From NCBI RefSeq assembly GCF_036924515.1, contig NZ_JAZHRR010000001.1, positions 839,001 to 903,000 of the forward strand: a DNA stretch of 64,000 nt, in the 5' to 3' direction. This DNA is from Bradyrhizobium sp. AZCC 1610 (lineage in GTDB: Bacteria > Pseudomonadota > Alphaproteobacteria > Rhizobiales > Xanthobacteraceae). Shown in pieces: positions 1 through 64,000 of this stretch (positions are counted from its first letter, which is position 1; every line of letters begins with the position of its first letter). The position numbers and the translations under genes were made by a program. A model generated the notes under the pieces. It made no database searches, was not told the origin of the DNA, and saw only the letters and a program-made list of their open reading frames with translations.

Positions 1-1036
1 AAGCGCCGTCAACGCGGACTCTTGTGCCGACCTTCATGCTCTGGCCCTGTCGATACGAAAAAATCGCTACAACGAAACGCTTGTCGCAATCGACAAGCGA
101 CGCCAGTGTGTCTCCTGCATTGACATGCCGGCCAGGCCCGGCCCCGACGTTCAGGATGTTGCCCGCACTGGTAACTCGGACATTGGCTCCAGCCAACGAA
201 TCCAGTCTCGTTTGCTCGATGTCTATGAGCCGCTGGTGATCTTCCAACACCGCGGCAAGCTCTTTTTCCTCGATTTCCATTCTTTTTTCATCAAGGTCGA
301 TGTCCCGCCGCTTCTGAACCAGGGTGCCGATGGCGACGAGATCGTCTCCCACATAGATACCTTTTCCCAGCGCATCGAGCTGTGCGATCTTCTGGTTGAG
401 CTTCGCGTTTTCGGCATCCGCATTATGCAACGCGGCCGAATACTGGTGAGTGGTCGGCTTGAGCATATACGTGCTCGCAGCGTTGCGTGCGACCATGTCG
501 GATTGCCGCTCAACCAACGCCTTCTTTTCCGCGCTAAAGGAGTCGGATTCGGCCACCCGCGCGCGCGCTTCGGCGATCTGCTATTGAAATTGTGCCTTGA
601 GCTGTTCGATCTGGCCCGCGATCTCGGCATCGAGCGATGTCAGATAGGCGCGGTCCGAGTTCTTTTTTGCTACCGTGGATGCCAGTTTTTCCCGGGCCTC
701 CGCGGCCTTTTCCTGAAGTGAAATCAGAGTTCCGCGATCCAGCCGGACGTTCGAAATCCGCGCTAGTGCCTCACCGGCTGCCACGGCGTGACCCGGACTC
801 ATCGCCAGCGAGTCGATTTCGCCGTCGATGGGCGCGGTCAGCAGTGTAACGGGAGCATTGACCACCGCCCTGTCGGATTGGTCGGCGATGATCGGTGGCA
901 CAACAGCATTTATCAACAAGAGCGAAAGCACACTGGCCACCGCAAGGGAGGAAACCCGAAGGATTACAGGGTGGCGGCGGGCTCGGGAAACAGGCTGGCT
1001 TTTTGTTGCTGCATTGCTGTCGGCGGTCTCAGACAT
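1..1036 (-). pseudogene. HlyD-family membrane fusion protein, interrupted by an amber stop and cut by the window edge
   Basis: Reading from an ATG at 1036 (behind an AGGGAG ribosome site), the product has a cytoplasmic N-terminus, one membrane segment near residues 30-50 and then a biotinyl-lipoyl-like stretch (VTLLTAPIDGEIDSLAMSPG) and a long coiled coil, the normal order of HlyD/EmrA periplasmic adaptors. At 581-583 the frame meets TAG where glutamine would fit, and the same frame continues without another stop to base 1, including the second lipoyl half (NILNVGAGPGRHVNAGDTL). A single CAG to TAG change explains it. The gene runs off the left edge, so its partner exporter is not visible. 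Adaptors of this type couple inner-membrane exporters or glycosyltransferases to the envelope. Either a recent nonsense mutation or a sequencing error. Confidence 0.8.
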
Positions 1037-1336
1037 TGCTGGCTCCCTGGGTGGGTTATGTCTCCAGAGAGCGCCGCCTCCAAAAAAGTTACTGTTGTTG
1101 GCGACAATTTTGGAAAATTGTCCCGGCTTTGCAAGTAACAAGGACGTAGCATTTCCGTTCCTTCGCCTGCGAAGTTCGAATTTCCTAGATCGAGTGCGGC
1201 GCACGCGCAACAGGAACCAGTGAATGATAATGCTCACTTGAACGGATCAAATAGTCACGAAGCCGTGTGCGCTTTATCGGAACCAAAACCGTTCATCGTC
1301 CCTTATCGCGAGCCTTTCCAGCGTCGGGAGACGAAC

Positions 1337-1576
1337 ATGAAGATAGCTAAGACGATTTTTACGGGTGCAGCGCTTATGCTCATTGCGTGTTCGGGCGCCA
1401 CGCCTGCCCATGCCCTGACCCAGCAGGAGCTGGTAACCAAGCTGGAATCCGCGGGTTATTCACAAATCCGAGAAATCAAATCCACCGCCGAAGGTACGGC
1501 CGTCAAGGCGATGAAAAACGGCAAGGAAGTGTCGCTCGTGGTAGACAGCAACGGCAAAATCCAAGAGCGGCACTAG
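1337..1576 (+). CDS. small periplasmic PepSY-domain protein
   Basis: A 79-residue product. I start at the ATG behind GGGAG (7-base gap) because the upstream 39 in-frame codons lack a signal and the protein from here begins with a classical Sec signal peptide (MKIAKTIFTGAALMLIACSG, cleavage likely after AHA). The mature part (ELVTKLESAGYSQIREIKST...VSLVVDSNGKIQ) is one PepSY repeat, a fold often associated with protease inhibition or with cell-surface regulation. It resembles a second small PepSY protein at 20124-20387, so the two are probably distant paralogues. It stands alone between a broken HlyD gene and an MFS remnant. Exact role unknown. Confidence 0.8.
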   Translation: MKIAKTIFTGAALMLIACSGATPAHALTQQELVTKLESAGYSQIREIKSTAEGTAVKAMKNGKEVSLVVDSNGKIQERH

Positions 1577-1635
1577 AGAGATTTGGTTATTCGTCACGCC
1601 ACCTTAACCTTCAGCATAATGCCTACTGCCAAGGC

Positions 1636-1914
1636 TGCCCGATTATTGCGCTTGGCGGGATCGCCCTAGCCGGTGGGGTTATCGCAATTGGCCAAGCAAC
1701 CGTGCCATGCGAGGCGTATCTCGCCCTTATTAATGGGGATCGGCTGGGCCTTTCTACCACCGCAGTCGCGACGACTCTTGCGCCATGGTTCGATAAACAT
1801 CAGGGACGCGCTACGTCGATCGCTTCGCTTGGTGCGAGCGCCGGCGGAATTATCGGTGCCCCCGCGTTCCTATTCGGAATTGCACGGTTTGGGTTGAGGG
1901 TGACGACCTCCTGA
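1636..1914 (+). pseudogene. major facilitator superfamily transporter remnant
   Basis: Internal fragment of an MFS permease. The stretch GLSTTAVATTLAPWFDKHQG followed by RATSIASLGASAGGIIGAP is the loop and helix pattern typical of MFS helices 4-5. It is read in the frame of base 1636, but just upstream LLMGIGWA, which normally runs directly into GLSTTA, lies in another frame, so there is a frameshift near 1745. No start codon belongs to it and it ends at a stop soon after the conserved part, so both ends are missing. Only about 90 of the roughly 400 residues usual for the family remain. A dead relic; no function inferred. Confidence 0.65.
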
Positions 1915-2118
1915 TCGCGGCTAGTTCACTTTGGCGCGAATGGCCGCATGCGGAATAGTATGAGAGCGCGAAATAACAGCAATCTAGCGGCCAGCTACGT
2001 TTCTCAGAACGGTGCCTTTGCCGTGCGGGCCTCGTCTCCCGTGGGTGGATGTCGTCGATCGGCTGCAAGTCGTGGGACGCGCCGCGTCAAGAACGCGTCA
2101 AACAAGGGAAGAGCGGCG

Positions 2119-5100
2119 CTACCGCGCCCGGCGCGAGAAATACGAAATCAACACCGGCAGCGTCACCAGGATCACCAGCGGCGCCAGCATCATGCCGGTG
2201 ACGACCACGACCGCCAGCGGCTTTTGCACCTGCGAGCCGATCCCCGCCGACATCGCCGCCGGCAATAGCCCGACGCCGGCGACGACACAGGTCATCAGCA
2301 CCGGCCGCAGTTGCAGTTCACCGGTGCGGATCACCGCCCGCATCCGATCAAAGCCTTCGTCGATCAGCTGATTGTATTGCGACAGGATGATGATGCCGTC
2401 CATCACGGCGATGCCGAACAGTGCGATGAACCCGATCGCCGCCGACACGCTGAAAGGAATGCCCGAGATCAACAGCCCGAGCACGCCGCCGAAGATCGCC
2501 ATCGGGATCACGCTCATCGCCAGCAGCGTGTCGACCATCGAGCCGAAATTGAACCACAACAGCACCGCAATCAGCGCCAGGCTAATCGGCACCACGATCG
2601 ACAGCCGCTTGATGGCGTCCTGCAGATTGCCGAACTCGCCGACCCATTCGACCCGCGATCCCGGCGGAAGCTTGACCTCTGCTGCGACCTTGTCCTGCGC
2701 TTCCTGGATCGCGCTGCCGAGGTCGCGTTCGCGCACCGAGAACTTGATCGGCAGATACCGCTCCTGCTGCTCCCGGTAGATGTAGGCCGCGCCCGAAACC
2801 AGATTGATCGACGCCAGCTCGCTTAAAGGTATCTGCGTGACCGTGCCGTTCGGGCCCGGCGCCCCGATCCGCAAGTTCTGGATGGCCTCCGCGCTCTTGC
2901 GATATTCGGGCGCAAGCCGGACGATGATCGGGAAATGCCGGTCGCTGCCGGGTTCGTAGAGATCGCCGGCGCTGTCGCCGCCGATCGCGACACGGATGGT
3001 GGCGTTGATATCGCCCGGCGACAGGCCATAACGCGCCGCACGCGCGCGATCGATATCGATCTGGATGGTCGGCTGGCCGAGCGAGGTGAACACGGCCAGA
3101 TCGGTGACGCCCTGTACGGTGCCAAGCACGGATTTGATCTTGTTGGCGGTGTCGGTGAGCGCCTGAAGATCATTACCGTACAGCTTGATCGAGTTCTCGC
3201 CCTTTACGCCGGAGACCGCTTCGGAGACGTTGTCCTGCAGATATTGCGAGAAATTGAACTCGACCCCGGGGAATTTATCCTGCAGCTGCGCCAGCAGTTG
3301 CGCGGTCAATACGTCCTTGTCCTTGGTATCGGGCCATTCGCCGACCGGTTTCAGCGGCGCAAAGAACTCGGCGTTGAACAGGCCGGCGGCGTCGGTGCCG
3401 TCGTCGGGACGGCCGTGTTGGGACACCACCGATTCCACTTCCGGACGGGCGCGGATGATCTTTCGCATCTCGTTGACGTACGTATTGCCCTCCTGCAGCG
3501 AGATGGTCGGCGGTAGCGTGGCGCGGATCCACAGATTGCCTTCCTCCAGCTTGGGCAGAAACTCGAGGCCAAGCAGCCGCGCAAAGAAGATGGTCGTCAT
3601 CACAAGCCCGATGGCGCCAGACATCACGGGCTTCCGGTTACCGACCGCCCAGTGCAGCACCGGCATATAGAGCCGGTGCAGGAAAGCCATCAGCCGGGTC
3701 TCGGTCTCATGCATATGCGACGGCAGAATGATCGCGCTGAGCGCGGGCGTGACCGTGAACGTTGCGAGCAGTCCCCCGGCCAGCGCATAGGCATAAGTCC
3801 GCGCCATCGGTCCGAAAATATTACCTTCGACGCCGCTCAGCGTGAACAGCGGCAGAAAAGCTGCAATGATGATGGCGGCGGCAAAAAAGATCGAGCGCGA
3901 CACGTCGGCGCCGGCCGACAGGATGGCGTGGCTTTTCATGGCCATGGTGGTGTCGGCCGCGATAAGGCTCTGCTCGGCTTCCGACAGCGCAATGGTTTGC
4001 GACAGCCGGCGGAAGATCGCTTCCACCATGATCACGGTGGCGTCCACGATCAGCCCGAAATCGATCGCGCCGACCGACAGCAGATTGGCGGATTCGCCAC
4101 GCAGCACCAGGATGATGACGGCGAAGAACAGCGCGAAGGGTATGGTGGCGCCGACGATCAGCGCGCTGCGAAGATCACCCAGGAACATCCATTGCAGCAG
4201 CACGATCAGGACAATGCCGAGCACCATGTTGTGCAGCACGGTCGCGGTGGTGATGTCGATCAGATCCTTGCGATCGTAGATCCGCTCGATCTTCACGCCC
4301 GGCGGCAGGATGCTGGAATTGTTGATCGAGGTAACAAGCTGCTCGACCCGCGCAATCGTCGGCGAGCTTTGCTCGCCGCGCCGCATCAACACGATGCCCT
4401 GCACGATGTCGTCAGACTGATCGAGGCCGGCGATGCCGAGCCGCGGCTTCTCGCCGACCGCGACGGTCGCGATATCCTTGACCAGCACCGGGTTGCCGCC
4501 GCTTTGCGCGACCATGGTGCTGGCGAGATCGTCAATCGAGCGAATCAGGCCGACGCCACGCACCACGGCCGATTGCGCGCCGATATTGACGGTATTGCCG
4601 CCGACATTGATGTTGGAATTGCTGACGGCCTGCAGCACCTGCGGCAGAGTCAATCCGTAGGCGATCAGCTTGTTGAAATCGACTTGCAGCTCGTAGGTCT
4701 TGGTCTTGCCGCCCCAGCCGGTGACGTCGATCACGCCTGGCACGGCGCGGAAGCGGCGCTGCAGGACCCAGTCCTGCAAAGTCTTGAGGTCGAGCACGCT
4801 GTATTGCGGCGGCCCGGTCAGCCGGTAGCGGTAGATTTCGCCGATCGCGCTGAGCGGAGAGATGCCGGGCTGCGCGTTGCCGGGCAGCGGCGCCAGCTGC
4901 GAGAGCCGGTTCAGGACCTGCTGCAGCGCCTCGTCATAGGTGTAGTCGAACGAGAATTGCAGTTTGACGTCGGACAATCCGTACAGCGAAATGGTGCGGA
5001 TGGTGCGCAGGTTCTTGATGCCTGCGACCTGGGTCTCGATTGGAATGGTGATGTAGCGTTCGACCTCTTCCGACGACAGCCCCGGGCTTTGCGTCACGAT

Positions 5101-5241
5101 GTCGACCATCGGCGGGGTTGGATCGGGATAGGCCTCGATGTTGAGCTGCTTGAATGCGATCAGGCCGCCGACCAGCACGGCTATGAACATGCCGACCATC
5201 AAGTAGCGGCGGCTGACAGCTAGGGCGACTAGGCGATCCAT
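2119..5241 (-). CDS. czcA: CzcA/CusA-type heavy-metal RND efflux pump
   Basis: A 1040-residue inner-membrane proton antiporter of the HME-RND family that exports divalent or monovalent metal ions through a tripartite envelope complex. Length, an N-terminal helix followed by a large periplasmic loop, and a second helix-loop block from about residue 525 match the family. The fourth transmembrane segment reads DFGLIVDATVIMVE, giving Asp394, Asp400 and Glu407 with the spacing of the proton-relay residues of CzcA (D402, D408, E415). Alanine replaces the usual glycine after the second Asp. The start is the ATG 30 bases after the adaptor gene, so the two form one operon. No outer-membrane CzcC/TolC gene lies beside it. 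The metal cannot be read from sequence; zinc, cobalt, nickel and cadmium are possible. Confidence 0.93.
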   Translation of the reverse strand: MDRLVALAVSRRYLMVGMFIAVLVGGLIAFKQLNIEAYPDPTPPMVDIVTQSPGLSSEEVERYITIPIETQVAGIKNLRTIRTISLYGLSDVKLQFSFDYTYDEALQQVLNRLSQLAPLPGNAQPGISPLSAIGEIYRYRLTGPPQYSVLDLKTLQDWVLQRRFRAVPGVIDVTGWGGKTKTYELQVDFNKLIAYGLTLPQVLQAVSNSNINVGGNTVNIGAQSAVVRGVGLIRSIDDLASTMVAQSGGNPVLVKDIATVAVGEKPRLGIAGLDQSDDIVQGIVLMRRGEQSSPTIARVEQLVTSINNSSILPPGVKIERIYDRKDLIDITTATVLHNMVLGIVLIVLLQWMFLGDLRSALIVGATIPFALFFAVIILVLRGESANLLSVGAIDFGLIVDATVIMVEAIFRRLSQTIALSEAEQSLIAADTTMAMKSHAILSAGADVSRSIFFAAAIIIAAFLPLFTLSGVEGNIFGPMARTYAYALAGGLLATFTVTPALSAIILPSHMHETETRLMAFLHRLYMPVLHWAVGNRKPVMSGAIGLVMTTIFFARLLGLEFLPKLEEGNLWIRATLPPTISLQEGNTYVNEMRKIIRARPEVESVVSQHGRPDDGTDAAGLFNAEFFAPLKPVGEWPDTKDKDVLTAQLLAQLQDKFPGVEFNFSQYLQDNVSEAVSGVKGENSIKLYGNDLQALTDTANKIKSVLGTVQGVTDLAVFTSLGQPTIQIDIDRARAARYGLSPGDINATIRVAIGGDSAGDLYEPGSDRHFPIIVRLAPEYRKSAEAIQNLRIGAPGPNGTVTQIPLSELASINLVSGAAYIYREQQERYLPIKFSVRERDLGSAIQEAQDKVAAEVKLPPGSRVEWVGEFGNLQDAIKRLSIVVPISLALIAVLLWFNFGSMVDTLLAMSVIPMAIFGGVLGLLISGIPFSVSAAIGFIALFGIAVMDGIIILSQYNQLIDEGFDRMRAVIRTGELQLRPVLMTCVVAGVGLLPAAMSAGIGSQVQKPLAVVVVTGMMLAPLVILVTLPVLISYFSRRAR

Positions 5242-5271
5242 TCAGATCGAAGCTTTCAAATGAGCGAGGGA

Positions 5272-6519
5272 TCAGCTGCCGGACGCGGCGCGGTCGATGA
5301 ATAGCGCGCCTTTGGTGACGATCTGTTCGCCGGGCTTGAGATTGCCGACCACCTCGACGAGGTCGCCGTTGGTGAGGCCAGGCTTGATCTGTCGGAGTTC
5401 AATCGTCTTGTCGGGATGCGCGACCCAGATCCGGACCTGATCGCCCTCATAGATCAACGCCTGCTTCGGCACGCCGACCGAAGGATGGTCGCTGGCCGAA
5501 TAGATCGTAACGTTGGCGAACATTTCCGGCTTCAACTGGCCGTTCCTGTTGTCGATGGTGGCGCGCACCAGGAGCCGGCGCGTTGCCGGATCGATCGCGG
5601 TGGCGACGTAATTGATGCGCGCCGACATTTCGCGGCCCGGCAGCGCCAGTGCGTTGAACGTCACGTCCTGCCCGACCGCGACGTTGGCGCAATCGCTCTC
5701 GCGGACGAAAGCGGTCATCCAGACGGTGGAGAGATCGCCGATCACATAGACGGGATCGCTGGCGCCGGCATTGACATACTGGCCGGGGCCGATCTTGCGC
5801 TGGACCACGGTGCCGCTGATCGGCGCGAAGATCGTGGTCTCGGGATTGATGCGGCCCTTCTCCTGGAAGGTCGCAATGTCGTCGTCGGTCAGGCCGAGGA
5901 TGCGCAGCTTGTTGCGCGCCGCCTCGAGTGCCGTCTGCGAGGCGCGCACGTCGTTCTGCGCCTGGATCAGCGTCGCCTGGCTCTGCTGATAGTCCTTCAG
6001 CGGGACGGCCTTGCCTTCGTAGAGGTCCTTGGCGCGCTGGCCCTGCAACTCCGCCAGATCGAGTGCGGACTTCGCCTTGTTCATGGCGCTCATCGCGGCG
6101 ATGAAATCGTTCTGCGCCTGAATATTGTCGGCGGCCTCGATCACGAACAGCGGCTGGCCCCTGACCACGTTGTCGCCCGGCCGGGCCAGGAGCCTGGTGA
6201 CGCGGCCGGCATAGGGCGAGAACACCGGCGTCGAGCGATCCTCGTCGATCGCAATCTTGCCTTCGGTGATGTGCTCGGCGCGAAAGCCCCGTTCGTTGAC
6301 GGGCTGAATCGACAGGCTGGCCCATTCGGCCGGGCTCGGCGTGTAGCGCTGCAGTCCGCCCTTGCGGGACTGGCTCGAGACTTCCGAATGCCCCCGTTTT
6401 GGGCCGCCGAGATGGGTCGCGCCGTAAACGGCCGCCCCAGTCAGCGCCACCAGGGCAATCGCCATGGCCCATCGCTGCGGGCTAACCGACTGCAATCGCT
6501 TATAAAATTTGCCAAACAT
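5272..6519 (-). CDS. czcB: RND efflux periplasmic adaptor (CzcB/CusB-like)
   Basis: About 415 residues from the ATG at 6519; the reading frame stays open upstream, but only from here is there an N-terminal membrane anchor (WAMAIALVALTGAAVYGATH). The body shows the adaptor order: a first barrel (IAIDEDRSTPVFSPYAGRV), lipoyl half (LLARPGDNVVRGQPLFVIEA), helical hairpin with Ala/Gln-rich coiled coil, second lipoyl half (TTIFAPISGTVVQRKIGPGQ) and C-terminal beta and membrane-proximal domains. It bridges the CzcA-like pump immediately downstream to an outer-membrane channel. No histidine-rich metal-binding tail is obvious, and the ribosome site at the chosen start is weak (GGGCCGGG), so the start is the least certain point. 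Confidence 0.88.
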   Translation of the reverse strand: MFGKFYKRLQSVSPQRWAMAIALVALTGAAVYGATHLGGPKRGHSEVSSQSRKGGLQRYTPSPAEWASLSIQPVNERGFRAEHITEGKIAIDEDRSTPVFSPYAGRVTRLLARPGDNVVRGQPLFVIEAADNIQAQNDFIAAMSAMNKAKSALDLAELQGQRAKDLYEGKAVPLKDYQQSQATLIQAQNDVRASQTALEAARNKLRILGLTDDDIATFQEKGRINPETTIFAPISGTVVQRKIGPGQYVNAGASDPVYVIGDLSTVWMTAFVRESDCANVAVGQDVTFNALALPGREMSARINYVATAIDPATRRLLVRATIDNRNGQLKPEMFANVTIYSASDHPSVGVPKQALIYEGDQVRIWVAHPDKTIELRQIKPGLTNGDLVEVVGNLKPGEQIVTKGALFIDRAASGS

Positions 6520-6711
6520 ACGACCCGGCCCACAGCGACAATTTGTCTCAGCCGGCCTAATAGTTCCCAATTGGCGCTCGCACAACCCAAAAAACGAAAA
6601 ATCCTGAGAGGTGGGGTTCAAGCATGTCCCAGATGAAGAGGATCGACGATCGCGCCGTCCAACTCTAGCTCGTCGGCATGTTATTCCAGATGTCTCGATG
6701 CAGACGACACC

Positions 6712-6880
6712 ATGTGCGAGCAGTGCAAACAACTCGACGCCAAGATCGAGCACTATCAGAGGGTCGCCAGGAACATCACCGACCAAGAAGACCGTCGACG
6801 GCCTGAATAAGCTCATCGCCGACATGCAGCGGAAGCGCGCCGCTCTGCACCCCGAGCCATTCCACGATGGGCGTGGGTAG
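6712..6880 (+). pseudogene. short cysteine-pair protein, frameshifted
   Basis: The ATG at 6712 opens MCEQCKQLDAKIEHYQRVA, the N-terminus of a short family I recognise from Bradyrhizobium-type genomes (CxxC followed by a helical segment). The frame ends after DQEDRRRPE, while the expected continuation KTVDGLNKLIADMQRKRAAL lies in another frame ending at 6880. A single indel close to 6785 separates the two halves. The full product would be about 55 residues. It sits between the metal-efflux adaptor and a short repeat. Function unknown; one lesion could also be an assembly error. Confidence 0.55.
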
Positions 6881-6899
6881 CGAGCGCTTCGCGCTACCG
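6873..6899. repeat. short palindromic repeat, copy 1 of 3
   Basis: GGGTAGCGAGCGCTTCGCGC followed by TACC. The core AGCGCTTCGCGCT is nearly self-complementary and recurs at 7118-7130 and 7372-7384. It lies between two convergent small genes, where it might act as a weak two-way transcription stop. Confidence 0.55.
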
Positions 6900-6901
6900 C
6901 T

Positions 6902-7060
6902 TCATCGGCAAGATATCCCGTCGCTTATCTCGCCCCAGAAGCCACATTGCGTCACTGACGGTAGAGCGACCGAATGCCCAGTGCTGTAGATCAGCATGGT
7001 GGCCGACCCGATGAGTATCAGCAGGGCCACCGCGATCACCGTGATCAAGATCCGTTCCAT
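6902..7060 (-). CDS. small single-span membrane or secreted peptide
   Basis: A 52-residue product starting at the ATG at 7060. MERILITVIAVALLILIGSA is an uninterrupted hydrophobic segment that can be a signal anchor, followed by TMLIYSTGHS and a short polar tail with two cysteines. The pattern of a basic start, Ile/Ala/Val-rich helix, then TTMLWSYS or TMLIYSTG is shared with the 58-residue product at 16305-16481, so the two belong to one small family. No good ribosome site is visible and a longer reading frame extends upstream, but only this part looks protein-like. Role unknown. Confidence 0.55.
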   Translation of the reverse strand: MERILITVIAVALLILIGSATMLIYSTGHSVALPSVTQCGFWGEISDGISCR

Positions 7061-7111
7061 GATGACCAAATGAAACGGAAGTGGCTTCCGTTCCAGCATA
7101 CTTGGGTATAG

Positions 7112-7138
7112 CCGGCGAGCGCTTCGCGCTGACAGAAG
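7112..7138. repeat. short palindromic repeat, copy 2 of 3
   Basis: CCGGCGAGCGCTTCGCGCTG followed by ACAGAAG. Same core as the copies at 6883 and 7372. Confidence 0.5.
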
Positions 7139-7365
7139 ACTCTCGCCCGGCGCCGTTGACGGTCTGTTCCGATCTGGAAAGAGATTGCCCTTTTCCGGAA
7201 AAGACTTTCCGGACACGGAACGTCCCGTGACCGTAGTACTCCGGGGAAGGGAAAGGGCCGCGTCGGCGCTAATACCGATGCAGAACCGGCACGAGCATTT
7301 CAGCACGCACAAGCATACTTTGAATCGGTAGGCCGCAGAGCAATCTGCGGCCATTCCGTTTGCGG

Positions 7366-7392
7366 GTAGCGAGCGCTTCGCGCTGATAGAAG
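7366..7392. repeat. short palindromic repeat, copy 3 of 3
   Basis: GGTAGCGAGCGCTTCGCGCT followed by GATAGAAG. It shares the GGGTAGCG lead with copy 1 and the GAYAGAAG tail with copy 2, so the three are copies of one short element. Confidence 0.5.
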
Positions 7393-7600
7393 CTCCAGTC
7401 CGCGCCGGCCGCCCAGCGCGAGCGACCGGCGACGGAAGGAGAACGGCCCAGCTGGGGGCATTGGGGGACATGGAGAGGCCAGGCCGCATCAAGCATGCAG
7501 TCCAGCACGCCTGGGGCAACGTCGTCTATCCACAAATGTTCGTGCAAATCACGATGGAACGTTGTGAACGAACCGGGTGTGGCCGCCAGCCCCTGAGCCC

Positions 7601-7780
7601 TCAGCGCTGGTGACCGAGCCCGATGCCGAGCTGGTGCGCCTTCGCCCTCAGTGCGGGAACCGACCGCTTCATTTGCTTGGAGATCTTGGCAATCGGCGTC
7701 TTGGACTTCGAGTGCGCCTTCAGAGCCCTCACGTCCTCGCGGGTGTACTCGCGCCGCATCACCTTCTTGGCCTTCGCCAT
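7601..7780 (-). CDS. 59-residue basic protein of the MAKAKKV family, copy 1
   Basis: Product starts MAKAKKVMRREYTREDVRAL and is rich in lysine and arginine with alternating short helices. GAGGA stands a few bases before the ATG. The second half (KTPIAKISKQMKRSVPALRA, then KAHQLGIGL) resembles a small helix-turn-helix in which a serine/threonine-proline turn is followed by KA..LG. A homologue of exactly the same length lies at 60222-60401, also on the minus strand. I recognise such proteins as common, uncharacterised genes in Bradyrhizobium relatives. A nucleic-acid-binding role is plausible from charge and fold pattern, but unproven. Confidence 0.75.
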   Translation of the reverse strand: MAKAKKVMRREYTREDVRALKAHSKSKTPIAKISKQMKRSVPALRAKAHQLGIGLGHQR

Positions 7781-8183
7781 AGTTCCTCGCATTGTTGTTC
7801 CAGTCTCCGCCTGTGGTGCTGAGCGGCCTCGGTTCGAAGTGTCTGAAGCTTGGACCGAGGCCGCCCGGAGCCCGCCGATCATGTTGCTGCCGGCAGGTCG
7901 ACACCATGAGATCGGCCTCGCCACCGTGGGCTGGTGTGGTGGCGGTCCGTCCCATCCGGATGCGCCCGGTCCAAGGTTTCTGACCCGGGACGCACGCGGT
8001 AATACCGGCGCTCGGCAAACGTTCCGCAAACGATCAGGCAAACGCCCATGCAAATATTCGCATTGACAGCCATGGATTCTGCCGCGGGCGCTTCGCGCCT
8101 CGTTCCTGAAGGCGAGCGTGGCCTGGAAAAATACCTAGTCGGGTTGTCGATGCAGACTGTTTCGCTTATCTCATCCACAGTGA

Positions 8184-8256
8184 TGGGGATGGGGTTCCCC
8201 CGATAACCGCCATTTTGGCTGATGACTCCTACTGAGCGCGAGAGCGCAGGTAGGAG
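8184..8256 (+). promoter_or_regulatory. fluoride riboswitch (crcB motif) with a ribosome-site-masking hairpin
   Basis: The segment GGGGATGGGGTTCCCCCGAT, then AACCGCC, a short hairpin and GCTGATGACTCCTACT follows the conserved order of the crcB motif aptamer: GATGG..GTTC..CC, AACCGC, GCTGATGACTCCTAC. It lies directly before crcB. The aptamer end CTCCTAC (8226-8232) is perfectly complementary to GTAGGAG (8250-8256), which contains the crcB Shine-Dalgarno, and the two flank a GCGC-GAGA-GCGC hairpin. This suggests translational control: fluoride binding would hold CTCCTAC in the aptamer and free the ribosome site. There is no T-run, so a transcription terminator is unlikely. Confidence 0.93.
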
Positions 8257-8265
8257 CATGTGCAA

Positions 8266-8649
8266 ATGACCCCTCAACTCATTCTTGCGGTAGGCGCCGG
8301 CGGCGCACTCGGATCAGTCGCGCGGTATTTGGTCGGCGTCGGATCGGGAAGATTATTCGGAGCGGACTTTCCTTGGGGCACGCTCGTAATCAACGTGACC
8401 GGCTCATTTTTGATTGGTGCGTGCGTCGGCCTTTTTGCGGCCAAATGGGATTTGTCGCAGGTAATGCGGATATTCCTGACGGTCGGCGTCTGCGGTGGCT
8501 ACACGACTTTTTCCACATTTTCTCTGGACACCTACTATCTGATTGAACGTGGACAGACGTTGGCATCATTTGCTTACATGGTGACTTCGGTGACGCTGCC
8601 CGTTGGTGCCCTGATCGCGGCGCTGCGATTTGTTAGGGCACTTGTATGA
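8266..8649 (+). CDS. crcB: fluoride ion channel CrcB/Fluc
   Basis: About 127 residues with four membrane helices. This family forms dual-topology dimeric channels that expel fluoride from the cytoplasm. Visible family marks are the N-terminal GAGGALGSVARYLVG, the Asn of INVTGSFLIG, and the phenylalanine-box region GVCGGYTTFSTFSLD. I take the ATG nine bases after AGGAG; a GTG two codons earlier is also possible. The preceding fluoride riboswitch fits the function exactly. The stop overlaps the ATG of the next gene by four bases, so an EamA transporter is translated from the same mRNA. Confidence 0.96.
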   Translation: MTPQLILAVGAGGALGSVARYLVGVGSGRLFGADFPWGTLVINVTGSFLIGACVGLFAAKWDLSQVMRIFLTVGVCGGYTTFSTFSLDTYYLIERGQTLASFAYMVTSVTLPVGALIAALRFVRALV

Positions 8650-9083
8650 AAAATCTTCTGCTCTCCTGGGTATTTTGGGCGCTGCTTTCCGCAGGATTCG
8701 CGGCCCTAACAGCCATCTTCGCAAAGATCGGTATCGAGAACGTCAATTCGGACTTTGCGACGTTTATTCGTACCGTCGTCATCCTTTGGGTGGCCGCACT
8801 GATCGTCTGCGCCTCAGGGAACTGGCAGCAGCCGTCCAGCGTGTCCGCGAAAACGTGGCTGTTTCTTATCCTATCGGGTGCCGCGACGGGCGCGTCTTGG
8901 ATTTGCTACTTCCGCGCCTTGAAGCTCGGAGATGCCGGGCGCGTTGCTCCGGTGGACAAGCTCAGCGTCGTCTTCGTCTCAGTTTTCGCAGTGCTCTTCT
9001 TGGGTGAACGGCTTGCGCTGCCAAATTGGCTCGGCGTGATTCTGATCGCGTGCGGTGCCGTGCTTGTTGCCTATCGAGCCTAG
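8646..9083 (+). CDS. EamA/DMT-family transporter (single-domain)
   Basis: A 145-residue protein with about five hydrophobic helices and one EamA domain. The order SAGFAALTAIFAKIGIENVN, then GAATGASWICYFRALKLGDA and VDKLSVVFVSVFAVLFLGER matches half-size drug/metabolite transporters, which pair to make a full carrier. Its ATG overlaps the crcB stop (ATGA), so it should be under the same fluoride riboswitch. The substrate is unknown; the context points to a role in fluoride tolerance or in fixing a side-effect of it. The gene ends shortly before a convergent anion transporter. Confidence 0.85.
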   Translation: MKNLLLSWVFWALLSAGFAALTAIFAKIGIENVNSDFATFIRTVVILWVAALIVCASGNWQQPSSVSAKTWLFLILSGAATGASWICYFRALKLGDAGRVAPVDKLSVVFVSVFAVLFLGERLALPNWLGVILIACGAVLVAYRA

Positions 9084-9132
9084 GGGAGGGCGTCGTATCG
9101 GCTAAAACTGTTCTTGAATGGACCGAACTGGT

Positions 9133-10368
9133 TCAGAGCCACAAGAGCCCAAAAGCAATCGTCAGAACCGTGAGTGGCGCACCCAGCTTAAAATATTCTC
9201 CAAAGTTTAATTCCACGCCTCGCGCCTTGGCACGCTGCGCGACAATGAGATTGGCAACAGAGCCGACCAGTGTAAAATTCCCAGCCAGCGTCGCAGCCAT
9301 CGCGACTACAAGCCAAGCACGTTGCGGATCTTGTAAGTTCGGAACGAACGACTTGAGGAGAAGCACGGCCGGAACGTTGCTAACCAGGTTGGACAGCACC
9401 GCCGTGAGGCTGGCCAGGATTGTTGGGTTGTCGAGGTGCTGGCGGGCGATCGCAGCGCTGACATCGGCCGTGATGACCGCTTTCTCGAGCCCGCCGATGA
9501 CGACAAACAATCCGACAAACATCACAAGAAGCGGCCAGTCGATCTCGATATAAACCTTTTCAGGTCTCACGCGCCGCGTCAGCAGCAGAAAAGCACCACC
9601 CATTATAGCCACCTTGGCGACTGGCTGGCCGAAGAAGAACAGCACGACCATAACCGCCATAACGACAAGTGACTTCGCCAACAGCGGTCCATGATAGCGG
9701 GCTGAGATGTCGATTTTGTCAAACCGGTCAGGCGTAAAGAATTCACTTCGATAGGATAATGCGATGAGAACAGAGGTGACCATGAGCCCGATGACTGCGA
9801 CCGGCACAAGCGCCGCAGCGAAATCGCCGTAGGGAATACCTGAGAGGCTTCCAATGATAATGTTCTGGGGATTTCCCGTGATAGTTGCCACACTACCGAT
9901 GTTAGATGCGGTCGCGACCGCCAAGAGGTAGGGAATAGGGTTTCGCTTTAGCCGTGTCACGAGTTCGAGCACAAGCGGGGTCATCACCAGGCAGATCGTG
10001 TCGTTGACCAGGAACGCTGAAAGAATCCCGGAGGAAAAAATTACCGTTCCAAGCAACGTTATCGGCCGTCTAACGTAGGCCGCGGTCCAGTAGGTGATGA
10101 CGCGAAAAAATCCCGAAAGCCGGAGATTGGCGACGACGATCATCATGCCAAGCAGCAACACGATCGTATTGAAGTCGACCGCTCGATACGCTTCTTCGAG
10201 CGACAATACGCCGGTGGCGACCATCAAACTGCCGCCCAGCAGGGCCGCCCCAGCCCGGTCGATCCGGTATACGGGTATCTTGCCGACGGCCATGACGGCG
10301 TAGGTTGCAAGAAAGATCAACCACGCAGCAGCACTCGTTGTTTCAGGCATCCAGTTCATTCCGCCCAT
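9133..10368 (-). CDS. ArsB/NhaD- or SLC13-like anion transporter
   Basis: About 411 residues and some ten or more hydrophobic segments. Family marks are the paired re-entrant motifs FLVNDTICLVMTPLVLELVT and NLVSNVPAVLLL, and TASNIGSVATITGNPQNIII, which resembles the SNT/NP motif of ion-transporter-superfamily permeases. Such proteins move arsenite, citrate, other dicarboxylates or sodium. I prefer the ATG at 10368, preceded by GAAGG, over the first in-frame ATG at 10407. It converges on the fluoride unit but has its own upstream region. No arsenic or acid resistance genes are near, so the substrate cannot be assigned. Confidence 0.82.
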   Translation of the reverse strand: MGGMNWMPETTSAAAWLIFLATYAVMAVGKIPVYRIDRAGAALLGGSLMVATGVLSLEEAYRAVDFNTIVLLLGMMIVVANLRLSGFFRVITYWTAAYVRRPITLLGTVIFSSGILSAFLVNDTICLVMTPLVLELVTRLKRNPIPYLLAVATASNIGSVATITGNPQNIIIGSLSGIPYGDFAAALVPVAVIGLMVTSVLIALSYRSEFFTPDRFDKIDISARYHGPLLAKSLVVMAVMVVLFFFGQPVAKVAIMGGAFLLLTRRVRPEKVYIEIDWPLLVMFVGLFVVIGGLEKAVITADVSAAIARQHLDNPTILASLTAVLSNLVSNVPAVLLLKSFVPNLQDPQRAWLVVAMAATLAGNFTLVGSVANLIVAQRAKARGVELNFGEYFKLGAPLTVLTIAFGLLWL

Positions 10369-10592
10369 CAAGCCTTCGCGTAGCGCCGCCGACAAGCTGC
10401 AAGCCATGTCTCAAAATGGGTCAAACGCGACGCTTAGCCATGACTACAGGACCTCCGCGTTCCCCCGGGGGAAGCGACCGAAGACAGACATGGCAACAGG
10501 ACCGAAAAGCGCCACTTCCAGACTTTCGTGCCACACAAGTAGGTGAACGCCGCCTAAGTCTTGGATACCGGGGCCTGGCTCTCCCTTTGCGA

Positions 10593-11966
10593 CTAAGCCG
10601 CTTTCGCTTTCTTCGTAGCCGTGGGTTTGGTCCCCTTCGCCTTCACCAGAGCGGCGTGGTCGGCGCTTGTCTGGTCGGCATAGGCCGTCGCGAAGGACGC
10701 GATCGCGTCATCGAGCGCGTCGCTCTTGCCACTGTAGCCAGCGATCGCGGCAGGGTCGCCGGAGCGCGCATGGGCACGCGCGAGCGTTCGACCGCATAGC
10801 TTGGCATAGTCGGAGAGTGCCTCGCCTTCGCTGATTTCGCTGACGGCGCCAAGCCTGCGGCTTTTCAGCGTCCGAACATAGAACTGACGGCCGGTCGCAT
10901 CGTCCTGCGTCGCACCCAGGAAGATGTCGCCGGCGGCCTGCATCATCTGTTGGCCCTCTACAACCCGACGACCTTGATTTCCTTTGTAGGTAAGCTTGCC
11001 GCCGAGCCGTTCCAAAACCGATCGCTGCGCTTGTTTGACCTGCAAGAACAAGGGCTCGTTGTCGCCGGTCATGAACAATGCCACGCAGCAGAATGTGCCG
11101 ACCGATCCGACGCCCACCGCCTTGAAGGCGAGATCCTTCATTGTGAAACGGTCGAGCAACCGCTGCCGATTAGGATTGAGGCCTTTACGATAGGCAGCGA
11201 ACACGCGCTCGACACCAAGCCGGTGTCGCGCGTCGGCCTTAGGATCGAGATGGAAAATGGTAGGAGGCTTATCGACGATCTTCGGATTATCGCCGCTGAC
11301 CAGATGCGGGAAATTATCGTCCTTCGCTAAGCCCTCGCCCCGCGCCTTAGCAATCACGCCAACGAGCTGGCGCCGCAGACCACTATTGCCGATCTGCTTG
11401 ATCTCCTGTTCGAGGTCGATCCGGCTGTGCCAGATTTCCAGCGGCGACAGCTTGGCGAGTGCGGAAATGTGCGTCCGATAGGCCTTGACAGTCGCAGCCG
11501 CGACCGCGCGGGCCTGTTTCTTGTTTGTGCCTGCGGCCGATGCCGCTACCGCTACGCTGGCTGCGAGACGCTTCAGATCGACGGTGAAATCGACGCCAGG
11601 CAGCGTCTCATCAAAATCGTTCACGTCGAACAGGATATTGTCCTCCGGACTAACGAAGGCGCCGAAGTTCATCAGGTGGCTGTCGCCGCCTGCCTGCACC
11701 GGTATTCCGGCCACTGGCTGGGCGGCCAAGTCTGTCGCCATCACCGCCGCGGCGCCGCGCAGGAAAGCGAACGGGTTGAGCGTCATGCGCGCGTACCGCT
11801 CCGGCACAAGCTCCGGAACGCGATGCGGATCGCTCTCGGCGAGAATTGCAACGGCATTGCGCGACATCGATCCTTTAAGGTCGGCATGTCCTTCTCGCGG
11901 CGTCTTGCGTCGGAGCGCTTTGCCCACTTGGAACAGTTCGCTCCGCGAACCCAAAGTGACCGTCAT
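10593..11966 (-). CDS. DUF2252 family protein
   Basis: About 457 residues. It matches the DUF2252 order: an N-terminal R...R.ALAESDPHRVPELVPERY-like block, FAFLRGAAAVMATDLA, then GDSHLMNFGAFVSPEDNILFD and NDFDE, a kinase-like nucleotide-binding and catalytic core (GDxHxxNFG, DFDE), and later KDLAFKAVGVGSVGT and LFLQVKQAQRSVLE. The fold is thought to be related to aminoglycoside or protein kinases, but the substrate is not known. The C-terminus is lysine/alanine rich. I start at MTVTLGSRSELF, 22 codons inside the open frame, with GGAG upstream. Monocistronic. Confidence 0.85.
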   Translation of the reverse strand: MTVTLGSRSELFQVGKALRRKTPREGHADLKGSMSRNAVAILAESDPHRVPELVPERYARMTLNPFAFLRGAAAVMATDLAAQPVAGIPVQAGGDSHLMNFGAFVSPEDNILFDVNDFDETLPGVDFTVDLKRLAASVAVAASAAGTNKKQARAVAAATVKAYRTHISALAKLSPLEIWHSRIDLEQEIKQIGNSGLRRQLVGVIAKARGEGLAKDDNFPHLVSGDNPKIVDKPPTIFHLDPKADARHRLGVERVFAAYRKGLNPNRQRLLDRFTMKDLAFKAVGVGSVGTFCCVALFMTGDNEPLFLQVKQAQRSVLERLGGKLTYKGNQGRRVVEGQQMMQAAGDIFLGATQDDATGRQFYVRTLKSRRLGAVSEISEGEALSDYAKLCGRTLARAHARSGDPAAIAGYSGKSDALDDAIASFATAYADQTSADHAALVKAKGTKPTATKKAKAA

Positions 11967-12583
11967 CTGGAAGTGCTCCAATGAAGGAAAACGGTATATG
12001 GAGCCAACCAGCTGTCCGCAAGCCGGCAAGCGTGGCTGTGCGGGACGCCGGTCCGGCCCTAGACTCCCAGGAAGCGGAAGGCAGCGCGCCTTTGTTCTTT
12101 ATCTCGTGCGCAGCCACAGTCGTCACACCTGCCCTCGACCCTCGGCCGAGTTCAGTCGATACGTTTCCTTTTCCCAATCTAGATCTTCGTGCTCGCCGTC
12201 TTGTCGAGCGCGGCGCGCAATCCCTTGGCAAACTTTCCTCCCTGTTTGGTCCAACCCCCGCTTGCCGACCCCCTGCGTGAGAGCTCGCTGATCATCTATT
12301 TCGGTACTGCGCAGCCGTTAATGAAGGTTTCTCCATTGCGTTAAGCGGGCGATCTATCAGGCCTGCCTGTCGACCGATCATCATGACGACCATGGCCGCA
12401 GTCCTCCGCTGCATGACGGCCATAGTGTCCGACTTGCGTTCCACGGAAGCGACGGGGGCTCGAATGGGGGTGTCATAGCGTTCATGGCGAGGAGCTCCAG
12501 CACGAAGAGAGTCGCGCTAGTTCCGACTTATCCTAAGCGCCTCTTCGGAAGGACGTGGACAGCCTCTAGCGCACGCAGCGAAC
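11967..12583. other. intergenic stretch, possibly one 38-codon ORF
   Basis: About 620 bases. On the minus strand 12179-12295 encodes 38 codons beginning MISELSRRGSASGGWTKQGG and ending in a basic helix (FAKGLRAALDKTASTKI). There is no clear ribosome site and I do not recognise it. Nothing else in this stretch looks like a gene. Confidence 0.3.
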
Positions 12584-12796
12584 TCATGAGAGCATCGACG
12601 CGATGGTCTGTATGTGGTCAGCTCCCGCCGCTACAAGCTCTGCGTAACTGGTGCGACCCTGCGCCGCCGCTATTAATATGCATTCAGCGAGATAGGCTTT
12701 CGCGGACACGTTGCAGAATTCTGCAGGCACCCTCAACATTACCTCCTCGAGAGCGATCCGCATTAGTGCAACAACTTCAACATCGAATTGCGGCAT
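12584..12796 (-). CDS. 70-residue conserved hypothetical protein
   Basis: Begins MPQFDVEVVALMRIALEEVM and continues LRVPAEFCNVSAKAYLAECI, LIAAAQGRTSYAELVAAGAD. I chose this ATG because GGAGAG stands four bases before it; the frame is open further upstream but loses protein character. The product is all-helical, acidic to neutral, with no membrane segment. I recognise the pattern FD.EVVALM..ALEEVM.RVP as a frequent small family of Bradyrhizobium-like genomes whose function is not known. No operon partner. Confidence 0.7.
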   Translation of the reverse strand: MPQFDVEVVALMRIALEEVMLRVPAEFCNVSAKAYLAECILIAAAQGRTSYAELVAAGADHIQTIASMLS

Positions 12797-13326
12797 GTGG
12801 CTCTCCATTTTCCAACTCAGGATGCCCAGGTCCTGGAGACTTAGGTCGCATCTGACGGTCTGCTTGGGCTGACGTTTGTGATCCAGAAGCCCCTCTGATG
12901 CACTTTGTCGATCGGACTGGTTGAAGCCTTGAGCGAGCACGCGGCAAAATCAACTCAATTGAGCGATAGGATTTGTGAAATTTAGGTAAGGACTACATGT
13001 GCGACGTGACGGTCTCTCGTCAAAGATCGGCGTTTCATTCCGTTCTTAGGCCAATCGAGTCGTAATTGGAGATCGATTGCGTCCGATCGAGCCACGTCCT
13101 CGAGATATTCCAGCTCATGAAGAGAGCTCTGAGTCAAGCAAGCGTGGCTGCGCCAAAGCCGGTTACAATTCTAGTCGGGCAAGTCTCATTCACACACAAC
13201 CATTCCTACGGCCCACAGTACGGGCGTTTCCGGACCTTGACTTTGAACTGCAAAGCTCTGACCCTTTCTTGGTCGCGGCCCGCTCTGCCCACTGTCCTGA
13301 TGGTCGCGCCATTTTTGGAAGCGCCA

Positions 13327-13995
13327 ATGCAACAAGTGATCGAAGGCTACACGGCAGCAGCCTCTGAACTTATCGATCGTTTCAATGCGGTCTCTTCTTC
13401 GGACCTCTTCAAGCCTGTGATCGATCTGCTACCCCTGTCCAGCGTGCGTGTCGTCGACATCGGAGCGGGTCCGGGTCGGGATGCGGCGTGGTTGGCCAAC
13501 ATGGGCCACTCCGTCTTGGCCGTGGAACCGGTCAAGGAATTTCGGGATGCTGGAATGTCAGTCCATGCCTTATCGAAGATCGAGTGGATTGATGACAGAC
13601 TTCCCGACCTCATCGAGACCAAACGGCGCGGACACTTCGATTTGATCTTGCTATGTGCCGTGTGGCAGCATCTGGATATCGACCAGCGGCTAGTTGCGAT
13701 GCGCAGTCTGGCCGAGCTAACAGCTTCCGGCGGAATCGTAATCATGTCGCTCCGGCATGGGCCGGGCGCTCTGGAAAGAACTGTTCACTCGATCGTTCCG
13801 CAAGAGACGGTGGACGTTGCATTGAGAGAAGGGTTCACGTTGCTGAGGCGCGTGGAGGCTGGGTCTCTTCAACCCGCTAATCGAAGGAACGGCGTCCATT
13901 GGACTTGGCTTGCCTTTGCTAGGCGCGAACTGGTCAAAGTCCGCGGTCATCCGTTGAGGTCCGTTCAGGGTCAAACTGAGAAGAAGTCGGTATGA
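13327..13995 (+). CDS. class I SAM-dependent methyltransferase
   Basis: About 222 residues from an ATG preceded by GGAAG; the long upstream open frame shows no protein-like pattern. Motif I is VRVVDIGAGPGRDAAWLAN, followed by the acidic end of beta-2 (VLAVEPVKEF), then DLILLCAVWQHLD as motif II/post-II, and GGIVIMSLRHGPG as motif III. These bind S-adenosylmethionine; the acceptor substrate cannot be told. Between the N-terminal helix pair (IEGYTAAASELIDRFNAVSS) and motif I the layout resembles small-molecule methyltransferases of the UbiE/Tam type. It stands alone, with noncoding repeats after it. Confidence 0.82.
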   Translation: MQQVIEGYTAAASELIDRFNAVSSSDLFKPVIDLLPLSSVRVVDIGAGPGRDAAWLANMGHSVLAVEPVKEFRDAGMSVHALSKIEWIDDRLPDLIETKRRGHFDLILLCAVWQHLDIDQRLVAMRSLAELTASGGIVIMSLRHGPGALERTVHSIVPQETVDVALREGFTLLRRVEAGSLQPANRRNGVHWTWLAFARRELVKVRGHPLRSVQGQTEKKSV

Positions 13996-14002
13996 GCAAA
14001 TA

Positions 14003-14065
14003 TCTTCCGGGTTACCCCTGAAAGCGGACATTGCTCAATGCAGTCGGCATGTCTCAAAGGTGCCA
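14003..14065 (+). repeat. dispersed intergenic repeat, copy 1 (GTCGGCATGTCTCAAAGGTG type)
   Basis: TCTTCCGGGTTACCCCTGA, AGCGGACATT, then GTCGGCATGTCTCAAAGGTG and CCA. The same order recurs at 54405-54468 and 57893-57958, just ahead of two cyclase genes. Here no such gene follows. Confidence 0.7.
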
Positions 14066-14271
14066 GAGGACTAAACCGCTCGCGCGGTAGGGCGCTGCGG
14101 CGGCCGGCATGGCCATGGTGGACGATGGGAGCGTGTTGCCCGACGATGAAGGGCCAGAAGCATATCCCCAGAACCGATGATGGTTCAGCACGATGATCGC
14201 GCGGATCTCGCACCGACAGCGTTGGGAGCGCAACTTCGAATACCCGAACCGGTGCGATTGGAGATGCAGTG

Positions 14272-14370
14272 ATGATATATAAGCCGAGCTCGAAACATTT
14301 CCGTTGGACGCCATCACGTGGAAATATTTGTTCGACCGATGCGGTACAAAGGCTGCCATCAGGCACATAA
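14272..14370 (+). CDS. possible 32-residue peptide ending in a terminator
   Basis: ATG at 14272, eight bases after GGAG, reads MIYKPSSKHFRWTPSRGNIC and ends in SGT. The stop codon lies inside the left arm of a strong intrinsic terminator. The peptide is basic and polar and unknown to me. The terminator shows that something on this strand is transcribed here; it may be this peptide or a small RNA. Confidence 0.3.
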   Translation: MIYKPSSKHFRWTPSRGNICSTDAVQRLPSGT

Positions 14371-14400
14371 CGCACAAGTTGTAATATGTGCCTTTTTTTT
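14361..14400 (+). terminator. intrinsic terminator
   Basis: AGGCACATA pairs perfectly with TATGTGCCT (9 bp, 15-base loop) and is followed by eight T. The strongest simple terminator in this part of the window, although no recognised gene ends just before it. Confidence 0.85.
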
Positions 14401-14526
14401 ACAACGCCTAACTCTCTGAAATTACAGGAGCGGCGAAAGGCGTTTTCACCCATTCGCAAAGTTCGTGCCATATCGCAAAAGTTGTACTCGCACTCACAGC
14501 CGCCAACCCCCCACAGCGTCTGACGC

Positions 14527-14640
14527 GCCACCTCGCCCCACATCCCGCGGTTTCCTCCATTGGAGGTTTGCGGACGCCGGCCCCGGAGTACGTGGCGCCG
14601 TCGTCGTGGGGGCCGGCATCCGAAAACCTTCACAATAGCG
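14527..14640 (-). repeat. palindromic repeat element, copy A
   Basis: GGTTTGCGGACGCCGGCCCC (14565-14584) can pair with GGGGCCGGCATCCGAAAACC (14609-14628), an almost continuous 20-bp stem. It is followed outward by a conserved TCC..GGAGGAAACCGCGGGA block. An inverted second copy lies at 47769-47860. Both copies sit beside insertion-sequence remnants. Confidence 0.75.
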
Positions 14641-14649
14641 GAAGTCACG

Positions 14650-14770
14650 GCACGTCACTCCGGAAGTCCGGTACGCTCGTAGAGCCAGGCTGACGAGATG
14701 GAATAGGAGCCGCCGGATTGTGCGAAGGGAAGGTAGCCCAGCTCGTCGAGGCTGAACATGAACGGAAGCC
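14650..14770 (-). pseudogene. istB: IstB-like (IS21 family) ATPase remnant
   Basis: On the minus strand the frame reads FSLDELGYLPFAQSGG, then WLYERT, matching the conserved core of IS21 helper ATPases (LDELGYLPF...G..LF..IS.LYERTS) with a small indel in between. Only about 35 codons survive. It marks an old IS21-type insertion beside palindromic repeat copy A. Confidence 0.7.
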
Positions 14771-14869
14771 GGGCCTTCTGTTCACGGTGAATTCAGTTTC
14801 GCCGGCTAACGTGGTCTCACGCCACCAGAGGTGGCCGGGTTTCCAGCCCCTAAACTGAAAGGACACCAC

Positions 14870-15103
14870 ATGCTCAAGAATATATCTGTTCCGGTTCTTG
14901 TTGCATCGCTCCTCGCTGGATCTGCAGCAATTGCTGCCGGTAGTGCCGTAGCTCACGATACCAAGTCTTCTGTGGACGCAAAGGCGCAGGCGACAGTAGA
15001 CCAGCCGGTCGCGCTGGGTAACTCCGAGATGTCGGCCGCCAAGAAGGCCGCGAAGAAGACTAAGAAGACCACGAAGAGCACGACGACAAAGAAGGAGATG
15101 TAG
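14870..15103 (+). CDS. small secreted lysine-rich protein
   Basis: 77 residues. The ATG follows AAAGGA with a six-base gap. The N-terminus MLKNISVPVLVASLLAGSAA is a Sec signal peptide with likely cleavage after VAHD or earlier. The mature part is short and polar (SSVDAKAQATVDQPVALGNS) and ends in a dense lysine/threonine tail (KKAAKKTKKTTKSTTTKKEM). Such tails may bind nucleic acid or acidic polymers outside the cytoplasm, but that is inference only. I do not recognise a named family. A perfect 11-bp hairpin follows the stop. Confidence 0.7.
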   Translation: MLKNISVPVLVASLLAGSAAIAAGSAVAHDTKSSVDAKAQATVDQPVALGNSEMSAAKKAAKKTKKTTKSTTTKKEM

Positions 15104-15121
15104 GTCCTCGCGCTTGCAGGA

Positions 15122-15158
15122 GGTGCGCGATGACGCGGCTAAAGCGGCATCGCGCACC
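15122..15158 (+). terminator. hairpin after the lysine-rich gene
   Basis: GGTGCGCGATG (15122-15132) pairs perfectly with CATCGCGCACC (15148-15158) across a 15-base loop. It lies 18 bases after a stop codon but has no T-run, so it may protect the 3' end or stop transcription weakly. Confidence 0.5.
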
Positions 15159-15549
15159 GCGTCGGCAATGGGTTTGTCACGCCAGACCCCGCTCGGCGCT
15201 GCACCGCTGAAGCCGATCCCGCTCAATCCGCAACGGGACAGGGCTGGACCGCCGAAAAGGGGCAAGCCGACAGCACCAAAGTTGTTTAGGCCGCGAAATC
15301 TACTGACAGGAAAGTCTAGAGAGTCGCCACCCGCTTTTCGAGCGCGGCGACTGTCCCCATCAAATTCTGGCGGCGCATTCAGATCTCGAGCGAGAATAGG
15401 GTATGCGTAATTGGATGGATCGGAAACTCCCATGCGCTTTCTTCAATAAGGGCCACCTTTATTGTCAGGATATGGATAGGGGCCATCACCAACGAGAGAA
15501 GCCGCCAACTGAGGCGGCCACTTCTCACTTGCATTTCCTTCCTCACTGA

Positions 15550-15690
15550 TGCCGCCAAACACGCGCCGCTCGAAGTCTGCATCTTCAACGTCGGCGCCAA
15601 CATCAACTTTCCGATCCTCGACACTACCGAGCGTGTGTTTCGCAAGGTCTGGGAAATGGCCTGCTATTCGGGCTTTCTCGCCGGCCATCG
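15550..15690 (+). pseudogene. short-chain dehydrogenase (SDR) fragment
   Basis: The frame reads HAPLEVCIFNVGANINFPIL followed by DTTERVFRKVWEMACYSGFL. NVGAN corresponds to the NNAG/NAG element and the rest to the helix leading to the catalytic region of SDR oxidoreductases. About 47 codons only, with no start, Rossmann glycine motif or YxxxK. It stops abruptly where an unrelated SRAP fragment begins, so two broken genes have been joined. Confidence 0.65.
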
Positions 15691-16009
15691 TCTGGTTCGG
15701 GCTCGATGATGATCGACCGCTCGCGGCCTTCGCCGGTATCTGGACCGAGTACAAGGGCGACCACGGCACAAAGTCCAAGCCGATTCCGCTGCATCTTATG
15801 TACGGCTTCCTGACCACCGCACCGAACGCGACCGTCGAAGCGATCCATACCAAGGCGATGCCGGTTTTCCTGACCACCTGAAGAACGCGATGTTTGGATG
15901 CGTGCGGCCATGGGAAGAAGCGAAGGCGTTGCAGCGACCGCTGCCGGACGAGGTTATGAAGGTGGTGGCACGCGGTACTGAAAAAGAGGACGTCACCGGT
16001 GCTGCATGA
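15691..16009 (+). pseudogene. SRAP (YedK/HMCES-like) peptidase remnant, frameshifted
   Basis: [20 protein letters not shown] and the following TEYKGD...TKSKPIP..., then [20 protein letters not shown] and PVFLTT match the C-terminal half of SOS-response-associated peptidases, which shield abasic sites in single-stranded DNA. The frame stops at 15881; the family's continuation [20 protein letters not shown] lies in the next frame and ends at 16009, so there is a frameshift near 15880-15925. The catalytic N-terminal Cys2 half is absent, replaced by SDR sequence. Not functional. Confidence 0.75.
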
Positions 16010-16058
16010 CCGATGGTTTGAGAGGAACTCGGCGCTGCACATCATCAGCGTTTATTCC

Positions 16059-16095
16059 AGCCTGAACCGCACCAGCATCAGGCTCGCATTTTTTT
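16059..16095 (+). terminator. probable intrinsic terminator
   Basis: AGCCTGA pairs with TCAGGCT (7 bp, 12-base loop), then CGCA and seven T. It lies about 50 bases after the SRAP remnant stop and is probably the old terminator of that gene. Confidence 0.6.
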
Positions 16096-16304
16096 GATGC
16101 GGTTTTGCGGCCCATAAGAGGCCACTCAGCCAAACGTGATCGAGTTCTTTTTTATAGCAGGTTCCATCGAAACGATTTCCTCTGTTATCTCAATGGGAAG
16201 CCGCAATGCGAGGCAACGTGCATAGTTCACCAGCGCCCATGTTTGCTTGAACCTTGCATCAAGCTGTCGAACGAACCTTCGTGGAAGGAAACCGGAGGTT
16301 TCCC

Positions 16305-16481
16305 ATGAAGCATCTGATCATATCTGCAATTGCGGCCGTTGCCCTTCTCATTACTGCAACCACCATGCTGTGGTCGTACTCACCTTCGATCCAGCGTCAT
16401 GCCGCCGGTACAGTGATAGGTCAATGCAAGAACTTCCACAGCCTGGCCGGGACAAAAGCTTCCGAGCTTTTGCCTTACTAA
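16305..16481 (+). CDS. small membrane or secreted peptide
   Basis: 58 residues; ATG six bases after GGAGG, a strong site that fixes the start. MKHLIISAIAAVALLITATT is a signal-anchor-like helix followed by MLWSYSPSIQRHAAG and a polar C-terminus with one cysteine and LAGTKASELLPY. It shares its design with the 52-residue product at 6902-7060. Such small exported peptides with a conserved TTMLWSYS-like stretch are familiar from Bradyrhizobium relatives but have no assigned role. A weak hairpin (CAGCC...GGCTG) and T-rich tract follow. Confidence 0.7.
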   Translation: MKHLIISAIAAVALLITATTMLWSYSPSIQRHAAGTVIGQCKNFHSLAGTKASELLPY

Positions 16482-16599
16482 GCGCTAACAGCCGCTAAAG
16501 GGGCTGCCATTTTCTTTAGAATCTGGTTTCCTTAGTTGCCGGAGAGTTCGTGTGATTCGCGGATGCTAAAATTAATGACAGTCCACAATGGAGGCTGCC

Positions 16600-16971
16600 A
16601 TGAAAGCGTTCGATCGCGTACTAACGATGTTCGGTATTCTTCTTCTTCTGATGTCCTTTCGTGCTGACGCTCACGATCCGTCAATGGCGCACCACGAATG
16701 GTTCAACAGACAGGAAATGAACCCCGCCGCTCAACACCGGCTCGGTGTTCCGTGGAAATCGTGTTGCGGTAACGGCGATGTATTCAAAACACGCTTCCGC
16801 GTCGCAGACGACCATTCGGACCAGTGGCAATACCTCAAAGACGGCCAATGGAAAGTCATCCCACCCGACATCATCAAGGCTGAAGACACCCCAGATCGTT
16901 TGCCCGTGCTGTTCATAAACAAGAGCACGGGGGACGAGCTCTGCTTCTTCGTGCCGCGTGGTGGACTATGA
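16600..16971 (+). CDS. small secreted conserved hypothetical protein
   Basis: 123 residues from the ATG five bases after GGAGG; an ATG four codons earlier overlaps that ribosome site and is less likely. A signal peptide (FGILLLLMSFRADAHDP) is followed by an ordered, non-repetitive mature domain: WFNRQEMNPAAQHRLGVPWK, SCCGNGDVFKTRFRV, and PPDIIKAEDTPDRLPVLFI, ending ELCFFVPRGGL. Two adjacent cysteines plus one near the end could form a disulfide. I have seen this SCC.NGDVF pattern in rhizobial hypothetical proteins, with no known function. Monocistronic. Confidence 0.75.
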   Translation: MKAFDRVLTMFGILLLLMSFRADAHDPSMAHHEWFNRQEMNPAAQHRLGVPWKSCCGNGDVFKTRFRVADDHSDQWQYLKDGQWKVIPPDIIKAEDTPDRLPVLFINKSTGDELCFFVPRGGL

Positions 16972-17016
16972 GCTAAGGCACCTCAGAAATGGGGGCGAGA
17001 CTGTCGCGTTCAAAAT

Positions 17017-17175
17017 CTGTTCGTCATCGCTCGCGCTTCAGGCTTTACCTACAAAGGCAAAGCTGTCGACGTCAAATGGGTTGGCCGCGAGCTAGACGTT
17101 CGCTACGTGCTGGAGGGTAGCGTCCGCAAGGCAGGCAACCGCGTTCGCATTACCGGGCAGTTGATCAACACACAA
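17017..17175 (+). pseudogene. fragment of a TolB/TPR-type adenylate cyclase
   Basis: Reads LFVIARASGFTYKGKAVDVK, then VGRELDVRYVLEGSVRKAGN and RVRITGQLINT, closely matching residues about 230-290 of the intact cyclase at 58042-59826 (FVIARSTAFTFKGKDVDV..VGRELNVRYVLEGSV). There is no start or flanking domain, and an unrelated TonB receptor remnant follows on the other strand. It shows that cyclase genes of this type were once more numerous here. Confidence 0.75.
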
Positions 17176-17252
17176 CTTCCAGGAACGGCAAAGCGGACGT
17201 ATCCCAGATTGCCTATGTCGGTTAGGTGCCCCAGAAGGTGACATGGCAGCCA

Positions 17253-19450
17253 TCAAAACCTTCCCGCCAGCGTGACGCGAACCGCGAACGGCTCGGCGGG
17301 ATGGACATGCCGATCGGCGACACCGCCAATCGGCTCACCCGGCAATCGCGACAGATAGTGATATTCGATCTGGTTGGTTCGCGCGTTGAAGAGGTTGAGC
17401 ACGTCGAGCTGCAGTTTTAGACCATTGTCGAAGCGGTAGCCTGCGCGTGCGTTGAAGATCAGCGACGCCAGCGAACGGACGCTATCGTCCTCAATCAGCG
17501 GACGCGGGCTGAAATAGCGCGCCTTCAGTGCACCGGACCAACCAGTCTCGTTGCCTAAGGTAATTGCGCCGCTCGCGATCCACGCCGGCGCGCCCGGGAT
17601 GAAATTGCCGGCGGCATCGAAATCGGTGAAGCGCGCGCGGGTATAGGCAACGTCCAGATCGAATGATAGCCACGGCTTCGGCTTGTATTGGTTCACCCAC
17701 TCCACGCCAACCCGGCGGCTCGGCCGGCTGGCCTCAGTGGTGCCGGCGTCGCCCACGAACAGCAGTTCGGCGTCGAAATCGAGCACAAAGACAGCAACCG
17801 AGCTTGTGAGTCCGTCGATCGCTTTCGTGCGGATGCCGAGTTCGGCGCCTTTCGACCGAACAAGCAGCGGCACGCGATCCTGCGGCGTCACCTTGTCGAT
17901 CGGGTCAACCGTTATCGTCGCGCCGCGGATGTCATTGCTGTGCAGGCCGTAGCTGGCGTTGCCGTAGAACTCAGTCTTGTACCAAGGGCCCAGCACGATG
18001 CCGGCCTTCGGGCTCGTCATCGTCGCTTGGGCATTGCCTGAATTTTCCGGCGTGTCGCTGAGAACGCGGCCGGCGAAAACGTCCTCGCGGATGCCGACAG
18101 TGGCGCGCAGCCAATCGGTCCAGCGTGTCGTCGTGTCGGTCCAGATGCCGACATTGCCTTCCTGCACGCGGTCCTCGCGCACGGTCGAATGCACCGCACG
18201 CTGCTCCGTCTTGAACAGACCGACATGGATGTCGTCGTAGCGGCTCTGCATGCCGACGCAAGTTTGCGTCTCGAAGCCGCCAAACCGCCAGTCGAAGGCA
18301 TGTCGTGCGTCGAAGCCGCCAAGGGTGCGGCGATCGAGCTGGTTGAACTGGTCGCCGTTGACGGGATTATATTATCGAGGAAGTAGGTGAAGTTGTTGAA
18401 GAGCTGCAGGTCAGAGCGCACGATATAGGCGCTGATCTTGCTCTGGCCGTACTCGCTCGATTGAGCCCAGTTGCCTGACAGGCTGAAGCGGCTGGACGTC
18501 CCGCCATCAGTGGGATCAAGCGAGCCGAACCGACCGATGATTCCCTGATCGATGGCGCGCTGCGCGACCTGGTCGGTCGAGTTCCAGCCGTTAGAATAGG
18601 CCATCGCGGTCAGTGTGAGGCCATCGCTCGCGGTGCCCTGGCTGTAGCGCAACACGCTGTTTATTTTCCGCACATTGTCCGGCACGTCCCACGGCCCATC
18701 GTATTTGATACCCTCGATCGCGGCGAGCAGTGTGCCTGCGCCGACCGCGGTCGATCCCGCCGCCACGCCGCGCCGGTAACCGAAGCTGCCAAACGTGACC
18801 TCGGCTAGATTTTTCGGCAGCTTGTTAAGGTAGTCGATCGCGACGGACCCGGCCGAGCTGAAGTCGCCCACATCGGCGTAGTACGGACCTTTGCGGACAT
18901 TCACCGATTGGATCAGCTCAGGGATCAGAAAGTTGATATCGGCGTAGCCCTGCCCGTGGCCATGAGTTGGCATGTTGACGGGCATGCCGTCGACCTTGAT
19001 GGAGAGATCGGCGCCGTGGTCAAGGTTGAAGCCGCGCAGGAAATACTGATTGGCTTTACCTTCTCCGGAATGCTGGGTGACGATCAGGCCGGGCACGACA
19101 TCCAGCGCCTCGCCGACACGCGCGAACGGCACCGCGTTCACCTGCTCGCCGGTAAAGCTTATCGCGCTGGCGGCGGTGGGCTGCAGGGCGGCAATTCCTT
19201 CGGCAGGGGTACCGGGCGCGGCCCCTGTGCCTGAGGCCGACTGGTCGGATCTGGTCGCGGTCGTAGTTCGTGTCCCGCGATGTTGCGATGGCTTTGGCCG
19301 GGCAACCCGCTTGGGCGGCTTCGCTTCAGGAGACGTAACAGTGACCGGCGGAAGCTGATCTGGCTTGACGGCGGCTCGCTCCTGCCCAGCGGTTGGGACC
19401 GCACAGATGGCAGACGAAGCGGCGGCGCGGAAAATAGCCGCAATAAGGCA
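17253..19450 (-). pseudogene. TonB-dependent outer-membrane receptor, frameshifted (probably a nickel/metal receptor)
   Basis: Two frames together make a receptor of about 700 residues. The upstream frame has a proline-rich linker (QLPPVTVTSPEAKPPKRVAR), then the plug: ALDVVPGLIVTQHSGEGKAN, QYFLRGFNLDHGADLSIKVD, MPTHGHGQGYADINFLIPEL. The downstream frame, ending at 17253, holds the barrel with LNLFNARTNQIEYHYLSRLP and the terminal phenylalanine. The switch falls at 18366-18375, where ATTAT is tandemly duplicated; removing one copy restores one frame. The signal peptide region also lacks an in-frame start. A NikR-box-like palindrome lies just upstream, suggesting nickel uptake. Non-functional as read. 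Confidence 0.82.
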
Positions 19451-19537
19451 GGACCACTGACATCTCCCGCACGATACCAGCTAGAGTCACTGACGACTGC
19501 ACGCACTCAACCCGGCGCTCTCACGCTATCGAGGCGA

Positions 19538-19566
19538 GTATGACGTTGCAACAGGGAATATCATAC
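19538..19566. promoter_or_regulatory. NikR-box-like operator
   Basis: GTATGA and TCATAC form inverted half-sites separated by 17 bases. The E. coli NikR operator is the same half-sites with a 16-base gap. It lies between the divergent receptor remnant and a truncated NikR-like start, exactly where such an operator would act. The extra base could weaken binding. Confidence 0.6.
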
Positions 19567-19598
19567 GGCCTCCGCGAGAGGATCACCGGAATATTCGG

Positions 19599-19673
19599 AT
19601 GCACCGGATCACCATTACCATCGAGGACGACCTGCTGGCTGAGACCGACGCCGCCGCGAAGCGTCGCGGCTAA
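19599..19673 (+). pseudogene. nikR: truncated NikR-like ribbon-helix-helix regulator
   Basis: 24 codons: MHRITITIEDDLLAETDAAA then KRRG and a stop. The ITITIEDDLLAE.D pattern is the N-terminal DNA-binding ribbon and helix of NikR/CopG repressors. The rest, including the metal-binding ACT-like domain, is absent. Next to a NikR-type operator this reads as the relic of the local nickel regulator. Confidence 0.6.
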
Positions 19674-20123
19674 GCGAGCTCACTATGCAAAATCCGACAT
19701 AGGGGTGAATTTCCGCCATGGCGTGCTCCTTGGCTTTGGTGCCCCGCACGAGCTTCTCTTGCTGGTGGGGCGAGAGCACGGCCGGACCATCCCATTAACG
19801 GACGTTTGGCCAATCCTTCACGAGTCATGTTCAAAGGTGCACGCAGCCCCGCTGGATGCTAGAATATGCCGGCTCTCCCTACGTGGGAGAAACATGAAGC
19901 GATGCGAGTTCATCACGCTTCTCGGGGGGAGCGGCAGGTACTGGCCTAATTCGGCCCCCAGTGGCCTAATTGAAAATGGCATTGGCCTAGTTTGCGAGTC
20001 GAAAAATCCACCCCAGCTGTTCTTCGTCGTAGATTTCGAAGTCCGCTTCGCCCTCATTTCGATTTGCCCGGAACCTTCACCTTCCGGCTAGGTTGGTCGT
20101 TGTACGTATAAGGGAGGTCCGCC
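19674..20123 (+). other. intergenic stretch with an ABC binding-protein scrap
   Basis: At 19894-19932 the frame begins MKRCEFITLLGG, the hallmark N-terminus (MKRREFITLLGG) of a large family of rhizobial ABC substrate-binding proteins, and then loses all similarity. The remainder of these 450 bases shows no gene I can support. Confidence 0.45.
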
Positions 20124-20387
20124 ATGAACAAATTAGCGTCTGTTGTTTTCGCCGTGGCCCTTTCAGTGGGTCCGCTAAACCTGGCAAGGGCCGATCAGCC
20201 GGGACCGGACTGGATGCCCGCCCAGCAAGTGATCGAGCAGGTTCTCAAGTCGGGCTATACGCAGGTTACCAAGCTTGAAGCCGATGACGGTCGATGGGAA
20301 GGCGAAGGCATCAAGAACGGCCAGAAGATGGAATTTCACGCCGATCCGAAGACCGGCGTAATGACGTCCGAAAAGCTCGACGACTAA
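20124..20387 (+). CDS. small periplasmic PepSY-domain protein
   Basis: 87 residues; the ATG follows GGGAGG. MNKLASVVFAVALSVGPLNL ARADQ is a Sec signal peptide cut after ARA. The mature part PAQQVIEQVLKSGYTQVTKL followed by WEGEGIKNGQKMEFHADPKT and GVMTSEKLDD is a single PepSY unit. It has the same size class and layout as the product at 1337-1576 (E.V..KLESAGYSQI versus Q.VIEQVLKSGYTQV). Transcription ends at a good terminator eight bases on, so it is a single-gene unit. Function unknown; periplasmic regulation or binding is the usual suggestion. Confidence 0.85.
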   Translation: MNKLASVVFAVALSVGPLNLARADQPGPDWMPAQQVIEQVLKSGYTQVTKLEADDGRWEGEGIKNGQKMEFHADPKTGVMTSEKLDD

Positions 20388-20394
20388 GAGCGTC

Positions 20395-20428
20395 GAGGCT
20401 GCCTCAGTTGGCGGCCTCCTTCTTTTCT
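20395..20428 (+). terminator. intrinsic terminator after the PepSY gene
   Basis: GAGGCTGCC pairs with GGCGGCCTC (one mismatch) and is followed by CTTCTTTTCT. It overlaps the last codon of the convergent NUDIX gene. Confidence 0.75.
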
Positions 20429-20810
20429 AGTTTGATTTTGGAAAGAGTTTATCCCTGATGTAGCGCGACGTTGGCGTCAGACGAATGCCACGCGGCTTGC
20501 GCCAGGTTGCCTTCTCGATTTCATGTTTGTCGCCGATTGTCAGGGGTCCGGACGCTTTCGCTGTCACGAAGATCGCGTCACTCATTTTCCGGCCCGAACG
20601 ACGGTTCTTGGCTTTGACTTCCTTCCAAAGCCGAAGGCGTCCAAGTTTGAGTTTCGGAAGTTCTTCTTTGATCTCCCTGCGCAGGCAATCTTTATCGCTT
20701 TCTCGCGCGCGCTTGCGCCCTCCGGGAAACATCCAAAGCCCATCGCGCTTTCGTCTTACGAGAAGCACCCGCCCACGTTTCGCAGCCACCAGTTTCGAGG
20801 ATTTCGCCAT
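20427..20810 (-). CDS. NUDIX hydrolase
   Basis: 127 residues, a single NUDIX fold. The box GX5EX7REUXEEXGU appears as GRKRARESDKDCLRREIKEE then LP, with the metal-binding Glu residues intact (a proline follows where glycine is usual). N-terminal KRGRVLLVRRKRDGLWMFPGG is the usual first strand and loop. Such enzymes split nucleoside diphosphates linked to another moiety; substrate cannot be predicted. The protein is very basic, and close in type to the DIPP/MTH3 subgroup that cleaves inositol pyrophosphates or capped nucleotides. No operon partner; it converges on the PepSY gene. Confidence 0.88.
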   Translation of the reverse strand: MAKSSKLVAAKRGRVLLVRRKRDGLWMFPGGRKRARESDKDCLRREIKEELPKLKLGRLRLWKEVKAKNRRSGRKMSDAIFVTAKASGPLTIGDKHEIEKATWRKPRGIRLTPTSRYIRDKLFPKSN

Positions 20811-20967
20811 TCCCTAAGCACCCTATGTCGAATCACCTATGATTTAACGGCCCTTTGCCTAGTCCTTCAATCCTGCCAAACACAACGAAGAAGGCAGCGT
20901 GCACGATGGGTGCACCGAGTGATCAAAGAGAGTCCAAGCGCCGGTATTGAACCGGTTCGCACGGCAA

Positions 20968-22617
20968 CTACGTCACGCGGCTCGGCAGAAGTGCGCCGGT
21001 GCGCTCCAGCACCGGATATGCGGCGGCGGCTATGATGTGGGAATTGATCAGCTTGATATCCCGCAAAAGGTCGAGATGGATCGAGCTGGCTTGAGCCGCC
21101 TGGAGGTCACTATCCCGGAGTCGGTTGAAATGCGAAGCTGTCGCCTTCGACTCCGCGTCCCTGAACGCGACTTTTTCGTCGACCAGGAGGCGCGCGGTTC
21201 GTGGATCTTCTGTGACGAACAACGATGCTGCAGTCTTGAGATTGGCAGAAAGGCGCTCGATCATGGCCGTCAGGTCTTTTTGCTCTTCTTCGGAGAAAGC
21301 CAAGCCTCGCTTCAGCCGCTTGGAGGCGTGCGGCAAAAAGTTTCGATCTACAACGTCGCCGGCCTGCTCGATGTTCATCGAGAACGTCAGAATCTCATTT
21401 AGGCGGCGATGATCGGTCGCATTCAGCTCTTCCGGATCAAGCGAGGTAAGATAGGCTTTGATTGCAATGTTCAGCTTATCTAGCACATCTTCGCGCCGCC
21501 GGGTCTCAACGAGCAACCGCCGGTCTCCCTTCGCTAGTCCGGCGTTCACCCCTTGAAGCATTTCCTCGAGCACATCGGCGAGCCGCAGCGCTTCGCGAGA
21601 TGCTGCGCCGAGCGCGACGATGGGCGTCTCCCTCGCGGCGGGATCGAGGTAGAGTGGGCGCGCAGGATCGGCCGGATCGACACGTTCCGGAAGCCAGCGG
21701 CGCAACAGCGACGCATAAGGCCCTAAAAGCGGCAGCGATACGACAGCGACGACAAGATTGAAAAGGGTGTGAAAATCGGCAACCGCGCGCGCGCTGGTTG
21801 GCTCGATCGAGGTCATGAAATGACTGATCGGCCCGAGAAAATTTACTGTCGCGGCAACGCCCAGAATACGTCCGAGCAGATTGCCGAATGGAAGCCGTTT
21901 CGCTGCCGGATCGTCGCCTCCCGGACCCTCAACGAGAGGATTGATGGCTGTGCCGAGATTTGCACCGAGAACCAAGGCAAAGGCCGCGTCAGCAGGAACC
22001 ACGCCTTTCGTCGCCAGCGACATGATGAGCAAGACGATTGCGACGCTCGAATGGGCAGCCCATGTCAATAAAGCCGCCAGACATACGTCCAAGAACCATG
22101 AGGCCGAAACAGCGCTCAACAGCATGCGCAAGATCGGTGAATTCTCGTAGACAGTCATCAGACTGAGAAGCTGGTGCAACGCAAGGAGCATCAAGCCGAG
22201 GCCGATGAACACGCGACCGAGATCGTGCGCTTGGGTTCGCGAATCCTTCCGGAACATCACCATGCCGATCAGGATCAGCGCCGGAGAGATCAGCACGACG
22301 TCGAACGAAAGAACCTGCACGATCAATGTCGTACCCACATTGGCGCCCAACATGACCGCGAGCGCCGGGACAAGCGCCACCAGGCCGCCGGCAGCGAAGC
22401 CAGCCGTCATCAGTCCCGTGGCGGTGCTGCTCTGAAGGACCGCGGTAATGCCTACACCGGCGAGGAAAGCGCGAAAGCGGTTACGCAAGGCGCTGCCCAG
22501 GATCGACCGCAACTTCGACCCAAAGGCGCGCTGGACGCCGGTCTGCACCATGTGGGTGCCCCAAAGCAGCAGCGCGATGGCGCCGGCAAGATCGATCAAG
22601 GAAACAAACTGGGACAT
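20968..22617 (-). CDS. Na/Pi cotransporter family protein with PhoU-like domain (YjbB/NptA type)
   Basis: About 549 residues. Two homologous membrane halves carry the family's glutamine-serine motifs: LQSSTATGLMTAGFAAGG in the first and TWAAHSSVAIVLLIMSLA in the second, with GANLGTAINPLVEGPG. The C-terminal 180 residues (ALRLADVLEEMLQGV, LNEILTFSMNIEQAGDVVDR) are a PhoU-like helical domain. E. coli YjbB of this type exports phosphate; animal relatives import it with sodium. I start at the ATG behind AGGAGAG. It lies 53 bases after the DeoR regulator and is probably cotranscribed with it, opposite a Ugp-type importer, so phosphate released from imported organophosphate may leave through it. 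Confidence 0.88.
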   Translation of the reverse strand: MSQFVSLIDLAGAIALLLWGTHMVQTGVQRAFGSKLRSILGSALRNRFRAFLAGVGITAVLQSSTATGLMTAGFAAGGLVALVPALAVMLGANVGTTLIVQVLSFDVVLISPALILIGMVMFRKDSRTQAHDLGRVFIGLGLMLLALHQLLSLMTVYENSPILRMLLSAVSASWFLDVCLAALLTWAAHSSVAIVLLIMSLATKGVVPADAAFALVLGANLGTAINPLVEGPGGDDPAAKRLPFGNLLGRILGVAATVNFLGPISHFMTSIEPTSARAVADFHTLFNLVVAVVSLPLLGPYASLLRRWLPERVDPADPARPLYLDPAARETPIVALGAASREALRLADVLEEMLQGVNAGLAKGDRRLLVETRRREDVLDKLNIAIKAYLTSLDPEELNATDHRRLNEILTFSMNIEQAGDVVDRNFLPHASKRLKRGLAFSEEEQKDLTAMIERLSANLKTAASLFVTEDPRTARLLVDEKVAFRDAESKATASHFNRLRDSDLQAAQASSIHLDLLRDIKLINSHIIAAAAYPVLERTGALLPSRVT

Positions 22618-22670
22618 GATCGATTCTCTCCTAGGTATTCCGACGAACTGAGCCGCCCATTCAGTCCAAT

Positions 22671-23459
22671 TCACGCAGCGTCTACGCGGCCATCCCTCGC
22701 GGCGTGGATTCGATCCGCGTACTGTTCGGCGATCGGACGAAAACCCGCCGGCAGCGGCTTGTCTGTGAAGAAATGATGACAATCGCTAAGATGGCCGCCG
22801 CGGACCGTGGCGTTGCGGCCGAATTTGCTGGTGTCGGCGACCAGCAGGGCGGCTCGACAATTGGCGACGATGGCCTGCCGCGCCTGGACTTCGTCCGAAT
22901 GAAAATCGAGCAGGGTGCCGTCCTGATCGATGCCCCCGACGCCGAAGATTCCGAAATCGGCCCTGAAGCCGGAAAAAAAACGTACTGCCGCGTCGCCGAT
23001 GATGTCCCGGTCAAAGGGACGCAGTGTTCCGCCTGCGATCGTGATTTCCACGTCGGGATTTTGCGCGAACGCCGCTGCCACGTTCAGGTTGTTGGTGATG
23101 ACCCGCAGATCCTGACGGCGGGACAACGCCTGCGCGACATATTCGGGCGTCGTGCCGAGGCCAATCATGAGCGATGCGCCGTCGGGAATGAAATTGGAAA
23201 CCGCATGAGCGATCCGTCGCTTGGCGTCGGGGTTCAATCCCTGTCGGCTTCCGTAGGCAAGGTTCTGGTTCTGCACGGGAAGGCTGACGCCGCCGTGAAT
23301 CCGCCGCAGCAGCCCTTGGTCGCACAACTTATTCACGACACGGCGGACGGTCTGCTGCGTGACGTCGAAATGCTTGGCGAGATGCTCGATCGAGGCGAAA
23401 CCTTCCTCGCGCACGATCTCCAGAATACGGGCCTGGCGTTCAGTGGCCATCTTGAGCAT
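22671..23459 (-). CDS. DeoR/GlpR-family transcriptional regulator
   Basis: 262 residues. N-terminal winged helix (RQARILEIVREEGFASIEHL, VTQQTVRRVVNKLCDQGLLR, RIHGGV) followed by the DeoR C-terminal sugar-phosphate sensing domain (ASLMIGLGTTPEYVAQALSR, ITNNLNVAAAF, EITIAGGTLRP, FGVGGIDQDGTLLDFHSDEV, LVADTSKFGRNA). Members repress sugar or glycerol catabolism and are released by a phosphorylated ligand such as glycerol-3-phosphate. ATG after AAAGGGG. It is divergent from a glycerol-3-phosphate-type ABC operon, with a perfect palindrome between them, so it likely controls both directions. Confidence 0.92.
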   Translation of the reverse strand: MLKMATERQARILEIVREEGFASIEHLAKHFDVTQQTVRRVVNKLCDQGLLRRIHGGVSLPVQNQNLAYGSRQGLNPDAKRRIAHAVSNFIPDGASLMIGLGTTPEYVAQALSRRQDLRVITNNLNVAAAFAQNPDVEITIAGGTLRPFDRDIIGDAAVRFFSGFRADFGIFGVGGIDQDGTLLDFHSDEVQARQAIVANCRAALLVADTSKFGRNATVRGGHLSDCHHFFTDKPLPAGFRPIAEQYADRIHAARDGRVDAA

Positions 23460-23532
23460 AGGACCCCTTTGCCATCAAAAAGTATCATTCGAACAAGAGA
23501 GACGCAATTTCTATTTCATATGTGCATATATT

Positions 23533-23548
23533 ATGTTCATATGAACAT
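23533..23548. promoter_or_regulatory. 16-bp perfect palindrome, likely regulator operator
   Basis: ATGTTCATATGAACAT is fully self-complementary and lies in an AT-rich patch between the DeoR gene and the ABC operon; a related CATATGTGCATAT sits just left. The best candidate binding site for the adjacent DeoR-type protein. Confidence 0.6.
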
Positions 23549-23742
23549 CGGAGGGCGCTCGGGGGGAGAACGGGCCTTTGTGGCTAGATCGGTTCGGAAA
23601 AGGGAAAGGGATCGTTCCGTTTTCAATGGCTGATCGCGGGCTACGCCACACGAGAACGAAGCAACGGACTAGGATGCTTCGATACGACTGCGACTGCGCT
23701 TGTGCCTATTGCACGCCACAACAGTGCTGGACCGGGTAGACC

Positions 23743-24759
23743 ATGTCGGCGATTACGCTGGATCACGTTTCCAAGAATTGGGGTCCCATGCGGGCCGTCG
23801 ACGACGTGAGTCTCACGGCGGAAGAAGGGTCGCTGCTGGTGCTGCTCGGCCCATCGGGTTGCGGCAAATCCACAACGCTTCGTTTGATTGCGGGGCTCGA
23901 GCAACTCGACCGTGGCACGATTACGATCGGCGGCACGGACGTGACGCATCTCACGCCGGCTCAGCGCAAGATCTCCATGGTGTTCCAGTCCTACGCACTG
24001 TTTCCACACCTGAGCGTGGCGGAGAATATTATCTTCGGTTTGCGCGTGCGCCGTGTATCTCGCGCCGAGCGCGACGCGCGGCTTCAGCGCGTTGCGGACA
24101 TCGTCGGTCTCGGACATTTGCTCGAGCGCAAGCCGTCGCAACTGTCCGGCGGCCAGCGCCAGCGCGTGGCGCTCGGGCGCGCCATTATCGCGGAGGCGCG
24201 CGTCTGCCTGATGGACGAACCACTCTCGAATCTCGACGCCAAGCTGCGCCACGAGATGCGGACCGAAATCCGAGCGCTGCAGCAGCGACTCGGAATGACG
24301 ATGGTCTATGTGACGCACGATCAGACCGAGGCCATGACCATGGCCGATCGCGTCGTGCTAATGCGCGACGGTCGCGTCGAGCAGAGCGGTTCGCCGGAGG
24401 AATTGTACAATCGGCCGGCGTCGGCATTCACCGCGCGCTTTATCGGCACGCCACCGATGAGTTTGATCCTGCAGGGCGACCGGCTGATCGGTATCCGGCC
24501 GGAGCATATCCGCATCGTGTCGCAAGACGGTCACGCAGCGCGCGTAAAAGCCGTCGAGCATCTCGGTGCCGACAGCATCATTCTGTGCGAAATCGAAGGC
24601 CAACCGGTTTCGGTGCGGCAAGATGGTTTCAGCAAGGCTCACCCAGGCGATGACGTCAGGCTTGCCTGGGACACCGGCCATGAACATCAGTTTGACCAGA
24701 AATCGGAACGGCGGCTGGAGTCGGCCGTCAATGAGGCAAGGCGAATTGCATCTGGCTGA
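23743..24759 (+). CDS. ugpC: ABC transporter ATP-binding protein, UgpC/MalK type
   Basis: 338 residues. Walker A GPSGCGKST (residues 36-44), Q-loop FQSYALFPH, signature LSGGQRQRVALGRAI, Walker B VCLMDEPLSNLDAKLR and switch histidine THDQTE are all intact. The C-terminal about 100 residues form the TOBE/OB regulatory domain (IGIRPEHIRIVS), as in sugar and glycerol-3-phosphate importers. It opens an operon with binding protein, two permeases and a phosphoesterase, giving a complete type I importer. An ATPase gene placed first is less usual than ugpBAEC order. Expression is probably under the divergent DeoR regulator. Confidence 0.93.
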   Translation: MSAITLDHVSKNWGPMRAVDDVSLTAEEGSLLVLLGPSGCGKSTTLRLIAGLEQLDRGTITIGGTDVTHLTPAQRKISMVFQSYALFPHLSVAENIIFGLRVRRVSRAERDARLQRVADIVGLGHLLERKPSQLSGGQRQRVALGRAIIAEARVCLMDEPLSNLDAKLRHEMRTEIRALQQRLGMTMVYVTHDQTEAMTMADRVVLMRDGRVEQSGSPEELYNRPASAFTARFIGTPPMSLILQGDRLIGIRPEHIRIVSQDGHAARVKAVEHLGADSIILCEIEGQPVSVRQDGFSKAHPGDDVRLAWDTGHEHQFDQKSERRLESAVNEARRIASG

Positions 24760-24810
24760 AACTGAAACGACGGTCTCGGTACGGCAAAAAAGATAACAAG
24801 GGAGGACGAC

Positions 24811-26088
24811 ATGAGATTTTTTCGACAAACAATGCTGGCGGCTGCGACGCTTGCGGCCCTGTGTCTGAGCCTGTGTCCCGCGGCGGCGGTGGATCTCACC
24901 ATGTATTATCCGGTCGCGGTGGGCGGCCCGGTGACGAAGATCATCGACGACATGGTCGCCCGCTTCGAGAAAGAGAACGCGGACATCAAGGTAACGGCGG
25001 TCTATGCCGGCAACTACACCGATACAATGACCAAGGCGATGACGGCGATGAAAGGCGGCCAACCGCCACAATTGTCGGTGCTACTGTCGACCGATGTCTT
25101 CACGCTGATGGACGAAAACGCCATTGTACCGATCGACGGTCTGGTCGCTGACAAAGCGTGGTTCAAGGAATTCTATCCGGCGTTCATGGCGAATGGACAG
25201 ATTGACGGCAAAACCTGGAGCATTCCGTTCCAGCGCTCGACCATCGTGCTGTACTGGAACAAGGACGCGTTCAAGGAAGCGGGCCTCGATCCGGAAAAGG
25301 CGCCGACGACCTGGGATGAAATGGCCGACATGGCCAGGAAGCTCGTCAAGAAGGATGCGTCCGGCAACACTGCGCGCTGGGGCGTCGAAATTCCGACAAC
25401 CGGTTACGCCTACTGGATGCTACAGGCGCTTGCCATCGAGAATGGCCAGAAGTTGATGAATGATGCGGGCAACGAGGTTTATCTCACCGCGCCAAAGACG
25501 GTGGGAGCGCTCGAATATTGGGTCGACCTGTCACGCAAGCATAACGTAATGCCGATGGGCAGCATTGACTGGGCGACGCTGCGCACTGATTTCCTTGAAG
25601 GCAAAACCGCCATGATGTGGCACACCACAGGCAATCTGACTGCGGTCAAGGACGCTGCCAAGTTCAACTTCGGTGTTGCCATGCTGCCCGGCAAGGAGCG
25701 GCGCGGCTCGCCGACAGGCGGCGGTAGCTTTTACATCTTCAAGAGCGCTGCCCCCGAGCAGCAGAAGGCAGCCGTGAAATTCATCCAGTGGATGACGGCC
25801 CCTGAGCGCGCGGCCGAGTGGAGCATGAAGACCGGTTACGTCGCGGTTTCGCCGGCGGCCTACAAGACCCCGGCGATGGAAGCGTATGCAAAGGGTTTTC
25901 CTGCCGCGACCGTTGCCCGCGATCAGCTTGAACATGCCGTACCGGAACTGTCCGTTCACGAGAACGGCCGCGTCTATAAGTTCGTCGGTGATGCGGTGCA
26001 GGCGGCGGTCACCGGCACGCAGAAGCCGCAGGAAGCGCTTGCCGCCGCCCAGCAGCAGGCCGACCGCGTACTGCGCGCTTACAAATAA
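24811..26088 (+). CDS. ugpB: ABC transporter periplasmic binding protein, UgpB type
   Basis: 425 residues with a clear signal peptide (FFRQTMLAAATLAALCLSLC, cleaved after AAA) and GGGAGG before the ATG. The mature protein is a cluster D/family 1 extracellular solute-binding protein: LTMYYPVAVGGPVTKIIDDM, LVADKAWFKEFYPAFMANGQ, WSIPFQRSTIVLYWNKDAFK, TTWDEMADMARKLVKKD and TGGGSFYIFKSAAPEQQKAA follow the UgpB pattern closely. It should deliver glycerol-3-phosphate or a glycerophosphodiester to the two permeases. A very stable hairpin follows the gene and may raise its mRNA level over the permeases. Confidence 0.9.
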   Translation: MRFFRQTMLAAATLAALCLSLCPAAAVDLTMYYPVAVGGPVTKIIDDMVARFEKENADIKVTAVYAGNYTDTMTKAMTAMKGGQPPQLSVLLSTDVFTLMDENAIVPIDGLVADKAWFKEFYPAFMANGQIDGKTWSIPFQRSTIVLYWNKDAFKEAGLDPEKAPTTWDEMADMARKLVKKDASGNTARWGVEIPTTGYAYWMLQALAIENGQKLMNDAGNEVYLTAPKTVGALEYWVDLSRKHNVMPMGSIDWATLRTDFLEGKTAMMWHTTGNLTAVKDAAKFNFGVAMLPGKERRGSPTGGGSFYIFKSAAPEQQKAAVKFIQWMTAPERAAEWSMKTGYVAVSPAAYKTPAMEAYAKGFPAATVARDQLEHAVPELSVHENGRVYKFVGDAVQAAVTGTQKPQEALAAAQQQADRVLRAYK

Positions 26089-26095
26089 AGGGAAG

Positions 26096-26125
26096 GGCCG
26101 GGTGACGGTTCGCCGTCACCCGGCC
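26096..26125 (+). promoter_or_regulatory. 13-bp perfect intercistronic hairpin
   Basis: GGCCGGGTGACGG and CCGTCACCCGGCC pair without mismatch across a TTCG tetraloop, between the binding-protein stop and the permease start, with no T-run. Typical of structures that protect the upstream binding-protein message and reduce downstream expression. Confidence 0.75.
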
Positions 26126-26135
26126 TGATAATCCA

Positions 26136-27053
26136 ATGTCCGATCAAGTCGTCATATCGCCCGTTGTGCGCCAACCGAGATCGTATGCGTGGTGGAACGC
26201 GGTAAACGCCTGGCTGCTGCTGCTGCCCGCGACTGTGCTGCTGGTTGCGTTCACGCACTACCCGATCTTGGCGACGATTCGGCATTCCTTCTTCATCATG
26301 CGGCGCAACGGCACGGAGGTTTTCGTCGGCCTCGACAGTTACCGCTCGATGGCGGCCGATCCGATTTTCTGGAGAGCGCTCGTCAACAATTTTTGGTTCG
26401 CACTCGGTACGATTCCGACATCGATCGCGCTGGCGCTGCTGATGGCGATGTGGGTCAACCGCAACATGCGCGGGCGCGGCTTCCTGCGTCTTGCCTATTT
26501 CACGCCCACCGTGCTGCCGATGATAGCGGTTGCCAACATCTGGCTGTTTTTTTACACGCCGGACTATGGATTGCTGGATCAGCTCCGCGGGCTGATCGGT
26601 TTCGCAGGTTGGAATTGGCTCGGCGACCCCTCGACCGTGATGAGCTGCCTGGTCGTCATGGTGATCTGGAAGGAAGCCGGATTCTTCATGATCTTCTATC
26701 TCGCCGCGCTGCAGCAGCTTTCGCCCGATCTTGAGGAAGCGGCGGCCGTTGAGGGTGCGAGCCGCTGGTACACGTTCCGGCGAATTACCTTTCCACTGCT
26801 GATGCCGACCACCCTGTTCGTGGCGATCAATGCGGTCATCAATTCGTTCAAGCTGGTCGATCACCTTGTCATCATGACCAAGGGTGGTCCCAACAATGCA
26901 AGTACATTGCTGCTTTATTACATCTACGAAGTTGCATTCACGTTCCAGGATTCAGCCTATGCGGCGACACTGACGGTGGTACTTCTGGTCCTACTGAGCA
27001 CGGTTGCACTGATCAAGTTCGGTTATCTCGATCGTAGGATCCATTATCAATGA
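26136..27053 (+). CDS. ugpA: ABC transporter permease, UgpA type
   Basis: 305 residues with six membrane helices. Helix one is LLLPATVLLVAFTHYPILAT; the coupling EAA loop reads LEEAAAVEGASRWYTFRRIT FPLL, the site that contacts the ATPase. Typical MalF/UgpA sections AYFTPTVLPMIAVANIWLFF and VIMTKGGPNNASTLLLYYIY are present. It pairs with the next gene, whose ATG overlaps its stop by four bases (ATGA). With UgpB and UgpC it forms the channel for glycerol-3-phosphate or related substrates. No lesion seen. Confidence 0.92.
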   Translation: MSDQVVISPVVRQPRSYAWWNAVNAWLLLLPATVLLVAFTHYPILATIRHSFFIMRRNGTEVFVGLDSYRSMAADPIFWRALVNNFWFALGTIPTSIALALLMAMWVNRNMRGRGFLRLAYFTPTVLPMIAVANIWLFFYTPDYGLLDQLRGLIGFAGWNWLGDPSTVMSCLVVMVIWKEAGFFMIFYLAALQQLSPDLEEAAAVEGASRWYTFRRITFPLLMPTTLFVAINAVINSFKLVDHLVIMTKGGPNNASTLLLYYIYEVAFTFQDSAYAATLTVVLLVLLSTVALIKFGYLDRRIHYQ

Positions 27054-27859
27054 ACGGGCGGACGCATCCTCTTGAAGTGATCGCCGCGTGGCTATTGGCA
27101 TTGCTTTGGCTTGCGCCGCTGGCCTATGCCTTCTGGAGCGCGCTGCATCCGGCCGCTTTTGCAACGTCGTTCAGCCTATCTGCGCCGTGGACGCTGGAGA
27201 ATTTTGCACGGGCTTGGAATCAGGCGCCGTTCGGCCGATATTATTTCAATACGGTCGTTCTGGTCGTTCTGATCCTGATTGGGCAACTCGTCCTGTCGAC
27301 CCTGGCGGCATACGCGTTCGCGCGCTTCAAGTTCAAGGGCAGCGGCATCGCGTTCGCGCTCGTCCTGCTCCAATTGATGATCATGCCGGACGTGCTGATC
27401 GTCGAGAACTACCGCATGATTGGAACGCTCGGGTTGTTGGATACCATCCCGGCGATCGCGTTGCCGTATCTTGCGAGCGCATTCGGCATCTTCCTGTTAC
27501 GGCAGACATTCAAGAGCGTTCCGCAGGAACTGGTCGAAGCAGCCCGGGTCGAGGGGGCAGGACCATTGGAGATTCTCTGGCGGGTTTACGTTCCGCTGGC
27601 GCGGCCCACGTATGTCGCGTTCGGTCTCGTTTCGGTCAGCTATCACTGGAACAATTTCCTGTGGCCACTGATCGTCACAAATTCGGTGGAAGCCAGGCCT
27701 CTGACCGTTGGGCTGGCTGTGTTCGGCGCACCGGAGACCGGTGTGGACTGGTCGATCATCACCGCTGCGACCGTAATGACGATGGCGCCGCTGCTGTTCG
27801 CTTTCCTTCTGTTCCAGCGGCAGTTCGTCCAATCCTTTATGCGTGCGGGAATCCGCTGA
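27050..27859 (+). CDS. ugpE: ABC transporter permease, UgpE type
   Basis: 269 residues and six helices, the MalG/UgpE half of the channel. The EAA loop is LVEAARVEGAGPLEILWRVY VPLARP. N-terminal AWLLALLWLAPLAYAFWSAL and NTVVLVVLILIGQLVLSTLA AYAFARFKFKG are typical. It overlaps the preceding permease by four bases and its TGA shares a base with the ATG of the phosphoesterase gene, so the three are translationally coupled. The position at the end of the transporter block matches the family's usual gene order. Confidence 0.92.
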   Translation: MNGRTHPLEVIAAWLLALLWLAPLAYAFWSALHPAAFATSFSLSAPWTLENFARAWNQAPFGRYYFNTVVLVVLILIGQLVLSTLAAYAFARFKFKGSGIAFALVLLQLMIMPDVLIVENYRMIGTLGLLDTIPAIALPYLASAFGIFLLRQTFKSVPQELVEAARVEGAGPLEILWRVYVPLARPTYVAFGLVSVSYHWNNFLWPLIVTNSVEARPLTVGLAVFGAPETGVDWSIITAATVMTMAPLLFAFLLFQRQFVQSFMRAGIR

Positions 27860-28698
27860 TGCGGTTGATCACGTGGAATATCCAGTGCGGAAAGGGTTGC
27901 GACGGCGTGACCGACCTGGAGCGGATCGTCGCCGTAGCGAAGGAGATGGCCGACGTAGATGTCTTCTGTTTCCAGGAAGTATCTACCAGTTTTTCCAAAC
28001 TCGACGGCAATACGGATCAAAGCGGGCAACTTGCTGCGCTGCTATCCGATTATCTGCCGGTGTTTCGCCCGGCGATCGAAACGATGGACAGCGCGGGCGG
28101 ATTACACCGGTTCGGAAACATGACGCTGTCGCGCTTGCCGGTCTTGCAGATTGCCAATCACCTGCTGCCGTGGCCGGGAGCTGGCGCCACGCGCAGCATG
28201 CGCCGTCACGCGTTGGAGGTCACGGTCCAGGCCGCGTTCGGCGTGCTGCGGATCGTCAATACGCATCTTGAATACCACTCTGCCGATCAGCGCGAAGCGC
28301 AGATTGCGCGGCTGCTGGATTTACAGCAGGAGGCGTCGACGAGTTCCAAGGCATCGGTTTCCCAGCACAACGAGCCTTACGGGAGTCAGACGCTGGCGGC
28401 GCCGAGCGTGTTATGCGGTGATTTCAACTTCGACGTCACCGACCGGCAGCATGCACTGATTGATCGATCGGCTCGGCCCGGTCTTAACTACCGGGACGCA
28501 TGGGCCATCTGCCATCCGGGCCAACCGCGATCGCCAACCTGCGGACTGTACGATCGTGTGCAATGGGCGGATGGGCCGGACTGTCGCGACTTTATTTTCA
28601 CTACAGAAGATCTGACCGGCCGGATCCGCCGCGTCCAAGTCAATAGCAAGACCGACGCTTCTGATCATCAACCTATCTTCATCGAACTGGCTGATTGA
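27859..28698 (+). CDS. endonuclease/exonuclease/phosphatase-family phosphoesterase
   Basis: 279 residues with the EEP metallo-hydrolase marks in order: N-terminal LITWNIQCGKG (Asn of motif I), VFCFQEV (metal-binding Glu), RIVNTHLEYHS (catalytic His), VLCGDFNFD (Asp and Asn), RDFIFTTEDL and SDHQPIFIEL (terminal Asp-His pair). The family includes nucleases, sphingomyelinases and inositol or glycerophosphodiester phosphatases. Because it is coupled to a Ugp-type importer it may split the imported phosphodiester in the cytoplasm; there is no signal peptide. Substrate is inferred, not shown. Confidence 0.85.
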   Translation: MRLITWNIQCGKGCDGVTDLERIVAVAKEMADVDVFCFQEVSTSFSKLDGNTDQSGQLAALLSDYLPVFRPAIETMDSAGGLHRFGNMTLSRLPVLQIANHLLPWPGAGATRSMRRHALEVTVQAAFGVLRIVNTHLEYHSADQREAQIARLLDLQQEASTSSKASVSQHNEPYGSQTLAAPSVLCGDFNFDVTDRQHALIDRSARPGLNYRDAWAICHPGQPRSPTCGLYDRVQWADGPDCRDFIFTTEDLTGRIRRVQVNSKTDASDHQPIFIELAD

Positions 28699-29500
28699 AC
28701 AAGTTGCCTGTCACTCTTCTGATAGAGTAGGGGCCTTCAGAGCGAAGGCGCGACGCGCTCCCGGGGTCGATCGAGCCATGCTTCCCATGCTCGGACCAAC
28801 CGGGCTTGAGCGCGAGCGCCCAAACCGCATCAGAATCGGGTAGTGCCTCAGTTTGAAATGGGCGGCCTTGGCGGCATCAAATGGAAGTACTCAGGTCTCG
28901 CGATCCCGGCCCGCTCGCGCATCATCAGTTCGAAAAAGCCCGCAACCAAGGCGGCCCCAGCTAGGCCAAAACAGCCACGCTTCAGTGGAGTGCAGAGGCC
29001 GGCCGAAGCTATTCGGTCAAGAGTGGTCGCGATGGAATACGCCAAGAAGTTCACCCAGCTTATCCATCTTGTAATAATGCGGTGTTTTTCATGAATGTGT
29101 GTCCCTCTAAGCACGGCTCCTGTCTCGCTAAGTTTATCGACACAGGGCGAATGCCAAGAGGACCTAAAGGCGGAAAACGTCCAGCCGTCGGCAGCGCTCG
29201 AGCAGCAGGCCGCGCGGCGGGATAGAATTATCAAGGCGTGGTGCGAGACCCGGCCGGGAAGTTTCGATTTCCGTCTTTTCAATCCGGTGATAGGATTTCG
29301 CTCGGCGTCGGGGTGTTGACACCGGCGCTCTAGCACAAACTATCCCCGTCCCGCCTTCGCGCGGGCGGGGTTTTTCCGCCCGGGTCGAAACGAGGGCACC
29401 TATGCGGCTTCAACCATTCCTCGGCGGCACGATACTTGTCCTGCCTTTCGGGCTTGGCGTTTGGGTCGTCCTTCAGTACGTCCCGGTGCACTCGCATTAG
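28699..29500. other. intergenic stretch, no firm gene
   Basis: About 800 bases. On the minus strand a frame ending at 28848 contains a hydrophobic run (GCFGLAGAALVAGFFELMMR) that could be a remnant membrane segment; on the plus strand a frame ending at 29319 (ARRDRIIKAWCETRPGSFDF) stops just before a strong terminator. I recognise neither and see no good ribosome site for either. Confidence 0.35.
29344..29375 (+). terminator. strong intrinsic terminator
   Basis: CCCCGTCCCGC pairs with GCGGGCGGGG (one bulge) across CTTCGC and is followed by TTTTT. It ends an unidentified plus-strand transcript that reaches at least 29320. Confidence 0.85.
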
Positions 29501-29680
29501 ATGCGCGCGATGGTGAAGGAAACCAAATTTTTCCGGAAGCAGGCGGCCAAGGCTGAACGCTTGGCGCGGTCCGCCTCGGACCCCGAAATCTCGCAAAATT
29601 TCTTGAATATGGCGAAGGCCTATCGCAGTCAGGCGGACGTGTTGAAGGCCAAGAAAAAGTTCGGCAAAAAGCAGCATTGA
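29501..29680 (+). CDS. 59-residue conserved hypothetical protein (KETKFFRKQA family)
   Basis: Reads MRAMVKETKFFRKQAAKAER, LARSASDPEISQNFLNMAKA, YRSQADVLKAKKKFGKKQH. The ATG at 29510 (MVKETKFF) is an equally good start; neither has a strong ribosome site. The sequence is an amphipathic, strongly basic helical hairpin and I recognise the KFFRKQA.KAER.A......E.....L.MA.AYR.QADVLKA.K pattern from many Bradyrhizobium-type genomes. Role unknown. It follows a terminator and is not in an operon. Confidence 0.65.
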   Translation: MRAMVKETKFFRKQAAKAERLARSASDPEISQNFLNMAKAYRSQADVLKAKKKFGKKQH

Positions 29681-29967
29681 TCAAGAGTGCCTGTTTTCAG
29701 ATGGCGACCGGCCCTAATTCGGCCAGTAGTACGCGCGATCGAGCTCTGCTGTTTCCTCCGCAGGACTAGATTAACAAAGGGCCAGCCCGAGACACTGGAG
29801 TTCCAGCCTAGCGCGGCCAAAACGGAAGGCCGGTCCACCTAAAGACCATTCCCAACTTGCTTTTGCAGGGGCGCTCAATCTATCCTTGGTGCTTGGCCTC
29901 GACCTCATTGGGAAGGGCTTTGTGGCTCCAGAGAGAGCCCGTAAAACGAAGGCAAAGGAGGAACGCT

Positions 29968-30828
29968 ATGACGAAGCATTTTGCGTTGAGTCTAGCTGTC
30001 GCGCTCGGCCTTGCGGCAGTCGCCGCGCCGGCCCCCGCACAAGAGGGTCCGAAACTTTACGTCTTCACATCTGGCTCGTTGGGAGGCTTCCCGAAGGCAG
30101 CCCTGCAGATGGGCGGGCAAGGCAACATCGACTGGGCGCCTGTAAGTTTCTACGTGCTCAAACATCCCAAGGGCAACGTCATCATCGACACCGGAAACAA
30201 CGACAAGACGATCACCGACCCCGAGGGATGGTGGGGACCTCTCGCCAAGGGCTTCGGCCTTAAAATGACCAAGGATGACGCGATTCCAGCGCAACTTGCC
30301 AAGATCGGTCTCAAGACCGACGACATCAAATACGTGGTCGCCGGTCACCTGCATCTCGATCACGGCGGAAACGTCGGCCAGTTTCCGAATTCAACCCTCG
30401 TCGTCCAGGAAGATGAGCTGAAGGCTGCCTGGTGGCCGGATGTCGGCTTCTCCGTCTATTACATTCCAGGCGATTTCGCCGACACGAAGAAAATGAACGT
30501 CATCCGCCTCAACGGCGATCTGGACCTGTTCGACGACGGCTCGGTGCGTGTCATGCGTGCTCCAGGCCATACCCCAGGCAGCCAGTTCGTGACCGTGAAG
30601 CTGCCCAAGACCGGCTCGGTCATCCTCACCAGCGACGTGGTCTATCTCAAGGAAAATCTCGACAAGAACCTCATCCCGCCGATCCCGGGCACACAAAACC
30701 CGGGCGATGCCTATCGCAGCTATCAGCGCATTAGGCTGGTGCGCGATGCGAATAACGCGCAGATTTTCTACGGGCACGATCCGGAAATCTTCAAGGCGAC
30801 GAAGAAGGCGCCCGAGTTTTACGATTGA
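29968..30828 (+). CDS. secreted metallo-beta-lactamase-fold hydrolase (AHL-lactonase-like)
   Basis: 286 residues from the ATG after AAAGGAGG. Signal peptide MTKHFALSLAVALGLAAVAA, cleaved near APA. The zinc-site motif is HLHLDH (residues 127-132), followed by further ligands in APGHTPGSQ, LTSDVVY (bridging Asp) and the late YGHDPE histidine, so a dinuclear site is complete. Spacing resembles the AiiA/AttM group of N-acyl-homoserine lactonases rather than beta-lactamases, but those are usually cytoplasmic. An exported form could quench signals or cleave lactones outside. It lies about 125 bases before an ABC operon and might be its first gene. Confidence 0.85.
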   Translation: MTKHFALSLAVALGLAAVAAPAPAQEGPKLYVFTSGSLGGFPKAALQMGGQGNIDWAPVSFYVLKHPKGNVIIDTGNNDKTITDPEGWWGPLAKGFGLKMTKDDAIPAQLAKIGLKTDDIKYVVAGHLHLDHGGNVGQFPNSTLVVQEDELKAAWWPDVGFSVYYIPGDFADTKKMNVIRLNGDLDLFDDGSVRVMRAPGHTPGSQFVTVKLPKTGSVILTSDVVYLKENLDKNLIPPIPGTQNPGDAYRSYQRIRLVRDANNAQIFYGHDPEIFKATKKAPEFYD

Positions 30829-30952
30829 GATCTGAATCGGCGAGGGCTCTGCTCGGGAGCAGGGCCCGCACCAGACCGTCCAGGCGAGCCTGCCGGGGCG
30901 ACGCAGTCGCAGGCCTGTCTGCAGGGCAGACGCTGCTTTGTCGGGGCGCTGC

Positions 30953-31708
30953 ATGACCATCTCGTCAATCGACGCGGCGCCGCGCGAGGATGCGCCAATC
31001 CGTGCGACGGATACCCCGGCCATCTCAGCGGTCAGCGTAAGCAAACGCTACGGCTCGGTCACGGCGCTGGACCGGCTCACGCTCGACATCCGCCGCGGCG
31101 AAGTGTTCGGCCTGTTGGGACCGAACGGCTCCGGCAAAACCACCTTCATGCGGCTGCTCGCGGGCTACCTGCTGCCGTCTGCAGGGCGGCTCACGGTGGC
31201 AGGCCTCGACACAGTGCGCGATTCGCTCGCGGTGCGGCGGCTTATCGGCTATGTGCCGGAATCGGCGCCTCTCTACCGGCAAATGCGCGTCGGCGAATTC
31301 CTGGCATTCATGGCCCGGCTCCGCGGCTTGCCTGAACGGACGGTGGCCGCCGCCGTGGAGCGTGTCGTCGACCGGCTGGCGTTAGGTGCTGTGGTGGACA
31401 AGCCGACCCGGGCCCTGTCGCGTGGCTATCGCCAGCGGGCTGCGCTCGCTCAGGCATTGATCCACGATCCCGACATCCTCATCCTCGACGAGCCGACCAA
31501 CGGGCTTGATCCACGCCAGATCATCGAAATGAGGGGGCTGATCCGCTCGCTTGCCGGACGCCATACGGTGCTCATGAGTTCGCATATCCTCAGTGAGGTG
31601 GAGAAAACCTCGGACCGGGTGGCGGTGATGCTCGACGGCCGGTTGCTCGGCGTTCGGGCGATCGCCGACACCCCGAATCTCGAGAGCTGGTTTTTGTCGC
31701 TGACATGA
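30953..31708 (+). CDS. ABC transporter ATP-binding protein (GldA-like)
   Basis: About 251 residues from the ATG at 30953 (a TTG 15 bases earlier is possible). Walker A LLGPNGSGKTT (near residues 54-64), signature LSRGYRQRAALAQAL, Walker B DILILDEPTNGLDP and the switch region SSHILSEVEKTSD are intact. The type is the DrrA/GldA export class. The next gene's ATG overlaps its stop, and the following proteins are GldF- and GldG-like, so this drives a three-part ABC system that in Bacteroidota belongs to gliding but in Proteobacteria has no settled role. Confidence 0.9.
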   Translation: MTISSIDAAPREDAPIRATDTPAISAVSVSKRYGSVTALDRLTLDIRRGEVFGLLGPNGSGKTTFMRLLAGYLLPSAGRLTVAGLDTVRDSLAVRRLIGYVPESAPLYRQMRVGEFLAFMARLRGLPERTVAAAVERVVDRLALGAVVDKPTRALSRGYRQRAALAQALIHDPDILILDEPTNGLDPRQIIEMRGLIRSLAGRHTVLMSSHILSEVEKTSDRVAVMLDGRLLGVRAIADTPNLESWFLSLT

Positions 31709-32406
31709 GAACACTGCGCATCCTCTTCGCCAAGGAACTGAACGCGACGTTGACGTCGCCGATCGGTTACACGGTCGCGGCCGTGTTCCTGCTCGTGCTC
31801 GGCTATACCTTCAGTCTGACGCTTTTCGTCACCAAGGTCGCCAACCTCCAATACATCTTTCACCAGATGTACGTGTTGTCGATCCTGCTGGTGCCCGTTC
31901 TGACCATGCGCACCTTCGCCGAGGAGCGGCGATCGGAAACGCTCGAACTGCTGCTCACCGCGCCGGTTCGCGAGCTCTCGGTCGTGCTGGCGAAATATGC
32001 CGCTACGCTGACGCTCGTGCTCGGGATTTTCGCGCTAACGCTCATTTACGCCGTGATCCTCGGCCGCTACGGCGAACCGGATTGGGGACCGATTTATGCC
32101 GGCTATCTGGCGCTCGCGCTCCACGCCTCGCTGCTAGTCGCCGTCGGTCTCCTGATGTCGAGCATTACCGAGAGCCAGGTCGTGGCCGCGGCGTTGTCGA
32201 TCGGCGCGTTCCTGATGCTTTGGTTTGCCGATTCGGTGTCCTATCTTCTGCCACCCCCGTTCGACAGCTTTGCAATCAACCTCTCTTTGATAGGCCACTT
32301 CAAACCGATGGTCAGCGGCTCGGTGTTCCTGTCGGACATCGGCTATTTCGTCACCGCGAGCATGCTTGCGCTTTTCCTGACCGCCTGGGGGCTTGCGCAG
32401 CGATGA
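31705..32406 (+). CDS. ABC-2 type permease (GldF-like)
   Basis: 233 residues with six hydrophobic segments. RILFAKELNATLTSPIGYTV AAVFLLVLGY followed by the periplasmic turn and TMRTFAEERRSETLELLLTA PVRELSVVLAKY is the typical ABC-2/GldF start, where ELNA..TSP..Y and EERRSGTLELL are the conserved coupling elements. Overlaps its ATPase gene by four bases upstream and the GldG-like gene by four bases downstream, so the three should be made in equal amounts. Confidence 0.9.
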   Translation: MRTLRILFAKELNATLTSPIGYTVAAVFLLVLGYTFSLTLFVTKVANLQYIFHQMYVLSILLVPVLTMRTFAEERRSETLELLLTAPVRELSVVLAKYAATLTLVLGIFALTLIYAVILGRYGEPDWGPIYAGYLALALHASLLVAVGLLMSSITESQVVAAALSIGAFLMLWFADSVSYLLPPPFDSFAINLSLIGHFKPMVSGSVFLSDIGYFVTASMLALFLTAWGLAQR

Positions 32407-33965
32407 GCGACCAGCAAGGTTTGACCGATCTGCCGGCCGGGGATACCAGCTTTCTTCACAGCCTTCTCGAGTCGCTGCAGTCGCTCGACTGGATCAATCT
32501 CGGCTGGTTTGCCGGGGTAGTGCTCGCGCTGGTGCTGTTGTTTGCGGCCGGGCTGAAAGTGCCGGCGAGGCTCGCCTTCGCCAGCCGCATGGCCTCCGCC
32601 ACGCTTGTCGTCGCCGCCGCCGTCATGGTCACGATCCTCGCCAATGTCGCGCTGTTCCGTCACGACGCCCACCTCGACCTCACGCACGACAAAGCCTTCA
32701 CGCCGTCGGCGGAGGCGGGCGAAGTGGTGCGCAGGCTCAGCGAACCCATCGACGTCGTCTATTTCTACCAGAAGCAGAACCAGGCGGCGCGGGCGCTCGG
32801 CGCTATGCTGCGGCAACTCGAACGGCAGAATGCGAATTTTCGCGTGCAGCAGATCGACGCCGATCAGAATCCGGCGCTGGCCAGCAGCCAGGGCGTGCGA
32901 ACCTATAATTCCGCCGTACTGCGCCTCGGCGAACGCCGTGTCGAAGTGATCACCACAGACGACCGCGAGATCGCGCTCGGTGTGTTGCGGCTGTTGCGGA
33001 CCCGTGAGGTCGTGATCTGCTTCGCCTCGGGCCACGGCGAATACGACATCGACAATTTCGAATTCCACACGCATTTTGAGGGTGCCCACAATCATAGCCA
33101 TAACGTCTCCGGCACCGGGGTAGTGCAGATGGAGCAGCACGGCCTCGGCCGCCTGAGACGCGCCATTGAGAAGCTCGGCCTAGTCGCCCGAAAGGTCTCC
33201 TTCGCCACTGGGCAACCGATCCCGGACGATTGCGCTGCGATCGTCGAAGCCAATCCGCGGACCCGCTACAGCCCCGGCGAAACCGACGTGCTGCGCCGCT
33301 ATCTGGAACGCGGCGGCTCTGCGATGTTCCTGATCGAGCCGGACTATACCCTCGATGAGAGCATCGCGGCCCTACTTGCCGGCCTCGGCATCGCGGTGCG
33401 CGATGGTGTGATCGTCGATCCGACCGAGCATTATTTCACCGATGAGCAGATGATTGCCGTATCGCGCTACGGCGCCCACCCTGCAACGCGGGGGCTGGCA
33501 CTCTCATTCTATCCCGGTGCGCGTCCGCTAGAAATCTTGGCAGCGCCGGGCGTGCAGGTGACGCCACTGGCTGCCAGCAGCGGCGACAGCTACATCATCG
33601 CCAACCGTCTGGGGAACCAGACCAAGGCGAAGTCCGGGCCGCGCTCCTCGCAGATCATTGTGCTTGCCGCCGAGGGACGGCTGGAAGGATCGGCGGCAGC
33701 GCCCTTCCGCATGATCGTCGCGGGCGACGCCGATTTCGCCTCCAATTCCTTCTTTCCTTATCTGGCCAATTCCGACGCCGTGCTGGCCGCAATCTCCTGG
33801 CTGACGCGTGAGGAACGGGCGCCGGCGATGAGACCGCCGGTCGAGGTGCTGCCGACGGTGTCGCTCACCGGCGAGCAGATGCGCGGCATCTTCCTCGTCA
33901 CAGTTCTGCTGATTCCCGGCTTGATAGCATTCGCCGGCAGCGCGATGTGGTGGTGGCGGAGATGA
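32403..33965 (+). CDS. GldG-like ABC auxiliary protein (IFT/ABC-type_uncharacterised domain)
   Basis: 520 residues. Two membrane helices near the N-terminus (WFAGVVLALVLLFAAGLKVP and ASATLVVAAAVMVTILANVA), a large periplasmic region and a C-terminal anchor (FLVTVLLIPGLIAFAGSAMW). The periplasmic part begins LDLTHDKAFTPSAEAGEVVR and has VVICFASGHGEYDIDNFEFH and VEANPRTRYSPGETDVLRRY, the GldG pattern of a Rossmann-like unit that reads SGHGE and PGE. A histidine-rich loop (HTHFEGAHNHSHN) is unusual and could bind metal, which is notable next to a HupE gene. Start at the ATG overlapping the permease stop. Confidence 0.85.
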   Translation: MSDQQGLTDLPAGDTSFLHSLLESLQSLDWINLGWFAGVVLALVLLFAAGLKVPARLAFASRMASATLVVAAAVMVTILANVALFRHDAHLDLTHDKAFTPSAEAGEVVRRLSEPIDVVYFYQKQNQAARALGAMLRQLERQNANFRVQQIDADQNPALASSQGVRTYNSAVLRLGERRVEVITTDDREIALGVLRLLRTREVVICFASGHGEYDIDNFEFHTHFEGAHNHSHNVSGTGVVQMEQHGLGRLRRAIEKLGLVARKVSFATGQPIPDDCAAIVEANPRTRYSPGETDVLRRYLERGGSAMFLIEPDYTLDESIAALLAGLGIAVRDGVIVDPTEHYFTDEQMIAVSRYGAHPATRGLALSFYPGARPLEILAAPGVQVTPLAASSGDSYIIANRLGNQTKAKSGPRSSQIIVLAAEGRLEGSAAAPFRMIVAGDADFASNSFFPYLANSDAVLAAISWLTREERAPAMRPPVEVLPTVSLTGEQMRGIFLVTVLLIPGLIAFAGSAMWWWRR

Positions 33966-34483
33966 ACCGGCTGGCCTGGGCAGCCGCAGCGCTCGGCGCC
34001 ACAGCCTTTCTCGCGGCTCTGGCGTTTACCGGCGGTCGCGGTGGCCCAGGGCTTCAGCCGTTCAAGCCCAAAGGACTGATGATGATTCCTCTCGAGGAGG
34101 TGCGCGAGGTCGATGTTACCGCCCCGCGTGGCCATTGGCATTTCGTGCGCACCCCCGAGGGCTGGCGCGCGACGCAGGGAACAGCCACCGCGGGTTTTGA
34201 GGCGCGGCTCGACAGCGCGCTCAAATTCCTGCGCAATTCGGGGCCGGACCGTGTTCTGACGGCTGCGGAAGTCGCCCAAGCCGGCACGGCGCAGTTTGGC
34301 CTCGCGCCGCCCCGGCTGCGCATCGTCGTCAACGGCCGAGGCGCCTCCGTCTTCGCCATTTCGTTCGGCGTCACCAATCCGATGGGCCTGTCGCATTATG
34401 CGAGGCTGGACGGGAGTCCGGAGATTGCGCTGCTGCCGGCCTTCGTCGCCGAGGAATGGGAGCGGACGGGAGGAACGCCGTGA
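33962..34483 (+). CDS. DUF4340-like periplasmic protein, short form
   Basis: 173 residues from the ATG that overlaps the preceding stop (ATGA). One N-terminal helix (LAWAAAALGATAFLAALAFT) and a periplasmic domain: MIPLEEVREVDVTAPRGHWH, FVRTPEGWRAT, then LRNSGPDRVLTAAEVAQAGT and FGLAPPRLRIVV. This resembles one unit of the DUF4340 proteins that often follow GldG-type genes; usual members are longer with several such units. It is presumably an accessory of the ABC system. GGAGG near its end serves the next gene. Confidence 0.75.
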   Translation: MNRLAWAAAALGATAFLAALAFTGGRGGPGLQPFKPKGLMMIPLEEVREVDVTAPRGHWHFVRTPEGWRATQGTATAGFEARLDSALKFLRNSGPDRVLTAAEVAQAGTAQFGLAPPRLRIVVNGRGASVFAISFGVTNPMGLSHYARLDGSPEIALLPAFVAEEWERTGGTP

Positions 34484-35535
34484 CGGCGAGGCTGATGCGA
34501 TGGGCAGCGCTCTGGCTGGCGCTCATTGTCTGCGGCGGCGCCTTTGCGCATGTGACCACGACGGGACTGTTGCGCATCGAATTCACAGGCGGCCGGGTGC
34601 TCTATGCGCTTTCCGTCGCGTTGCCCGAGCTGCCGGCCTCAGCGACGGCCACGCTAACAGCTGCCACCAATGGCGACCGCGCCGCGGCGGAAACGGTGGC
34701 CGAAGCGGCGCGCAGAAGCGTCACGGTCGACCTCGACGGCGGACGCTGCCGGGCGGGACGAGTGCGCATTGGCGGCGCCGGCACCAACGAGACCCGCGCA
34801 ACGGTCGAAATCGACTTCACATGCGACGCTTCCCATGGCCGCCTCGACATCACGGAGGACTGGCGCGCCTTTCTGGGCGAGCACTACCAGACTCTCGGCA
34901 ATCTCCGCACGCCGAGCGGCGAGCGGCCGGTGATCTTCGGGGAGGAAGCGAGGTCCATCACTGTGGACATCGACCGCACCATTGGGACAGGCTGGTTCGA
35001 TTTCGTCAAGCTCGGCATCGAGCACATTCTGACCGGCTATGACCATCTGCTGTTCCTCGTCGCGCTGCTGGTCACCGCGCGAGGCGTGTGGTCGGTAGTG
35101 AGCATCGTCACGGCCTTCACATTGGCCCACAGCGTGACGCTGTCGGTCGCAGCGCTGGGCATTGTGACGATTCCCGACCGCATCATCGAGCCGCTGATTG
35201 CGGCTACGATCGTGTGGGTCGCGCTGGAGAATCTTTTCGCGGCCGAGCCCGACCGGAGGCGGTGGATCTGGAGTTTCGGTTTCGGCCTTGTGCACGGCTT
35301 CGGGTTTGCCTCCGTACTTGGCGAGCTCGGCTTGAAGGGGGTGACACTGGTGCGTGGGCTGGTGGGTTTCAATGTGGGGGTCGAAATCGGACAACTAATT
35401 TTCGTTGCCGTCTTCCTGCCGGCGCTGATGTGGCTGTCGCGCGGGCGCGGCGCGCGACTGGCCCCGCGCATCGCCTCGCTGACGGTAGCCGTAATCGGCA
35501 CTTACTGGTTGGTCGAACGCATTTTTGTCGGTTGA
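34480..35535 (+). CDS. HupE/UreJ-family membrane protein
   Basis: About 351 residues from a GTG start that overlaps the preceding TGA (GTGA) and follows GGAGG by a short gap. A signal peptide (ALWLALIVCGGAFAHV) leads to a periplasmic domain of about 150 residues, then six helices of the HupE/UreJ_2 type: FVKLGIEHILTGYDHLLFLV, TAFTLAHSVTLSVAALG and FGLVHGFGFASVLGELGL. The repeated H..TG.DH and HG.GFA histidines are the likely nickel or cobalt sites of this family. Being last in an ABC operon is unusual and suggests metal handling is connected to the GldFG-like system. Confidence 0.88.
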   Translation: MTARLMRWAALWLALIVCGGAFAHVTTTGLLRIEFTGGRVLYALSVALPELPASATATLTAATNGDRAAAETVAEAARRSVTVDLDGGRCRAGRVRIGGAGTNETRATVEIDFTCDASHGRLDITEDWRAFLGEHYQTLGNLRTPSGERPVIFGEEARSITVDIDRTIGTGWFDFVKLGIEHILTGYDHLLFLVALLVTARGVWSVVSIVTAFTLAHSVTLSVAALGIVTIPDRIIEPLIAATIVWVALENLFAAEPDRRRWIWSFGFGLVHGFGFASVLGELGLKGVTLVRGLVGFNVGVEIGQLIFVAVFLPALMWLSRGRGARLAPRIASLTVAVIGTYWLVERIFVG

Positions 35536-35598
35536 GGGTCACTGGTGCCGAAACCGGACTTCTCGATGGCTCAATTTACGGAATGAGCAATTATGGAA

Positions 35599-35624
35599 CG
35601 GCCGCTTCCGGCGCAAAGCGGACA
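35599..35624. repeat. CCGCTT-AAGCGG intergenic palindrome
   Basis: CGGCCGCTTCCGGCGCAAAG then CGGACA. Related copies at 46291-46320, 49221-49250 and 59855-59890. CCGCTT and AAGCGG form the stem. Confidence 0.6.
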
Positions 35625-35675
35625 TTTAGCTCCAGGCGGATCAGTTTGACCATATTTGCTGGTGCGACCCGAAAC

Positions 35676-35870
35676 TTACTCATCATGAATGGTATTGTGG
35701 CGCCTTCCACCGCTAATGAGGTGCTGTACCCCGTACTGCGAGGTGGCGGCATCAGCCGGGCTTGAGGGGCTCAACCGCTCCGACTTGTGCAGAAGCATTA
35801 GATCATGCTTGATCATTTCGATTGCGTGATCAGCTGTGGCCAAACGCGCAAGTGGGGTATCGAGTGGCAT
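35676..35870 (-). CDS. 64-residue hypothetical protein
   Basis: Begins MPLDTPLARLATADHAIEMI then KHDLMLLHKSERLSPSSPAD. The first half is a convincing amphipathic helix, and ATADHAIEMIKHDLMLLHKS has the look of rhizobial small proteins, but no ribosome site is apparent and the second half is featureless. The 500 bases around it hold nothing else I can support. Kept as possible. Confidence 0.35.
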   Translation of the reverse strand: MPLDTPLARLATADHAIEMIKHDLMLLHKSERLSPSSPADAATSQYGVQHLISGGRRHNTIHDE

Positions 35871-36083
35871 CTTTGTGCACCAACAAACTCAAATAGAAAT
35901 ATCGTAAGAGAATATGGAGTTAGGCAGCTGGCGGAAATGACTGGGGTATGGGTTGGGGGTCCAATCGGATCACTCAGTGGGGCCGGTCAAATAGCTTACG
36001 CTGATTCTCCGGGGCGAGGCGGACAGATCATTTGTCCAGAAGCGGGTTCTCTTGCCCTGACTGAGACGAGGATCAACCGAGGA

Positions 36084-37301
36084 TCAACCTCCCGTATGTG
36101 GCGTGCCGACTAGGAGTGGCATTTCGAGCGTGAAGCGTGAGCCTTTCGGCTCATTCGATGCTATCTTCAGTTGGCCGTTGAGTTGCCTGAGTAGGCCATT
36201 GATCAGCCTGAGGCCCAGGCTCTTGCGGGGCTGATCGATGTCGAAACCTTCCGGGAGACCGATGCCTTGGTCGGAGACTTCGACCAGGAGGCGCCCCCCA
36301 ATCTCGCGGGCGGATACTTGGATTGTGCCGGCGCGATCAGGGTAGGCGTACTTGACCGCGTTGGTCACGAGTTCATTGACCAGAAGCCCCAACGGAATGG
36401 CCTGGTCGGCCGAAAGCCCCGTCCGGTCAGCATGGCAGAGTACGGTGTGTCCAGGTGTTGTTTCCTGGAGTTTGTTGCAAAGCTCGCCCATAAAGTCGGC
36501 AAGCTCGACGAAACCGATTTGCGTGCCGCGCCATAGGTGGTCATGAACTTGGGCTATGGTTGCGACTCGCGAGCCGGCGTCCGCTAGTGCACTTTGCGCG
36601 TCCTCTGACTGCGCGCTGAGCGCCTGAACGCGAAGTAGCCCAACGACAACAGCAAGACTGTTCTTGACACGGTGACTCATCTCCCGCGTTAGCAGGGCCT
36701 GATAGTCAAGCGCCTCTTGAAGCCGGGCATCGGCCTGCTGACGCTCGATAGCGATGCCGAGAAGTCCTGCGAAGCCCGCAAGGAAGTCGGCGTCCGCTCG
36801 GTCGAACTGACCGGGGTCCGGACTGTCGACCTCCAGCACACCGAACGGGCGGTTGCCTTCACCGCCTCGTTCGATAAGGACGTTGATCGCGCGCCTGACG
36901 CCATGGTCGGCTAGGAGCTGAGGCGTGCGAAACCGCGTTTCTTCATGTAGATGGTTCGAGATGACCGCTTTACCAGTATGGTATGCGAAGCCAGCCGGCG
37001 ATTCGACGTCGGCTCCAAGTGCGGTATTATCAGTTGCGCCCGGGGCCCAGCCGACGCCTGAGCGCACGAGAAGACGGTTTTCATCCGGTAGATATTCCAA
37101 GACCTTGGCAAAAGGCGCCTCAAGTCCTTGAGCAGAGAGTTCGGTCGCGCGCTGCAGAATTTGTCGGAAATCACGCGTCTGCAAAGCAGAGCGGCCAAAC
37201 TCGCCGAGAAGAGATTGCTGACGCAGGCGGTAGGGAAGTTCGTCCCGGTTATTCGATGACACAGATGCCCTTTTGCCGGCGAGTTGTAAGGGGCAGGTCA
37301 T
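36084..37301 (-). CDS. GAF-domain sensor histidine kinase, HisKA_2 (HWE-like) type
   Basis: About 405 residues. N-terminal GAF domain (LGEFGRSALQTRDFRQILQR; PFGVLEVDSPDPGQFDRADA DFLAGFAGLLG), then the phospho-acceptor SHRVKNSLAVVVGLLRVQA and ATP-binding domain (GLLVNELVTNAVKYAYPD, VSDQGIGLPEGFD, SLGLRLINGLL). The S/E-HR.KN..A H-box and N-box NELVTNA.KYA are diagnostic for HisKA_2 kinases, which in alphaproteobacteria often feed the PhyR-EcfG stress pathway. I start at the ATG behind GGA; the frame is open further but without protein character. Follows YciE and a 25-residue peptide on the same strand. Confidence 0.88.
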   Translation of the reverse strand: MTCPLQLAGKRASVSSNNRDELPYRLRQQSLLGEFGRSALQTRDFRQILQRATELSAQGLEAPFAKVLEYLPDENRLLVRSGVGWAPGATDNTALGADVESPAGFAYHTGKAVISNHLHEETRFRTPQLLADHGVRRAINVLIERGGEGNRPFGVLEVDSPDPGQFDRADADFLAGFAGLLGIAIERQQADARLQEALDYQALLTREMSHRVKNSLAVVVGLLRVQALSAQSEDAQSALADAGSRVATIAQVHDHLWRGTQIGFVELADFMGELCNKLQETTPGHTVLCHADRTGLSADQAIPLGLLVNELVTNAVKYAYPDRAGTIQVSAREIGGRLLVEVSDQGIGLPEGFDIDQPRKSLGLRLINGLLRQLNGQLKIASNEPKGSRFTLEMPLLVGTPHTGG

Positions 37302-37384
37302 GCGCGATCCGTTCGTGTGGTAGTGCCGCGAGGAGCTTGTTGTCCGCCCTCCGTACTGCAGCAGGCTCCGAGGATTTTGACACC

Positions 37385-37462
37385 TCAGCGCATCAAGAAC
37401 CACAGCAGGATAATCACCGGGATGGGAACTCCGATTAGCCAAAGAAGTACGCTACGGCCCAT
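37385..37462 (-). CDS. 25-residue membrane peptide
   Basis: AGGAGG six bases before the ATG gives a very strong ribosome site, and the product MGRSVLLWLIGVPIPVIILL followed by WFLMR is a single transmembrane helix with basic ends. Similar MGRS.LLWL.G.PIP.IILL peptides occur in rhizobia. It lies between YciE and the sensor kinase, both on the same strand, and may share their transcript. Function unknown. Confidence 0.7.
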   Translation of the reverse strand: MGRSVLLWLIGVPIPVIILLWFLMR

Positions 37463-37515
37463 GATGATCCTCCTGGGTGGAACCCTGAAACGGGCAGCGG
37501 GGTTTCTGAGATGGC

Positions 37516-38019
37516 TCAGGCGGCTTTCCGATTGATCGCTTGTTTTGCAAGCTGGCTGAGCAGATCATCCGTCTTCTTTTCTTCTTGCAGCGTTTTATCG
37601 AGCAGCTCTGCAACATCCCGCAGCCCGAGCTGCGAGGCCCAGGTTTTAAGTGTTCCATAGCGCGAGATCTCGTAATGCTCGACGGCCTGAGCACCAGCCA
37701 GAAGGCCGGCATCCAGAGCCTCCGACCCTTCGAAATCCTCCATTACCTCTTTGCCTTCCTCGACAATGCCGAGGACAGCATCACAGGTCTTCGTCCGCGC
37801 GGGCTTTCCGATCAATTCGAAAATCTGGACTAGACGCTCTATCTGTCCTTCTGTTTCATCGCGGTGCGTTTCAAACGCCTTCCTCAGATCTTCAGAATCA
37901 GCAGCTTTCGCCATCTTCGGCAAGGCCCGCAGGATCTGCTTTTCAGCGAAATGGATATCCTTGAGTGTTTCGTAAAATAGATCTTCGAGCGTCTTCTGAG
38001 TCTTTGGTCTGGCAGCCAT
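37516..38019 (-). CDS. yciE: YciE/DUF892 ferritin-like protein
   Basis: 167 residues, a four-helix bundle. LEDLFYETLKDIHFAEKQIL, ALPKMAKAADSEDLRKAFET, HRDETEGQIERLVQIFELIG and VEHYEISRYGTLKTWASQLG give the DUF892 pattern with Glu/His pairs (E..H in HFAEKQ, E..HRDET, EHYE) that can bind a di-iron site. YciE proteins are induced by osmotic or general stress. It begins an apparent operon with a membrane peptide and a HisKA_2 kinase, in keeping with a stress setting. Complete. Confidence 0.92.
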   Translation of the reverse strand: MAARPKTQKTLEDLFYETLKDIHFAEKQILRALPKMAKAADSEDLRKAFETHRDETEGQIERLVQIFELIGKPARTKTCDAVLGIVEEGKEVMEDFEGSEALDAGLLAGAQAVEHYEISRYGTLKTWASQLGLRDVAELLDKTLQEEKKTDDLLSQLAKQAINRKAA

Positions 38020-38035
38020 TGCTTACTCCTTTGTG

Positions 38036-38270
38036 CTAACCCGGTTCATCCTGTCGACAGCCGAAAGTCCGCGGTGCAACGCTGGCCCGAAACACGCAAC
38101 CCCATTGGGTGTGTCTGGTAAGCCACCATCTCGAAGGCGGTGACGTAAGCGCTCCACCTATCTCTCCGCGGCCGGCTCTGCGCCTGTCCGGGCTTGCCCC
38201 GAGATAACGACGGGCAATGCAATTCCACAAGTTTAGAAAATACTAGAAGAGTTGATGCTTTGAGACTGCC
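38036..38270. other. intergenic stretch with the left inverted-repeat arm
   Basis: 235 bases that hold the upstream region of yciE and, from about 38209, the left arm of a 92-bp inverted repeat. No gene seen. Confidence 0.5.
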
Positions 38271-38310
38271 TCACCTCTCGCGTCGTTTCCTTTTGACGAC
38301 TCGATTGCGC
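38219..38310 (+). repeat. 92-bp inverted repeat, left arm
   Basis: Matches the reverse complement of 42445-42536 with five differences and no gaps by my alignment. The arm spans the last 13 codons of the PAS-LuxR gene (RVVKRKRRER and stop) plus its downstream flank. Confidence 0.85.
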
Positions 38311-39773
38311 GTAATTCCGCGTTCGCGTCCCCAAATAATAGCAGCGCCGCGCCGATTGACTCCGAGCTTACGGTACAGCGAGGCAACGTGATTTCGAACC
38401 GTGTTTTTCGAGAGGCTCAACGTCGCGCTGATTTGCGCGTCCGTCATACCCTCACAAATCAACCCTAAGATCTCACGCTCACGATCAGTCAGGTCGTCCA
38501 GATCTGCGGTGGAACGTGAAGCACGTGACGATTGACGAAGCGCGGCAAGCTTTTCGACAATGATTCGACTGAGCCACGAAGTATCTTGCATGACCGTCTC
38601 AATCGCTTCGATCAGCTCTTCCTCGGATCGCTTGCGTTCTGTGATGTCAAGCATCACGCAAAGAACGCACCGCTGATCATTGATCCTCACGATTTCGGAT
38701 GAGACAAGACAATCCAAGATCGTTCCATCCTTGGCTTTCATTTGAAGGTCTAGGTTGCGAATGCCTCCCGTCTCTTCCAGGGCTTTCTCGAATTGCTGCT
38801 GTGCAGCCCTGTCAGCCCACAGGTGTATCGCAGTCGCACTACGGCCGATAACCTCCTCCTCCGTATAACCGGTGATCTGTCGAAACGCCTCGTTCACTTC
38901 AAGAATCTTGAATCCTGCAAGGTTGGCGATTGCGGCCGGCACGGGCGCGAGCCGAAAGGATGTCGCGAAACGCTCTTCGCTTTGGCGCAGCGCAGTCTCT
39001 GCCTTCTTGCGCGAATCGATATCCGCAAAGGTAAAGAGCATGCAGTTCTCGTCGTCCATCTCGATCGGCTGGCCGGCGACGATGACGAATTTTTGAGCCC
39101 TTCCAGGTAGCGGAATGTGAGCCTCCATTTGGGGAATCGTTCGGCCTTCCTTGAGGCGCTCGAGCGCTAACTGTCTTTGCTCCGCGTCGGCCAAAACATC
39201 GATATCGTTAACTGAACGGCCAATGATCTTTTCACTCGGGTACCCTGTCATCTCGGTGAAGCCTTGATTGACTTTCACGTACCGAAGGTCGGCAAGACGG
39301 CAAATGATCGCGGGAGCAGGGTTCGCGTTGAACGCTGCTTCGAACCTCTTCTCCGCCTCATACTGCTCCGTGACATCACGGGTGATCAGAATAAAGCAGT
39401 CCGGTTCACCTGACCTTTCTGTGATGACAAGGCTTCGAATTTGGTGGACCCATGCTTGATCTTGGTTTCGAACGCGGGTCACTTGGACGGTGACATCGTC
39501 GAAGCGCTCGCCGGCGATCACACGCTCGATGGGGTACTCGCCACGGCTGAGAGGATGATTGTTACGGTACCGTAGCCGGAACCGTTTTCGGTACGTTTCA
39601 ACGTTCTTGCCGAGATCTGCCAGCTTATCGACACCATGCATGGCAAGTGCCGCATCATTAGCCCAGACGATGGTCCGATCCGGATCTATGATGATTATCC
39701 CTTCGCTCACTCCAGATACGATCTGCTGCAACTGGCTGCGGTCACGACGCGGGCTGACTGGGCGCATCTGCAA
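38271..39773 (-). CDS. multi-PAS regulator with LuxR-type DNA-binding domain
   Basis: 500 residues. Three PAS units: residues about 15-140 (GVSEGIIIIDPDRTIVWAND), 145-265 (NPAPAIICRLADLRYVKVNQ GFTEMTGY) and 270-400 (PVPAAIANLAGFKILEVNEA FRQITGYTEEEVIG), each with its PAC tail (DVTEQYEAEKRFE, DITERKRSEEEL). The C-terminus is a LuxR helix-turn-helix (DLTDREREILGLICEGMTDA, NTVRNHVASLYRKLGV), not a kinase, so it is a one-component sensor. It ends in a very basic tail (RNRVVKRKRRER) that lies in a duplicated inverted repeat. No ligand can be predicted. Confidence 0.9.
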   Translation of the reverse strand: MQMRPVSPRRDRSQLQQIVSGVSEGIIIIDPDRTIVWANDAALAMHGVDKLADLGKNVETYRKRFRLRYRNNHPLSRGEYPIERVIAGERFDDVTVQVTRVRNQDQAWVHQIRSLVITERSGEPDCFILITRDVTEQYEAEKRFEAAFNANPAPAIICRLADLRYVKVNQGFTEMTGYPSEKIIGRSVNDIDVLADAEQRQLALERLKEGRTIPQMEAHIPLPGRAQKFVIVAGQPIEMDDENCMLFTFADIDSRKKAETALRQSEERFATSFRLAPVPAAIANLAGFKILEVNEAFRQITGYTEEEVIGRSATAIHLWADRAAQQQFEKALEETGGIRNLDLQMKAKDGTILDCLVSSEIVRINDQRCVLCVMLDITERKRSEEELIEAIETVMQDTSWLSRIIVEKLAALRQSSRASRSTADLDDLTDREREILGLICEGMTDAQISATLSLSKNTVRNHVASLYRKLGVNRRGAAIIWGRERGITRNRVVKRKRRER

Positions 39774-39964
39774 GCTCCACGGTTCACGTTTGCTCGTTAG
39801 GGACGAAGCATCGCCGCCGGGCTCCTTAGGGAAAGGGTTGTTTTTACTACTTAGCTTAGTCCTTTCTTGCCAGTGACATCCAGGGTGCCGGCATCTAAAT
39901 AGCCTTAATCAGGACGACGAACTCATTTTCGTCCTCCACACTTAGGGATCAAGAGGAGGCAGTT

Positions 39965-40360
39965 TTGCAAAGTTCAAATCGCGGACGCGAAGGCGACGCT
40001 TCTCGGAGTGAGACACGAACTCTTATCGCAGCCAGCAAGGTCGAGGGGACAGCGGTCTATAACCGTCAAGGCGAAGCTCTCGGCTCCGTCTATGACGTGA
40101 TGATCGACAAGCGTTCGGGCGATGTTGCGTATGCGGTGATGTCATTCGGCGGGTTCCTGGGCATTGGAAATAGTTACCATCCGGTTCCCTGGAGCATGCT
40201 CGACTACGACGAATCCCAAAGCGGGTACGTCGTCGATGTTAACAAGGAGATGCTGGAGAAGGCGCCCACCTTTGTGCAAGGACAGGAGCCGAGCTGGGCC
40301 GATCACAGTTACGTGCGTCAGATCGACGATTATTACGGCAGCTCGCACCGCAGTCTCTGA
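39965..40360 (+). CDS. PRC-barrel domain protein
   Basis: 131 residues starting from TTG, fixed by AGAGGAGG just before. The core LIAASKVEGTAVYNRQGEAL, GSVYDVMIDKRSGDVAYAVM and SFGGFLGIGNSYHPVPWSML is a PRC barrel, a small beta domain used to bind RNA or other proteins. Related stand-alone PRC proteins are common stress-induced genes in alphaproteobacteria. Divergent from the PAS-LuxR regulator, which might control it. Function beyond the fold is unknown. Confidence 0.88.
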   Translation: MQSSNRGREGDASRSETRTLIAASKVEGTAVYNRQGEALGSVYDVMIDKRSGDVAYAVMSFGGFLGIGNSYHPVPWSMLDYDESQSGYVVDVNKEMLEKAPTFVQGQEPSWADHSYVRQIDDYYGSSHRSL

Positions 40361-40735
40361 TCCGCTGTTGCTCGCCGCGCAGCCGACGATGGCGAGCCAT
40401 GGATGGTGTTCGCGCGCATCGGATTGCTGGGAACGTTGTTGATGGGCATGAGGAAAAGGAGTCCGAGCGCACGAAAAACGACCACCCCTGGATCCGAAGG
40501 AAGCGAGCGCGAAGAATCCGCGGTCCTATCAAAAAGGGAGTTGAAGGGCCGGAGAAAGAACCTATCCAAAAATCGCTCCGGCAGTTTCAATGCTGACCAA
40601 ACACCAGCCCAGCTTCGGAAACGCATCGCCGAGCGTGATCTTGGGTTACGCGAACTAGAAAGAAATCGCTTTGATTACGACCACAAAGATCGATGGTGCC
40701 AAAAAGCCGTCGGAGGCGTGGAACAGGAGGATGCG
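40361..40735 (+). other. intergenic stretch, open but unconvincing
   Basis: The frame of the next gene stays open here and could encode a basic leader (DQTPAQLRKRIAERDLGLRE), but there is no ribosome site and the composition changes sharply at 40736. Nothing called. Confidence 0.4.
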
Positions 40736-40912
40736 ATGCCGGACAATTTCTCAAAGAGAGGCCAGTCGGACCGATCGAAGATTGCGATGAATGACGCTTT
40801 TGAGGTCCGTTACTGGACCAAACATCTTGGAGTTTCAGAGGAGGAGCTGCAGCGCGTCGTCGACAAGGTCGGAAACTCGGCTGCGGCCGTGAAGAAAGAG
40901 CTCGAGAAATAG
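40736..40912 (+). CDS. DUF3606 domain protein
   Basis: 58 residues; ATG five bases after AGGAGG. MPDNFSKRGQSDRSKIAMND AFEVRYWTKHLGVSEEELQR VVDKVGNSAAAVKKELEK is a full DUF3606 domain, recognised by the D+.+I....++EVRYW...LGVS.EEL...V..VG.....V++ pattern. The fold is a short DNA-binding-like helical unit, with no proven role. Frequent near stress-response genes, as here. Confidence 0.9.
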   Translation: MPDNFSKRGQSDRSKIAMNDAFEVRYWTKHLGVSEEELQRVVDKVGNSAAAVKKELEK

Positions 40913-41137
40913 TGGCATCGCCATGGGCAGAAATGCCGTCATGATAGTAAGATCTTGCATATTAAAAGAGCAGCACGTTTTTGCTTTCATCGAGAACGTA
41001 TGATGCGCAACAATCACCCTTGGATGCCGGATTACGAAAATTGAGCTGAGGAAATCGATCGTTGAATGGAGAAGGCGTGCTGAACGTTGCCGACAAGCGT
41101 TGGTAACCATCGAAAAATGACCTGGTGGGTATAACTC

Positions 41138-41986
41138 GTGCAAAAAGCCTGGCGTCTGTTGAAGACCACGGTTACTGCATTCGTCAATGACGAGGCGCTT
41201 GGAAGGGGCGCGGCAATAGCCTTTTACACGGTGACGTCTATTGCTCCGGTTCTGCTGATCGTCGTCGCGATCGCAGGCATGGTTTTCGGGCGGGAAGCTG
41301 CGCAAAACGGAATTATTGCTCAGCTAAGCGGCCTGATCGGCCAACAAAGTGCCGAAATTCTGCAGACCGCAGTCGCGAGCGCGCAGAGTAAGACCTCCGG
41401 CAAGATCGCCACCGTTGTTGGGGTGGTCATGGTTATCGTTACCGCTTCAGGCGTATTCGGTGAAATGCAAACGGCGCTTAACGTCATCTGGAAAGCAGGC
41501 CCGACGGGCACGCCGATGTCCCGTTTGATCAGGGCACGCGCTGTAGGCCTAGGGCTTGTGGTCTCGCTGGGATTTCTCTTGATGGTATCGTTGGCGATAA
41601 GCGCGGGCCTATCCGCATTTGGCGAATACCTGAACTCTGTTTTTCCGTTTGGGCAGGTCATCCTTACGATTGTGAACGCGGTGATATCTCTTCTGCTGAT
41701 TTCGATCTTGTTCGCTACAATCTACAAAGTTCTGCCGGACAAACAGATCGAATGGCGTGACGTGATCGTTGGAGCCATTGTGACGTCGTTCTTGTTCACC
41801 GCTGGAAAGTCGCTAATTGGCTGGTATATCGGCAGCAGCGCGGTGGCTTCTGCTTATGGTGCCGCAGGGGCGCTGATCGTCATGTTGCTCTGGGTGTATT
41901 ACTCAGCTCAGATTGTTTTGCTCGGCGCTGAATTCACTAAAGCGTATTCCGACCGCGCTAAGTCTAACGATGCTTCCAGGGCTTAG
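41138..41986 (+). CDS. YihY/BrkB-family inner-membrane protein
   Basis: 282 residues with about six membrane helices. N-terminal AFVNDEALGRGAAIAFYTVT SIAPVLLIVVAIAG, the middle GEMQTALNVIWKA and C-terminal KVLPDKQIEWRDVIVGAIVT SFLFTAGKSLIGWYIGSSAV ASAYGAAGALIVMLLWVYYS AQIVLLGAEFTKAY are full-length YihY features. The family was once mis-named ribonuclease BN; its actual role is thought to be lipid or envelope transport. GTG start with a modest GGTGGG site. Monocistronic; nearest neighbours are stress genes. Confidence 0.9.
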   Translation: MQKAWRLLKTTVTAFVNDEALGRGAAIAFYTVTSIAPVLLIVVAIAGMVFGREAAQNGIIAQLSGLIGQQSAEILQTAVASAQSKTSGKIATVVGVVMVIVTASGVFGEMQTALNVIWKAGPTGTPMSRLIRARAVGLGLVVSLGFLLMVSLAISAGLSAFGEYLNSVFPFGQVILTIVNAVISLLLISILFATIYKVLPDKQIEWRDVIVGAIVTSFLFTAGKSLIGWYIGSSAVASAYGAAGALIVMLLWVYYSAQIVLLGAEFTKAYSDRAKSNDASRA

Positions 41987-42165
41987 CTGTTTCACTTCGC
42001 GTTCTCCTCGCCGGTGTCTTTCCGCGCCGCAATTGGATCAACTGTGCACACCAACGGATATCGATTTGTAAGCTGTGACTTGTCAGATTCAGCTAGTACA
42101 CGCGACGATGGCCGATCGATACACCATATGTTTCGGCCGGTGTCTGCAAAACCCGCAACGTGTCT

Positions 42166-42337
42166 CGCCCCCAATACCTTCCGCAAATCCTGGATAGCTT
42201 TGGCTTTCGGGAATGAGGGAAGCAGCGACTGCCGCCACTTTCCACCACGCTAATTTTCGACAGTAGCGAACCAAATAGATCGCCGCCGATAGGCCGGCCG
42301 GCCCGTCAGATGACGAGGCATTCAACGTCTTGGACAA
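42166..42337 (-). pseudogene. thioredoxin-reductase-like flavoprotein remnant
   Basis: Reads DGPAGLSAAIYLVRYCRKLA then AASLIPESQSYPGFAEGIGG, matching the FAD-binding N-terminus of TrxB-like oxidoreductases (GGGPAGL.AAIYLARF.R...V...ASRA..IP.S.NYPGF.EGI.G). The first glycines of the dinucleotide motif are lost and nothing after the PGF segment fits. About 55 codons survive between YihY and the right inverted-repeat arm. Confidence 0.65.
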
Positions 42338-42444
42338 TCGGCGTTGATACTAGTTTGCCCTCAGCAAAGCGAGCCAATCTCAGGCCATGCCGTCCACCTT
42401 AACGGTACGTCGAGGTGTTTGGCAAAGACCGAGCCAACGTTTAG

Positions 42445-42536
42445 GCGCAATAGAGTCGTCAAAAGGAAACGACGCGAGAAGTGGGGCAGTCTCAAAGCAC
42501 CAATTCTTCTAGTATTTTCTAAACTTGTGGAATTGC
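42445..42536 (-). repeat. 92-bp inverted repeat, right arm
   Basis: Reverse complement of 38219-38310 with five mismatches. It carries a copy of the last codons of the PAS-LuxR gene (NRVVKRKRRE) without the rest, so it is a transposed or duplicated 3' end. Confidence 0.85.
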
Positions 42537-42796
42537 GGGGCCCGTCCTTACCTCAGGCGTGTTGATTTTCGGAAAGCCGGTCTTTTCCGTTCCCGGATTG
42601 GGCCGGCTGGACGATTGTGGGGGCCTTGTCGTCGCGGACGCACTTAAGCGCGAAGCATCAATGCCCGCGTAGCCGACGCTACCACGGCGATCGAGGACGA
42701 TTAGGCCGCGGCAAGTGTCGCTCCGGAAGCGTCGGGAACTAATGCCATCATTGGAGTTCAGGCTTCAATTCAAACAGTTCGTGAGAGGATTGCGTC
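42537..42796 (+). promoter_or_regulatory. upstream region of the membrane stress cluster
   Basis: 260 bases without a gene. GGAAC (42735-42739) and GTT (42756-42758) are separated by 16 bases, resembling but one base short of the usual EcfG stress-sigma promoter (GGAAC, 16-17 bases, then CGTT). AGCCGG..CCGGCT near 42575-42612 is a weak inverted repeat. GAGAGGA precedes the first start codon. Confidence 0.35.
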
Positions 42797-43981
42797 ATGC
42801 CACAGACCGACACCCGCTCGTTGCAGCAGATCAAACGCGAAACAGAGCAAACGCGGGCCGGCCTGACCGATATCGTCGAGCAGCTCCGTACTAGCGTGGC
42901 GGAGACCGCGAGCGACATCCGCCAGCGCATCAGTCCCGACGCCATCAAGGCCGAGGTGTCCGACTACATCAAAAGTAGGGGTGAGCGGCTGCTAAACGAC
43001 GTTACTGCCGCCGCCCGCAGGAATCCGATGCAGGCCGTGGCGGTCGGAGCAAGCGTCGCATATCCACTGCTGCGGCTGGCGCGAACTATACCCTTGCCGG
43101 TGCTGATGGTGGGCGCGGGCCTGTTCTTCGCCGGCTCCAAGACCGGGCAGACCGCAAAGCAGAAGGTATCCGAAGTAGTGTCCGACCTTTCGGATGAGGT
43201 CGGCCGTCGGGCCCATGATTTCGGAAATCAAGTTGAAGAGTCAGCATCCGCGGCGAAGACGTACGCGTCCGAACAACTTGATCGCGTAAGCTCTGCCGTC
43301 GCCGGCGGAAACGATCGGGCGAGCCGGGCGGCCGATGCGGCGGGGACTACGCTCGCCTCGAATTCACAGAAGTTTCAAGAGAACGTGGCGTCGTTCGAAG
43401 CCTCAGTTTCCAATCATGCGATCGAGCTCAGGGACGAAGGCATCCGCACAGTCAGTTCGGCCGCCGCGACGGTCCAGGACATTGCGTCCGGCGCAACATC
43501 CGCCGGTCAAAGGGCGATCGGCACCACCACAGATGCAGGGCTGGATGCTGCAAGGGCGGTCCGCGACAAGGCATCCGATCTCACCGAACGCGCGGGAAAG
43601 GCGATCTTCGAGACGATCGAACAAAATCCACTGCTGGTGGCGGGCGTCGGCCTGCTGGTCGGCGGTCTGATCGCGAGCGCGCTGCCCCGCTCCGAGATCG
43701 AGGATGACCTGGTTGGCGACGCCAGCACCGCGGTGAAGCGACGCGCCCAAACCGCCACATCGCAAGGTTTCGACACCGCTAAGAAAGCCGTCGGTGAAGT
43801 CGTCGACGAAGCGACCCGGCGGGCTCAAGAGGAAGGCCTTACGCCCGACGGCATAGGCGAGGCCGCACAGGACATCGGACAGCGGGTGCGGCGCGTTGCG
43901 GAAACTGCGGTAGCGACCGCTTTCGAACCGACACAAGACGAACATCAACCGAGCGCTCACGGAGGGACCGACCATGGCTGA
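42797..43981 (+). CDS. DUF3618 domain membrane-associated protein
   Basis: 394 residues. The N-terminus (RSLQQIKRETEQTRAGLTDI VEQLRTSVAETASDIRQRIS) is the DUF3618 helix, followed by a membrane segment (IPLPVLMVGAGLFFAGSK), a long Ala/Ser/Asp-rich region of amphipathic 11-mer-like repeats (SEVVSDLSDEVGRRAHDFGN, QLDRVSSAVAGGNDRASRAA) similar in style to LEA or apolipoprotein helices, then a second hydrophobic stretch (NPLLVAGVGLLVGGLIASAL P). The end (GGTDHG) overlaps the next gene by eight bases. Probably coats or shapes membrane under stress. Leads a four-gene overlapping operon. Confidence 0.85.
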   Translation: MPQTDTRSLQQIKRETEQTRAGLTDIVEQLRTSVAETASDIRQRISPDAIKAEVSDYIKSRGERLLNDVTAAARRNPMQAVAVGASVAYPLLRLARTIPLPVLMVGAGLFFAGSKTGQTAKQKVSEVVSDLSDEVGRRAHDFGNQVEESASAAKTYASEQLDRVSSAVAGGNDRASRAADAAGTTLASNSQKFQENVASFEASVSNHAIELRDEGIRTVSSAAATVQDIASGATSAGQRAIGTTTDAGLDAARAVRDKASDLTERAGKAIFETIEQNPLLVAGVGLLVGGLIASALPRSEIEDDLVGDASTAVKRRAQTATSQGFDTAKKAVGEVVDEATRRAQEEGLTPDGIGEAAQDIGQRVRRVAETAVATAFEPTQDEHQPSAHGGTDHG

Positions 43982-44612
43982 CCAAACATTCAGGAGCACG
44001 GATCAAACGGGATCGGGCACGGCATCTCATGGCTTCGAAAAAGCCGCCACCGCGGCAAAGACCGTGACCGACCAAGCACTTTCCGCCGGGCGCGACTTGA
44101 AGGACAAGGCGATCGATATGGCCGGGTCTTCCTCGGAAGCGATCAAGGGCCACACATCGGACTTCGTCGATGCCGCGAAAGACGTCGCATCGCAGGCAAC
44201 CGGCAAGCTCAAGCAGACGGTCGACGGCCAGAAGAACGCCGGCGCGGAATACGTCGGAAGCCTGGCGGACACGATGCGCCGCGCCGCCCGCGAATTCGAC
44301 GGCGACTTACCGATTGCGGGGACCTACATCCGGAAGGCGGCATCGCAAGTCGAAGGGGTTTCCGACTCGATCAGGACGGGCAACTTTAACGACCTGCTGC
44401 GAGGCGCACAGTCGTTTGCGCGTCGGCAGCCGGCGGCGTTCCTAGGAATGGCTGTGCTGGCCGGCTTTGGCGTCGTCCGGTTTTTAAGGAGTTCAGCGGA
44501 GTCTTCCGAAGGCGGTGGATCTGACTTTAGCGACGGAAACACCGTTGCGCGGAACAGTGCGAGGCAATCGAATGCAGATAGCAAGGGGTATCGCGATGAG
44601 TTCACAAAGTAG
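43974..44612 (+). CDS. nutrient-deprivation-induced-type membrane protein
   Basis: 212 residues, overlapping the previous gene by eight bases. Long amphipathic helical repeats (FEKAATAAKTVTDQALSAGR, DLKDKAIDMAGSSSEAIKGH, FVDAAKDVASQATGKLKQTV) followed by PIAGTYIRKAASQVEGVSDS and a membrane helix (QPAAFLGMAVLAGFGVVRFL). Homologues are annotated as nutrient-deprivation-induced proteins in rhizobia. The repeated Lys/Asp-flanked helices resemble those of its upstream neighbour, which suggests coassembly. It overlaps the next gene by 17 bases. Confidence 0.8.
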   Translation: MADQTFRSTDQTGSGTASHGFEKAATAAKTVTDQALSAGRDLKDKAIDMAGSSSEAIKGHTSDFVDAAKDVASQATGKLKQTVDGQKNAGAEYVGSLADTMRRAAREFDGDLPIAGTYIRKAASQVEGVSDSIRTGNFNDLLRGAQSFARRQPAAFLGMAVLAGFGVVRFLRSSAESSEGGGSDFSDGNTVARNSARQSNADSKGYRDEFTK

Positions 44613-44988
44613 CCGGTCGATACCGGAGCTTTTCAGCGACGCCGTCGGACAGCTTGCCAAACTCGTTGGCAACGAGTTCGAACTTGCTCGGGTGGAGCTC
44701 TCGGAAAAGGTAAACCAGGTCGGCCGGGCTGCCGCCATGATCGGCGCGGGTGCGGTAATCCTGATACCGGCGCTGGTGCTGCTGTTATTCGCGCTTTCGG
44801 CGGCATTGATACGGGGCGGGTTTTCTGAGCCCGTCGCCTATCTGTTGACAGGAGGGGGCGCGGCGCTGGTTTCGGGAGCGTTGATAGGAATCGGATTGAG
44901 CCGGCTTTCCGGTGATGCTCTCAAGCCTTCGGTCACTCTTGATCAGGTGCAACGCGACAAGGCCGCGGCGAAGGAGATGGTACGATGA
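44596..44988 (+). CDS. phage_holin_3_6-type small membrane protein (DUF1469-like)
   Basis: 130 residues starting at MSSQSSRSIPELFSDAVGQL, with AAGGGG upstream. The order LAKLVGNEFELARVELSEKV then two hydrophobic helices (AAMIGAGAVILIPALVLLLF ALSAALI and VAYLLTGGGAALVSGALIGI G) is the holin-superfamily III pattern that in non-phage settings marks envelope stress proteins. The polar tail (LKPSVTLDQVQRDKAAAKEM) is cytoplasmic. It overlaps the upstream gene by 17 and the downstream by four bases (ATGA). No phage genes nearby, so not a lysis protein. Confidence 0.85.
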   Translation: MSSQSSRSIPELFSDAVGQLAKLVGNEFELARVELSEKVNQVGRAAAMIGAGAVILIPALVLLLFALSAALIRGGFSEPVAYLLTGGGAALVSGALIGIGLSRLSGDALKPSVTLDQVQRDKAAAKEMVR

Positions 44989-45737
44989 GTGATATTTCGG
45001 AAAAAGGATCGGACTTCTTTCGGGATCTGGGCAGTGCCGCGCGCAAGAATCCCTTATCCGCTGCGCTGATCGGACTGGGTGTATTCTGGCTCTTCACCGG
45101 CAGCCGACCTGTTGAACGGGCCGCGGATTTTGTCCGACGCACCGGCTTTGACCGCATTCCAGATGCGGCCGGCAATGCGTTTGAAGCCGCCCGTTCGACC
45201 TTTAGGTCCGGCGCCGGTTCGATCGGCGAGCAGCACGTCACGTCAGCAAAGGACGCTCTGCGAGACGATGGCGCGGACGCTCTCGATAGTGCAACTCGCT
45301 TCGGACGGGATTATTCCGACGCTGCTTCCGATTATGCCAGATCTATTCCTGGTGCCGGGGCAGAGATGTTCGACACGGCCCGCTCCAACTTGACTGAGCT
45401 AATCAGGACCCAGCCATTGGCGCTGGGCGCGATCGGGCTCGCGATCGGCGCGGGCATTGCAGCCGCCCTGCCTTCGAGTGAAGTTGAAGTCGCTTACCTC
45501 GGCGATACCAGCGAGACCGTTAAAGCGAAGGCCGCCGAGTTCGCCACTGAACAAACCGCTCGCGCGACGACGCTTTCAGAAAGCGTGATGGGCGCCGTCA
45601 CTGAGGAAGCCCGCAAACAGGGCCTCACCGTAGAGGGAGCGAAATCGGCGGTCGGAGATTTCTCGACAAAAGTCGGCCGCGTCGTCGATGCGGCGGGCAA
45701 GGGCGTATCCGAGCGGGTGACCCCGACCAAATCATGA
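44985..45737 (+). CDS. membrane-associated amphipathic-repeat protein
   Basis: 250 residues, last of the four-gene cluster. MSDISEKGSDFFRDLGSAAR KNPLSAALIGLGVFWLFTGS gives a short cytoplasmic start and one membrane helix; then helices rich in Ala, Asp and Arg (FEAARSTFRSGAGSIGEQHV, ALDSATRFGRDYSDAASDYA), a second hydrophobic segment (TQPLALGAIGLAIGAGIAAA LP) and SEVEVAYLGDTSETVKAKAA. NPL/QPLA..AIGLA.GAG.AA.LP.S is the same signature as NPLLVAGVGLLVGGLIASAL P.SE in the first gene, so these two are related. A GAGCAAA/TTTGCTC hairpin follows at 45745-45765. Confidence 0.78.
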   Translation: MSDISEKGSDFFRDLGSAARKNPLSAALIGLGVFWLFTGSRPVERAADFVRRTGFDRIPDAAGNAFEAARSTFRSGAGSIGEQHVTSAKDALRDDGADALDSATRFGRDYSDAASDYARSIPGAGAEMFDTARSNLTELIRTQPLALGAIGLAIGAGIAAALPSSEVEVAYLGDTSETVKAKAAEFATEQTARATTLSESVMGAVTEEARKQGLTVEGAKSAVGDFSTKVGRVVDAAGKGVSERVTPTKS

Positions 45738-45884
45738 TAGGCAAGAGCAAAAGTTTGATTTGCTCAGGCGCTGCGAACACCGCGGATAGCTTCTACCTGT
45801 CGCATCCGTTGAGGCTGCAAGTTAGGACCGTTGCGTTCGTTTGTGTGGTCGATGATGGCGCCCGCTCAACACTGACCTCATCGA

Positions 45885-46092
45885 TCAGGAGCGGTCTGAA
45901 TGGCCGGCAGACGATGAGGTTTCGGCGGTCCACCGATCGAGTTCCTCAAGCGGGTAGAGAACGGCCTTGCCGATTTTTTAGAAACGAAGGTCCAACTCTC
46001 ATCGAACGCCAGTTGCGCAGGGTGCCCTCGCTGATCTGGCCGCGATAACGTTCGATAACTTCATGGGACGTCAGAAACATAGGCTCGGACAT
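45885..46092 (-). pseudogene. AlpA/excisionase-like helix-turn-helix protein, frameshifted in a poly-A run
   Basis: From ATG 46092 the frame reads MSEPMFLTSHEVIERYRGQI, SEGTLRNWRSMRVGPSFLK and then leaves the family; one base along, IGKAVLYPLEELDRWTAETS completes it and stops at 45885. Removing one A from the six-A tract (T at 45974-45979) restores a 68-residue MerR/AlpA-type winged helix protein of the kind found with integrases or toxin systems. Nothing else of an element remains. The lesion could be a slippage mutation, a phase-variable switch or a sequencing error. Confidence 0.75.
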
Positions 46093-46646
46093 ATGTGCCC
46101 TCCTTGTCGTCCGGACACTTCCCGGAACAAAGGGGAACGATCATATTACGCGCTCTCATCCTAGCTCGCGGTCCGATGACAGGACACGAAGAGTTATTCG
46201 ACCAATGTCCAATGTTGAAAGGGACCTCGCAGAAGCCATGTTCGGCAGGGAAGGCTTGCTACTGCTTGTTCTGAGATTGAAGTTTGTCGAACGACCGCTC
46301 TTGGCGCAAAGCGGCCGTTCATACGCAGGATCTCGTGGTCGATAACGAATGACTAGAAAACTATCCAGTTTCCAACCGCCAAGGAGATCGTAAAACCTTG
46401 TCAGCCTGCTCAGGCGCGGGCAGGGTGCTCGTCATGTTGGATCTGGAATGAAAACACTTCCTTCCGCCTGAACTCAGCCTAGCCAAACGGTCGCCGAGGA
46501 TGTCTGTTATCGGCGGGAGAGCGGAAAATATCTGCTCGTTTCGAGTATTTCTCAGTTTGACCCAAACCGGACGTCGTTGCATCGCAAGACCTGCGCTGCG
46601 TCGGGATGTCCTGTTACCAAAAGCGCGAGACATCTAGAGCCAAGGG
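46093..46646. other. intergenic stretch with a palindromic repeat
   Basis: About 550 bases. ACGACCGCTCTTGGCGCAAA then GCGGCC at 46291-46320 is one copy of the CCGCTT-AAGCGG palindrome. An open minus-strand frame (46361-46633) contains the repeat-derived string FSALPPITDIL and is not believed to be a gene. Confidence 0.5.
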
Positions 46647-47459
46647 TTAAGCTATGTCATCCGTGGCTAGAGTCTGCCGCGCGGTCTTTTCTTGTGCGAT
46701 AATTCCTTCCAGCCGCGATATGTTCTCGAGCAAGCGCTGGCTGGTTAGCACAAGAACGTAATAGCCGAATTGTGGATTCTGAAAATAAATCTCGAGCAGC
46801 TTTTCATAAGTAATAGTCATCACTTGCCCGTCTTCGATGCATTCGACGGTAGCGGTTCTCCGCTGATTGGGAGTAAGGAAACCGAGTTCGCCCATGAGAC
46901 GTCCCGGCGGAAGCTCGACGCCGATTTCCTTGACCAAAAACGTTCCTGTGACCGTTAGAAACATTTCGGAAGCTGCATCATTCTTCTTGAACAATTTGTC
47001 TCCCCGGCGAAATCTGCGCTCAGTCATGAACGGTTTGAGCGGTTCCAATGAGGTATCTCCCTCCGTCGCAATACGTGCCCTTTTGATCAGATTGAGCATT
47101 TGACGGAGGCGGATTGCATTGACCGGCAGCAAGAGCAGATAGAGGATGAAAGCCCCGAAATTTCCCGAGAGCGCGCCATAGGCGACGAAGAACATGCAGC
47201 CGACCATGTTCGCGACGCGCAGTGGCACGATTGTCTGCATCAGCAAGGTAGCGACAAGAAAGATGGCCCCAACCACGGCAAACATATTGGCAAGCGTGAT
47301 GTTGGCCAGCACAATTTCCAGCAGCCGGTTAAATAGTGCGTCGTAGGTGATGTTGTTCGGATCGAGACCCATCTGAACCAGAATCTTTTCGATCCTGAGA
47401 TTGTCCGCCGCCGTATCAAGAATGCGGTCTAGTATCGAAGCTGCACTGTTGGACCCCAT
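46647..47459 (-). CDS. membrane protein with cyclic-nucleotide-binding domain
   Basis: 270 residues. Three hydrophobic helices (IVLANITLANMFAVVGAIFL VATLL; VANMVGCMFFVAYGAL; FGAFILYLLLLPVN) are followed by a linker (LRQMLNLIKRARIATEGD) and a cNMP-binding beta roll: KPFMTERRFRRGDKLFKKND AASEMFLTVTGTF and GRLMGELGFLTPNQRRTATV. The phosphate-binding cassette PGRLMGELGFL.P...RTAT retains the Gly-Glu and Arg expected for ligand contact. A Popeye-like layout (three helices plus cNMP domain), with a C-terminal coiled helix. It could read cAMP or cGMP made by the three cyclases encoded 3-11 kb downstream; this link is inference. Confidence 0.85.
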   Translation of the reverse strand: MGSNSAASILDRILDTAADNLRIEKILVQMGLDPNNITYDALFNRLLEIVLANITLANMFAVVGAIFLVATLLMQTIVPLRVANMVGCMFFVAYGALSGNFGAFILYLLLLPVNAIRLRQMLNLIKRARIATEGDTSLEPLKPFMTERRFRRGDKLFKKNDAASEMFLTVTGTFLVKEIGVELPPGRLMGELGFLTPNQRRTATVECIEDGQVMTITYEKLLEIYFQNPQFGYYVLVLTSQRLLENISRLEGIIAQEKTARQTLATDDIA

Positions 47460-47768
47460 CGATCATCCTCCGCGCAAAGCCGTCGGTATTCGTCGGGTAT
47501 CGTTCGTTGAGACGACGCCAAATCGCCCGGGAACGGCGCGTTTGCAAGACAAATCAAGTTGGTTTGACGTGGTCTTGTCCCGCTGGCATGCTAACGGCCG
47601 ACCGTCGCGGAGACATAGCCCCGTCGGGGGATGTGCGAATGTCCGCTCAGGGTCTGGTTTTGCCGTTGTATCTGCCCCTGAGCTGAAGAGAGGTAATGCC
47701 GGCTCCTCGGCGACTTTCGCAAGTGGAGGGCAATAGCGTCGCAAAAATCGGGAACTTCCGAGTCTGTG

Positions 47769-47860
47769 AAGGTTTTCGGATGCCGGCCCCATGACGGTGG
47801 TGCTGCGGGCACGGGGCCGGCGTCCGCAAACCTCCAAGGGAGGAAACCGCGGGAAGGGAT
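47769..47860 (+). repeat. palindromic repeat element, copy B
   Basis: GGTTTTCGGATGCCGGCCCC and GGGGCCGGCGTCCGCAAACC form a 20-bp imperfect stem, followed by TCC..GGAGGAAACCGCGGGA. Inverted copy of 14527-14640. An IS91-type transposase remnant begins about 240 bases on. Confidence 0.75.
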
Positions 47861-48102
47861 ACGTGGGTGGTGCGGCGTGCGCTATGGGGATTTGAGTGCC
47901 GCGGATGAGGTGTGTGATTGGGGTCGAGGCGCTCCAGCAAGCCGGTGGACGGTGAAACGACTGCCGGATGAGCGGCGGGTCACGTCGATCGCGGTGAATT
48001 GTCGGACGGTTTGAGACGACGGCTGGATGTCTGAGCGCGCTCTGCCGTGGCCGGTCGAGAGGCAGCTAGTGCGACGATCAGATTTGCGGGGGTATGACGC
48101 GG

Positions 48103-48705
48103 TCATGAGGTGTCGATCCTGATGCGGTTCGTTGGAGCTGTCGGCCGATGCCGTGGCGTTGCACCGCACTCGAAGACCTCGATGATGATCATGCGACCGC
48201 CGCAGCATGGACAAATCGGCTTGCCGGCATCGGCGGCGGCAGCGGTGGGCTCGCCCTGGGAGTTTGAAACGGCGAGCAACTCACGCGCTCGGGCGATGTT
48301 GTCGGCGCGCGTGCCGCTGGCCAACAGGCCGTAGTGGCGGATGCGGTGGAAGCCGTGCGGCAGGACGTGGATGAGGAAGCGGCGGATAAACTCGCCGGTT
48401 GAGAGTGTCATGAGCTTCTGGCGATCGCGACTATCGGCACGATAGTCTTTCCACCGGAAGGTGACACTGGTGCGATCGCAGGCGATCAGCCGGCTGTTGG
48501 CGATGGCGACGCGATGGGTATAGCGCGACAGATAGGCCAGCACGGCCTGTGGCCCGCCGAACGGGCGCTTGGCATAGACCACCCATTCGGCTCGGCGCAG
48601 CGGTGCCAGATATGCCGCGAATGCCTGCGGGTCGGCGAGAGCGGCATGATCGCCGAAGAACTGCAGGTGGCCGGCGTTGTGGGCCGCGATCAGCTTCTCC
48701 ACGAA
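48103..48705 (-). pseudogene. IS91-family transposase, N-terminally truncated
   Basis: About 200 C-terminal residues of a Y2-type transposase: FVEKLIAAHNAGHLQFFGDH, WVVYAKRPFGGPQAVLAYLS, RYTHRVAIANSRLIACD, RRFLIHVLPHGFHRIRHYGL, then the zinc-binding CPCCGGRM. The catalytic tyrosine and N-terminal zinc finger half are missing; the frame upstream of 48705 is antisense to an IS110 remnant, so the element is broken at that junction. Such rolling-circle transposases mobilise adjacent DNA. Not active. Confidence 0.8.
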
Positions 48706-48714
48706 GATCTGGGA

Positions 48715-48883
48715 GCGCCATGGGCTCAAGCCCTGGATCGAGGCGGCCAGGAAGCGGCTGCATCACAACGTGCTGGCGATCGCACTCGCCAACAAGCTCG
48801 CCCGCATCGCCTGGAGCGTCCTGGCCCGTGGTCGGGCATTCGAGGCGCGGAAGATGGATCAGGCAGCGAGCCAATCCGCGTGA
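48715..48883 (+). pseudogene. IS110-family transposase C-terminal fragment
   Basis: ERHGLKPWIEAARKRLHHNV LAIALANKLARIAWSVLARG is the characteristic C-terminal end of IS110/IS1111 transposases (P.L..L..R......ALANK.ARI.WA.L..G). Fifty-six codons survive to the stop at 48883. The catalytic DEDD and serine domains are absent, cut at the IS91 junction. Confidence 0.75.
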
Positions 48884-49297
48884 TTCCTATTCCACGCCAA
48901 CGGCAATAGAGGCCGAAAAATGAGGAGTCCGCGATGACGTAGCCAGATCGATATGCTTTACCTGCCGAGGTCTGCGAGAGGATGAGACGAGATGGAGGTA
49001 CGGTCTTCCCGGCGCATGCGAACACTGGTGACCCGAATGGCCCACAGAGGCCTGTCCGCTAACGAGATTGCACGCGCGCTGATATCCATGATGGCCCGGA
49101 GCACAACGCTCCAATCAAAGGCCGGATACATTGATGCAAGACCGCTTACCGCCAGCTCGGCAAAATCCACTTGCAACGCACGGCCGGACCATACATTGGG
49201 TCAAAAACTGCCTTTAGGGGAATGGCCGCTTCTGGCGCGAAGCGGACATTCGCTGGAACGGGGGAGGTCAGCTGAGTGCCAGTTTCGGACCTGACGG
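48884..49297. other. intergenic stretch with a palindromic repeat
   Basis: About 410 bases with no supported gene. A copy of the intergenic palindrome (TGGCCGCTTCTGGCGCGAAG then CGGACATT) lies at 49221-49250. An open minus-strand frame (48958-49176) has no ribosome site or recognisable family. Confidence 0.45.
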
Positions 49298-49764
49298 TCA
49301 GTCCGCAGGGCAAAGGTTCATCGCTAGTTTCGGCAACATCCTTCCCGGCACCGAGCCAGACGGCGCTTGGCCGACATCGTAAGCTCCCATCCTGCGGTAA
49401 AAGGGAGCCGCATCGGGATCCGCCTCGATTGTTAGTCGCGTGGCACCCAGTTTTTCGCGACGTCGGTAGCCCAAGCGAGCAGCGCCTTACTCGTGCCGCT
49501 CCGAAGCCCGCTGGGCTCGACGAATAGTTTCAGCAAATCAGCCTCATCATCGACGACTCTTAGCTGTGCAACACCGATTGGCTTGCCGTCATGTTCGGCA
49601 ACAGCGATGGGCGTCAACTCCAAGTCGCGCGGCTCAAACGACAACTCGCCGCGACACGCTTCCATGAACTCCACGTCGTAGCCCTAGACGGCCTTAGACC
49701 CGAAACACAGATCGGAAAGGACGGATAACTCATCAATCGTCGGCGGTCGGATTGTCAGGGCCAA
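49298..49764 (-). pseudogene. GNAT-family acetyltransferase with nonsense and frameshift lesions
   Basis: TTG start at 49764 behind GAAGGAGG opens LALTIRPPTIDELSVLSDLC FGSKAV then TAG (49684-49686), where TGG would fit before GYDVEFMEACRGELSFEPRD. The frame goes on through VAEHDGKPIGVAQLRVVDDE ADLLKLFVEPSGLRSGTSKA LL, the acetyl-CoA pyrophosphate loop, and then ends early at NWVPRD; one base over, LGATRLTIEADPDAAPFYRR MGAYDVGQAPSGSVPGR completes the fold to 49298. The slip is in a five-A run (T at 49451-49455). With both repaired the protein would be about 155 residues. Two independent lesions support true decay. Confidence 0.82.
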
Positions 49765-50110
49765 GCTAAACCTCCTTCGACTTGAGGGAGCGGTGTAGCA
49801 TTTCAGCTTGCCAATGTCTCTTGTGGGTCAAATTGCGAAGAACTCACCGTGAGCAAACCTAGTCCGCTACACGTCCATGAGCGGACCTCAATGCAACGTG
49901 CCGCCACTTCACCTACGGGCCACAAGCAGACATAGCTGATCTAATTCGATCACCTTGTCTGCGCGAACCATTAAGCCTTGGGGAAGATCAAGGTCCAGGT
50001 TGCTGGCCCCGTTTCAAGTCGATCACGGGCTCGACTCTGGTCGGTTGGACAACCGCCGAGTCTCTAGGCTAGACTAGTCGCTTGGAGCGAACTGATGATC
50101 GACATCTCCC
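49765..50110. other. intergenic stretch, nothing supported
   Basis: About 345 bases between a broken GNAT gene and the cyclase operon's 3' end. It carries loose copies of the AGCGGAC and AGCAGACAT strings typical of the dispersed repeats, and no gene. Confidence 0.45.
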
Positions 50111-51223
50111 TCACGTCATCTCGATCACGTTGTACGCCGCTATGGGACGACGCAAACCCTTGAGCGTCAGTTCACCTACGGGCTCCGCCGTTGCCCTCCT
50201 GTCGAGCGCCGCGCGCACTTTGCTATCGATCAAGATCTGACCGTCGCGCGCCTCCGCGCAAAGACGGGCCGCGAGATTGACCACGGTCCCGATCGCGGTG
50301 TACTCAGAGCGGCCCTCGAAACCAATAGCGCCGAGCGTGGCGTATCCATATGCTATGCCGACTCCAAAACCGAGCTCGTGCCTTTCGCGCCGCCACTTGC
50401 TGGACAATTCGGACAGACGACCTCGCATCGCGACCGCCATCTGAACAGCTCGCTCGCACGGATCGGGACAAGGAATCGGATCGCCGAAGATCACCATGAT
50501 TCCGTCACCCAAAAACCTCTCCAACGTGCCTTCAAACTCATGAATAAGGGAGCCTAAGGTTGCATGATACTCCCGCATCACAGCCATCACCTCCTCAGGC
50601 TCGGCGATCTCCGCGAAAGCGGTAAATCCCCGCAGATCACCGAAGACTATGGTCACCTGCCTGCGGTGGCTCGCCAGGGGCTCATATGTCGACGAAGAAA
50701 GGATCAATTCCGCTATCTGTGGCGAAAGAAAACGCTTTAAGCGGCTGACGCGCTCAATTTGCTCAAGCTGCTCGGCAACGCGTTGCTCGAGCATTCTATT
50801 CCACGACGCGAGTTCGACGGCCTGCGCTTCAACTCGATCATGCAATTCCTTGATTCGGAGCATAGAGCGCACTCGGGCAACGAGTGCTGCATGATCGATC
50901 GGTTTGGTCAAATATTCATCCGCGCCTGAGTTGAGTCCGGTAACGACGTCTTTTGAATCAGTTCGCGCCGTAACCATGACGATTGGAACAAATCCGAGCG
51001 TAGGGTCGCCTTTCATGCGCCGGCAGACCTCAAAGCCATCGATTTTCGGCATCATGACGTCAAGGAGGACAACGTCCGGCGCAACTTCATGCGCGACTGC
51101 GAGCGCTCTCTCGCCGTTTTCAGCCTCCGTCGTCTCATAACCCTCGGCGCCCAGCCGCGCGGTAAGAAGGCAGCGATTCGTTTCGTTATCATCTACGATC
51201 AAGATGCGGGGTGGGTCATGCAT
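50111..51223 (-). CDS. response regulator with class III adenylate/guanylate cyclase domain
   Basis: 370 residues. Receiver domain first: ILIVDDNE (acid pocket), VVLLDVMMPKIDG (phospho-acceptor Asp) and LTKPI (Lys). A linker coiled coil (ELHDRVEAQAVELASWNRML EQRVAEQLEQIERVSRLKRF) leads to a class III cyclase (VTIVFGDLRGFTAFAEIAEP, FLGDGIMVIFGDP, GIAYGYATLGAIGFEGRSEY TAIGTVVNLAARLC). The first metal residue is Asp of FGDLRG and the second Asp of LGDG; all look present, so active. Last gene of an operon with a sensor kinase and a receiver, linking phosphorylation to cyclic nucleotide output. Confidence 0.92.
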   Translation of the reverse strand: MHDPPRILIVDDNETNRCLLTARLGAEGYETTEAENGERALAVAHEVAPDVVLLDVMMPKIDGFEVCRRMKGDPTLGFVPIVMVTARTDSKDVVTGLNSGADEYLTKPIDHAALVARVRSMLRIKELHDRVEAQAVELASWNRMLEQRVAEQLEQIERVSRLKRFLSPQIAELILSSSTYEPLASHRRQVTIVFGDLRGFTAFAEIAEPEEVMAVMREYHATLGSLIHEFEGTLERFLGDGIMVIFGDPIPCPDPCERAVQMAVAMRGRLSELSSKWRRERHELGFGVGIAYGYATLGAIGFEGRSEYTAIGTVVNLAARLCAEARDGQILIDSKVRAALDRRATAEPVGELTLKGLRRPIAAYNVIEMT

Positions 51224-51252
51224 TTCCGCTCCACGTCGGCACGCGCCGGAAC

Positions 51253-51618
51253 CTATGTCAGGTATCGATTGATCGTCTCAAGGAGTTTTCGTGCGCTGTA
51301 GGGCTTCGCGACATAGGCATCGCAGCCTGCTGCGCGCGCCTTTTCTTCGTCGCCGCTCAGCGCGTAGGAGGTGACGACGACGATTGGAATATGACGGAGA
51401 TCTGATTGTGCTTTTATGCGCCGTGTCGCCTCGTATCCGTCAAGAATAGGCAGTTGGATATCCATCAGGATTAGGTCCGGGCTTTGGGTTCGCGCTGCTA
51501 TGAGTGCCTCTTCGCCGTCGTGCGCCTCGATCATTTCGTAACCGACGCTTGCGAGCAGATCGCGCAGAATCTGCCGATTGTCCTCCTGATCTTCCACCAC
51601 CAGTACGCGCTTGCTCAT
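51253..51618 (-). CDS. stand-alone response regulator receiver (CheY-like)
   Basis: 121 residues. VLVVEDQEDNRQILRDLLAS VGYEMIEAHDGEEAL, LILMDIQLPILDGYEATRRI, and VVVTSYALSGDEEKARAAGC DAYVAKPYS show acid pocket, phospho-acceptor Asp, Thr/Ser switch and Lys. No output domain. It lies four bases overlapped (ATGA) with the upstream sensor kinase and 29 bases before the receiver-cyclase, so is likely an intermediate or competing phosphate acceptor in the same relay. Confidence 0.93.
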   Translation of the reverse strand: MSKRVLVVEDQEDNRQILRDLLASVGYEMIEAHDGEEALIAARTQSPDLILMDIQLPILDGYEATRRIKAQSDLRHIPIVVVTSYALSGDEEKARAAGCDAYVAKPYSARKLLETINRYLT

Positions 51619-53240
51619 GTCTGGGTCGCCTGTTGCTCTAGCCGGGCTGGGACCAAAAAGGAAAAGGTCGCGCCATGGCCGAGGCGGGATTCTATCCAGA
51701 TTCGTCCACCATGCATCTCCACAATGCGCTTTACGATGGCGAGGCCCAATCCGGAGCCGCCCTTCGTCTTGGTGATCGAATTATCGACCTGTTGGAATTC
51801 TTCGAAAATTTTTGTTTGATCGGCTTCGTCGATACCCGGTCCCGTGTCTTGGACTGAAAATTTGTAGAAATCCCCTTTCGCCTCCACTTCGATCCGGATC
51901 TCTCCCGCATCGGTGAATTTTATCGCGTTACCAACAAGGTTGAAAAGGGCCTGAGCGAGCCTGCGTTCATCTCCCCGCGCCGGCGGTAGACCAGTGGGAA
52001 CAGCAACTCTCAACCCCAATTTCTTTTCGGCGGCGAGGGATTCAACGGAGGTATAAACGCCGCTAACCAATTCCTCTACGGAATAGTCGGCCAAAGAGAG
52101 CCGAAGCTGTCCGGCTTCAATCTTGGAGAGATCGAGGACGTCGTTGATGAGCCCGAGCAGATGTCTGCCGTTCCGCTGGATGCGTTCGACGGGTAATCGC
52201 ATTTGTTCTGGAGGATCGCCGTAAATGCCGTCCAGCAGGAGTTCTGAAAAGCCGAGTATCGCGTTCAGTGGCGTCCGTAACTCATGACTCATGTTTGCGA
52301 GGAACTGCGACTTGTGACGGCTCGCCTCCTCAAGGCTTCGGTAAAGCTGCTGGAGTTCTTCGCAGGTCGAATTGACGTGCGCCGCAAGCTCCCCGAGTTC
52401 GTCCCGATTGGGAACCTCGATGCGACGGGTGAAGTCGCCAGCCGCTATTCGATTCAAACCGTCGTGGATAATGCGGACCGGTTCGATCACAGATCGGGAG
52501 ATCGCATGTCCCAAGACCAGCGTAAGCACGAAACTTGCGAGCGCGACGGCGGCGACAAGCACTTGAGATTTGGCATAGGTGTGCCGGCTCGCATCTATGC
52601 CGGCGATCATGTCCGCTTCAGCCCGGTTGACCAATTGATTGGTCAATCGTTCGAGCTTGTCCGCGAGGGGCCCAAGTGCGAGTTCGCTCTGTTTGGCCTC
52701 AGCCGCTCGCCCGTTGCGGATGAGATCGATGACGTGCGAACCTACGGCAATGAAGCGCGCATATTCTTCGCGCACCTGGTTGAGCAGCGCAAGCTCGTCC
52801 TTTTCGACAAACGAGACGCGGTCAAGGCCGTACCCGAACTGGTTGATCTGCCGTAGCGCACTTGCCAGTGTCGTTTCGCTCGGAAAGGCGAGAGCTGAGG
52901 ATACGCCGTGGAGCTGTCGAAGCGTATCGTGCTGCACCTGCCGGTATGCCTCGATCTTGTGCTGGAGTGCAACTACTCGGTTTGTCTGCTGGTCGGCTTC
53001 GCGCAACGAAAGAAATCCGATCACCCCAACCGAGACCAGGAGCACCTCGATGATGAGGAAGGCCATCAGCAATTTGGTGCGCAGCGACGGGCGTGACTCG
53101 AAGCCGACGCGGCCGTCCTTCACCGATTTGCCGTCTCGACGTGCTCGCGATATTGCAGCGAGCGGGCGAAGAAACGAAGGAGTTGAATCAGCCTCCAAGT
53201 TCACGTCGGACCTCGTTGAGGAACCGCCAGTCGGCTCCAT
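51615..53240 (-). CDS. membrane sensor histidine kinase
   Basis: 541 residues. Transmembrane helix (LLMAFLIIEVLLVSVGVIGF LSL), periplasmic helical sensor of about 140 residues, second helix (QVLVAAVALASFVLTLVLGH), HAMP (RSVIEPVRIIHDGLNRIAAG DFTRRIE), HisKA (FLANMSHELRTPLNAILGFS) and HATPase (LVGNAIKFTDAGEIRIEVEA, VQDTGPGIDE, GSGLGLAIVKRIVEMHGG). All catalytic boxes intact. It overlaps the gene for a periplasmic binding protein by 53 bases at its start (the true start may be inside) and couples to a receiver gene. The binding protein is a plausible input. Confidence 0.92.
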   Translation of the reverse strand: MEPTGGSSTRSDVNLEADSTPSFLRPLAAISRARRDGKSVKDGRVGFESRPSLRTKLLMAFLIIEVLLVSVGVIGFLSLREADQQTNRVVALQHKIEAYRQVQHDTLRQLHGVSSALAFPSETTLASALRQINQFGYGLDRVSFVEKDELALLNQVREEYARFIAVGSHVIDLIRNGRAAEAKQSELALGPLADKLERLTNQLVNRAEADMIAGIDASRHTYAKSQVLVAAVALASFVLTLVLGHAISRSVIEPVRIIHDGLNRIAAGDFTRRIEVPNRDELGELAAHVNSTCEELQQLYRSLEEASRHKSQFLANMSHELRTPLNAILGFSELLLDGIYGDPPEQMRLPVERIQRNGRHLLGLINDVLDLSKIEAGQLRLSLADYSVEELVSGVYTSVESLAAEKKLGLRVAVPTGLPPARGDERRLAQALFNLVGNAIKFTDAGEIRIEVEAKGDFYKFSVQDTGPGIDEADQTKIFEEFQQVDNSITKTKGGSGLGLAIVKRIVEMHGGRIWIESRLGHGATFSFLVPARLEQQATQT

Positions 53241-54201
53241 CCGCGACGATTTTCGCAGGGCTTGATTTCAGCATCCCCGCTTCGCGCAGACGAAGCGCGT
53301 AAAAACGGATTGTGTCTTCGGGATCGTAGTCACGCCAGCGGTTGTACGGCACGTCCGCAAGCGTCTGGACCGCGTAGTCCTTGCGAGCCGTGAAGCCCCT
53401 ATCGACCATACGCTGCGCTACAAGGGTCGGCTCGCTCACGCACAAATCCGTCGCCCGGAGCATGGCGCGAACCACCCGCTTGGTGGCGATGGGATTCTTT
53501 CGGACGAATTCGCGATTGCTCGCCAACATGCAGCAAAAGTACTGCGACCATGGGCGATCCTGCGCGCTGTTGACGATGACACGACCGATGTTCTGCGCAC
53601 GCAAACGCTGCGGTTCTGGAGGAAATCCGAGGAAGGCGTCGATCTTACCCTCAGCAAACAACTCGATCGGTTTGACCGGCCCGCTCGTCACCCATTCGAT
53701 GTCCTTGGCGGGATCGAGTCCAACCAGCGTCGCCATCGCGCTGAGGAAAACGTGCGGGCTTGTCTCGAGCCCCTGAATCCCGACCGTTCGCCCCTTCAGA
53801 TCGGCGACGCTGCGTATCCCTTCCTTGGCGAATAGCTCGAAGCAGCCGACATGAATCCCGGCCAGAATCGTAATGCTCAAGCCACGATCGACCTGAAGAA
53901 GAAGCGGACCGGAGAAATGCAGGGTGAAGTCGATGTCTCCCTTCCCGACTGCTTTGGTTTGCTCCACGCCGGCATCGGATTGGACGTAAACGACATTTGT
54001 AAACCCCTCGGCATTCAGCAGGTCGCTAACCACGTACTGCGGGGCAATGCAGATGACCGGGTTCTTCGCGAGGCGGATTGTAGTGGTTTCTGGACGCGGA
54101 TTGGGCCCTTCGGCGCTAAGCCGAGTCACTGGGCTCCACAATATGGCAGTGGAAGCGGCGCAGGCCCCAGCCAATAACAAGTCGCGACGGTTCGTCTGCA
54201 T
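53188..54201 (-). CDS. periplasmic ABC-type substrate-binding protein (NMT1/SsuA-like), orphan
   Basis: 337 residues. N-terminus NRRDLLLAGACAASTAILWS resembles a Tat/Sec signal (RR then hydrophobic). The mature domain is the NMT1/SsuA type: TIRLAKNPVICIAPQYVVSD, VGKGDIDFTLHFSGPLLLQV DRGLSITILAG, FELFAKEGIRSVADLKGRTV GIQGLETSPHVFLSA, FLGFPPEPQRLRAQ. Such proteins bind sulfonates, nitrate, bicarbonate or thiamine precursors. No permease or ATPase gene adjoins; instead the next genes are a sensor kinase and its receivers, so it may serve as a ligand presenter to the kinase. First gene of that operon. Confidence 0.87.
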   Translation of the reverse strand: MQTNRRDLLLAGACAASTAILWSPVTRLSAEGPNPRPETTTIRLAKNPVICIAPQYVVSDLLNAEGFTNVVYVQSDAGVEQTKAVGKGDIDFTLHFSGPLLLQVDRGLSITILAGIHVGCFELFAKEGIRSVADLKGRTVGIQGLETSPHVFLSAMATLVGLDPAKDIEWVTSGPVKPIELFAEGKIDAFLGFPPEPQRLRAQNIGRVIVNSAQDRPWSQYFCCMLASNREFVRKNPIATKRVVRAMLRATDLCVSEPTLVAQRMVDRGFTARKDYAVQTLADVPYNRWRDYDPEDTIRFYALRLREAGMLKSSPAKIVADGADWRFLNEVRRELGG

Positions 54202-54373
54202 CGGAACCTCCTCGAAATCACCTTACCTAAAGTGGCGCTTCCAGGGGCCGAACGTCGGGCTGACGTATTTTGCGTGGACTTCAAGCCCCCGCTAACGAAG
54301 ATGATATCACGGCAATGGCATATCGCATACGGCCGATTTTTCGGCGTGCGCCGGGCCCCGAGGTCGGCTTCGG

Positions 54374-54468
54374 GTCAAACGCGTCATTTCGACCGTGCGC
54401 CGACCACTTCCGATCTATCCCGATAAGCAGACATTTTCAGTGTCCGTCGGCATGTCTCAAAGGTGCCA
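54374..54468 (+). repeat. 95-bp noncoding repeat upstream of a cyclase gene, copy 2
   Basis: Order: GGGTCAAACGCGTC, CACTTCCGATCTATCCCGA, AGCAGACATT, GTCGGCATGTCTCAAAGGTG. It ends 78 bases before the ATG of the next gene. Matches 57865-57958 upstream of another cyclase. Confidence 0.8.
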
Positions 54469-54546
54469 AGAGCCGACGTCATGCGCGACCTCCCGCATCG
54501 GCCGTGGTATTGTGCTGGTTTGAACGGGCCCACCGGGAGGTGGGAC

Positions 54547-57500
54547 ATGGATATTGAGGCTTGGCTGCGCGGGTTAGGGCTGGAGCAGTACGTTACGGCC
54601 TTTCGTGAGAACAACGTCGAGGCCGATGTGCTCCTGCGGCTAACGGCCGAAGACCTTAAGGACATTGGGGTCCGATCGGTGGGGCACCGCCGAAAGCTTC
54701 TGGCGGCAACTGCGGAGCTGCGGAGCAGATCCTTCCGAACCTCCGTCGAAGGTGTCGACGAGCCTGCGCATTTCATTGAACACGCACTGGAGGCGCGGGC
54801 AGGAGCCGAGCGTCGGCAGCTGACCGTTATGTTCATTGATCTCGTCGGCTCCACTGCGCTCGCGTCCAGGCTCGATCCGGAGGAGATGCGCGACCTGATC
54901 CATCTCTATCAAGGAGCGGTCTCTGCGGACGTCACACGGTTCGGAGGTCACATTGCCAAATACATGGGCGATGGAGTGCTCTGTTATTTCGGTTGGCCGC
55001 GCGCGCATGAGGACGATGCCGAGCGAGCGGTGCGCGCTGGCCTCGCCGCCGCCCGCTCCGTTGGGGACATTTCGAGACCCCATGGCCAGCGCCTTGCGGC
55101 ACGGGTCGGGATTGCGACCGGGCTGGTCGTAGTCGGCGACTTGGCCGGCGTCGGGTCGGCCCAAGAGCGCGCGGTCACCGGCGATACCCCAAACCTTGCC
55201 GCGCGGCTGCAGGCCTGTGCCGAGGCCGGACAGGTTCTGGTTGCGGAGAGCACGCGGCGCCTGCTGGGCGGGCTTTTCGATTTTTCCGAGCGTGACAGCC
55301 TGCTGCTCAAGGGCTACGACCACCCGATCTGCGCCTATGCCGTCGCCGGCAGCCGGGCGCCCGAGAGCCGTTTTGGTGCGCTGCGTGGACCTGGCCTTAC
55401 GCAACTGGTCGGACGCGAACACGAGCTGAAAATCCTGTGCGACGCATGGGCCGCGGCCGCGAACGGCCGGGGGCAGGTGGTCCTGCTTGTCGGCGAGCCC
55501 GGGATCGGCAAATCGCGACTGATCGAGGCCCTGAGGCAGCGGCTCGGCCGCGCGCCCCGCTCGCGCCTCGAATATCAAGGCTCACCACTCCACGCCCAGA
55601 CTGCGCTCCATCCCTTCGCGAGCGAGCTCGCACGGGCCGCCGGCTTCCGCCTCGAAGATGGCCTCACAGCTCGGCACGCAAAGCTTTGCGCGCTACTCGA
55701 GCACCGGCTAGGGACAAGAGCCGAGGCTGCTGCGCCCGTTCTTGCGAGCCTTCTCGGCGTGCCCTCGCTCTCCGCGGACCTTACGCCGCAGCAGCTCAAG
55801 GCGAAGATGCTTGCGATGCTCGCGGCGCAGGTGGAGACCTTGGCGCAGCGCGGGCCGCTCCTTCTTGTGTTTGAGGATGCGCATTGGGCGGACCCGAGCT
55901 CCCTTGAGCTGCTTGGACGGTTGGCTGAAACGGTAGCTGGCCTCTCCATTCTGATGATCGTCAGTCATCGGCCCGAGTTCTCGCCGGCGTGGGGTGATCT
56001 CCCGCACGTGCTTTCGCTGAGGCTTGATCGGTTGAACCGCCGTGAGGCCGCAGCGCTTGTCGAAGAGACGGCAGGCGCCGGACGCCTGAAGCCGGCGGCC
56101 GTCGAGCGTATCGTCGCCCGTGCGGATGGAGTGCCACTCTTTATCGAGGAGCTGTCGCGGGTAGTTCTTGAGAGCGCGCAGCGCAGCGATGCCGAGCCTA
56201 GCCTCTGCGAAGGCTCGCAGGTAGCTCACGCGGAGATTCCTAGCACTCTGAGCGACCTGTTGTCGGCCCGGCTGGACCGCCTCGGTTCAACAAAGGAGGT
56301 TTTGCAAGTCTGCGCCGCGATCGGGCGGGAGTTCTCCCACGACCTGGTTGTCGCGGTATCGCGAAGCGACGTCGGTGCTGTCGGTGAGGCCCTGGACCAC
56401 GCTGTCGCGAGCGGCCTCATTGTCCGCGAGGGTGTGGGCACGGCGGCGATATACCGGTTCCGCCATGCTCTCATTCAGGAGGCGGCCTACGCCTCCATCC
56501 TGAAAAGCCGGCGTCGGTCGCTGCACGTCCGCATCGCCGAATCGGCCGAGACGCACCTGTCCGAGCTTTCTGGACCACGGCCAGAATGGCTTGCGCGACA
56601 CTATGCCGAGGCGGGGGAGACGATTCGGGCGGCAGGTCTTTGGCTCGAGGCCGCCCGGCTGGCGAAGGCTACGTTCGCCACCCGTGAAGCTGCTTCTCAC
56701 CTCACCGCCTGTCTCGACGCGACCCGGTCTGAGGTCGAACCGTTGCCGGAGCTTCGCCGCTTCCGCACCGACGCATTGATCATGCTTGGCGACCTCGCGA
56801 GTCTTGCAGAGAATATTGCTGCGGCAAACGAGTATTATCGCCAGGCAATCGAGGAGGTCGCCGATCCCGCAGTACGCGAAGGCATCGAGAAAAAGCGCCA
56901 CCACTGCCGAATCGCGAAGCGTGGCTTGGCGCGCATTGCCTATTACGAGCATGGCGCGGGTGACTTCACGCTCCTCTTCGTCAGCACTCAGGCGCTCGGA
57001 TTGGCCATGTTCCAGCCTGTGCTCGAGCGCCTCTGCGATGAGTTCAGGGTTGTCACCATCGATCCGCGCGGGTCCGGTCGCTCAAACGCGCTGCAGAGGC
57101 CCTACACGATCGCCGAGCATGCGAGCGACGCGCTCGCCGTGATACGCGAACTTGGGGCGTCGAAGCTGATCGGTGTCGGAATCTCGATGGGAGCCAACGT
57201 CCTGTTTCGAGTGGCGCATCAAGGGGCGGAGTTCCTGAGTGGTATCGTTACGATCGGCGCGCCTTCGGCCGGCCAAGGCCAGGAACATTTCTCAGAACAT
57301 TGGATCGCGCTTCAGGAAGAGATGCGACGCACCGGGGAGGTGGAGCCTATGCTGCGGCTCCACGTCGGCGAGGTCTTCTCGGAGCCCGAAATGCATGAAA
57401 TGCTGGATTCCGTCGTTCGATCCAGGCTCAGGCTTCCGAAGGAGACGCTCCTGAGTTTCTTCCTGGACGCGACGGACGGCGACGTGACAGGCATTCTCCC

Positions 57501-57714
57501 ACTCGTGCACACGAAGACGCTTGTCACGCATGGCGGAGAGGATCGGCTCGTCTCATTCGCGGCCGCGGAGTTGACTGCATCGTTGCTTCCCGACGCAACG
57601 CTGCACATATTCGAAGCCAAGGGTCACTTGCCTCTTTTCACGGACACCGCCGAGTTCTGCCACGTCGTTCGGGCCTTCGCGCGCAGTCTCGCCTCGAGCC
57701 GCCCGGTTAAATGA
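54547..57714 (+). CDS. SAM - class III cyclase - AAA ATPase - TPR - alpha/beta hydrolase fusion
   Basis: 1055 residues from the ATG six bases after GGGAGG. SAM domain (MDIEAWLRGLGLEQYVTAFR, LRLTAEDLKDIGV; 1-65), class III cyclase (LTVMFIDLVGSTALASRLDP, YMGDGVLCYFG; about 95-270), AAA-type ATPase with Walker A (LLVGEPGIGKSRL) and B (LLLVFEDAHWADPSSLELL), a helical TPR-like section (LARHYAEAGETIRAAGLWLE AARLAKATFA), and unexpectedly an alpha/beta hydrolase (IAYYEHGAGDFTLLFVSTQA, PRGSGRSN, nucleophile elbow VGISMGAN, late THGGEDRLV and GHLPLFTD) to the end. The first four parts are a known rhizobial type; the hydrolase tail is not usual. Cyclase residues look intact. Confidence 0.9.
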   Translation: MDIEAWLRGLGLEQYVTAFRENNVEADVLLRLTAEDLKDIGVRSVGHRRKLLAATAELRSRSFRTSVEGVDEPAHFIEHALEARAGAERRQLTVMFIDLVGSTALASRLDPEEMRDLIHLYQGAVSADVTRFGGHIAKYMGDGVLCYFGWPRAHEDDAERAVRAGLAAARSVGDISRPHGQRLAARVGIATGLVVVGDLAGVGSAQERAVTGDTPNLAARLQACAEAGQVLVAESTRRLLGGLFDFSERDSLLLKGYDHPICAYAVAGSRAPESRFGALRGPGLTQLVGREHELKILCDAWAAAANGRGQVVLLVGEPGIGKSRLIEALRQRLGRAPRSRLEYQGSPLHAQTALHPFASELARAAGFRLEDGLTARHAKLCALLEHRLGTRAEAAAPVLASLLGVPSLSADLTPQQLKAKMLAMLAAQVETLAQRGPLLLVFEDAHWADPSSLELLGRLAETVAGLSILMIVSHRPEFSPAWGDLPHVLSLRLDRLNRREAAALVEETAGAGRLKPAAVERIVARADGVPLFIEELSRVVLESAQRSDAEPSLCEGSQVAHAEIPSTLSDLLSARLDRLGSTKEVLQVCAAIGREFSHDLVVAVSRSDVGAVGEALDHAVASGLIVREGVGTAAIYRFRHALIQEAAYASILKSRRRSLHVRIAESAETHLSELSGPRPEWLARHYAEAGETIRAAGLWLEAARLAKATFATREAASHLTACLDATRSEVEPLPELRRFRTDALIMLGDLASLAENIAAANEYYRQAIEEVADPAVREGIEKKRHHCRIAKRGLARIAYYEHGAGDFTLLFVSTQALGLAMFQPVLERLCDEFRVVTIDPRGSGRSNALQRPYTIAEHASDALAVIRELGASKLIGVGISMGANVLFRVAHQGAEFLSGIVTIGAPSAGQGQEHFSEHWIALQEEMRRTGEVEPMLRLHVGEVFSEPEMHEMLDSVVRSRLRLPKETLLSFFLDATDGDVTGILPLVHTKTLVTHGGEDRLVSFAAAELTASLLPDATLHIFEAKGHLPLFTDTAEFCHVVRAFARSLASSRPVK

Positions 57715-57864
57715 CGGCGTTACCGCTCTACTTGCCGGCCAATCCCAAGCTGAAATGCAGGCAAACGCGACAGCAGTCAGTATGTGTCCCTTGCGGGCCA
57801 CGGCAATGGATCTTAGAGCGATCGTCCCGAAGCAGGCACGGCAGACCAAGTGACCGCTCCGGGG
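57715..57864. other. intergenic stretch, nothing supported
   Basis: 150 bases after the fusion gene, before repeat copy 3. No terminator hairpin with a T-run is apparent and no gene is seen. Confidence 0.4.
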
Positions 57865-57958
57865 TCATTCGCGTCGCTCTGACTGTGCTCCGTTCACTTC
57901 CGGTCTTCCCCGACTAGCGGACATCGCCAGAGCCGGTCGGCATGTCGCAAAAGTGCCA
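57865..57958 (+). repeat. 95-bp noncoding repeat upstream of a cyclase gene, copy 3
   Basis: Same order as copy 2: GGGTCATTCGCGTC, CACTTCCGGTCTTCCCCGA, AGCGGACATC, GTCGGCATGTCGCAAAAGTG. It ends about 85 bases before the TolB/TPR cyclase start. Confidence 0.8.
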
Positions 57959-58041
57959 AGAACAGACGTAAGGTGGACATTCCTTCACTTGGCACTGCCG
58001 TCTGATCCGTCGTACTTTATGCGCTGGTTGGATTGCATGCC

Positions 58042-59826
58042 ATGGTGCAAGAGCGGCCATTCCGGATCGAGCGGAGGTTGTCGGCGATATTGGCCGCCGA
58101 TGTGGCTGGCTATTCGCGGCTTATGCACCACGACGAAGAGGCTACCCACGCCAAACTGAGGACGCTCCTCGCGGACGATGTCGAGCCCGCAATCACGGAA
58201 CACGGCGGCCGCATCGTAAAGAACACCGGCGACGGGCTCTTGGCAGAGTTTCCGAGCGCGGTCGAAGCGGTTCGAGCTGCTCTGCAGTTCCAAACTCGCA
58301 TTCGCGAACTTACAAATGGCGATGCGGAAAGCAGGCGTATTGCTTTCCGCGTAGGCGTCAACATCGGGGACGTAATCGTCGAGCCCCATGACATCTTTGG
58401 CGATGGTGTGAATATTGCGGCACGGCTTGAAAGCATTGCAGAACCTGGCGGTGTCTGCATCTCGTCTGCCGCCTACGATCACGTCCGAGGCAAGGTCGGG
58501 GTTGAGTTCGCCGATCTGGGTGAGCATAACCTCAAAAACATCGACCGTCCGGTCCGGGTCTACGCCGTGGTCCGGGAGGGATCATCCAGCCCACCGGCTG
58601 AGTACGCGAAGTCGAGCGCACATTCACCGCCTCGTCTTTCCATCGTGGTGCTGCCTTTCACGAACCTTAGCGGTGGTCCCGAGCAGGACTACTTCATCGA
58701 TGGCGTAACTGAGAGCCTGATCTCGGACTTGTCGCGGATCAGCGGCTCGTTTGTTATCGCGCGCAGCACGGCCTTCACCTTCAAAGGCAAAGACGTGGAC
58801 GTTCAAAAGGTCGGTAGAGAACTGAATGTGCGCTATGTCCTCGAAGGCTCGGTACAACGTGGCGGTAACAGGCTGCGAGTTAACGTGCAACTTATCGACG
58901 TCGAAACTGCCAGCCACCTCTGGGCCGAACGCTTCGACAAGCCTATTGCTGATCTATTCGATATGCAGGACGAAATCGTCTGCAGGCTCGCCAATACATT
59001 GAATGCCCAGCTCATTGAGGCTGAGGCGCGACGCGCGGCGCGTTCACTGCATCCGGATGCAATCGACTTGAGTTTCCAGGGCAACTGTTGCTTCAATAAG
59101 GGGTTCACCGCCGAACACATGGCGCAGGCAAGGGAGTTTTACGAGCGAGCTTTGGTGCTCGACCCGGAAAATACAGAAGCGTTGGTCGGTATAGCGGCTG
59201 TAGATGCGGCAAGCGCTGCGTTTTTTATCTTCAGCGACCGTGAGGCGCGCTTTGCAGCGGCCGAAGCAGCGTTGATCAAAGCTCTATCCATTTCACCGCA
59301 GCACGCTCGGGCTCACATGTATTTGGGTGCCGTGCAATGCTCAACGAAGCGCGCGGCCCAAGGCATCCGGGAATGCGAACGGGCGTTGGCTCTAGATCGA
59401 AATTTGGCCGACGCTCACGGTATTATCGGTTCGGCGAAGGTCTTAATCGGTCGAGGCACGGAAGCCGAGGGTCATATCGAGGAAGCTTTTCGGCTCTCTC
59501 CCCGCGATCCTATTGCCTTTCGGTGGATGTTCTACGCTGGCTTGACCAAACTCATTCTTGGCGCCGACGTTGAAGCAGTGGCATGGCTGCGCCGGTGCCT
59601 CGAAGCCAACCGGAATTATCCCATCGCACATTTCCAGCTGGCGGCCGCGCTTGCGCTGCTCGGCTCGATGGAGGAAGCGCGTGCTGCGGCAAAGGCGGGG
59701 TTTGAGCTCGATCCAACTTTCAACATTCGCCGTACTCGAGGCAGAATAAGTGACGATCCGACCTTCGTTGCGGGGAGCAAGCGCGTCCGTGAGGGTATGC
59801 GCTTGGCCGGGGTGCCTGAGGGGTGA
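58042..59826 (+). CDS. class III adenylate cyclase with TolB-like and TPR domains
   Basis: About 594 residues. Cyclase domain at the N-terminus (ILAADVAGYSRLMHHDEEAT, IVKNTGDGLLAEFPSAVEAV, RVGVNIGDVIVEPHDIFGDG VNIAARLESIAEPGG), with both metal Asp (AADVAG, TGDG) present. Then a TolB N-terminal-like unit (LSIVVLPFTNLSGGPEQDYF IDGVTESLISDLSRIS) and tetratricopeptide repeats (YERALVLDPENTEALVGIAA; ALSISPQHARAHMYLGAVQ). This combination is expanded in Bradyrhizobium and relatives. ATG at 58042 is used; a TTG three codons earlier and weak ribosome site leave some doubt. A fragment of a close relative lies at 17017-17175. Confidence 0.92.
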   Translation: MVQERPFRIERRLSAILAADVAGYSRLMHHDEEATHAKLRTLLADDVEPAITEHGGRIVKNTGDGLLAEFPSAVEAVRAALQFQTRIRELTNGDAESRRIAFRVGVNIGDVIVEPHDIFGDGVNIAARLESIAEPGGVCISSAAYDHVRGKVGVEFADLGEHNLKNIDRPVRVYAVVREGSSSPPAEYAKSSAHSPPRLSIVVLPFTNLSGGPEQDYFIDGVTESLISDLSRISGSFVIARSTAFTFKGKDVDVQKVGRELNVRYVLEGSVQRGGNRLRVNVQLIDVETASHLWAERFDKPIADLFDMQDEIVCRLANTLNAQLIEAEARRAARSLHPDAIDLSFQGNCCFNKGFTAEHMAQAREFYERALVLDPENTEALVGIAAVDAASAAFFIFSDREARFAAAEAALIKALSISPQHARAHMYLGAVQCSTKRAAQGIRECERALALDRNLADAHGIIGSAKVLIGRGTEAEGHIEEAFRLSPRDPIAFRWMFYAGLTKLILGADVEAVAWLRRCLEANRNYPIAHFQLAAALALLGSMEEARAAAKAGFELDPTFNIRRTRGRISDDPTFVAGSKRVREGMRLAGVPEG

Positions 59827-60221
59827 TGTCGGAGTTGGGTCAATCGCGTCGTTGTGGGGACGTCCGGTGTTGGCGCAAAGCGGCCGTTCGCGTAATGAGC
59901 GGTGATGCAACGCTATTGGCTCTGTCTGCGCCCACCCGCAACGGGCAGGTGATCGTCTGTTGGCGCAGTGCGGCGGCGAAGGTGACGCCTGGATGGCGTA
60001 TGATGCTAACTCGGGCGGGCGCGCAACGAGAATTCACGCGCGCTCACTGCGGGGCTACACCGTAGTCAATCCGCGCGCAGCGTGACCAACAGTAAATCGC
60101 TCGACAAATTCGGCCACGCGGTCGCGTCAGGAATCGTGCAGCCGCGTGGCTCGATCTATTTGCGTACGAAAGAATTGTGAAAATTGGGACAGACCGTACC
60201 CCGGCCCCGTCGCACTGTGGG
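59827..60221. other. intergenic stretch with repeat pieces
   Basis: GGGTCAATCGCGTCGTTGTG at 59836 and TTGGCGCAAAGCGGCCGTTC near 59870 are parts of the dispersed repeats. A further partial GTTGGCGCAGTGCGG lies at 59960. No gene. Confidence 0.5.
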
Positions 60222-60401
60222 TTAAACGCGCGTTGAAAGAGACACACCAAGCTTTGCAGCCATGACGCTGGTGGCACCGGGAGTTCGCTTCAACGCCTTT
60301 GAGATCTTGGCGACGCCTGACTTGGATTTTGCCATCGTCTTCATTGTCCGAACATCGTCTTTTGTCCACGCGCGGCGAACTACTTTCTTAGCTTTTGCCA
60401 T
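60222..60401 (-). CDS. 59-residue basic protein of the MAKAKKV family, copy 2
   Basis: MAKAKKVVRRAWTKDDVRTM KTMAKSKSGVAKISKALKRT PGATSVMAAKLGVSLSTRV: the same length and layout as copy 1 at 7601-7780 (MAKAKKV.RR..T..DVR..K...KSK..+AKISK..KR+.......A..LG..L). The C-terminal ATSVMAAKLGVSL half resembles a helix-turn-helix recognition pair, so DNA or RNA binding is possible. No operon partner; flanked by noncoding repeats. Confidence 0.72.
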   Translation of the reverse strand: MAKAKKVVRRAWTKDDVRTMKTMAKSKSGVAKISKALKRTPGATSVMAAKLGVSLSTRV

Positions 60402-60593
60402 TCTTACTCCGAATCATATTGGGCAGTGCCGGGCTTCTATCATGACTGTCTGCGCTGGCGAGCAAGAACAAACTTCCATTGCGAGAATGTGAATGCGACC
60501 TCGCTACGTGAAAAACGGGATATGTGATCTACATTACTGTTATTGGTCGGAGAAAGCGGGCATCTACCTCTCTTTTCGAGGGGACGACCCAGC

Positions 60594-60788
60594 ATGGACG
60601 ACCGATTTTACAGGAATAGAGCGCGCGTCCTCCGGGAACTTGCGACGGAGGCAGACCCATTGATCAAAGGACGGCTGTTGCGTCTTGCGGACAATTACGA
60701 CGATATGACCACAACGCAGACAGCGCGTGATCGGGCGTCAAAGAGGCCAGAGCAAAGTGCCCACGTCGATAGTCGCGACGGAAACTAG
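60594..60788 (+). CDS. 64-residue conserved hypothetical protein
   Basis: MDDRFYRNRARVLRELATEA DPLIKGRLLRLADNYDDMTT then a polar tail. GAGGGG lies ten bases before the ATG, a long but usable gap. The Y+..A..LR..A..A.DP..+..LL.LAD.YD pattern is a small helical family common in rhizobial genomes, sometimes in many copies, without known role. Confidence 0.65.
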   Translation: MDDRFYRNRARVLRELATEADPLIKGRLLRLADNYDDMTTTQTARDRASKRPEQSAHVDSRDGN

Positions 60789-61054
60789 CAATTTCTTTCT
60801 GCGCTTCGACAACAATCATTGTGTCTTCGCAAGCGCCACGATAGCCGCGACGGCGGCTTGGTCTTGGTCATCACCCCAAAGAGACGTTTTTCAACACTAT
60901 CGGGGAGTTCCAGACATTCGCGGCGCTCTCCAGAGCGCCCATTCGGGCTACGGCTGGAGTCGACTCTTTTCAGACCCTGGCAACTCTGCACAGGCGTCGG
61001 CAAAGCCACTGTTCTGAAGCACGAGCGCGCGATTTCGAAGTTGCTGTATGCTCG
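60789..61054. other. intergenic stretch, nothing supported
   Basis: About 265 bases. Open frames on both strands are short and unrecognisable. No clear terminator for either neighbour. Confidence 0.4.
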
Positions 61055-61819
61055 CTAAGTACTCGCTGGCGCTTCGGGCCGACAGCATTCGTATTCGATT
61101 TGCTCGTACGCGTCGGGCCGCCCTCCAGGAGTGAGGTCCAAGAGGGTCCACATCGGCTCGACCGTGCCGACATGTCGTGGATCCTGCCCCGGTTCGGTCG
61201 GCAAGAACAACAGTTCGGAGGCCCAGCTCAGCCTAATCACCCCATCGGCGCCCTTGTGGAATACGGTGAGCATCGGCACCTGCTGTCCCTCCTTATCCTC
61301 GCCATGATAGTCGCGCTTGAAGCTGTTGTTGGCGGCTGAAAGCACCTTCAAATTGCGCCAGCCGCGATGCGCTGCACAAGCCGCGACCCGCTGGATCGGT
61401 GCCTTGGCCACGGCCGCGATGTTTGCTCCCAGCCCCTCAACGTGCGGCACCGCTCCCTCCCAGTTGTCGAGCAAAGCAGTGCAAGAGGGGCACGGCCCCT
61501 CCTCAACCGGAAGCTCTGCCATTGGCCCACTGCTCGGTCCCCGCCGCTTGTCGCCGCGGTGCCGGGGGAACATGTAATGGTAGAGGATCAAAGTATCGGT
61601 AGCGGGCCGGAACAGTTCGGATAGCCGCACCTTCGCTGGTGCCCCCTTTGAGTCAATGTGGTCAAATTCGTAATCCTCGGGAACGGCTCCACCCGGCGGG
61701 AGTGCTCGAATCTCCGCGGCCACTGCCTCCATTTCGCGCCTGAGTGCTACCTCGCGCTGCAGCAGCCTGTTCCGAGCGGCGCGATACGCCGGACTTTCAT
61801 TTGGAAAGGTCACGCCCAT
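61055..61819 (-). CDS. DUF899 (thioredoxin-like) family protein
   Basis: 254 residues from the ATG at 61819. The order ESPAYRAARNRLLQREVALR REMEAVAAEIRALPPGG, YEFDHIDSKGAPAKVRLSEL FRPATDTLILYHYMFPRHRG, CPSCTALLDNWEGAVPHVEG, then FLPTEPGQDPRHVGTVEPMW TLLDLTPGGRPD follows the DUF899 family, a thioredoxin-fold group with a CPSC-like active centre. A redox role is likely but no substrate is known. Monocistronic. Confidence 0.87.
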   Translation of the reverse strand: MGVTFPNESPAYRAARNRLLQREVALRREMEAVAAEIRALPPGGAVPEDYEFDHIDSKGAPAKVRLSELFRPATDTLILYHYMFPRHRGDKRRGPSSGPMAELPVEEGPCPSCTALLDNWEGAVPHVEGLGANIAAVAKAPIQRVAACAAHRGWRNLKVLSAANNSFKRDYHGEDKEGQQVPMLTVFHKGADGVIRLSWASELLFLPTEPGQDPRHVGTVEPMWTLLDLTPGGRPDAYEQIEYECCRPEAPAST

Positions 61820-62030
61820 GGACGACTCCGTCGAGGCGACTAAGTATAGCACGACTCCAGCGAACCTGAGCCCATCTGCACCTTGGGAACGTTCGGAGCA
61901 GCTCAGCCGGCCCACCTAGATCGGCCAAGTGCGAGATCACCTGCCGCGCCATGTGTCGAATGGCACGCCTTGCCGGCTCGCCCAGTTCCCGCTCACCTCG
62001 TGATCGGTCGGTCTGCGGCGCCGGCCCTGA

Positions 62031-62646
62031 TCAAGCGCGGGGCCTTTCCCCGCCGACAAGGGTGACCTTGCCGAAGGCCAAGCGAAACTGACCAATCGTG
62101 CGCGCATTCTCGAAGCCCGCCGCCGTCAAGTCACCGACCAACATTCCTTCGCCGGGTCCGCCGAAATGTCCGCCGACGAAATCCGCGATCCGCAACGCTC
62201 CGCCGGGCGCCAGCGCCGCATGCATGGAAGCCAGCGTCTCGGCCTGCATCTCGCGCGGCATATGGTGGAAGGCAAGCGAGGACACCAGCTTTGTCGCGCG
62301 CGCGGCGCCTATGAGTTTCGCGGTCTCGTTGCCGAATCCGCGATAAAAGGTGACGCCGATTCCCTGCGAGCCGCCTTCTTCTGCGCGCGCCCCAGGGCGT
62401 TAGGATCGGGATCGACGCCGACGACCTGCGCGCCTGCGGCACCTGTTCCTTCGCCATGATCGCAAGCGTGCCGGTACCGCAGCCGACATCGACAACGATG
62501 TCGCCGGGCTCGAGGTCCAGCGACTTGAGAATTTCGCCGCGCCAGCGCCGCTCGCGTGTCAGCAGAGCGATCATCGGGTCATAAAGCGGCAGCAGCCAGC
62601 GGCGCCCCGCCGCTGGAATAAAGTCGTGGTGTGCGACCGCCATCAT
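62031..62646 (-). pseudogene. class I SAM methyltransferase with two frameshifts
   Basis: GAGGAG before tandem ATG codons starts MAVAHHDFIPAAGRRWLLPL YDPMIALLTRERRWRGEILK SLDLEPGDIVVDVGCGTGTL AIMAKEQVPQA. The next element VVGVDPDPNALGRA lies one frame over (break near 62425), and TFYRGFGNETAKLIGAARAT KLVSSLAFHHMPREMQAETL ASMHAALAPGGALRIADFVG in a third (break near 62375), ending at 62031. The assembled protein would be about 205 residues of the ubiquinone/menaquinone-like methyltransferase type. Two slips in 50 bases suggest decay or a local sequence-quality problem. Confidence 0.82.
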
Positions 62647-62781
62647 AGAGCTCCTCACGGTTCTTCCTCCCAAGGGATGAACCTTCAATTTAGTAGCGTC
62701 CGATAGGCCAGCAAGCGGTGCGAAAACCGTATGCTAACGGCCATTCGCCGGGCGCGACGGTGCCGGCGGTCAGCAGTTTGA

Positions 62782-63453
62782 TCAAAGCGACAGCTTGCGG
62801 ACGTCGATCGTACGCGATGTTGCCAGGATCGTGATTTCGAAATGATCCGTCTGTACGATGTCCGTGATATTGCGGGGGCGGTGCGCGACAACGTTGACAC
62901 CGGTCCGACGCCGCAGGCTGTCATAGAGCAGTCCCGCGCCGCCTGACGCGCGAACCTCCTCGCCAAGCTTCTGCGAGGCGCCATAGCGGTCGCTTGCGTA
63001 TACGTCGGGGCGCCTGGTCTGCTGGCCTCGGATGTCGAGATAGTCGCCTAACAGAGTTGCGGCATACGCCCTGTAGGTCCGGGTCATCGTGGTTACATTG
63101 CGGGCGACCGTCTCGCGCCGCAGGTGATGACCGACCTCGGCAGCTGCTGTCCGGATATCGTCGGCTGCGTACCAGGCCCCGAGCTCGGGACCATTGAATC
63201 GCATCCCACCAGGCGCAACGTGTAGAAAAGCCGCCATGACGATGCTGGCGTTGGGGACGCCATACACCCATTCTGCCTGCGGTAGTCGGGCGATACGCTC
63301 AGCGACAAGCCGATCGTTGGTCCAGCCGACCAGCTCCATTACGGCCGCAAGATCAGCTGCGGTTGCAACGGTATCAAACAGACCGACGGGAGGGAACTGC
63401 GACGGGATCAGACGATAGGCGGGCCGTGGCGAGGGTGCGAAAGCGTCCGTCAC
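62782..63453 (-). CDS. RES-domain toxin (NAD phosphorylase type)
   Basis: 223 residues. PAYRLIPSQFPPVGLFDTVA TAADLAAVMELVGWTNDRL at the N-terminus, ASIVMAAFLHVAPGGMRFNG ..LGAWYAADDIRTAAAEVG HHL in the middle and ASGGAGLLYDSLRRRTGVNV VAHRP near the end match the RES family, with conserved Arg (YRLI), Tyr (AWYAA) and Ser (YDSLR). Characterised members degrade NAD and stop growth. Its start overlaps the antitoxin stop by four bases, the usual order for type II pairs. Catalytic residues look intact. Confidence 0.88.
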   Translation of the reverse strand: MTDAFAPSPRPAYRLIPSQFPPVGLFDTVATAADLAAVMELVGWTNDRLVAERIARLPQAEWVYGVPNASIVMAAFLHVAPGGMRFNGPELGAWYAADDIRTAAAEVGHHLRRETVARNVTTMTRTYRAYAATLLGDYLDIRGQQTRRPDVYASDRYGASQKLGEEVRASGGAGLLYDSLRRRTGVNVVAHRPRNITDIVQTDHFEITILATSRTIDVRKLSL

Positions 63454-63977
63454 CGGAAGACAATTTCCGCGTCGTCGTAAGGCGCGAACGCCTCGTCAAT
63501 GGTGTTCGGCTGCATGTAGAGACCGCCTCGCGCGCCGTCGAGGAAACGGCGCACCGAGAGCAATCCATCCTGGGAGCCGCTGGTCACCAAGTCGACGGGC
63601 GGCCGCCCGCCGAACACGACAGCGTTGTGCGGGGTTCGCAACCACTCGACGCCAAGCTGCTCCGTCGGAAACAGAACTCCGAGAGCCTGATGGATGCCGA
63701 GCACCGCCGAGATGCGTGTGAGCACATCAACGTCGAGGGTGAAAGCGCCGTGCTCGCGAGCTTGCTTGCACCAGTTGTGGTACGTGGATCGAGAGGGATA
63801 GCCGAGGATCAGGAGACGCTGCTCTTCGGTCAATCCCCATAGATCCGCAATGGCCAGGAAAGTCCGCAAAGCGGGAGCGCTGAGCCGCCTTCGATTGGCC
63901 GGGGCAAAGCGTGAATTGTCGAGGCGCTGAGGCCCATTTGCCGCTTCAGACGGGCGTCTTTTGGGATTGCTCGACAT
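63450..63977 (-). CDS. Xre/MbcA/ParS-type antitoxin
   Basis: 175 residues. An N-terminal helix-turn-helix (ALRTFLAIADLWGLTEEQRL LILGYPSRSTYHNWCKQ) is followed by the MbcA/ParS toxin-binding domain (TLDVDVLTRISAVLGIHQAL GVLFPTEQLGVEWLRTPHNA VVFGGRPPVDLVTSGSQDGL LSVRRFLDGARGG). The WLRTPN..F.G..P.+.+..G......V...LD core is diagnostic. It neutralises the RES toxin coupled downstream and probably represses the shared promoter, which is cut by the right window edge. Confidence 0.9.
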   Translation of the reverse strand: MSSNPKRRPSEAANGPQRLDNSRFAPANRRRLSAPALRTFLAIADLWGLTEEQRLLILGYPSRSTYHNWCKQAREHGAFTLDVDVLTRISAVLGIHQALGVLFPTEQLGVEWLRTPHNAVVFGGRPPVDLVTSGSQDGLLSVRRFLDGARGGLYMQPNTIDEAFAPYDDAEIVFR

Positions 63978-64000
63978 GGGTGCACCTTGTGTTAGATATA

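Follow-up and report, generated by a model that had tools for sequence, protein, structure and literature searches.

What does a substrate-binding protein do when its neighbours encode a signalling pathway and not a transporter? The question arises from a 64,000-nucleotide stretch of the genome of Bradyrhizobium sp. AZCC 1610 (the window), in which four genes on one strand, between positions 50111 and 54201, encode a substrate-binding protein (SBP), a sensor histidine kinase (HK), a stand-alone receiver (RR) and a receiver fused to a nucleotide cyclase (REC-cyclase), in that order (Table 1). An initial annotation had read these genes as an operon, with the SBP gene running into the kinase gene. 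ORFs and Pfam domains bear out the four same-strand genes, and the overlap is real: it spans 53 nt with ATG 53240 as the HK start and 17 nt with GTG 53204, a candidate start preceded by GAGG. The HK and RR ORFs have 4 nt in common, and 29 nt separate the RR stop from the cyclase start. What that reading missed is that relatives have a larger cassette, with up to seven tandem SBPs and a Sco (SCO1/SenC) gene, of which the window holds a reduced version, and that the SBPs share five conserved cysteines.

Table 1. Features of the window cassette; coordinates are positions in the window.
Feature	Coordinates	Strand	Basis or conservation
NMT1-type SBP, putatively Tat-exported, 337 aa	53188..54201	-	ORF call and Pfam
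Sensor HK, 541 aa	51615..53240	-	HAMP, HisKA, HATPase_c (Pfam); alternative start GTG 53204
Stand-alone RR, 121 aa	51253..51618	-	Response_reg, 93.7 bits
PleD-like receiver fused to class III nucleotide cyclase, 370 aa	50111..51223	-	Response_reg and Guanylate_cyc
Periplasmic helical sensor of HK, residues 77-226, proposed SBP dock	52563..53012	-	Conservation and co-occurrence with SBP
Invariant Cys51 codon, start of first helix	54049..54051	-	C in 197/197
Invariant Cys120 codon, first hinge region, with His117	53842..53844	-	C in 197/197
Cys223-Cys224 codons, second hinge strand	53530..53535	-	C in 196/197, one unreadable X
Near-invariant Cys254 codon	53440..53442	-	C in 192/197

Conservation of the cassette

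Across 72 related loci, in which array sizes count full-length SBPs and not ORF fragments, the commonest order is one to seven SBPs followed by Sco, HK, RR and REC-cyclase. A family kinase comes after the SBPs in 54 of the 72, providing the conserved order that had been proposed as a check on the initial reading. Forty of these 54 kinase-linked loci have at least two full-length SBPs, with a maximum of seven in tandem, and in 48 of the 54 the Sco gene lies between the SBPs and the kinase. The linked Sco is missing from the window copy and from five Bradyrhizobium copies; no Sco hit was obtained in the window, and three Sco genes lie elsewhere in the genome. Hosts of the cassette are rhizobia and metagenome-assembled genomes labelled with several phyla, and the signalling cassette itself is well supported across distant soil bacteria. 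The remaining 18 loci are kinase-less by our linkage rule: eight of them end within 3 kb past the last SBP, and ten still have 3.4-9 kb of locus left, which counts against a signalling role. The plasmid-borne SBP closest to that of the window (82%, Microvirga ossetica) has no kinase after it, which likewise counts against such a role. PQQ dehydrogenases occur near only 2 of the 72 loci, and we rejected a lanthanide/PQQ link on that ground.

Linkage of SBP and kinase also holds at the scale of whole genomes. The SBP family and the kinase sensor occur in the same 3 of 397 genomes of the order and the same 3 of 398 genomes of the phylum (two samples that overlap), and are adjacent each time. In 16 genomes with some of the 72 loci, where positions were matched by eye, all 14 sensor matches scoring more than 190 bits are on the same strand as a family SBP and at most 2.0 kb from it, and none of six matches below 125 bits is on the contig of a listed family SBP. 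Two genomes (G894 and G896) have the SBP and no sensor match, against the signalling model. Because the family kinase trails the SBPs in so many related loci, the adjacency is not a matter of chance; conserved order and genome-wide co-occurrence together rule out chance neighbours. The conserved genetic linkage by which an SBP-activated histidine kinase system is recognised is present here, and kinases of this type frequently have their gene next to that of the SBP (PMC11113362). Together, order, kinase and co-occurrence support the earlier proposal of a transporter-less SBP that feeds a kinase with class III cyclase output.

Protein fusions were considered as proof of contact. None of 15 long hits, ten judged by listed domains and five by sequence, joins an SBP to a kinase, a result that counts against the proposed contact. 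Four of them (P0121, P0127, P0129, P0133) have, by eye, the appearance of read-throughs caused by frameshifts, and two of these four are listed with NMT1 and SCO1 domains; P0001 is a tandem of two SBPs.

The genes of both annotated plasmid copies that were examined bear generic names only (substrate-binding protein, SCO family protein, response regulator), and the system is therefore hidden in annotation. In searches of one open-access library we recognised no paper that describes an SBP-array–Sco–kinase–cyclase cassette.

The substrate-binding proteins

By Pfam score (NMT1, 66.9 bits; NMT1_2, 61.4 bits; both above cut-off) and by fold, the window SBP belongs to NMT1 (PF09084). It scores 86.6 bits against a cut-off of 163.5 with the NCBIfam SsuA model and 41 bits against 304.25 with the NCBIfam taurine-binding model. 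A twin-arginine signal and five cysteines are common to the family SBPs, which are predicted to be exported by Tat. All five cysteines are present in 192 of 197 SBPs, and the mature part contains exactly five in 180; of the 55 SBPs free of any search pattern, 54 have the complete set and the 55th is unreadable. His117 is kept in 195/197. The Cys223-Cys224 pair aligns with the EE of the PEEY motif of CmpA, probably part of its ligand site, and falls inside the CCCFC of Thi5, an iron-binding motif (PMC10512395). Our search of the open-access literature found no paper on residue roles in CmpA/NrtA. Taurine, nitrate and bicarbonate, the ligands suggested initially, find no support, given the low SsuA and taurine scores and the replacement of the CmpA acidic pair by cysteines.

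SBPs of the same locus have diverged unevenly. With loops defined by the secondary structure of the SBP model, strand-to-helix loops differ in 66% of same-locus comparisons and helix-to-strand loops in 33%; the strand-to-helix loops, where SBPs of one locus differ most, are expected to line the ligand cleft. For 165 of the 177 SBPs that have a locus mate, the nearest relative is in another locus.

The kinase and the cyclase

Besides the domains in Table 1, the kinase has a 4HB_MCP_1 match at its N-terminus, and His319 is kept in 53/53 aligned kinases. Residues 50-250, the periplasmic and membrane part, show a mean identity of 68.5% versus 64.0% for the core (1326 pairs); for the 594 pairs whose cores are less than 55% identical, the values are 58.1% and 46.8%. 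A comparison of 19 kinases gave the opposite trend, with HisKA at 68.4% and the periplasmic part at 61.7%, and this speaks against the docking model. No recurrent cysteine was found in the periplasmic part of the aligned kinases. When the kinase model (pTM 0.42) was submitted to a fold search, the matches lay mainly in its core, and nothing was learnt about the sensor domain.

The receiver of the REC-cyclase is closest to PleD, and the closest solved structure to the cyclase domain is CyaB (3r5g, E 9.3e-31). Assignment to the class III nucleotide cyclases is based on a PF00211 score of 74.3 bits and on the metal-binding aspartates, Asp196 (44/45 cyclases) and Asp240 (43/45); overall, the metal Asp and Asn/Arg positions are retained in 43-44 of the 45. 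Of the two positions that we take to specify the substrate in class III cyclases, the Lys position is occupied by Arg in 40/45 and Thr313 is kept in 41/45. Because of this Arg we put the product no more firmly than as probably cAMP.

A proposed mechanism and its alternatives

We consider it reasonably probable that the cassette senses periplasmic ligands and reports them as a cyclic nucleotide, with SBP receptors that dock on the kinase, a cyclase as output and Sco servicing the cysteines. Gene content, order, linkage, conservation and catalytic residues are the observed parts of this model; from them we infer export, docking, ligand diversity, the roles of the cysteines and Sco, phosphotransfer and the cyclase product. 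A Tat-exported SBP, one of up to seven paralogues in relatives, would close on a small ligand and dock not on a permease but on the kinase, at its conserved periplasmic helical domain. The signal would pass through HAMP, and the kinase would phosphorylate two receivers, the stand-alone one and that of the REC-cyclase; the REC-cyclase may dimerise like PleD and produce a cyclic nucleotide. Paralogues of an array differ in loops expected to line the cleft and, we propose, therefore read different ligands through one common kinase. The hinge cysteines could form a thiol or metal site that Sco would keep reduced or copper-loaded. More tentatively, and with rather less confidence than in the sensor itself, we suggest a many-receptors-to-one-kinase design, in which Tat-exported SBPs with diversified clefts, and a constant copper or redox cysteine site, maintained by a dedicated Sco, all dock on one conserved helical sensor; signals from several ligands, under a gate set by metal or redox state, may in this way converge on one cyclic nucleotide signal.

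The SBPs might instead work in uptake, together with permeases whose genes lie elsewhere; the kinase cassette would then only regulate transport or adjoin by history. The genome has 22 NMT1 matches, one of them beside permease-like and ATPase-like ORFs, and the 18 loci without a linked kinase fit this view. SsuC- and SsuB-type queries against the window ORFs returned two ABC ATPase ORFs, the nearer about 18 kb off, and no SsuC-type permease, so that no nearby cognate permease and ATPase pair, as expected of an ABC importer, was found for the window SBP (the permease search being of SsuC type only). By eye, an ORF at 26136-27053 has the look of another ABC permease class; elsewhere, one related locus (L021) has a MalF-like ORF upstream, again by eye, and another (L123, with three tandem SBPs on plasmid pEmeITTGR7a of Sinorhizobium mexicanum) a short annotated permease. 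With SsuC-type proteins alone as queries, just 1 of the 72 loci (L025) yielded a permease, and there it adjoins an ordinary NMT1 protein. This, the co-occurrence of SBP and sensor in genomes, and the distance of the family from the other SBPs encoded in the same genome (a self-score of 760 bits, against 30 bits for the match ranked next) make an uptake role improbable. A role for the SBPs as Thi5-like single-turnover enzymes or scavengers, and not as receptors, is hardly credible, even with a cysteine pair at the Thi5 motif: the pair stands there without the full CCCFC, on which ground we rejected identity with Thi5 pyrimidine synthase, and the twin-arginine signal, the close linkage to a kinase and a fold closer to transport SBPs all argue against it.

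A stronger competitor, which we nevertheless hold to be unlikely, makes the SBPs primarily copper or thiol-redox sensors with no organic ligand: the cysteines would act as a Cu(I) site or as a disulfide switch, Sco would load or reduce them, and the kinase would report metal or redox state. Copper delivery is the usual job of Sco proteins. PF02630 was confirmed in all three Sco proteins of relatives that were scanned, and the Sco proteins of 51 of 52 loci have CxxxC and a distal His (45 by pattern, six by eye; the 52nd sequence is cut off), matching the Cu(I) ligands of Sco1-like proteins, two cysteines and a distal His (PMC7558416). The near-constant cysteine set and its overlap with the iron-binding motif of Thi5 point the same way. 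A pure metal sensor, however, would have no need of up to seven paralogues whose strand-to-helix loops have diverged twice as much as their other loops; Bradyrhizobium retains the cysteines without a Sco gene in the cassette, and the periplasmic part of the kinase lacks recurrent cysteines.

Comparison with known systems

TorT acts with the sensor kinase TorS. CuaD binds CuaS (PMC10384115), and GltB acts with the sensor kinase GtrS (PMC7927077). As further SBP-kinase cases PMC11113362 cites LuxPQ and a TMAO receptor kinase; it also reports one SBP-kinase pair whose interaction was not seen despite gene proximity, which speaks against reading docking from linkage. The ligand-sensing cassette that we favour resembles CuaD-CuaSR, LuxP-LuxQ, TorT-TorS and GltB-GtrS in the pairing of an SBP gene with a sensor kinase gene, and differs from them in its tandem NMT1-type SBPs, as many as seven, with their conserved cysteines, its Sco gene and its nucleotide cyclase output. 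Unlike the NMT1/SsuA/CmpA/NrtA binding proteins, the cassette SBPs have no adjacent SsuC-type permease and carry five conserved cysteines, and the window SBP falls below the SsuA and taurine cut-offs. With Thi5/NMT1 pyrimidine synthase they share the SBP fold and a cysteine pair at the position of the iron motif, but they have CC only, a twin-arginine signal and a signalling-cassette setting. PrrC/SenC are Sco proteins beside redox two-component systems; here too the Sco gene adjoins a kinase gene, in a cassette that differs in having a cyclase output and an SBP array. Whereas known SBP-on-kinase systems mostly have single SBPs, several diverging SBPs are found here per kinase, together with a constant cysteine set and a Sco gene, in a recurrent cassette that offers a compact system for studying how one receptor can serve several ligands and whether an SBP receptor is gated by metal or redox state.

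Gene content of the window

Four minus-strand ORFs lie at 50111-54201, and their Pfam domains agree with the initial annotation, which had read them as neighbouring genes for a transporter-less NMT1-type substrate-binding protein (SBP), a kinase, a receiver and a receiver-cyclase. Its claim that the SBP gene overlaps the kinase gene is likewise borne out, by 53 nt if the kinase starts at ATG 53240 or by 17 nt if it starts at GTG 53204, a candidate start with GAGG upstream. The 7.75 Mb genome (one contig) has 22 NMT1 matches, and the window SBP is isolated in it (760 bits to itself, 30 bits to the next-best match).

Three class III cyclase genes fall inside 10 kb (50111-59826). A nearby cyclic-nucleotide-binding protein is a possible effector of these cyclases; a transposase-like ORF separates its gene from the cassette. 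Further away, a TonB receptor plug ORF overlaps its downstream ORF in a different frame and may represent a receptor gene that is broken or frameshifted.

Features of the window
Feature	Position	Strand	Description
SBP	within 50111-54201	-	NMT1-type substrate-binding protein (Pfam)
Kinase	within 50111-54201	-	HAMP-HisKA-HATPase, N-terminal 4HB_MCP_1 match (Pfam)
Stand-alone receiver	within 50111-54201	-	Receiver (Pfam)
REC-cyclase	within 50111-54201	-	Receiver fused to class III cyclase (Pfam)
SAM-cyclase-AAA-hydrolase protein	54463-57714	+	One of three clustered class III cyclases
TPR cyclase	58033-59826	+	One of three clustered class III cyclases
Cyclic-nucleotide-binding protein	46647-47459	-	PF00027; hydrophobic N-terminal stretch (by eye)
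Transposase-like ORF	48103-48729		Y2_Tnp
Three consecutive genes	29857-33965	+	Metallo-beta-lactamase-fold protein, ABC ATPase, ABC_transp_aux protein
TonB receptor plug ORF	17253-19141	-	
Permease-like ORF	26136-27053		Class other than SsuC, judged by eye

Distribution of the cassette

Species genomes were scanned with the window SBP, giving 115 stretches with a relative, of which the best 80 were retained and yielded 72 loci; their ORFs were labelled by comparison with the window proteins. Gene order with the kinase, named beforehand as a check, is conserved, a family kinase following the SBPs in 54 of the 72 loci. Counting full-length SBPs only, the pre-kinase run holds one SBP in 14 loci, two in 13, three in 9, four in 10, five in 5, six in 2 and seven in 1 (with fragments included, the maximum is eight). 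Eight of the 18 loci without a linked kinase stop less than 3 kb beyond the last SBP, one of them (L087) with a truncated kinase match, under the linkage score rule, at its edge; the other ten have 3.4-9 kb still available past the SBPs and no linked kinase. A variant at L080:4791-6383 combines HisKA-like, receiver and cyclase domains in a single 530-aa ORF.

An all-against-all comparison of the loci brought out a single additional gene of wide recurrence, present in 35 of them and encoding a SCO1/SenC protein (Sco), and PF02630 was found in all three cassette Sco proteins scanned. By tblastn, Sco is present in 52 of 72 loci. Of the 54 linked loci, 48 carry it between SBP and kinase; the exceptions are five Bradyrhizobium loci and L084. 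The same search gave zero Sco matches in the window; the genome carries three Sco genes outside it.

Plasmid matches at E<=1e-60 comprised five records from Sinorhizobium and Microvirga, and public annotation of two copies gives the order substrate-binding proteins, SCO family protein, ATP-binding or GAF-domain protein and two response regulators. On a Microvirga ossetica plasmid, one SBP, not followed by a kinase, is 82% identical to the window SBP (other Microvirga copies, 55-64%), a closeness that suggests transfer between Bradyrhizobium and Microvirga lineages. Many non-rhizobial loci come from assembled metagenomes, on contigs assigned to Rokuibacteriota, Deltaproteobacteria, Betaproteobacteria, Chloroflexota and other groups, assignments that binning errors could blur.

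Linkage and conservation of the kinase sensor

Presence in whole genomes was called at E<=1e-40 for the SBP family and E<=1e-15 for the kinase sensor, the periplasmic helical domain proposed to dock the SBP. In an order sample, the SBP family occurred in 3 of 397 genomes and the sensor in the same three, adjacent each time; in an overlapping phylum sample, both again occurred in the same 3 of 398. The cassette is therefore rare and patchy, with the proviso that weak copies may be missed, as at most five SBP and eight sensor candidates were scored per genome. Among 16 genomes holding some of the 72 loci, where positions were paired by eye, all 14 sensor matches above 190 bits lay within 2.0 kb of a same-strand family SBP, all six below 125 bits lay on contigs without a listed family SBP, and two genomes (G894 and G896) had SBPs and zero sensor matches.

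Over 1326 pairs of 52 kinases, mean identity was 68.5% for residues 50-250 (membrane helices plus the periplasmic part) and 64.0% for the core. For the 594 pairs with a core below 55% identical, the sensor averaged 58.1% versus 46.8% and was higher in 94%, a contrast that selection by low core identity favours and that is smaller over all pairs. In a set of 19 kinases, identities were 61.7% (periplasmic), 68.4% (HisKA), 62.7% (HAMP) and 57.2% (ATPase domain). By these figures, conservation of the sensor is close to that of the catalytic parts, although in kinases it is generally the sensor domain that evolves fastest. Recurrent periplasmic cysteines were sought in the kinases, and no position exceeded 2 of 53.

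Cysteines and array diversity of the SBPs

The SBP alignment (197 sequences) has Cys51 and Cys120 without exception, and Cys223 and Cys224 in every sequence that is readable there. Cys254 occurs in 192 sequences and is substituted in four; the other four cysteines never give way to another residue. The mature part has exactly five cysteines in 180 of 197. Because three of the six locus-finding patterns contain Cys, 55 pattern-free SBPs were checked separately: 54 have all five, and the remaining one is unreadable there. A twin-arginine pair occurs in all 194 SBPs long enough to cover the position. In pairwise alignments, Cys223-Cys224 fall on the EE of PEEY in CmpA, a bicarbonate protein whose acidic residue there is a probable ligand contact, and inside the CCCFC of Thi5, which PMC10512395 describes as an iron-binding motif. 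The AF2 model of the SBP (mean pLDDT 92.1) best matches CmpA, NrtA and SsuA. A protein search with the SBP alignment scored 8000 candidates and placed 7997 of them at E<=1e-20, a count that may include proteins outside the cysteine-bearing family.

Only 12 of the 177 SBPs with mates (SBPs sharing their locus) have their nearest relative there, with a median of 59% identity to the best-matching mate against 92% to the best-matching SBP of another locus, the second value being raised by related strains; the paralogues thus appear mostly old and kept apart. Between mates (53 loci), the share of comparisons that differ is 65.6% in strand-to-helix loops, the ones on the cleft side of such a fold, 32.7% in helix-to-strand loops (Mann-Whitney p 1.3e-5 between the loop classes, positions not being independent), 42.8% in helices and 43.8% in strands. 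Variability is 0.36 and 0.27 in the cysteine-bearing hinge stretches and 0.66-0.83 in loops.

Cyclase output

The two metal-binding Asp residues are kept in 44 of 45 and 43 of 45 cyclases and the active-site Asn and Arg in 44 of 45, while in 40 of 45 an Arg takes the place of the substrate-specifying Lys. In its receiver part the protein resembles PleD. Since the nearest solved structure to the REC-cyclase is the adenylate cyclase CyaB, cAMP would be a likelier product than cGMP. Elsewhere in the genome, the window cyclase is matched best by a long ORF (G000:C1:7562872-7563606, in L116) whose cyclase domain is 53% identical to it.

Proposed role and alternatives

From linkage and conservation, we propose that the SBPs act as receptors for the cassette kinase. 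Loop divergence suggests that array paralogues may differ in ligand, and motif and neighbourhood would fit the cysteines forming a common thiol or metal site linked with Sco. The main rival takes the SBPs as pure copper or redox sensors. PMC7558416 describes Sco proteins as binding Cu(I) through two Cys and a His and as proposed thiol reductases, so that metal and redox roles are both possible.

That the SBPs serve remote transport is less likely. With an SsuC-type permease and an SsuB-type ATPase of L112 as queries, the permease matched in 1 of 72 loci (L025), beside an ordinary NMT1 protein, and some other loci had ATPase matches without it. Candidate permeases of other classes, picked out by eye, include a MalF-like ORF upstream in L021 and one in the window (Table); L123 has a short annotated permease about 3 kb away on the opposite strand. 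A Thi5-like enzyme is also less likely, the SBPs having just a Cys pair at its CCCFC motif.

In an open-access literature search we recognised no paper describing the cassette, and one may exist elsewhere. SBP-kinase pairs as such are already known (PMC10384115, PMC11113362, PMC7927077).
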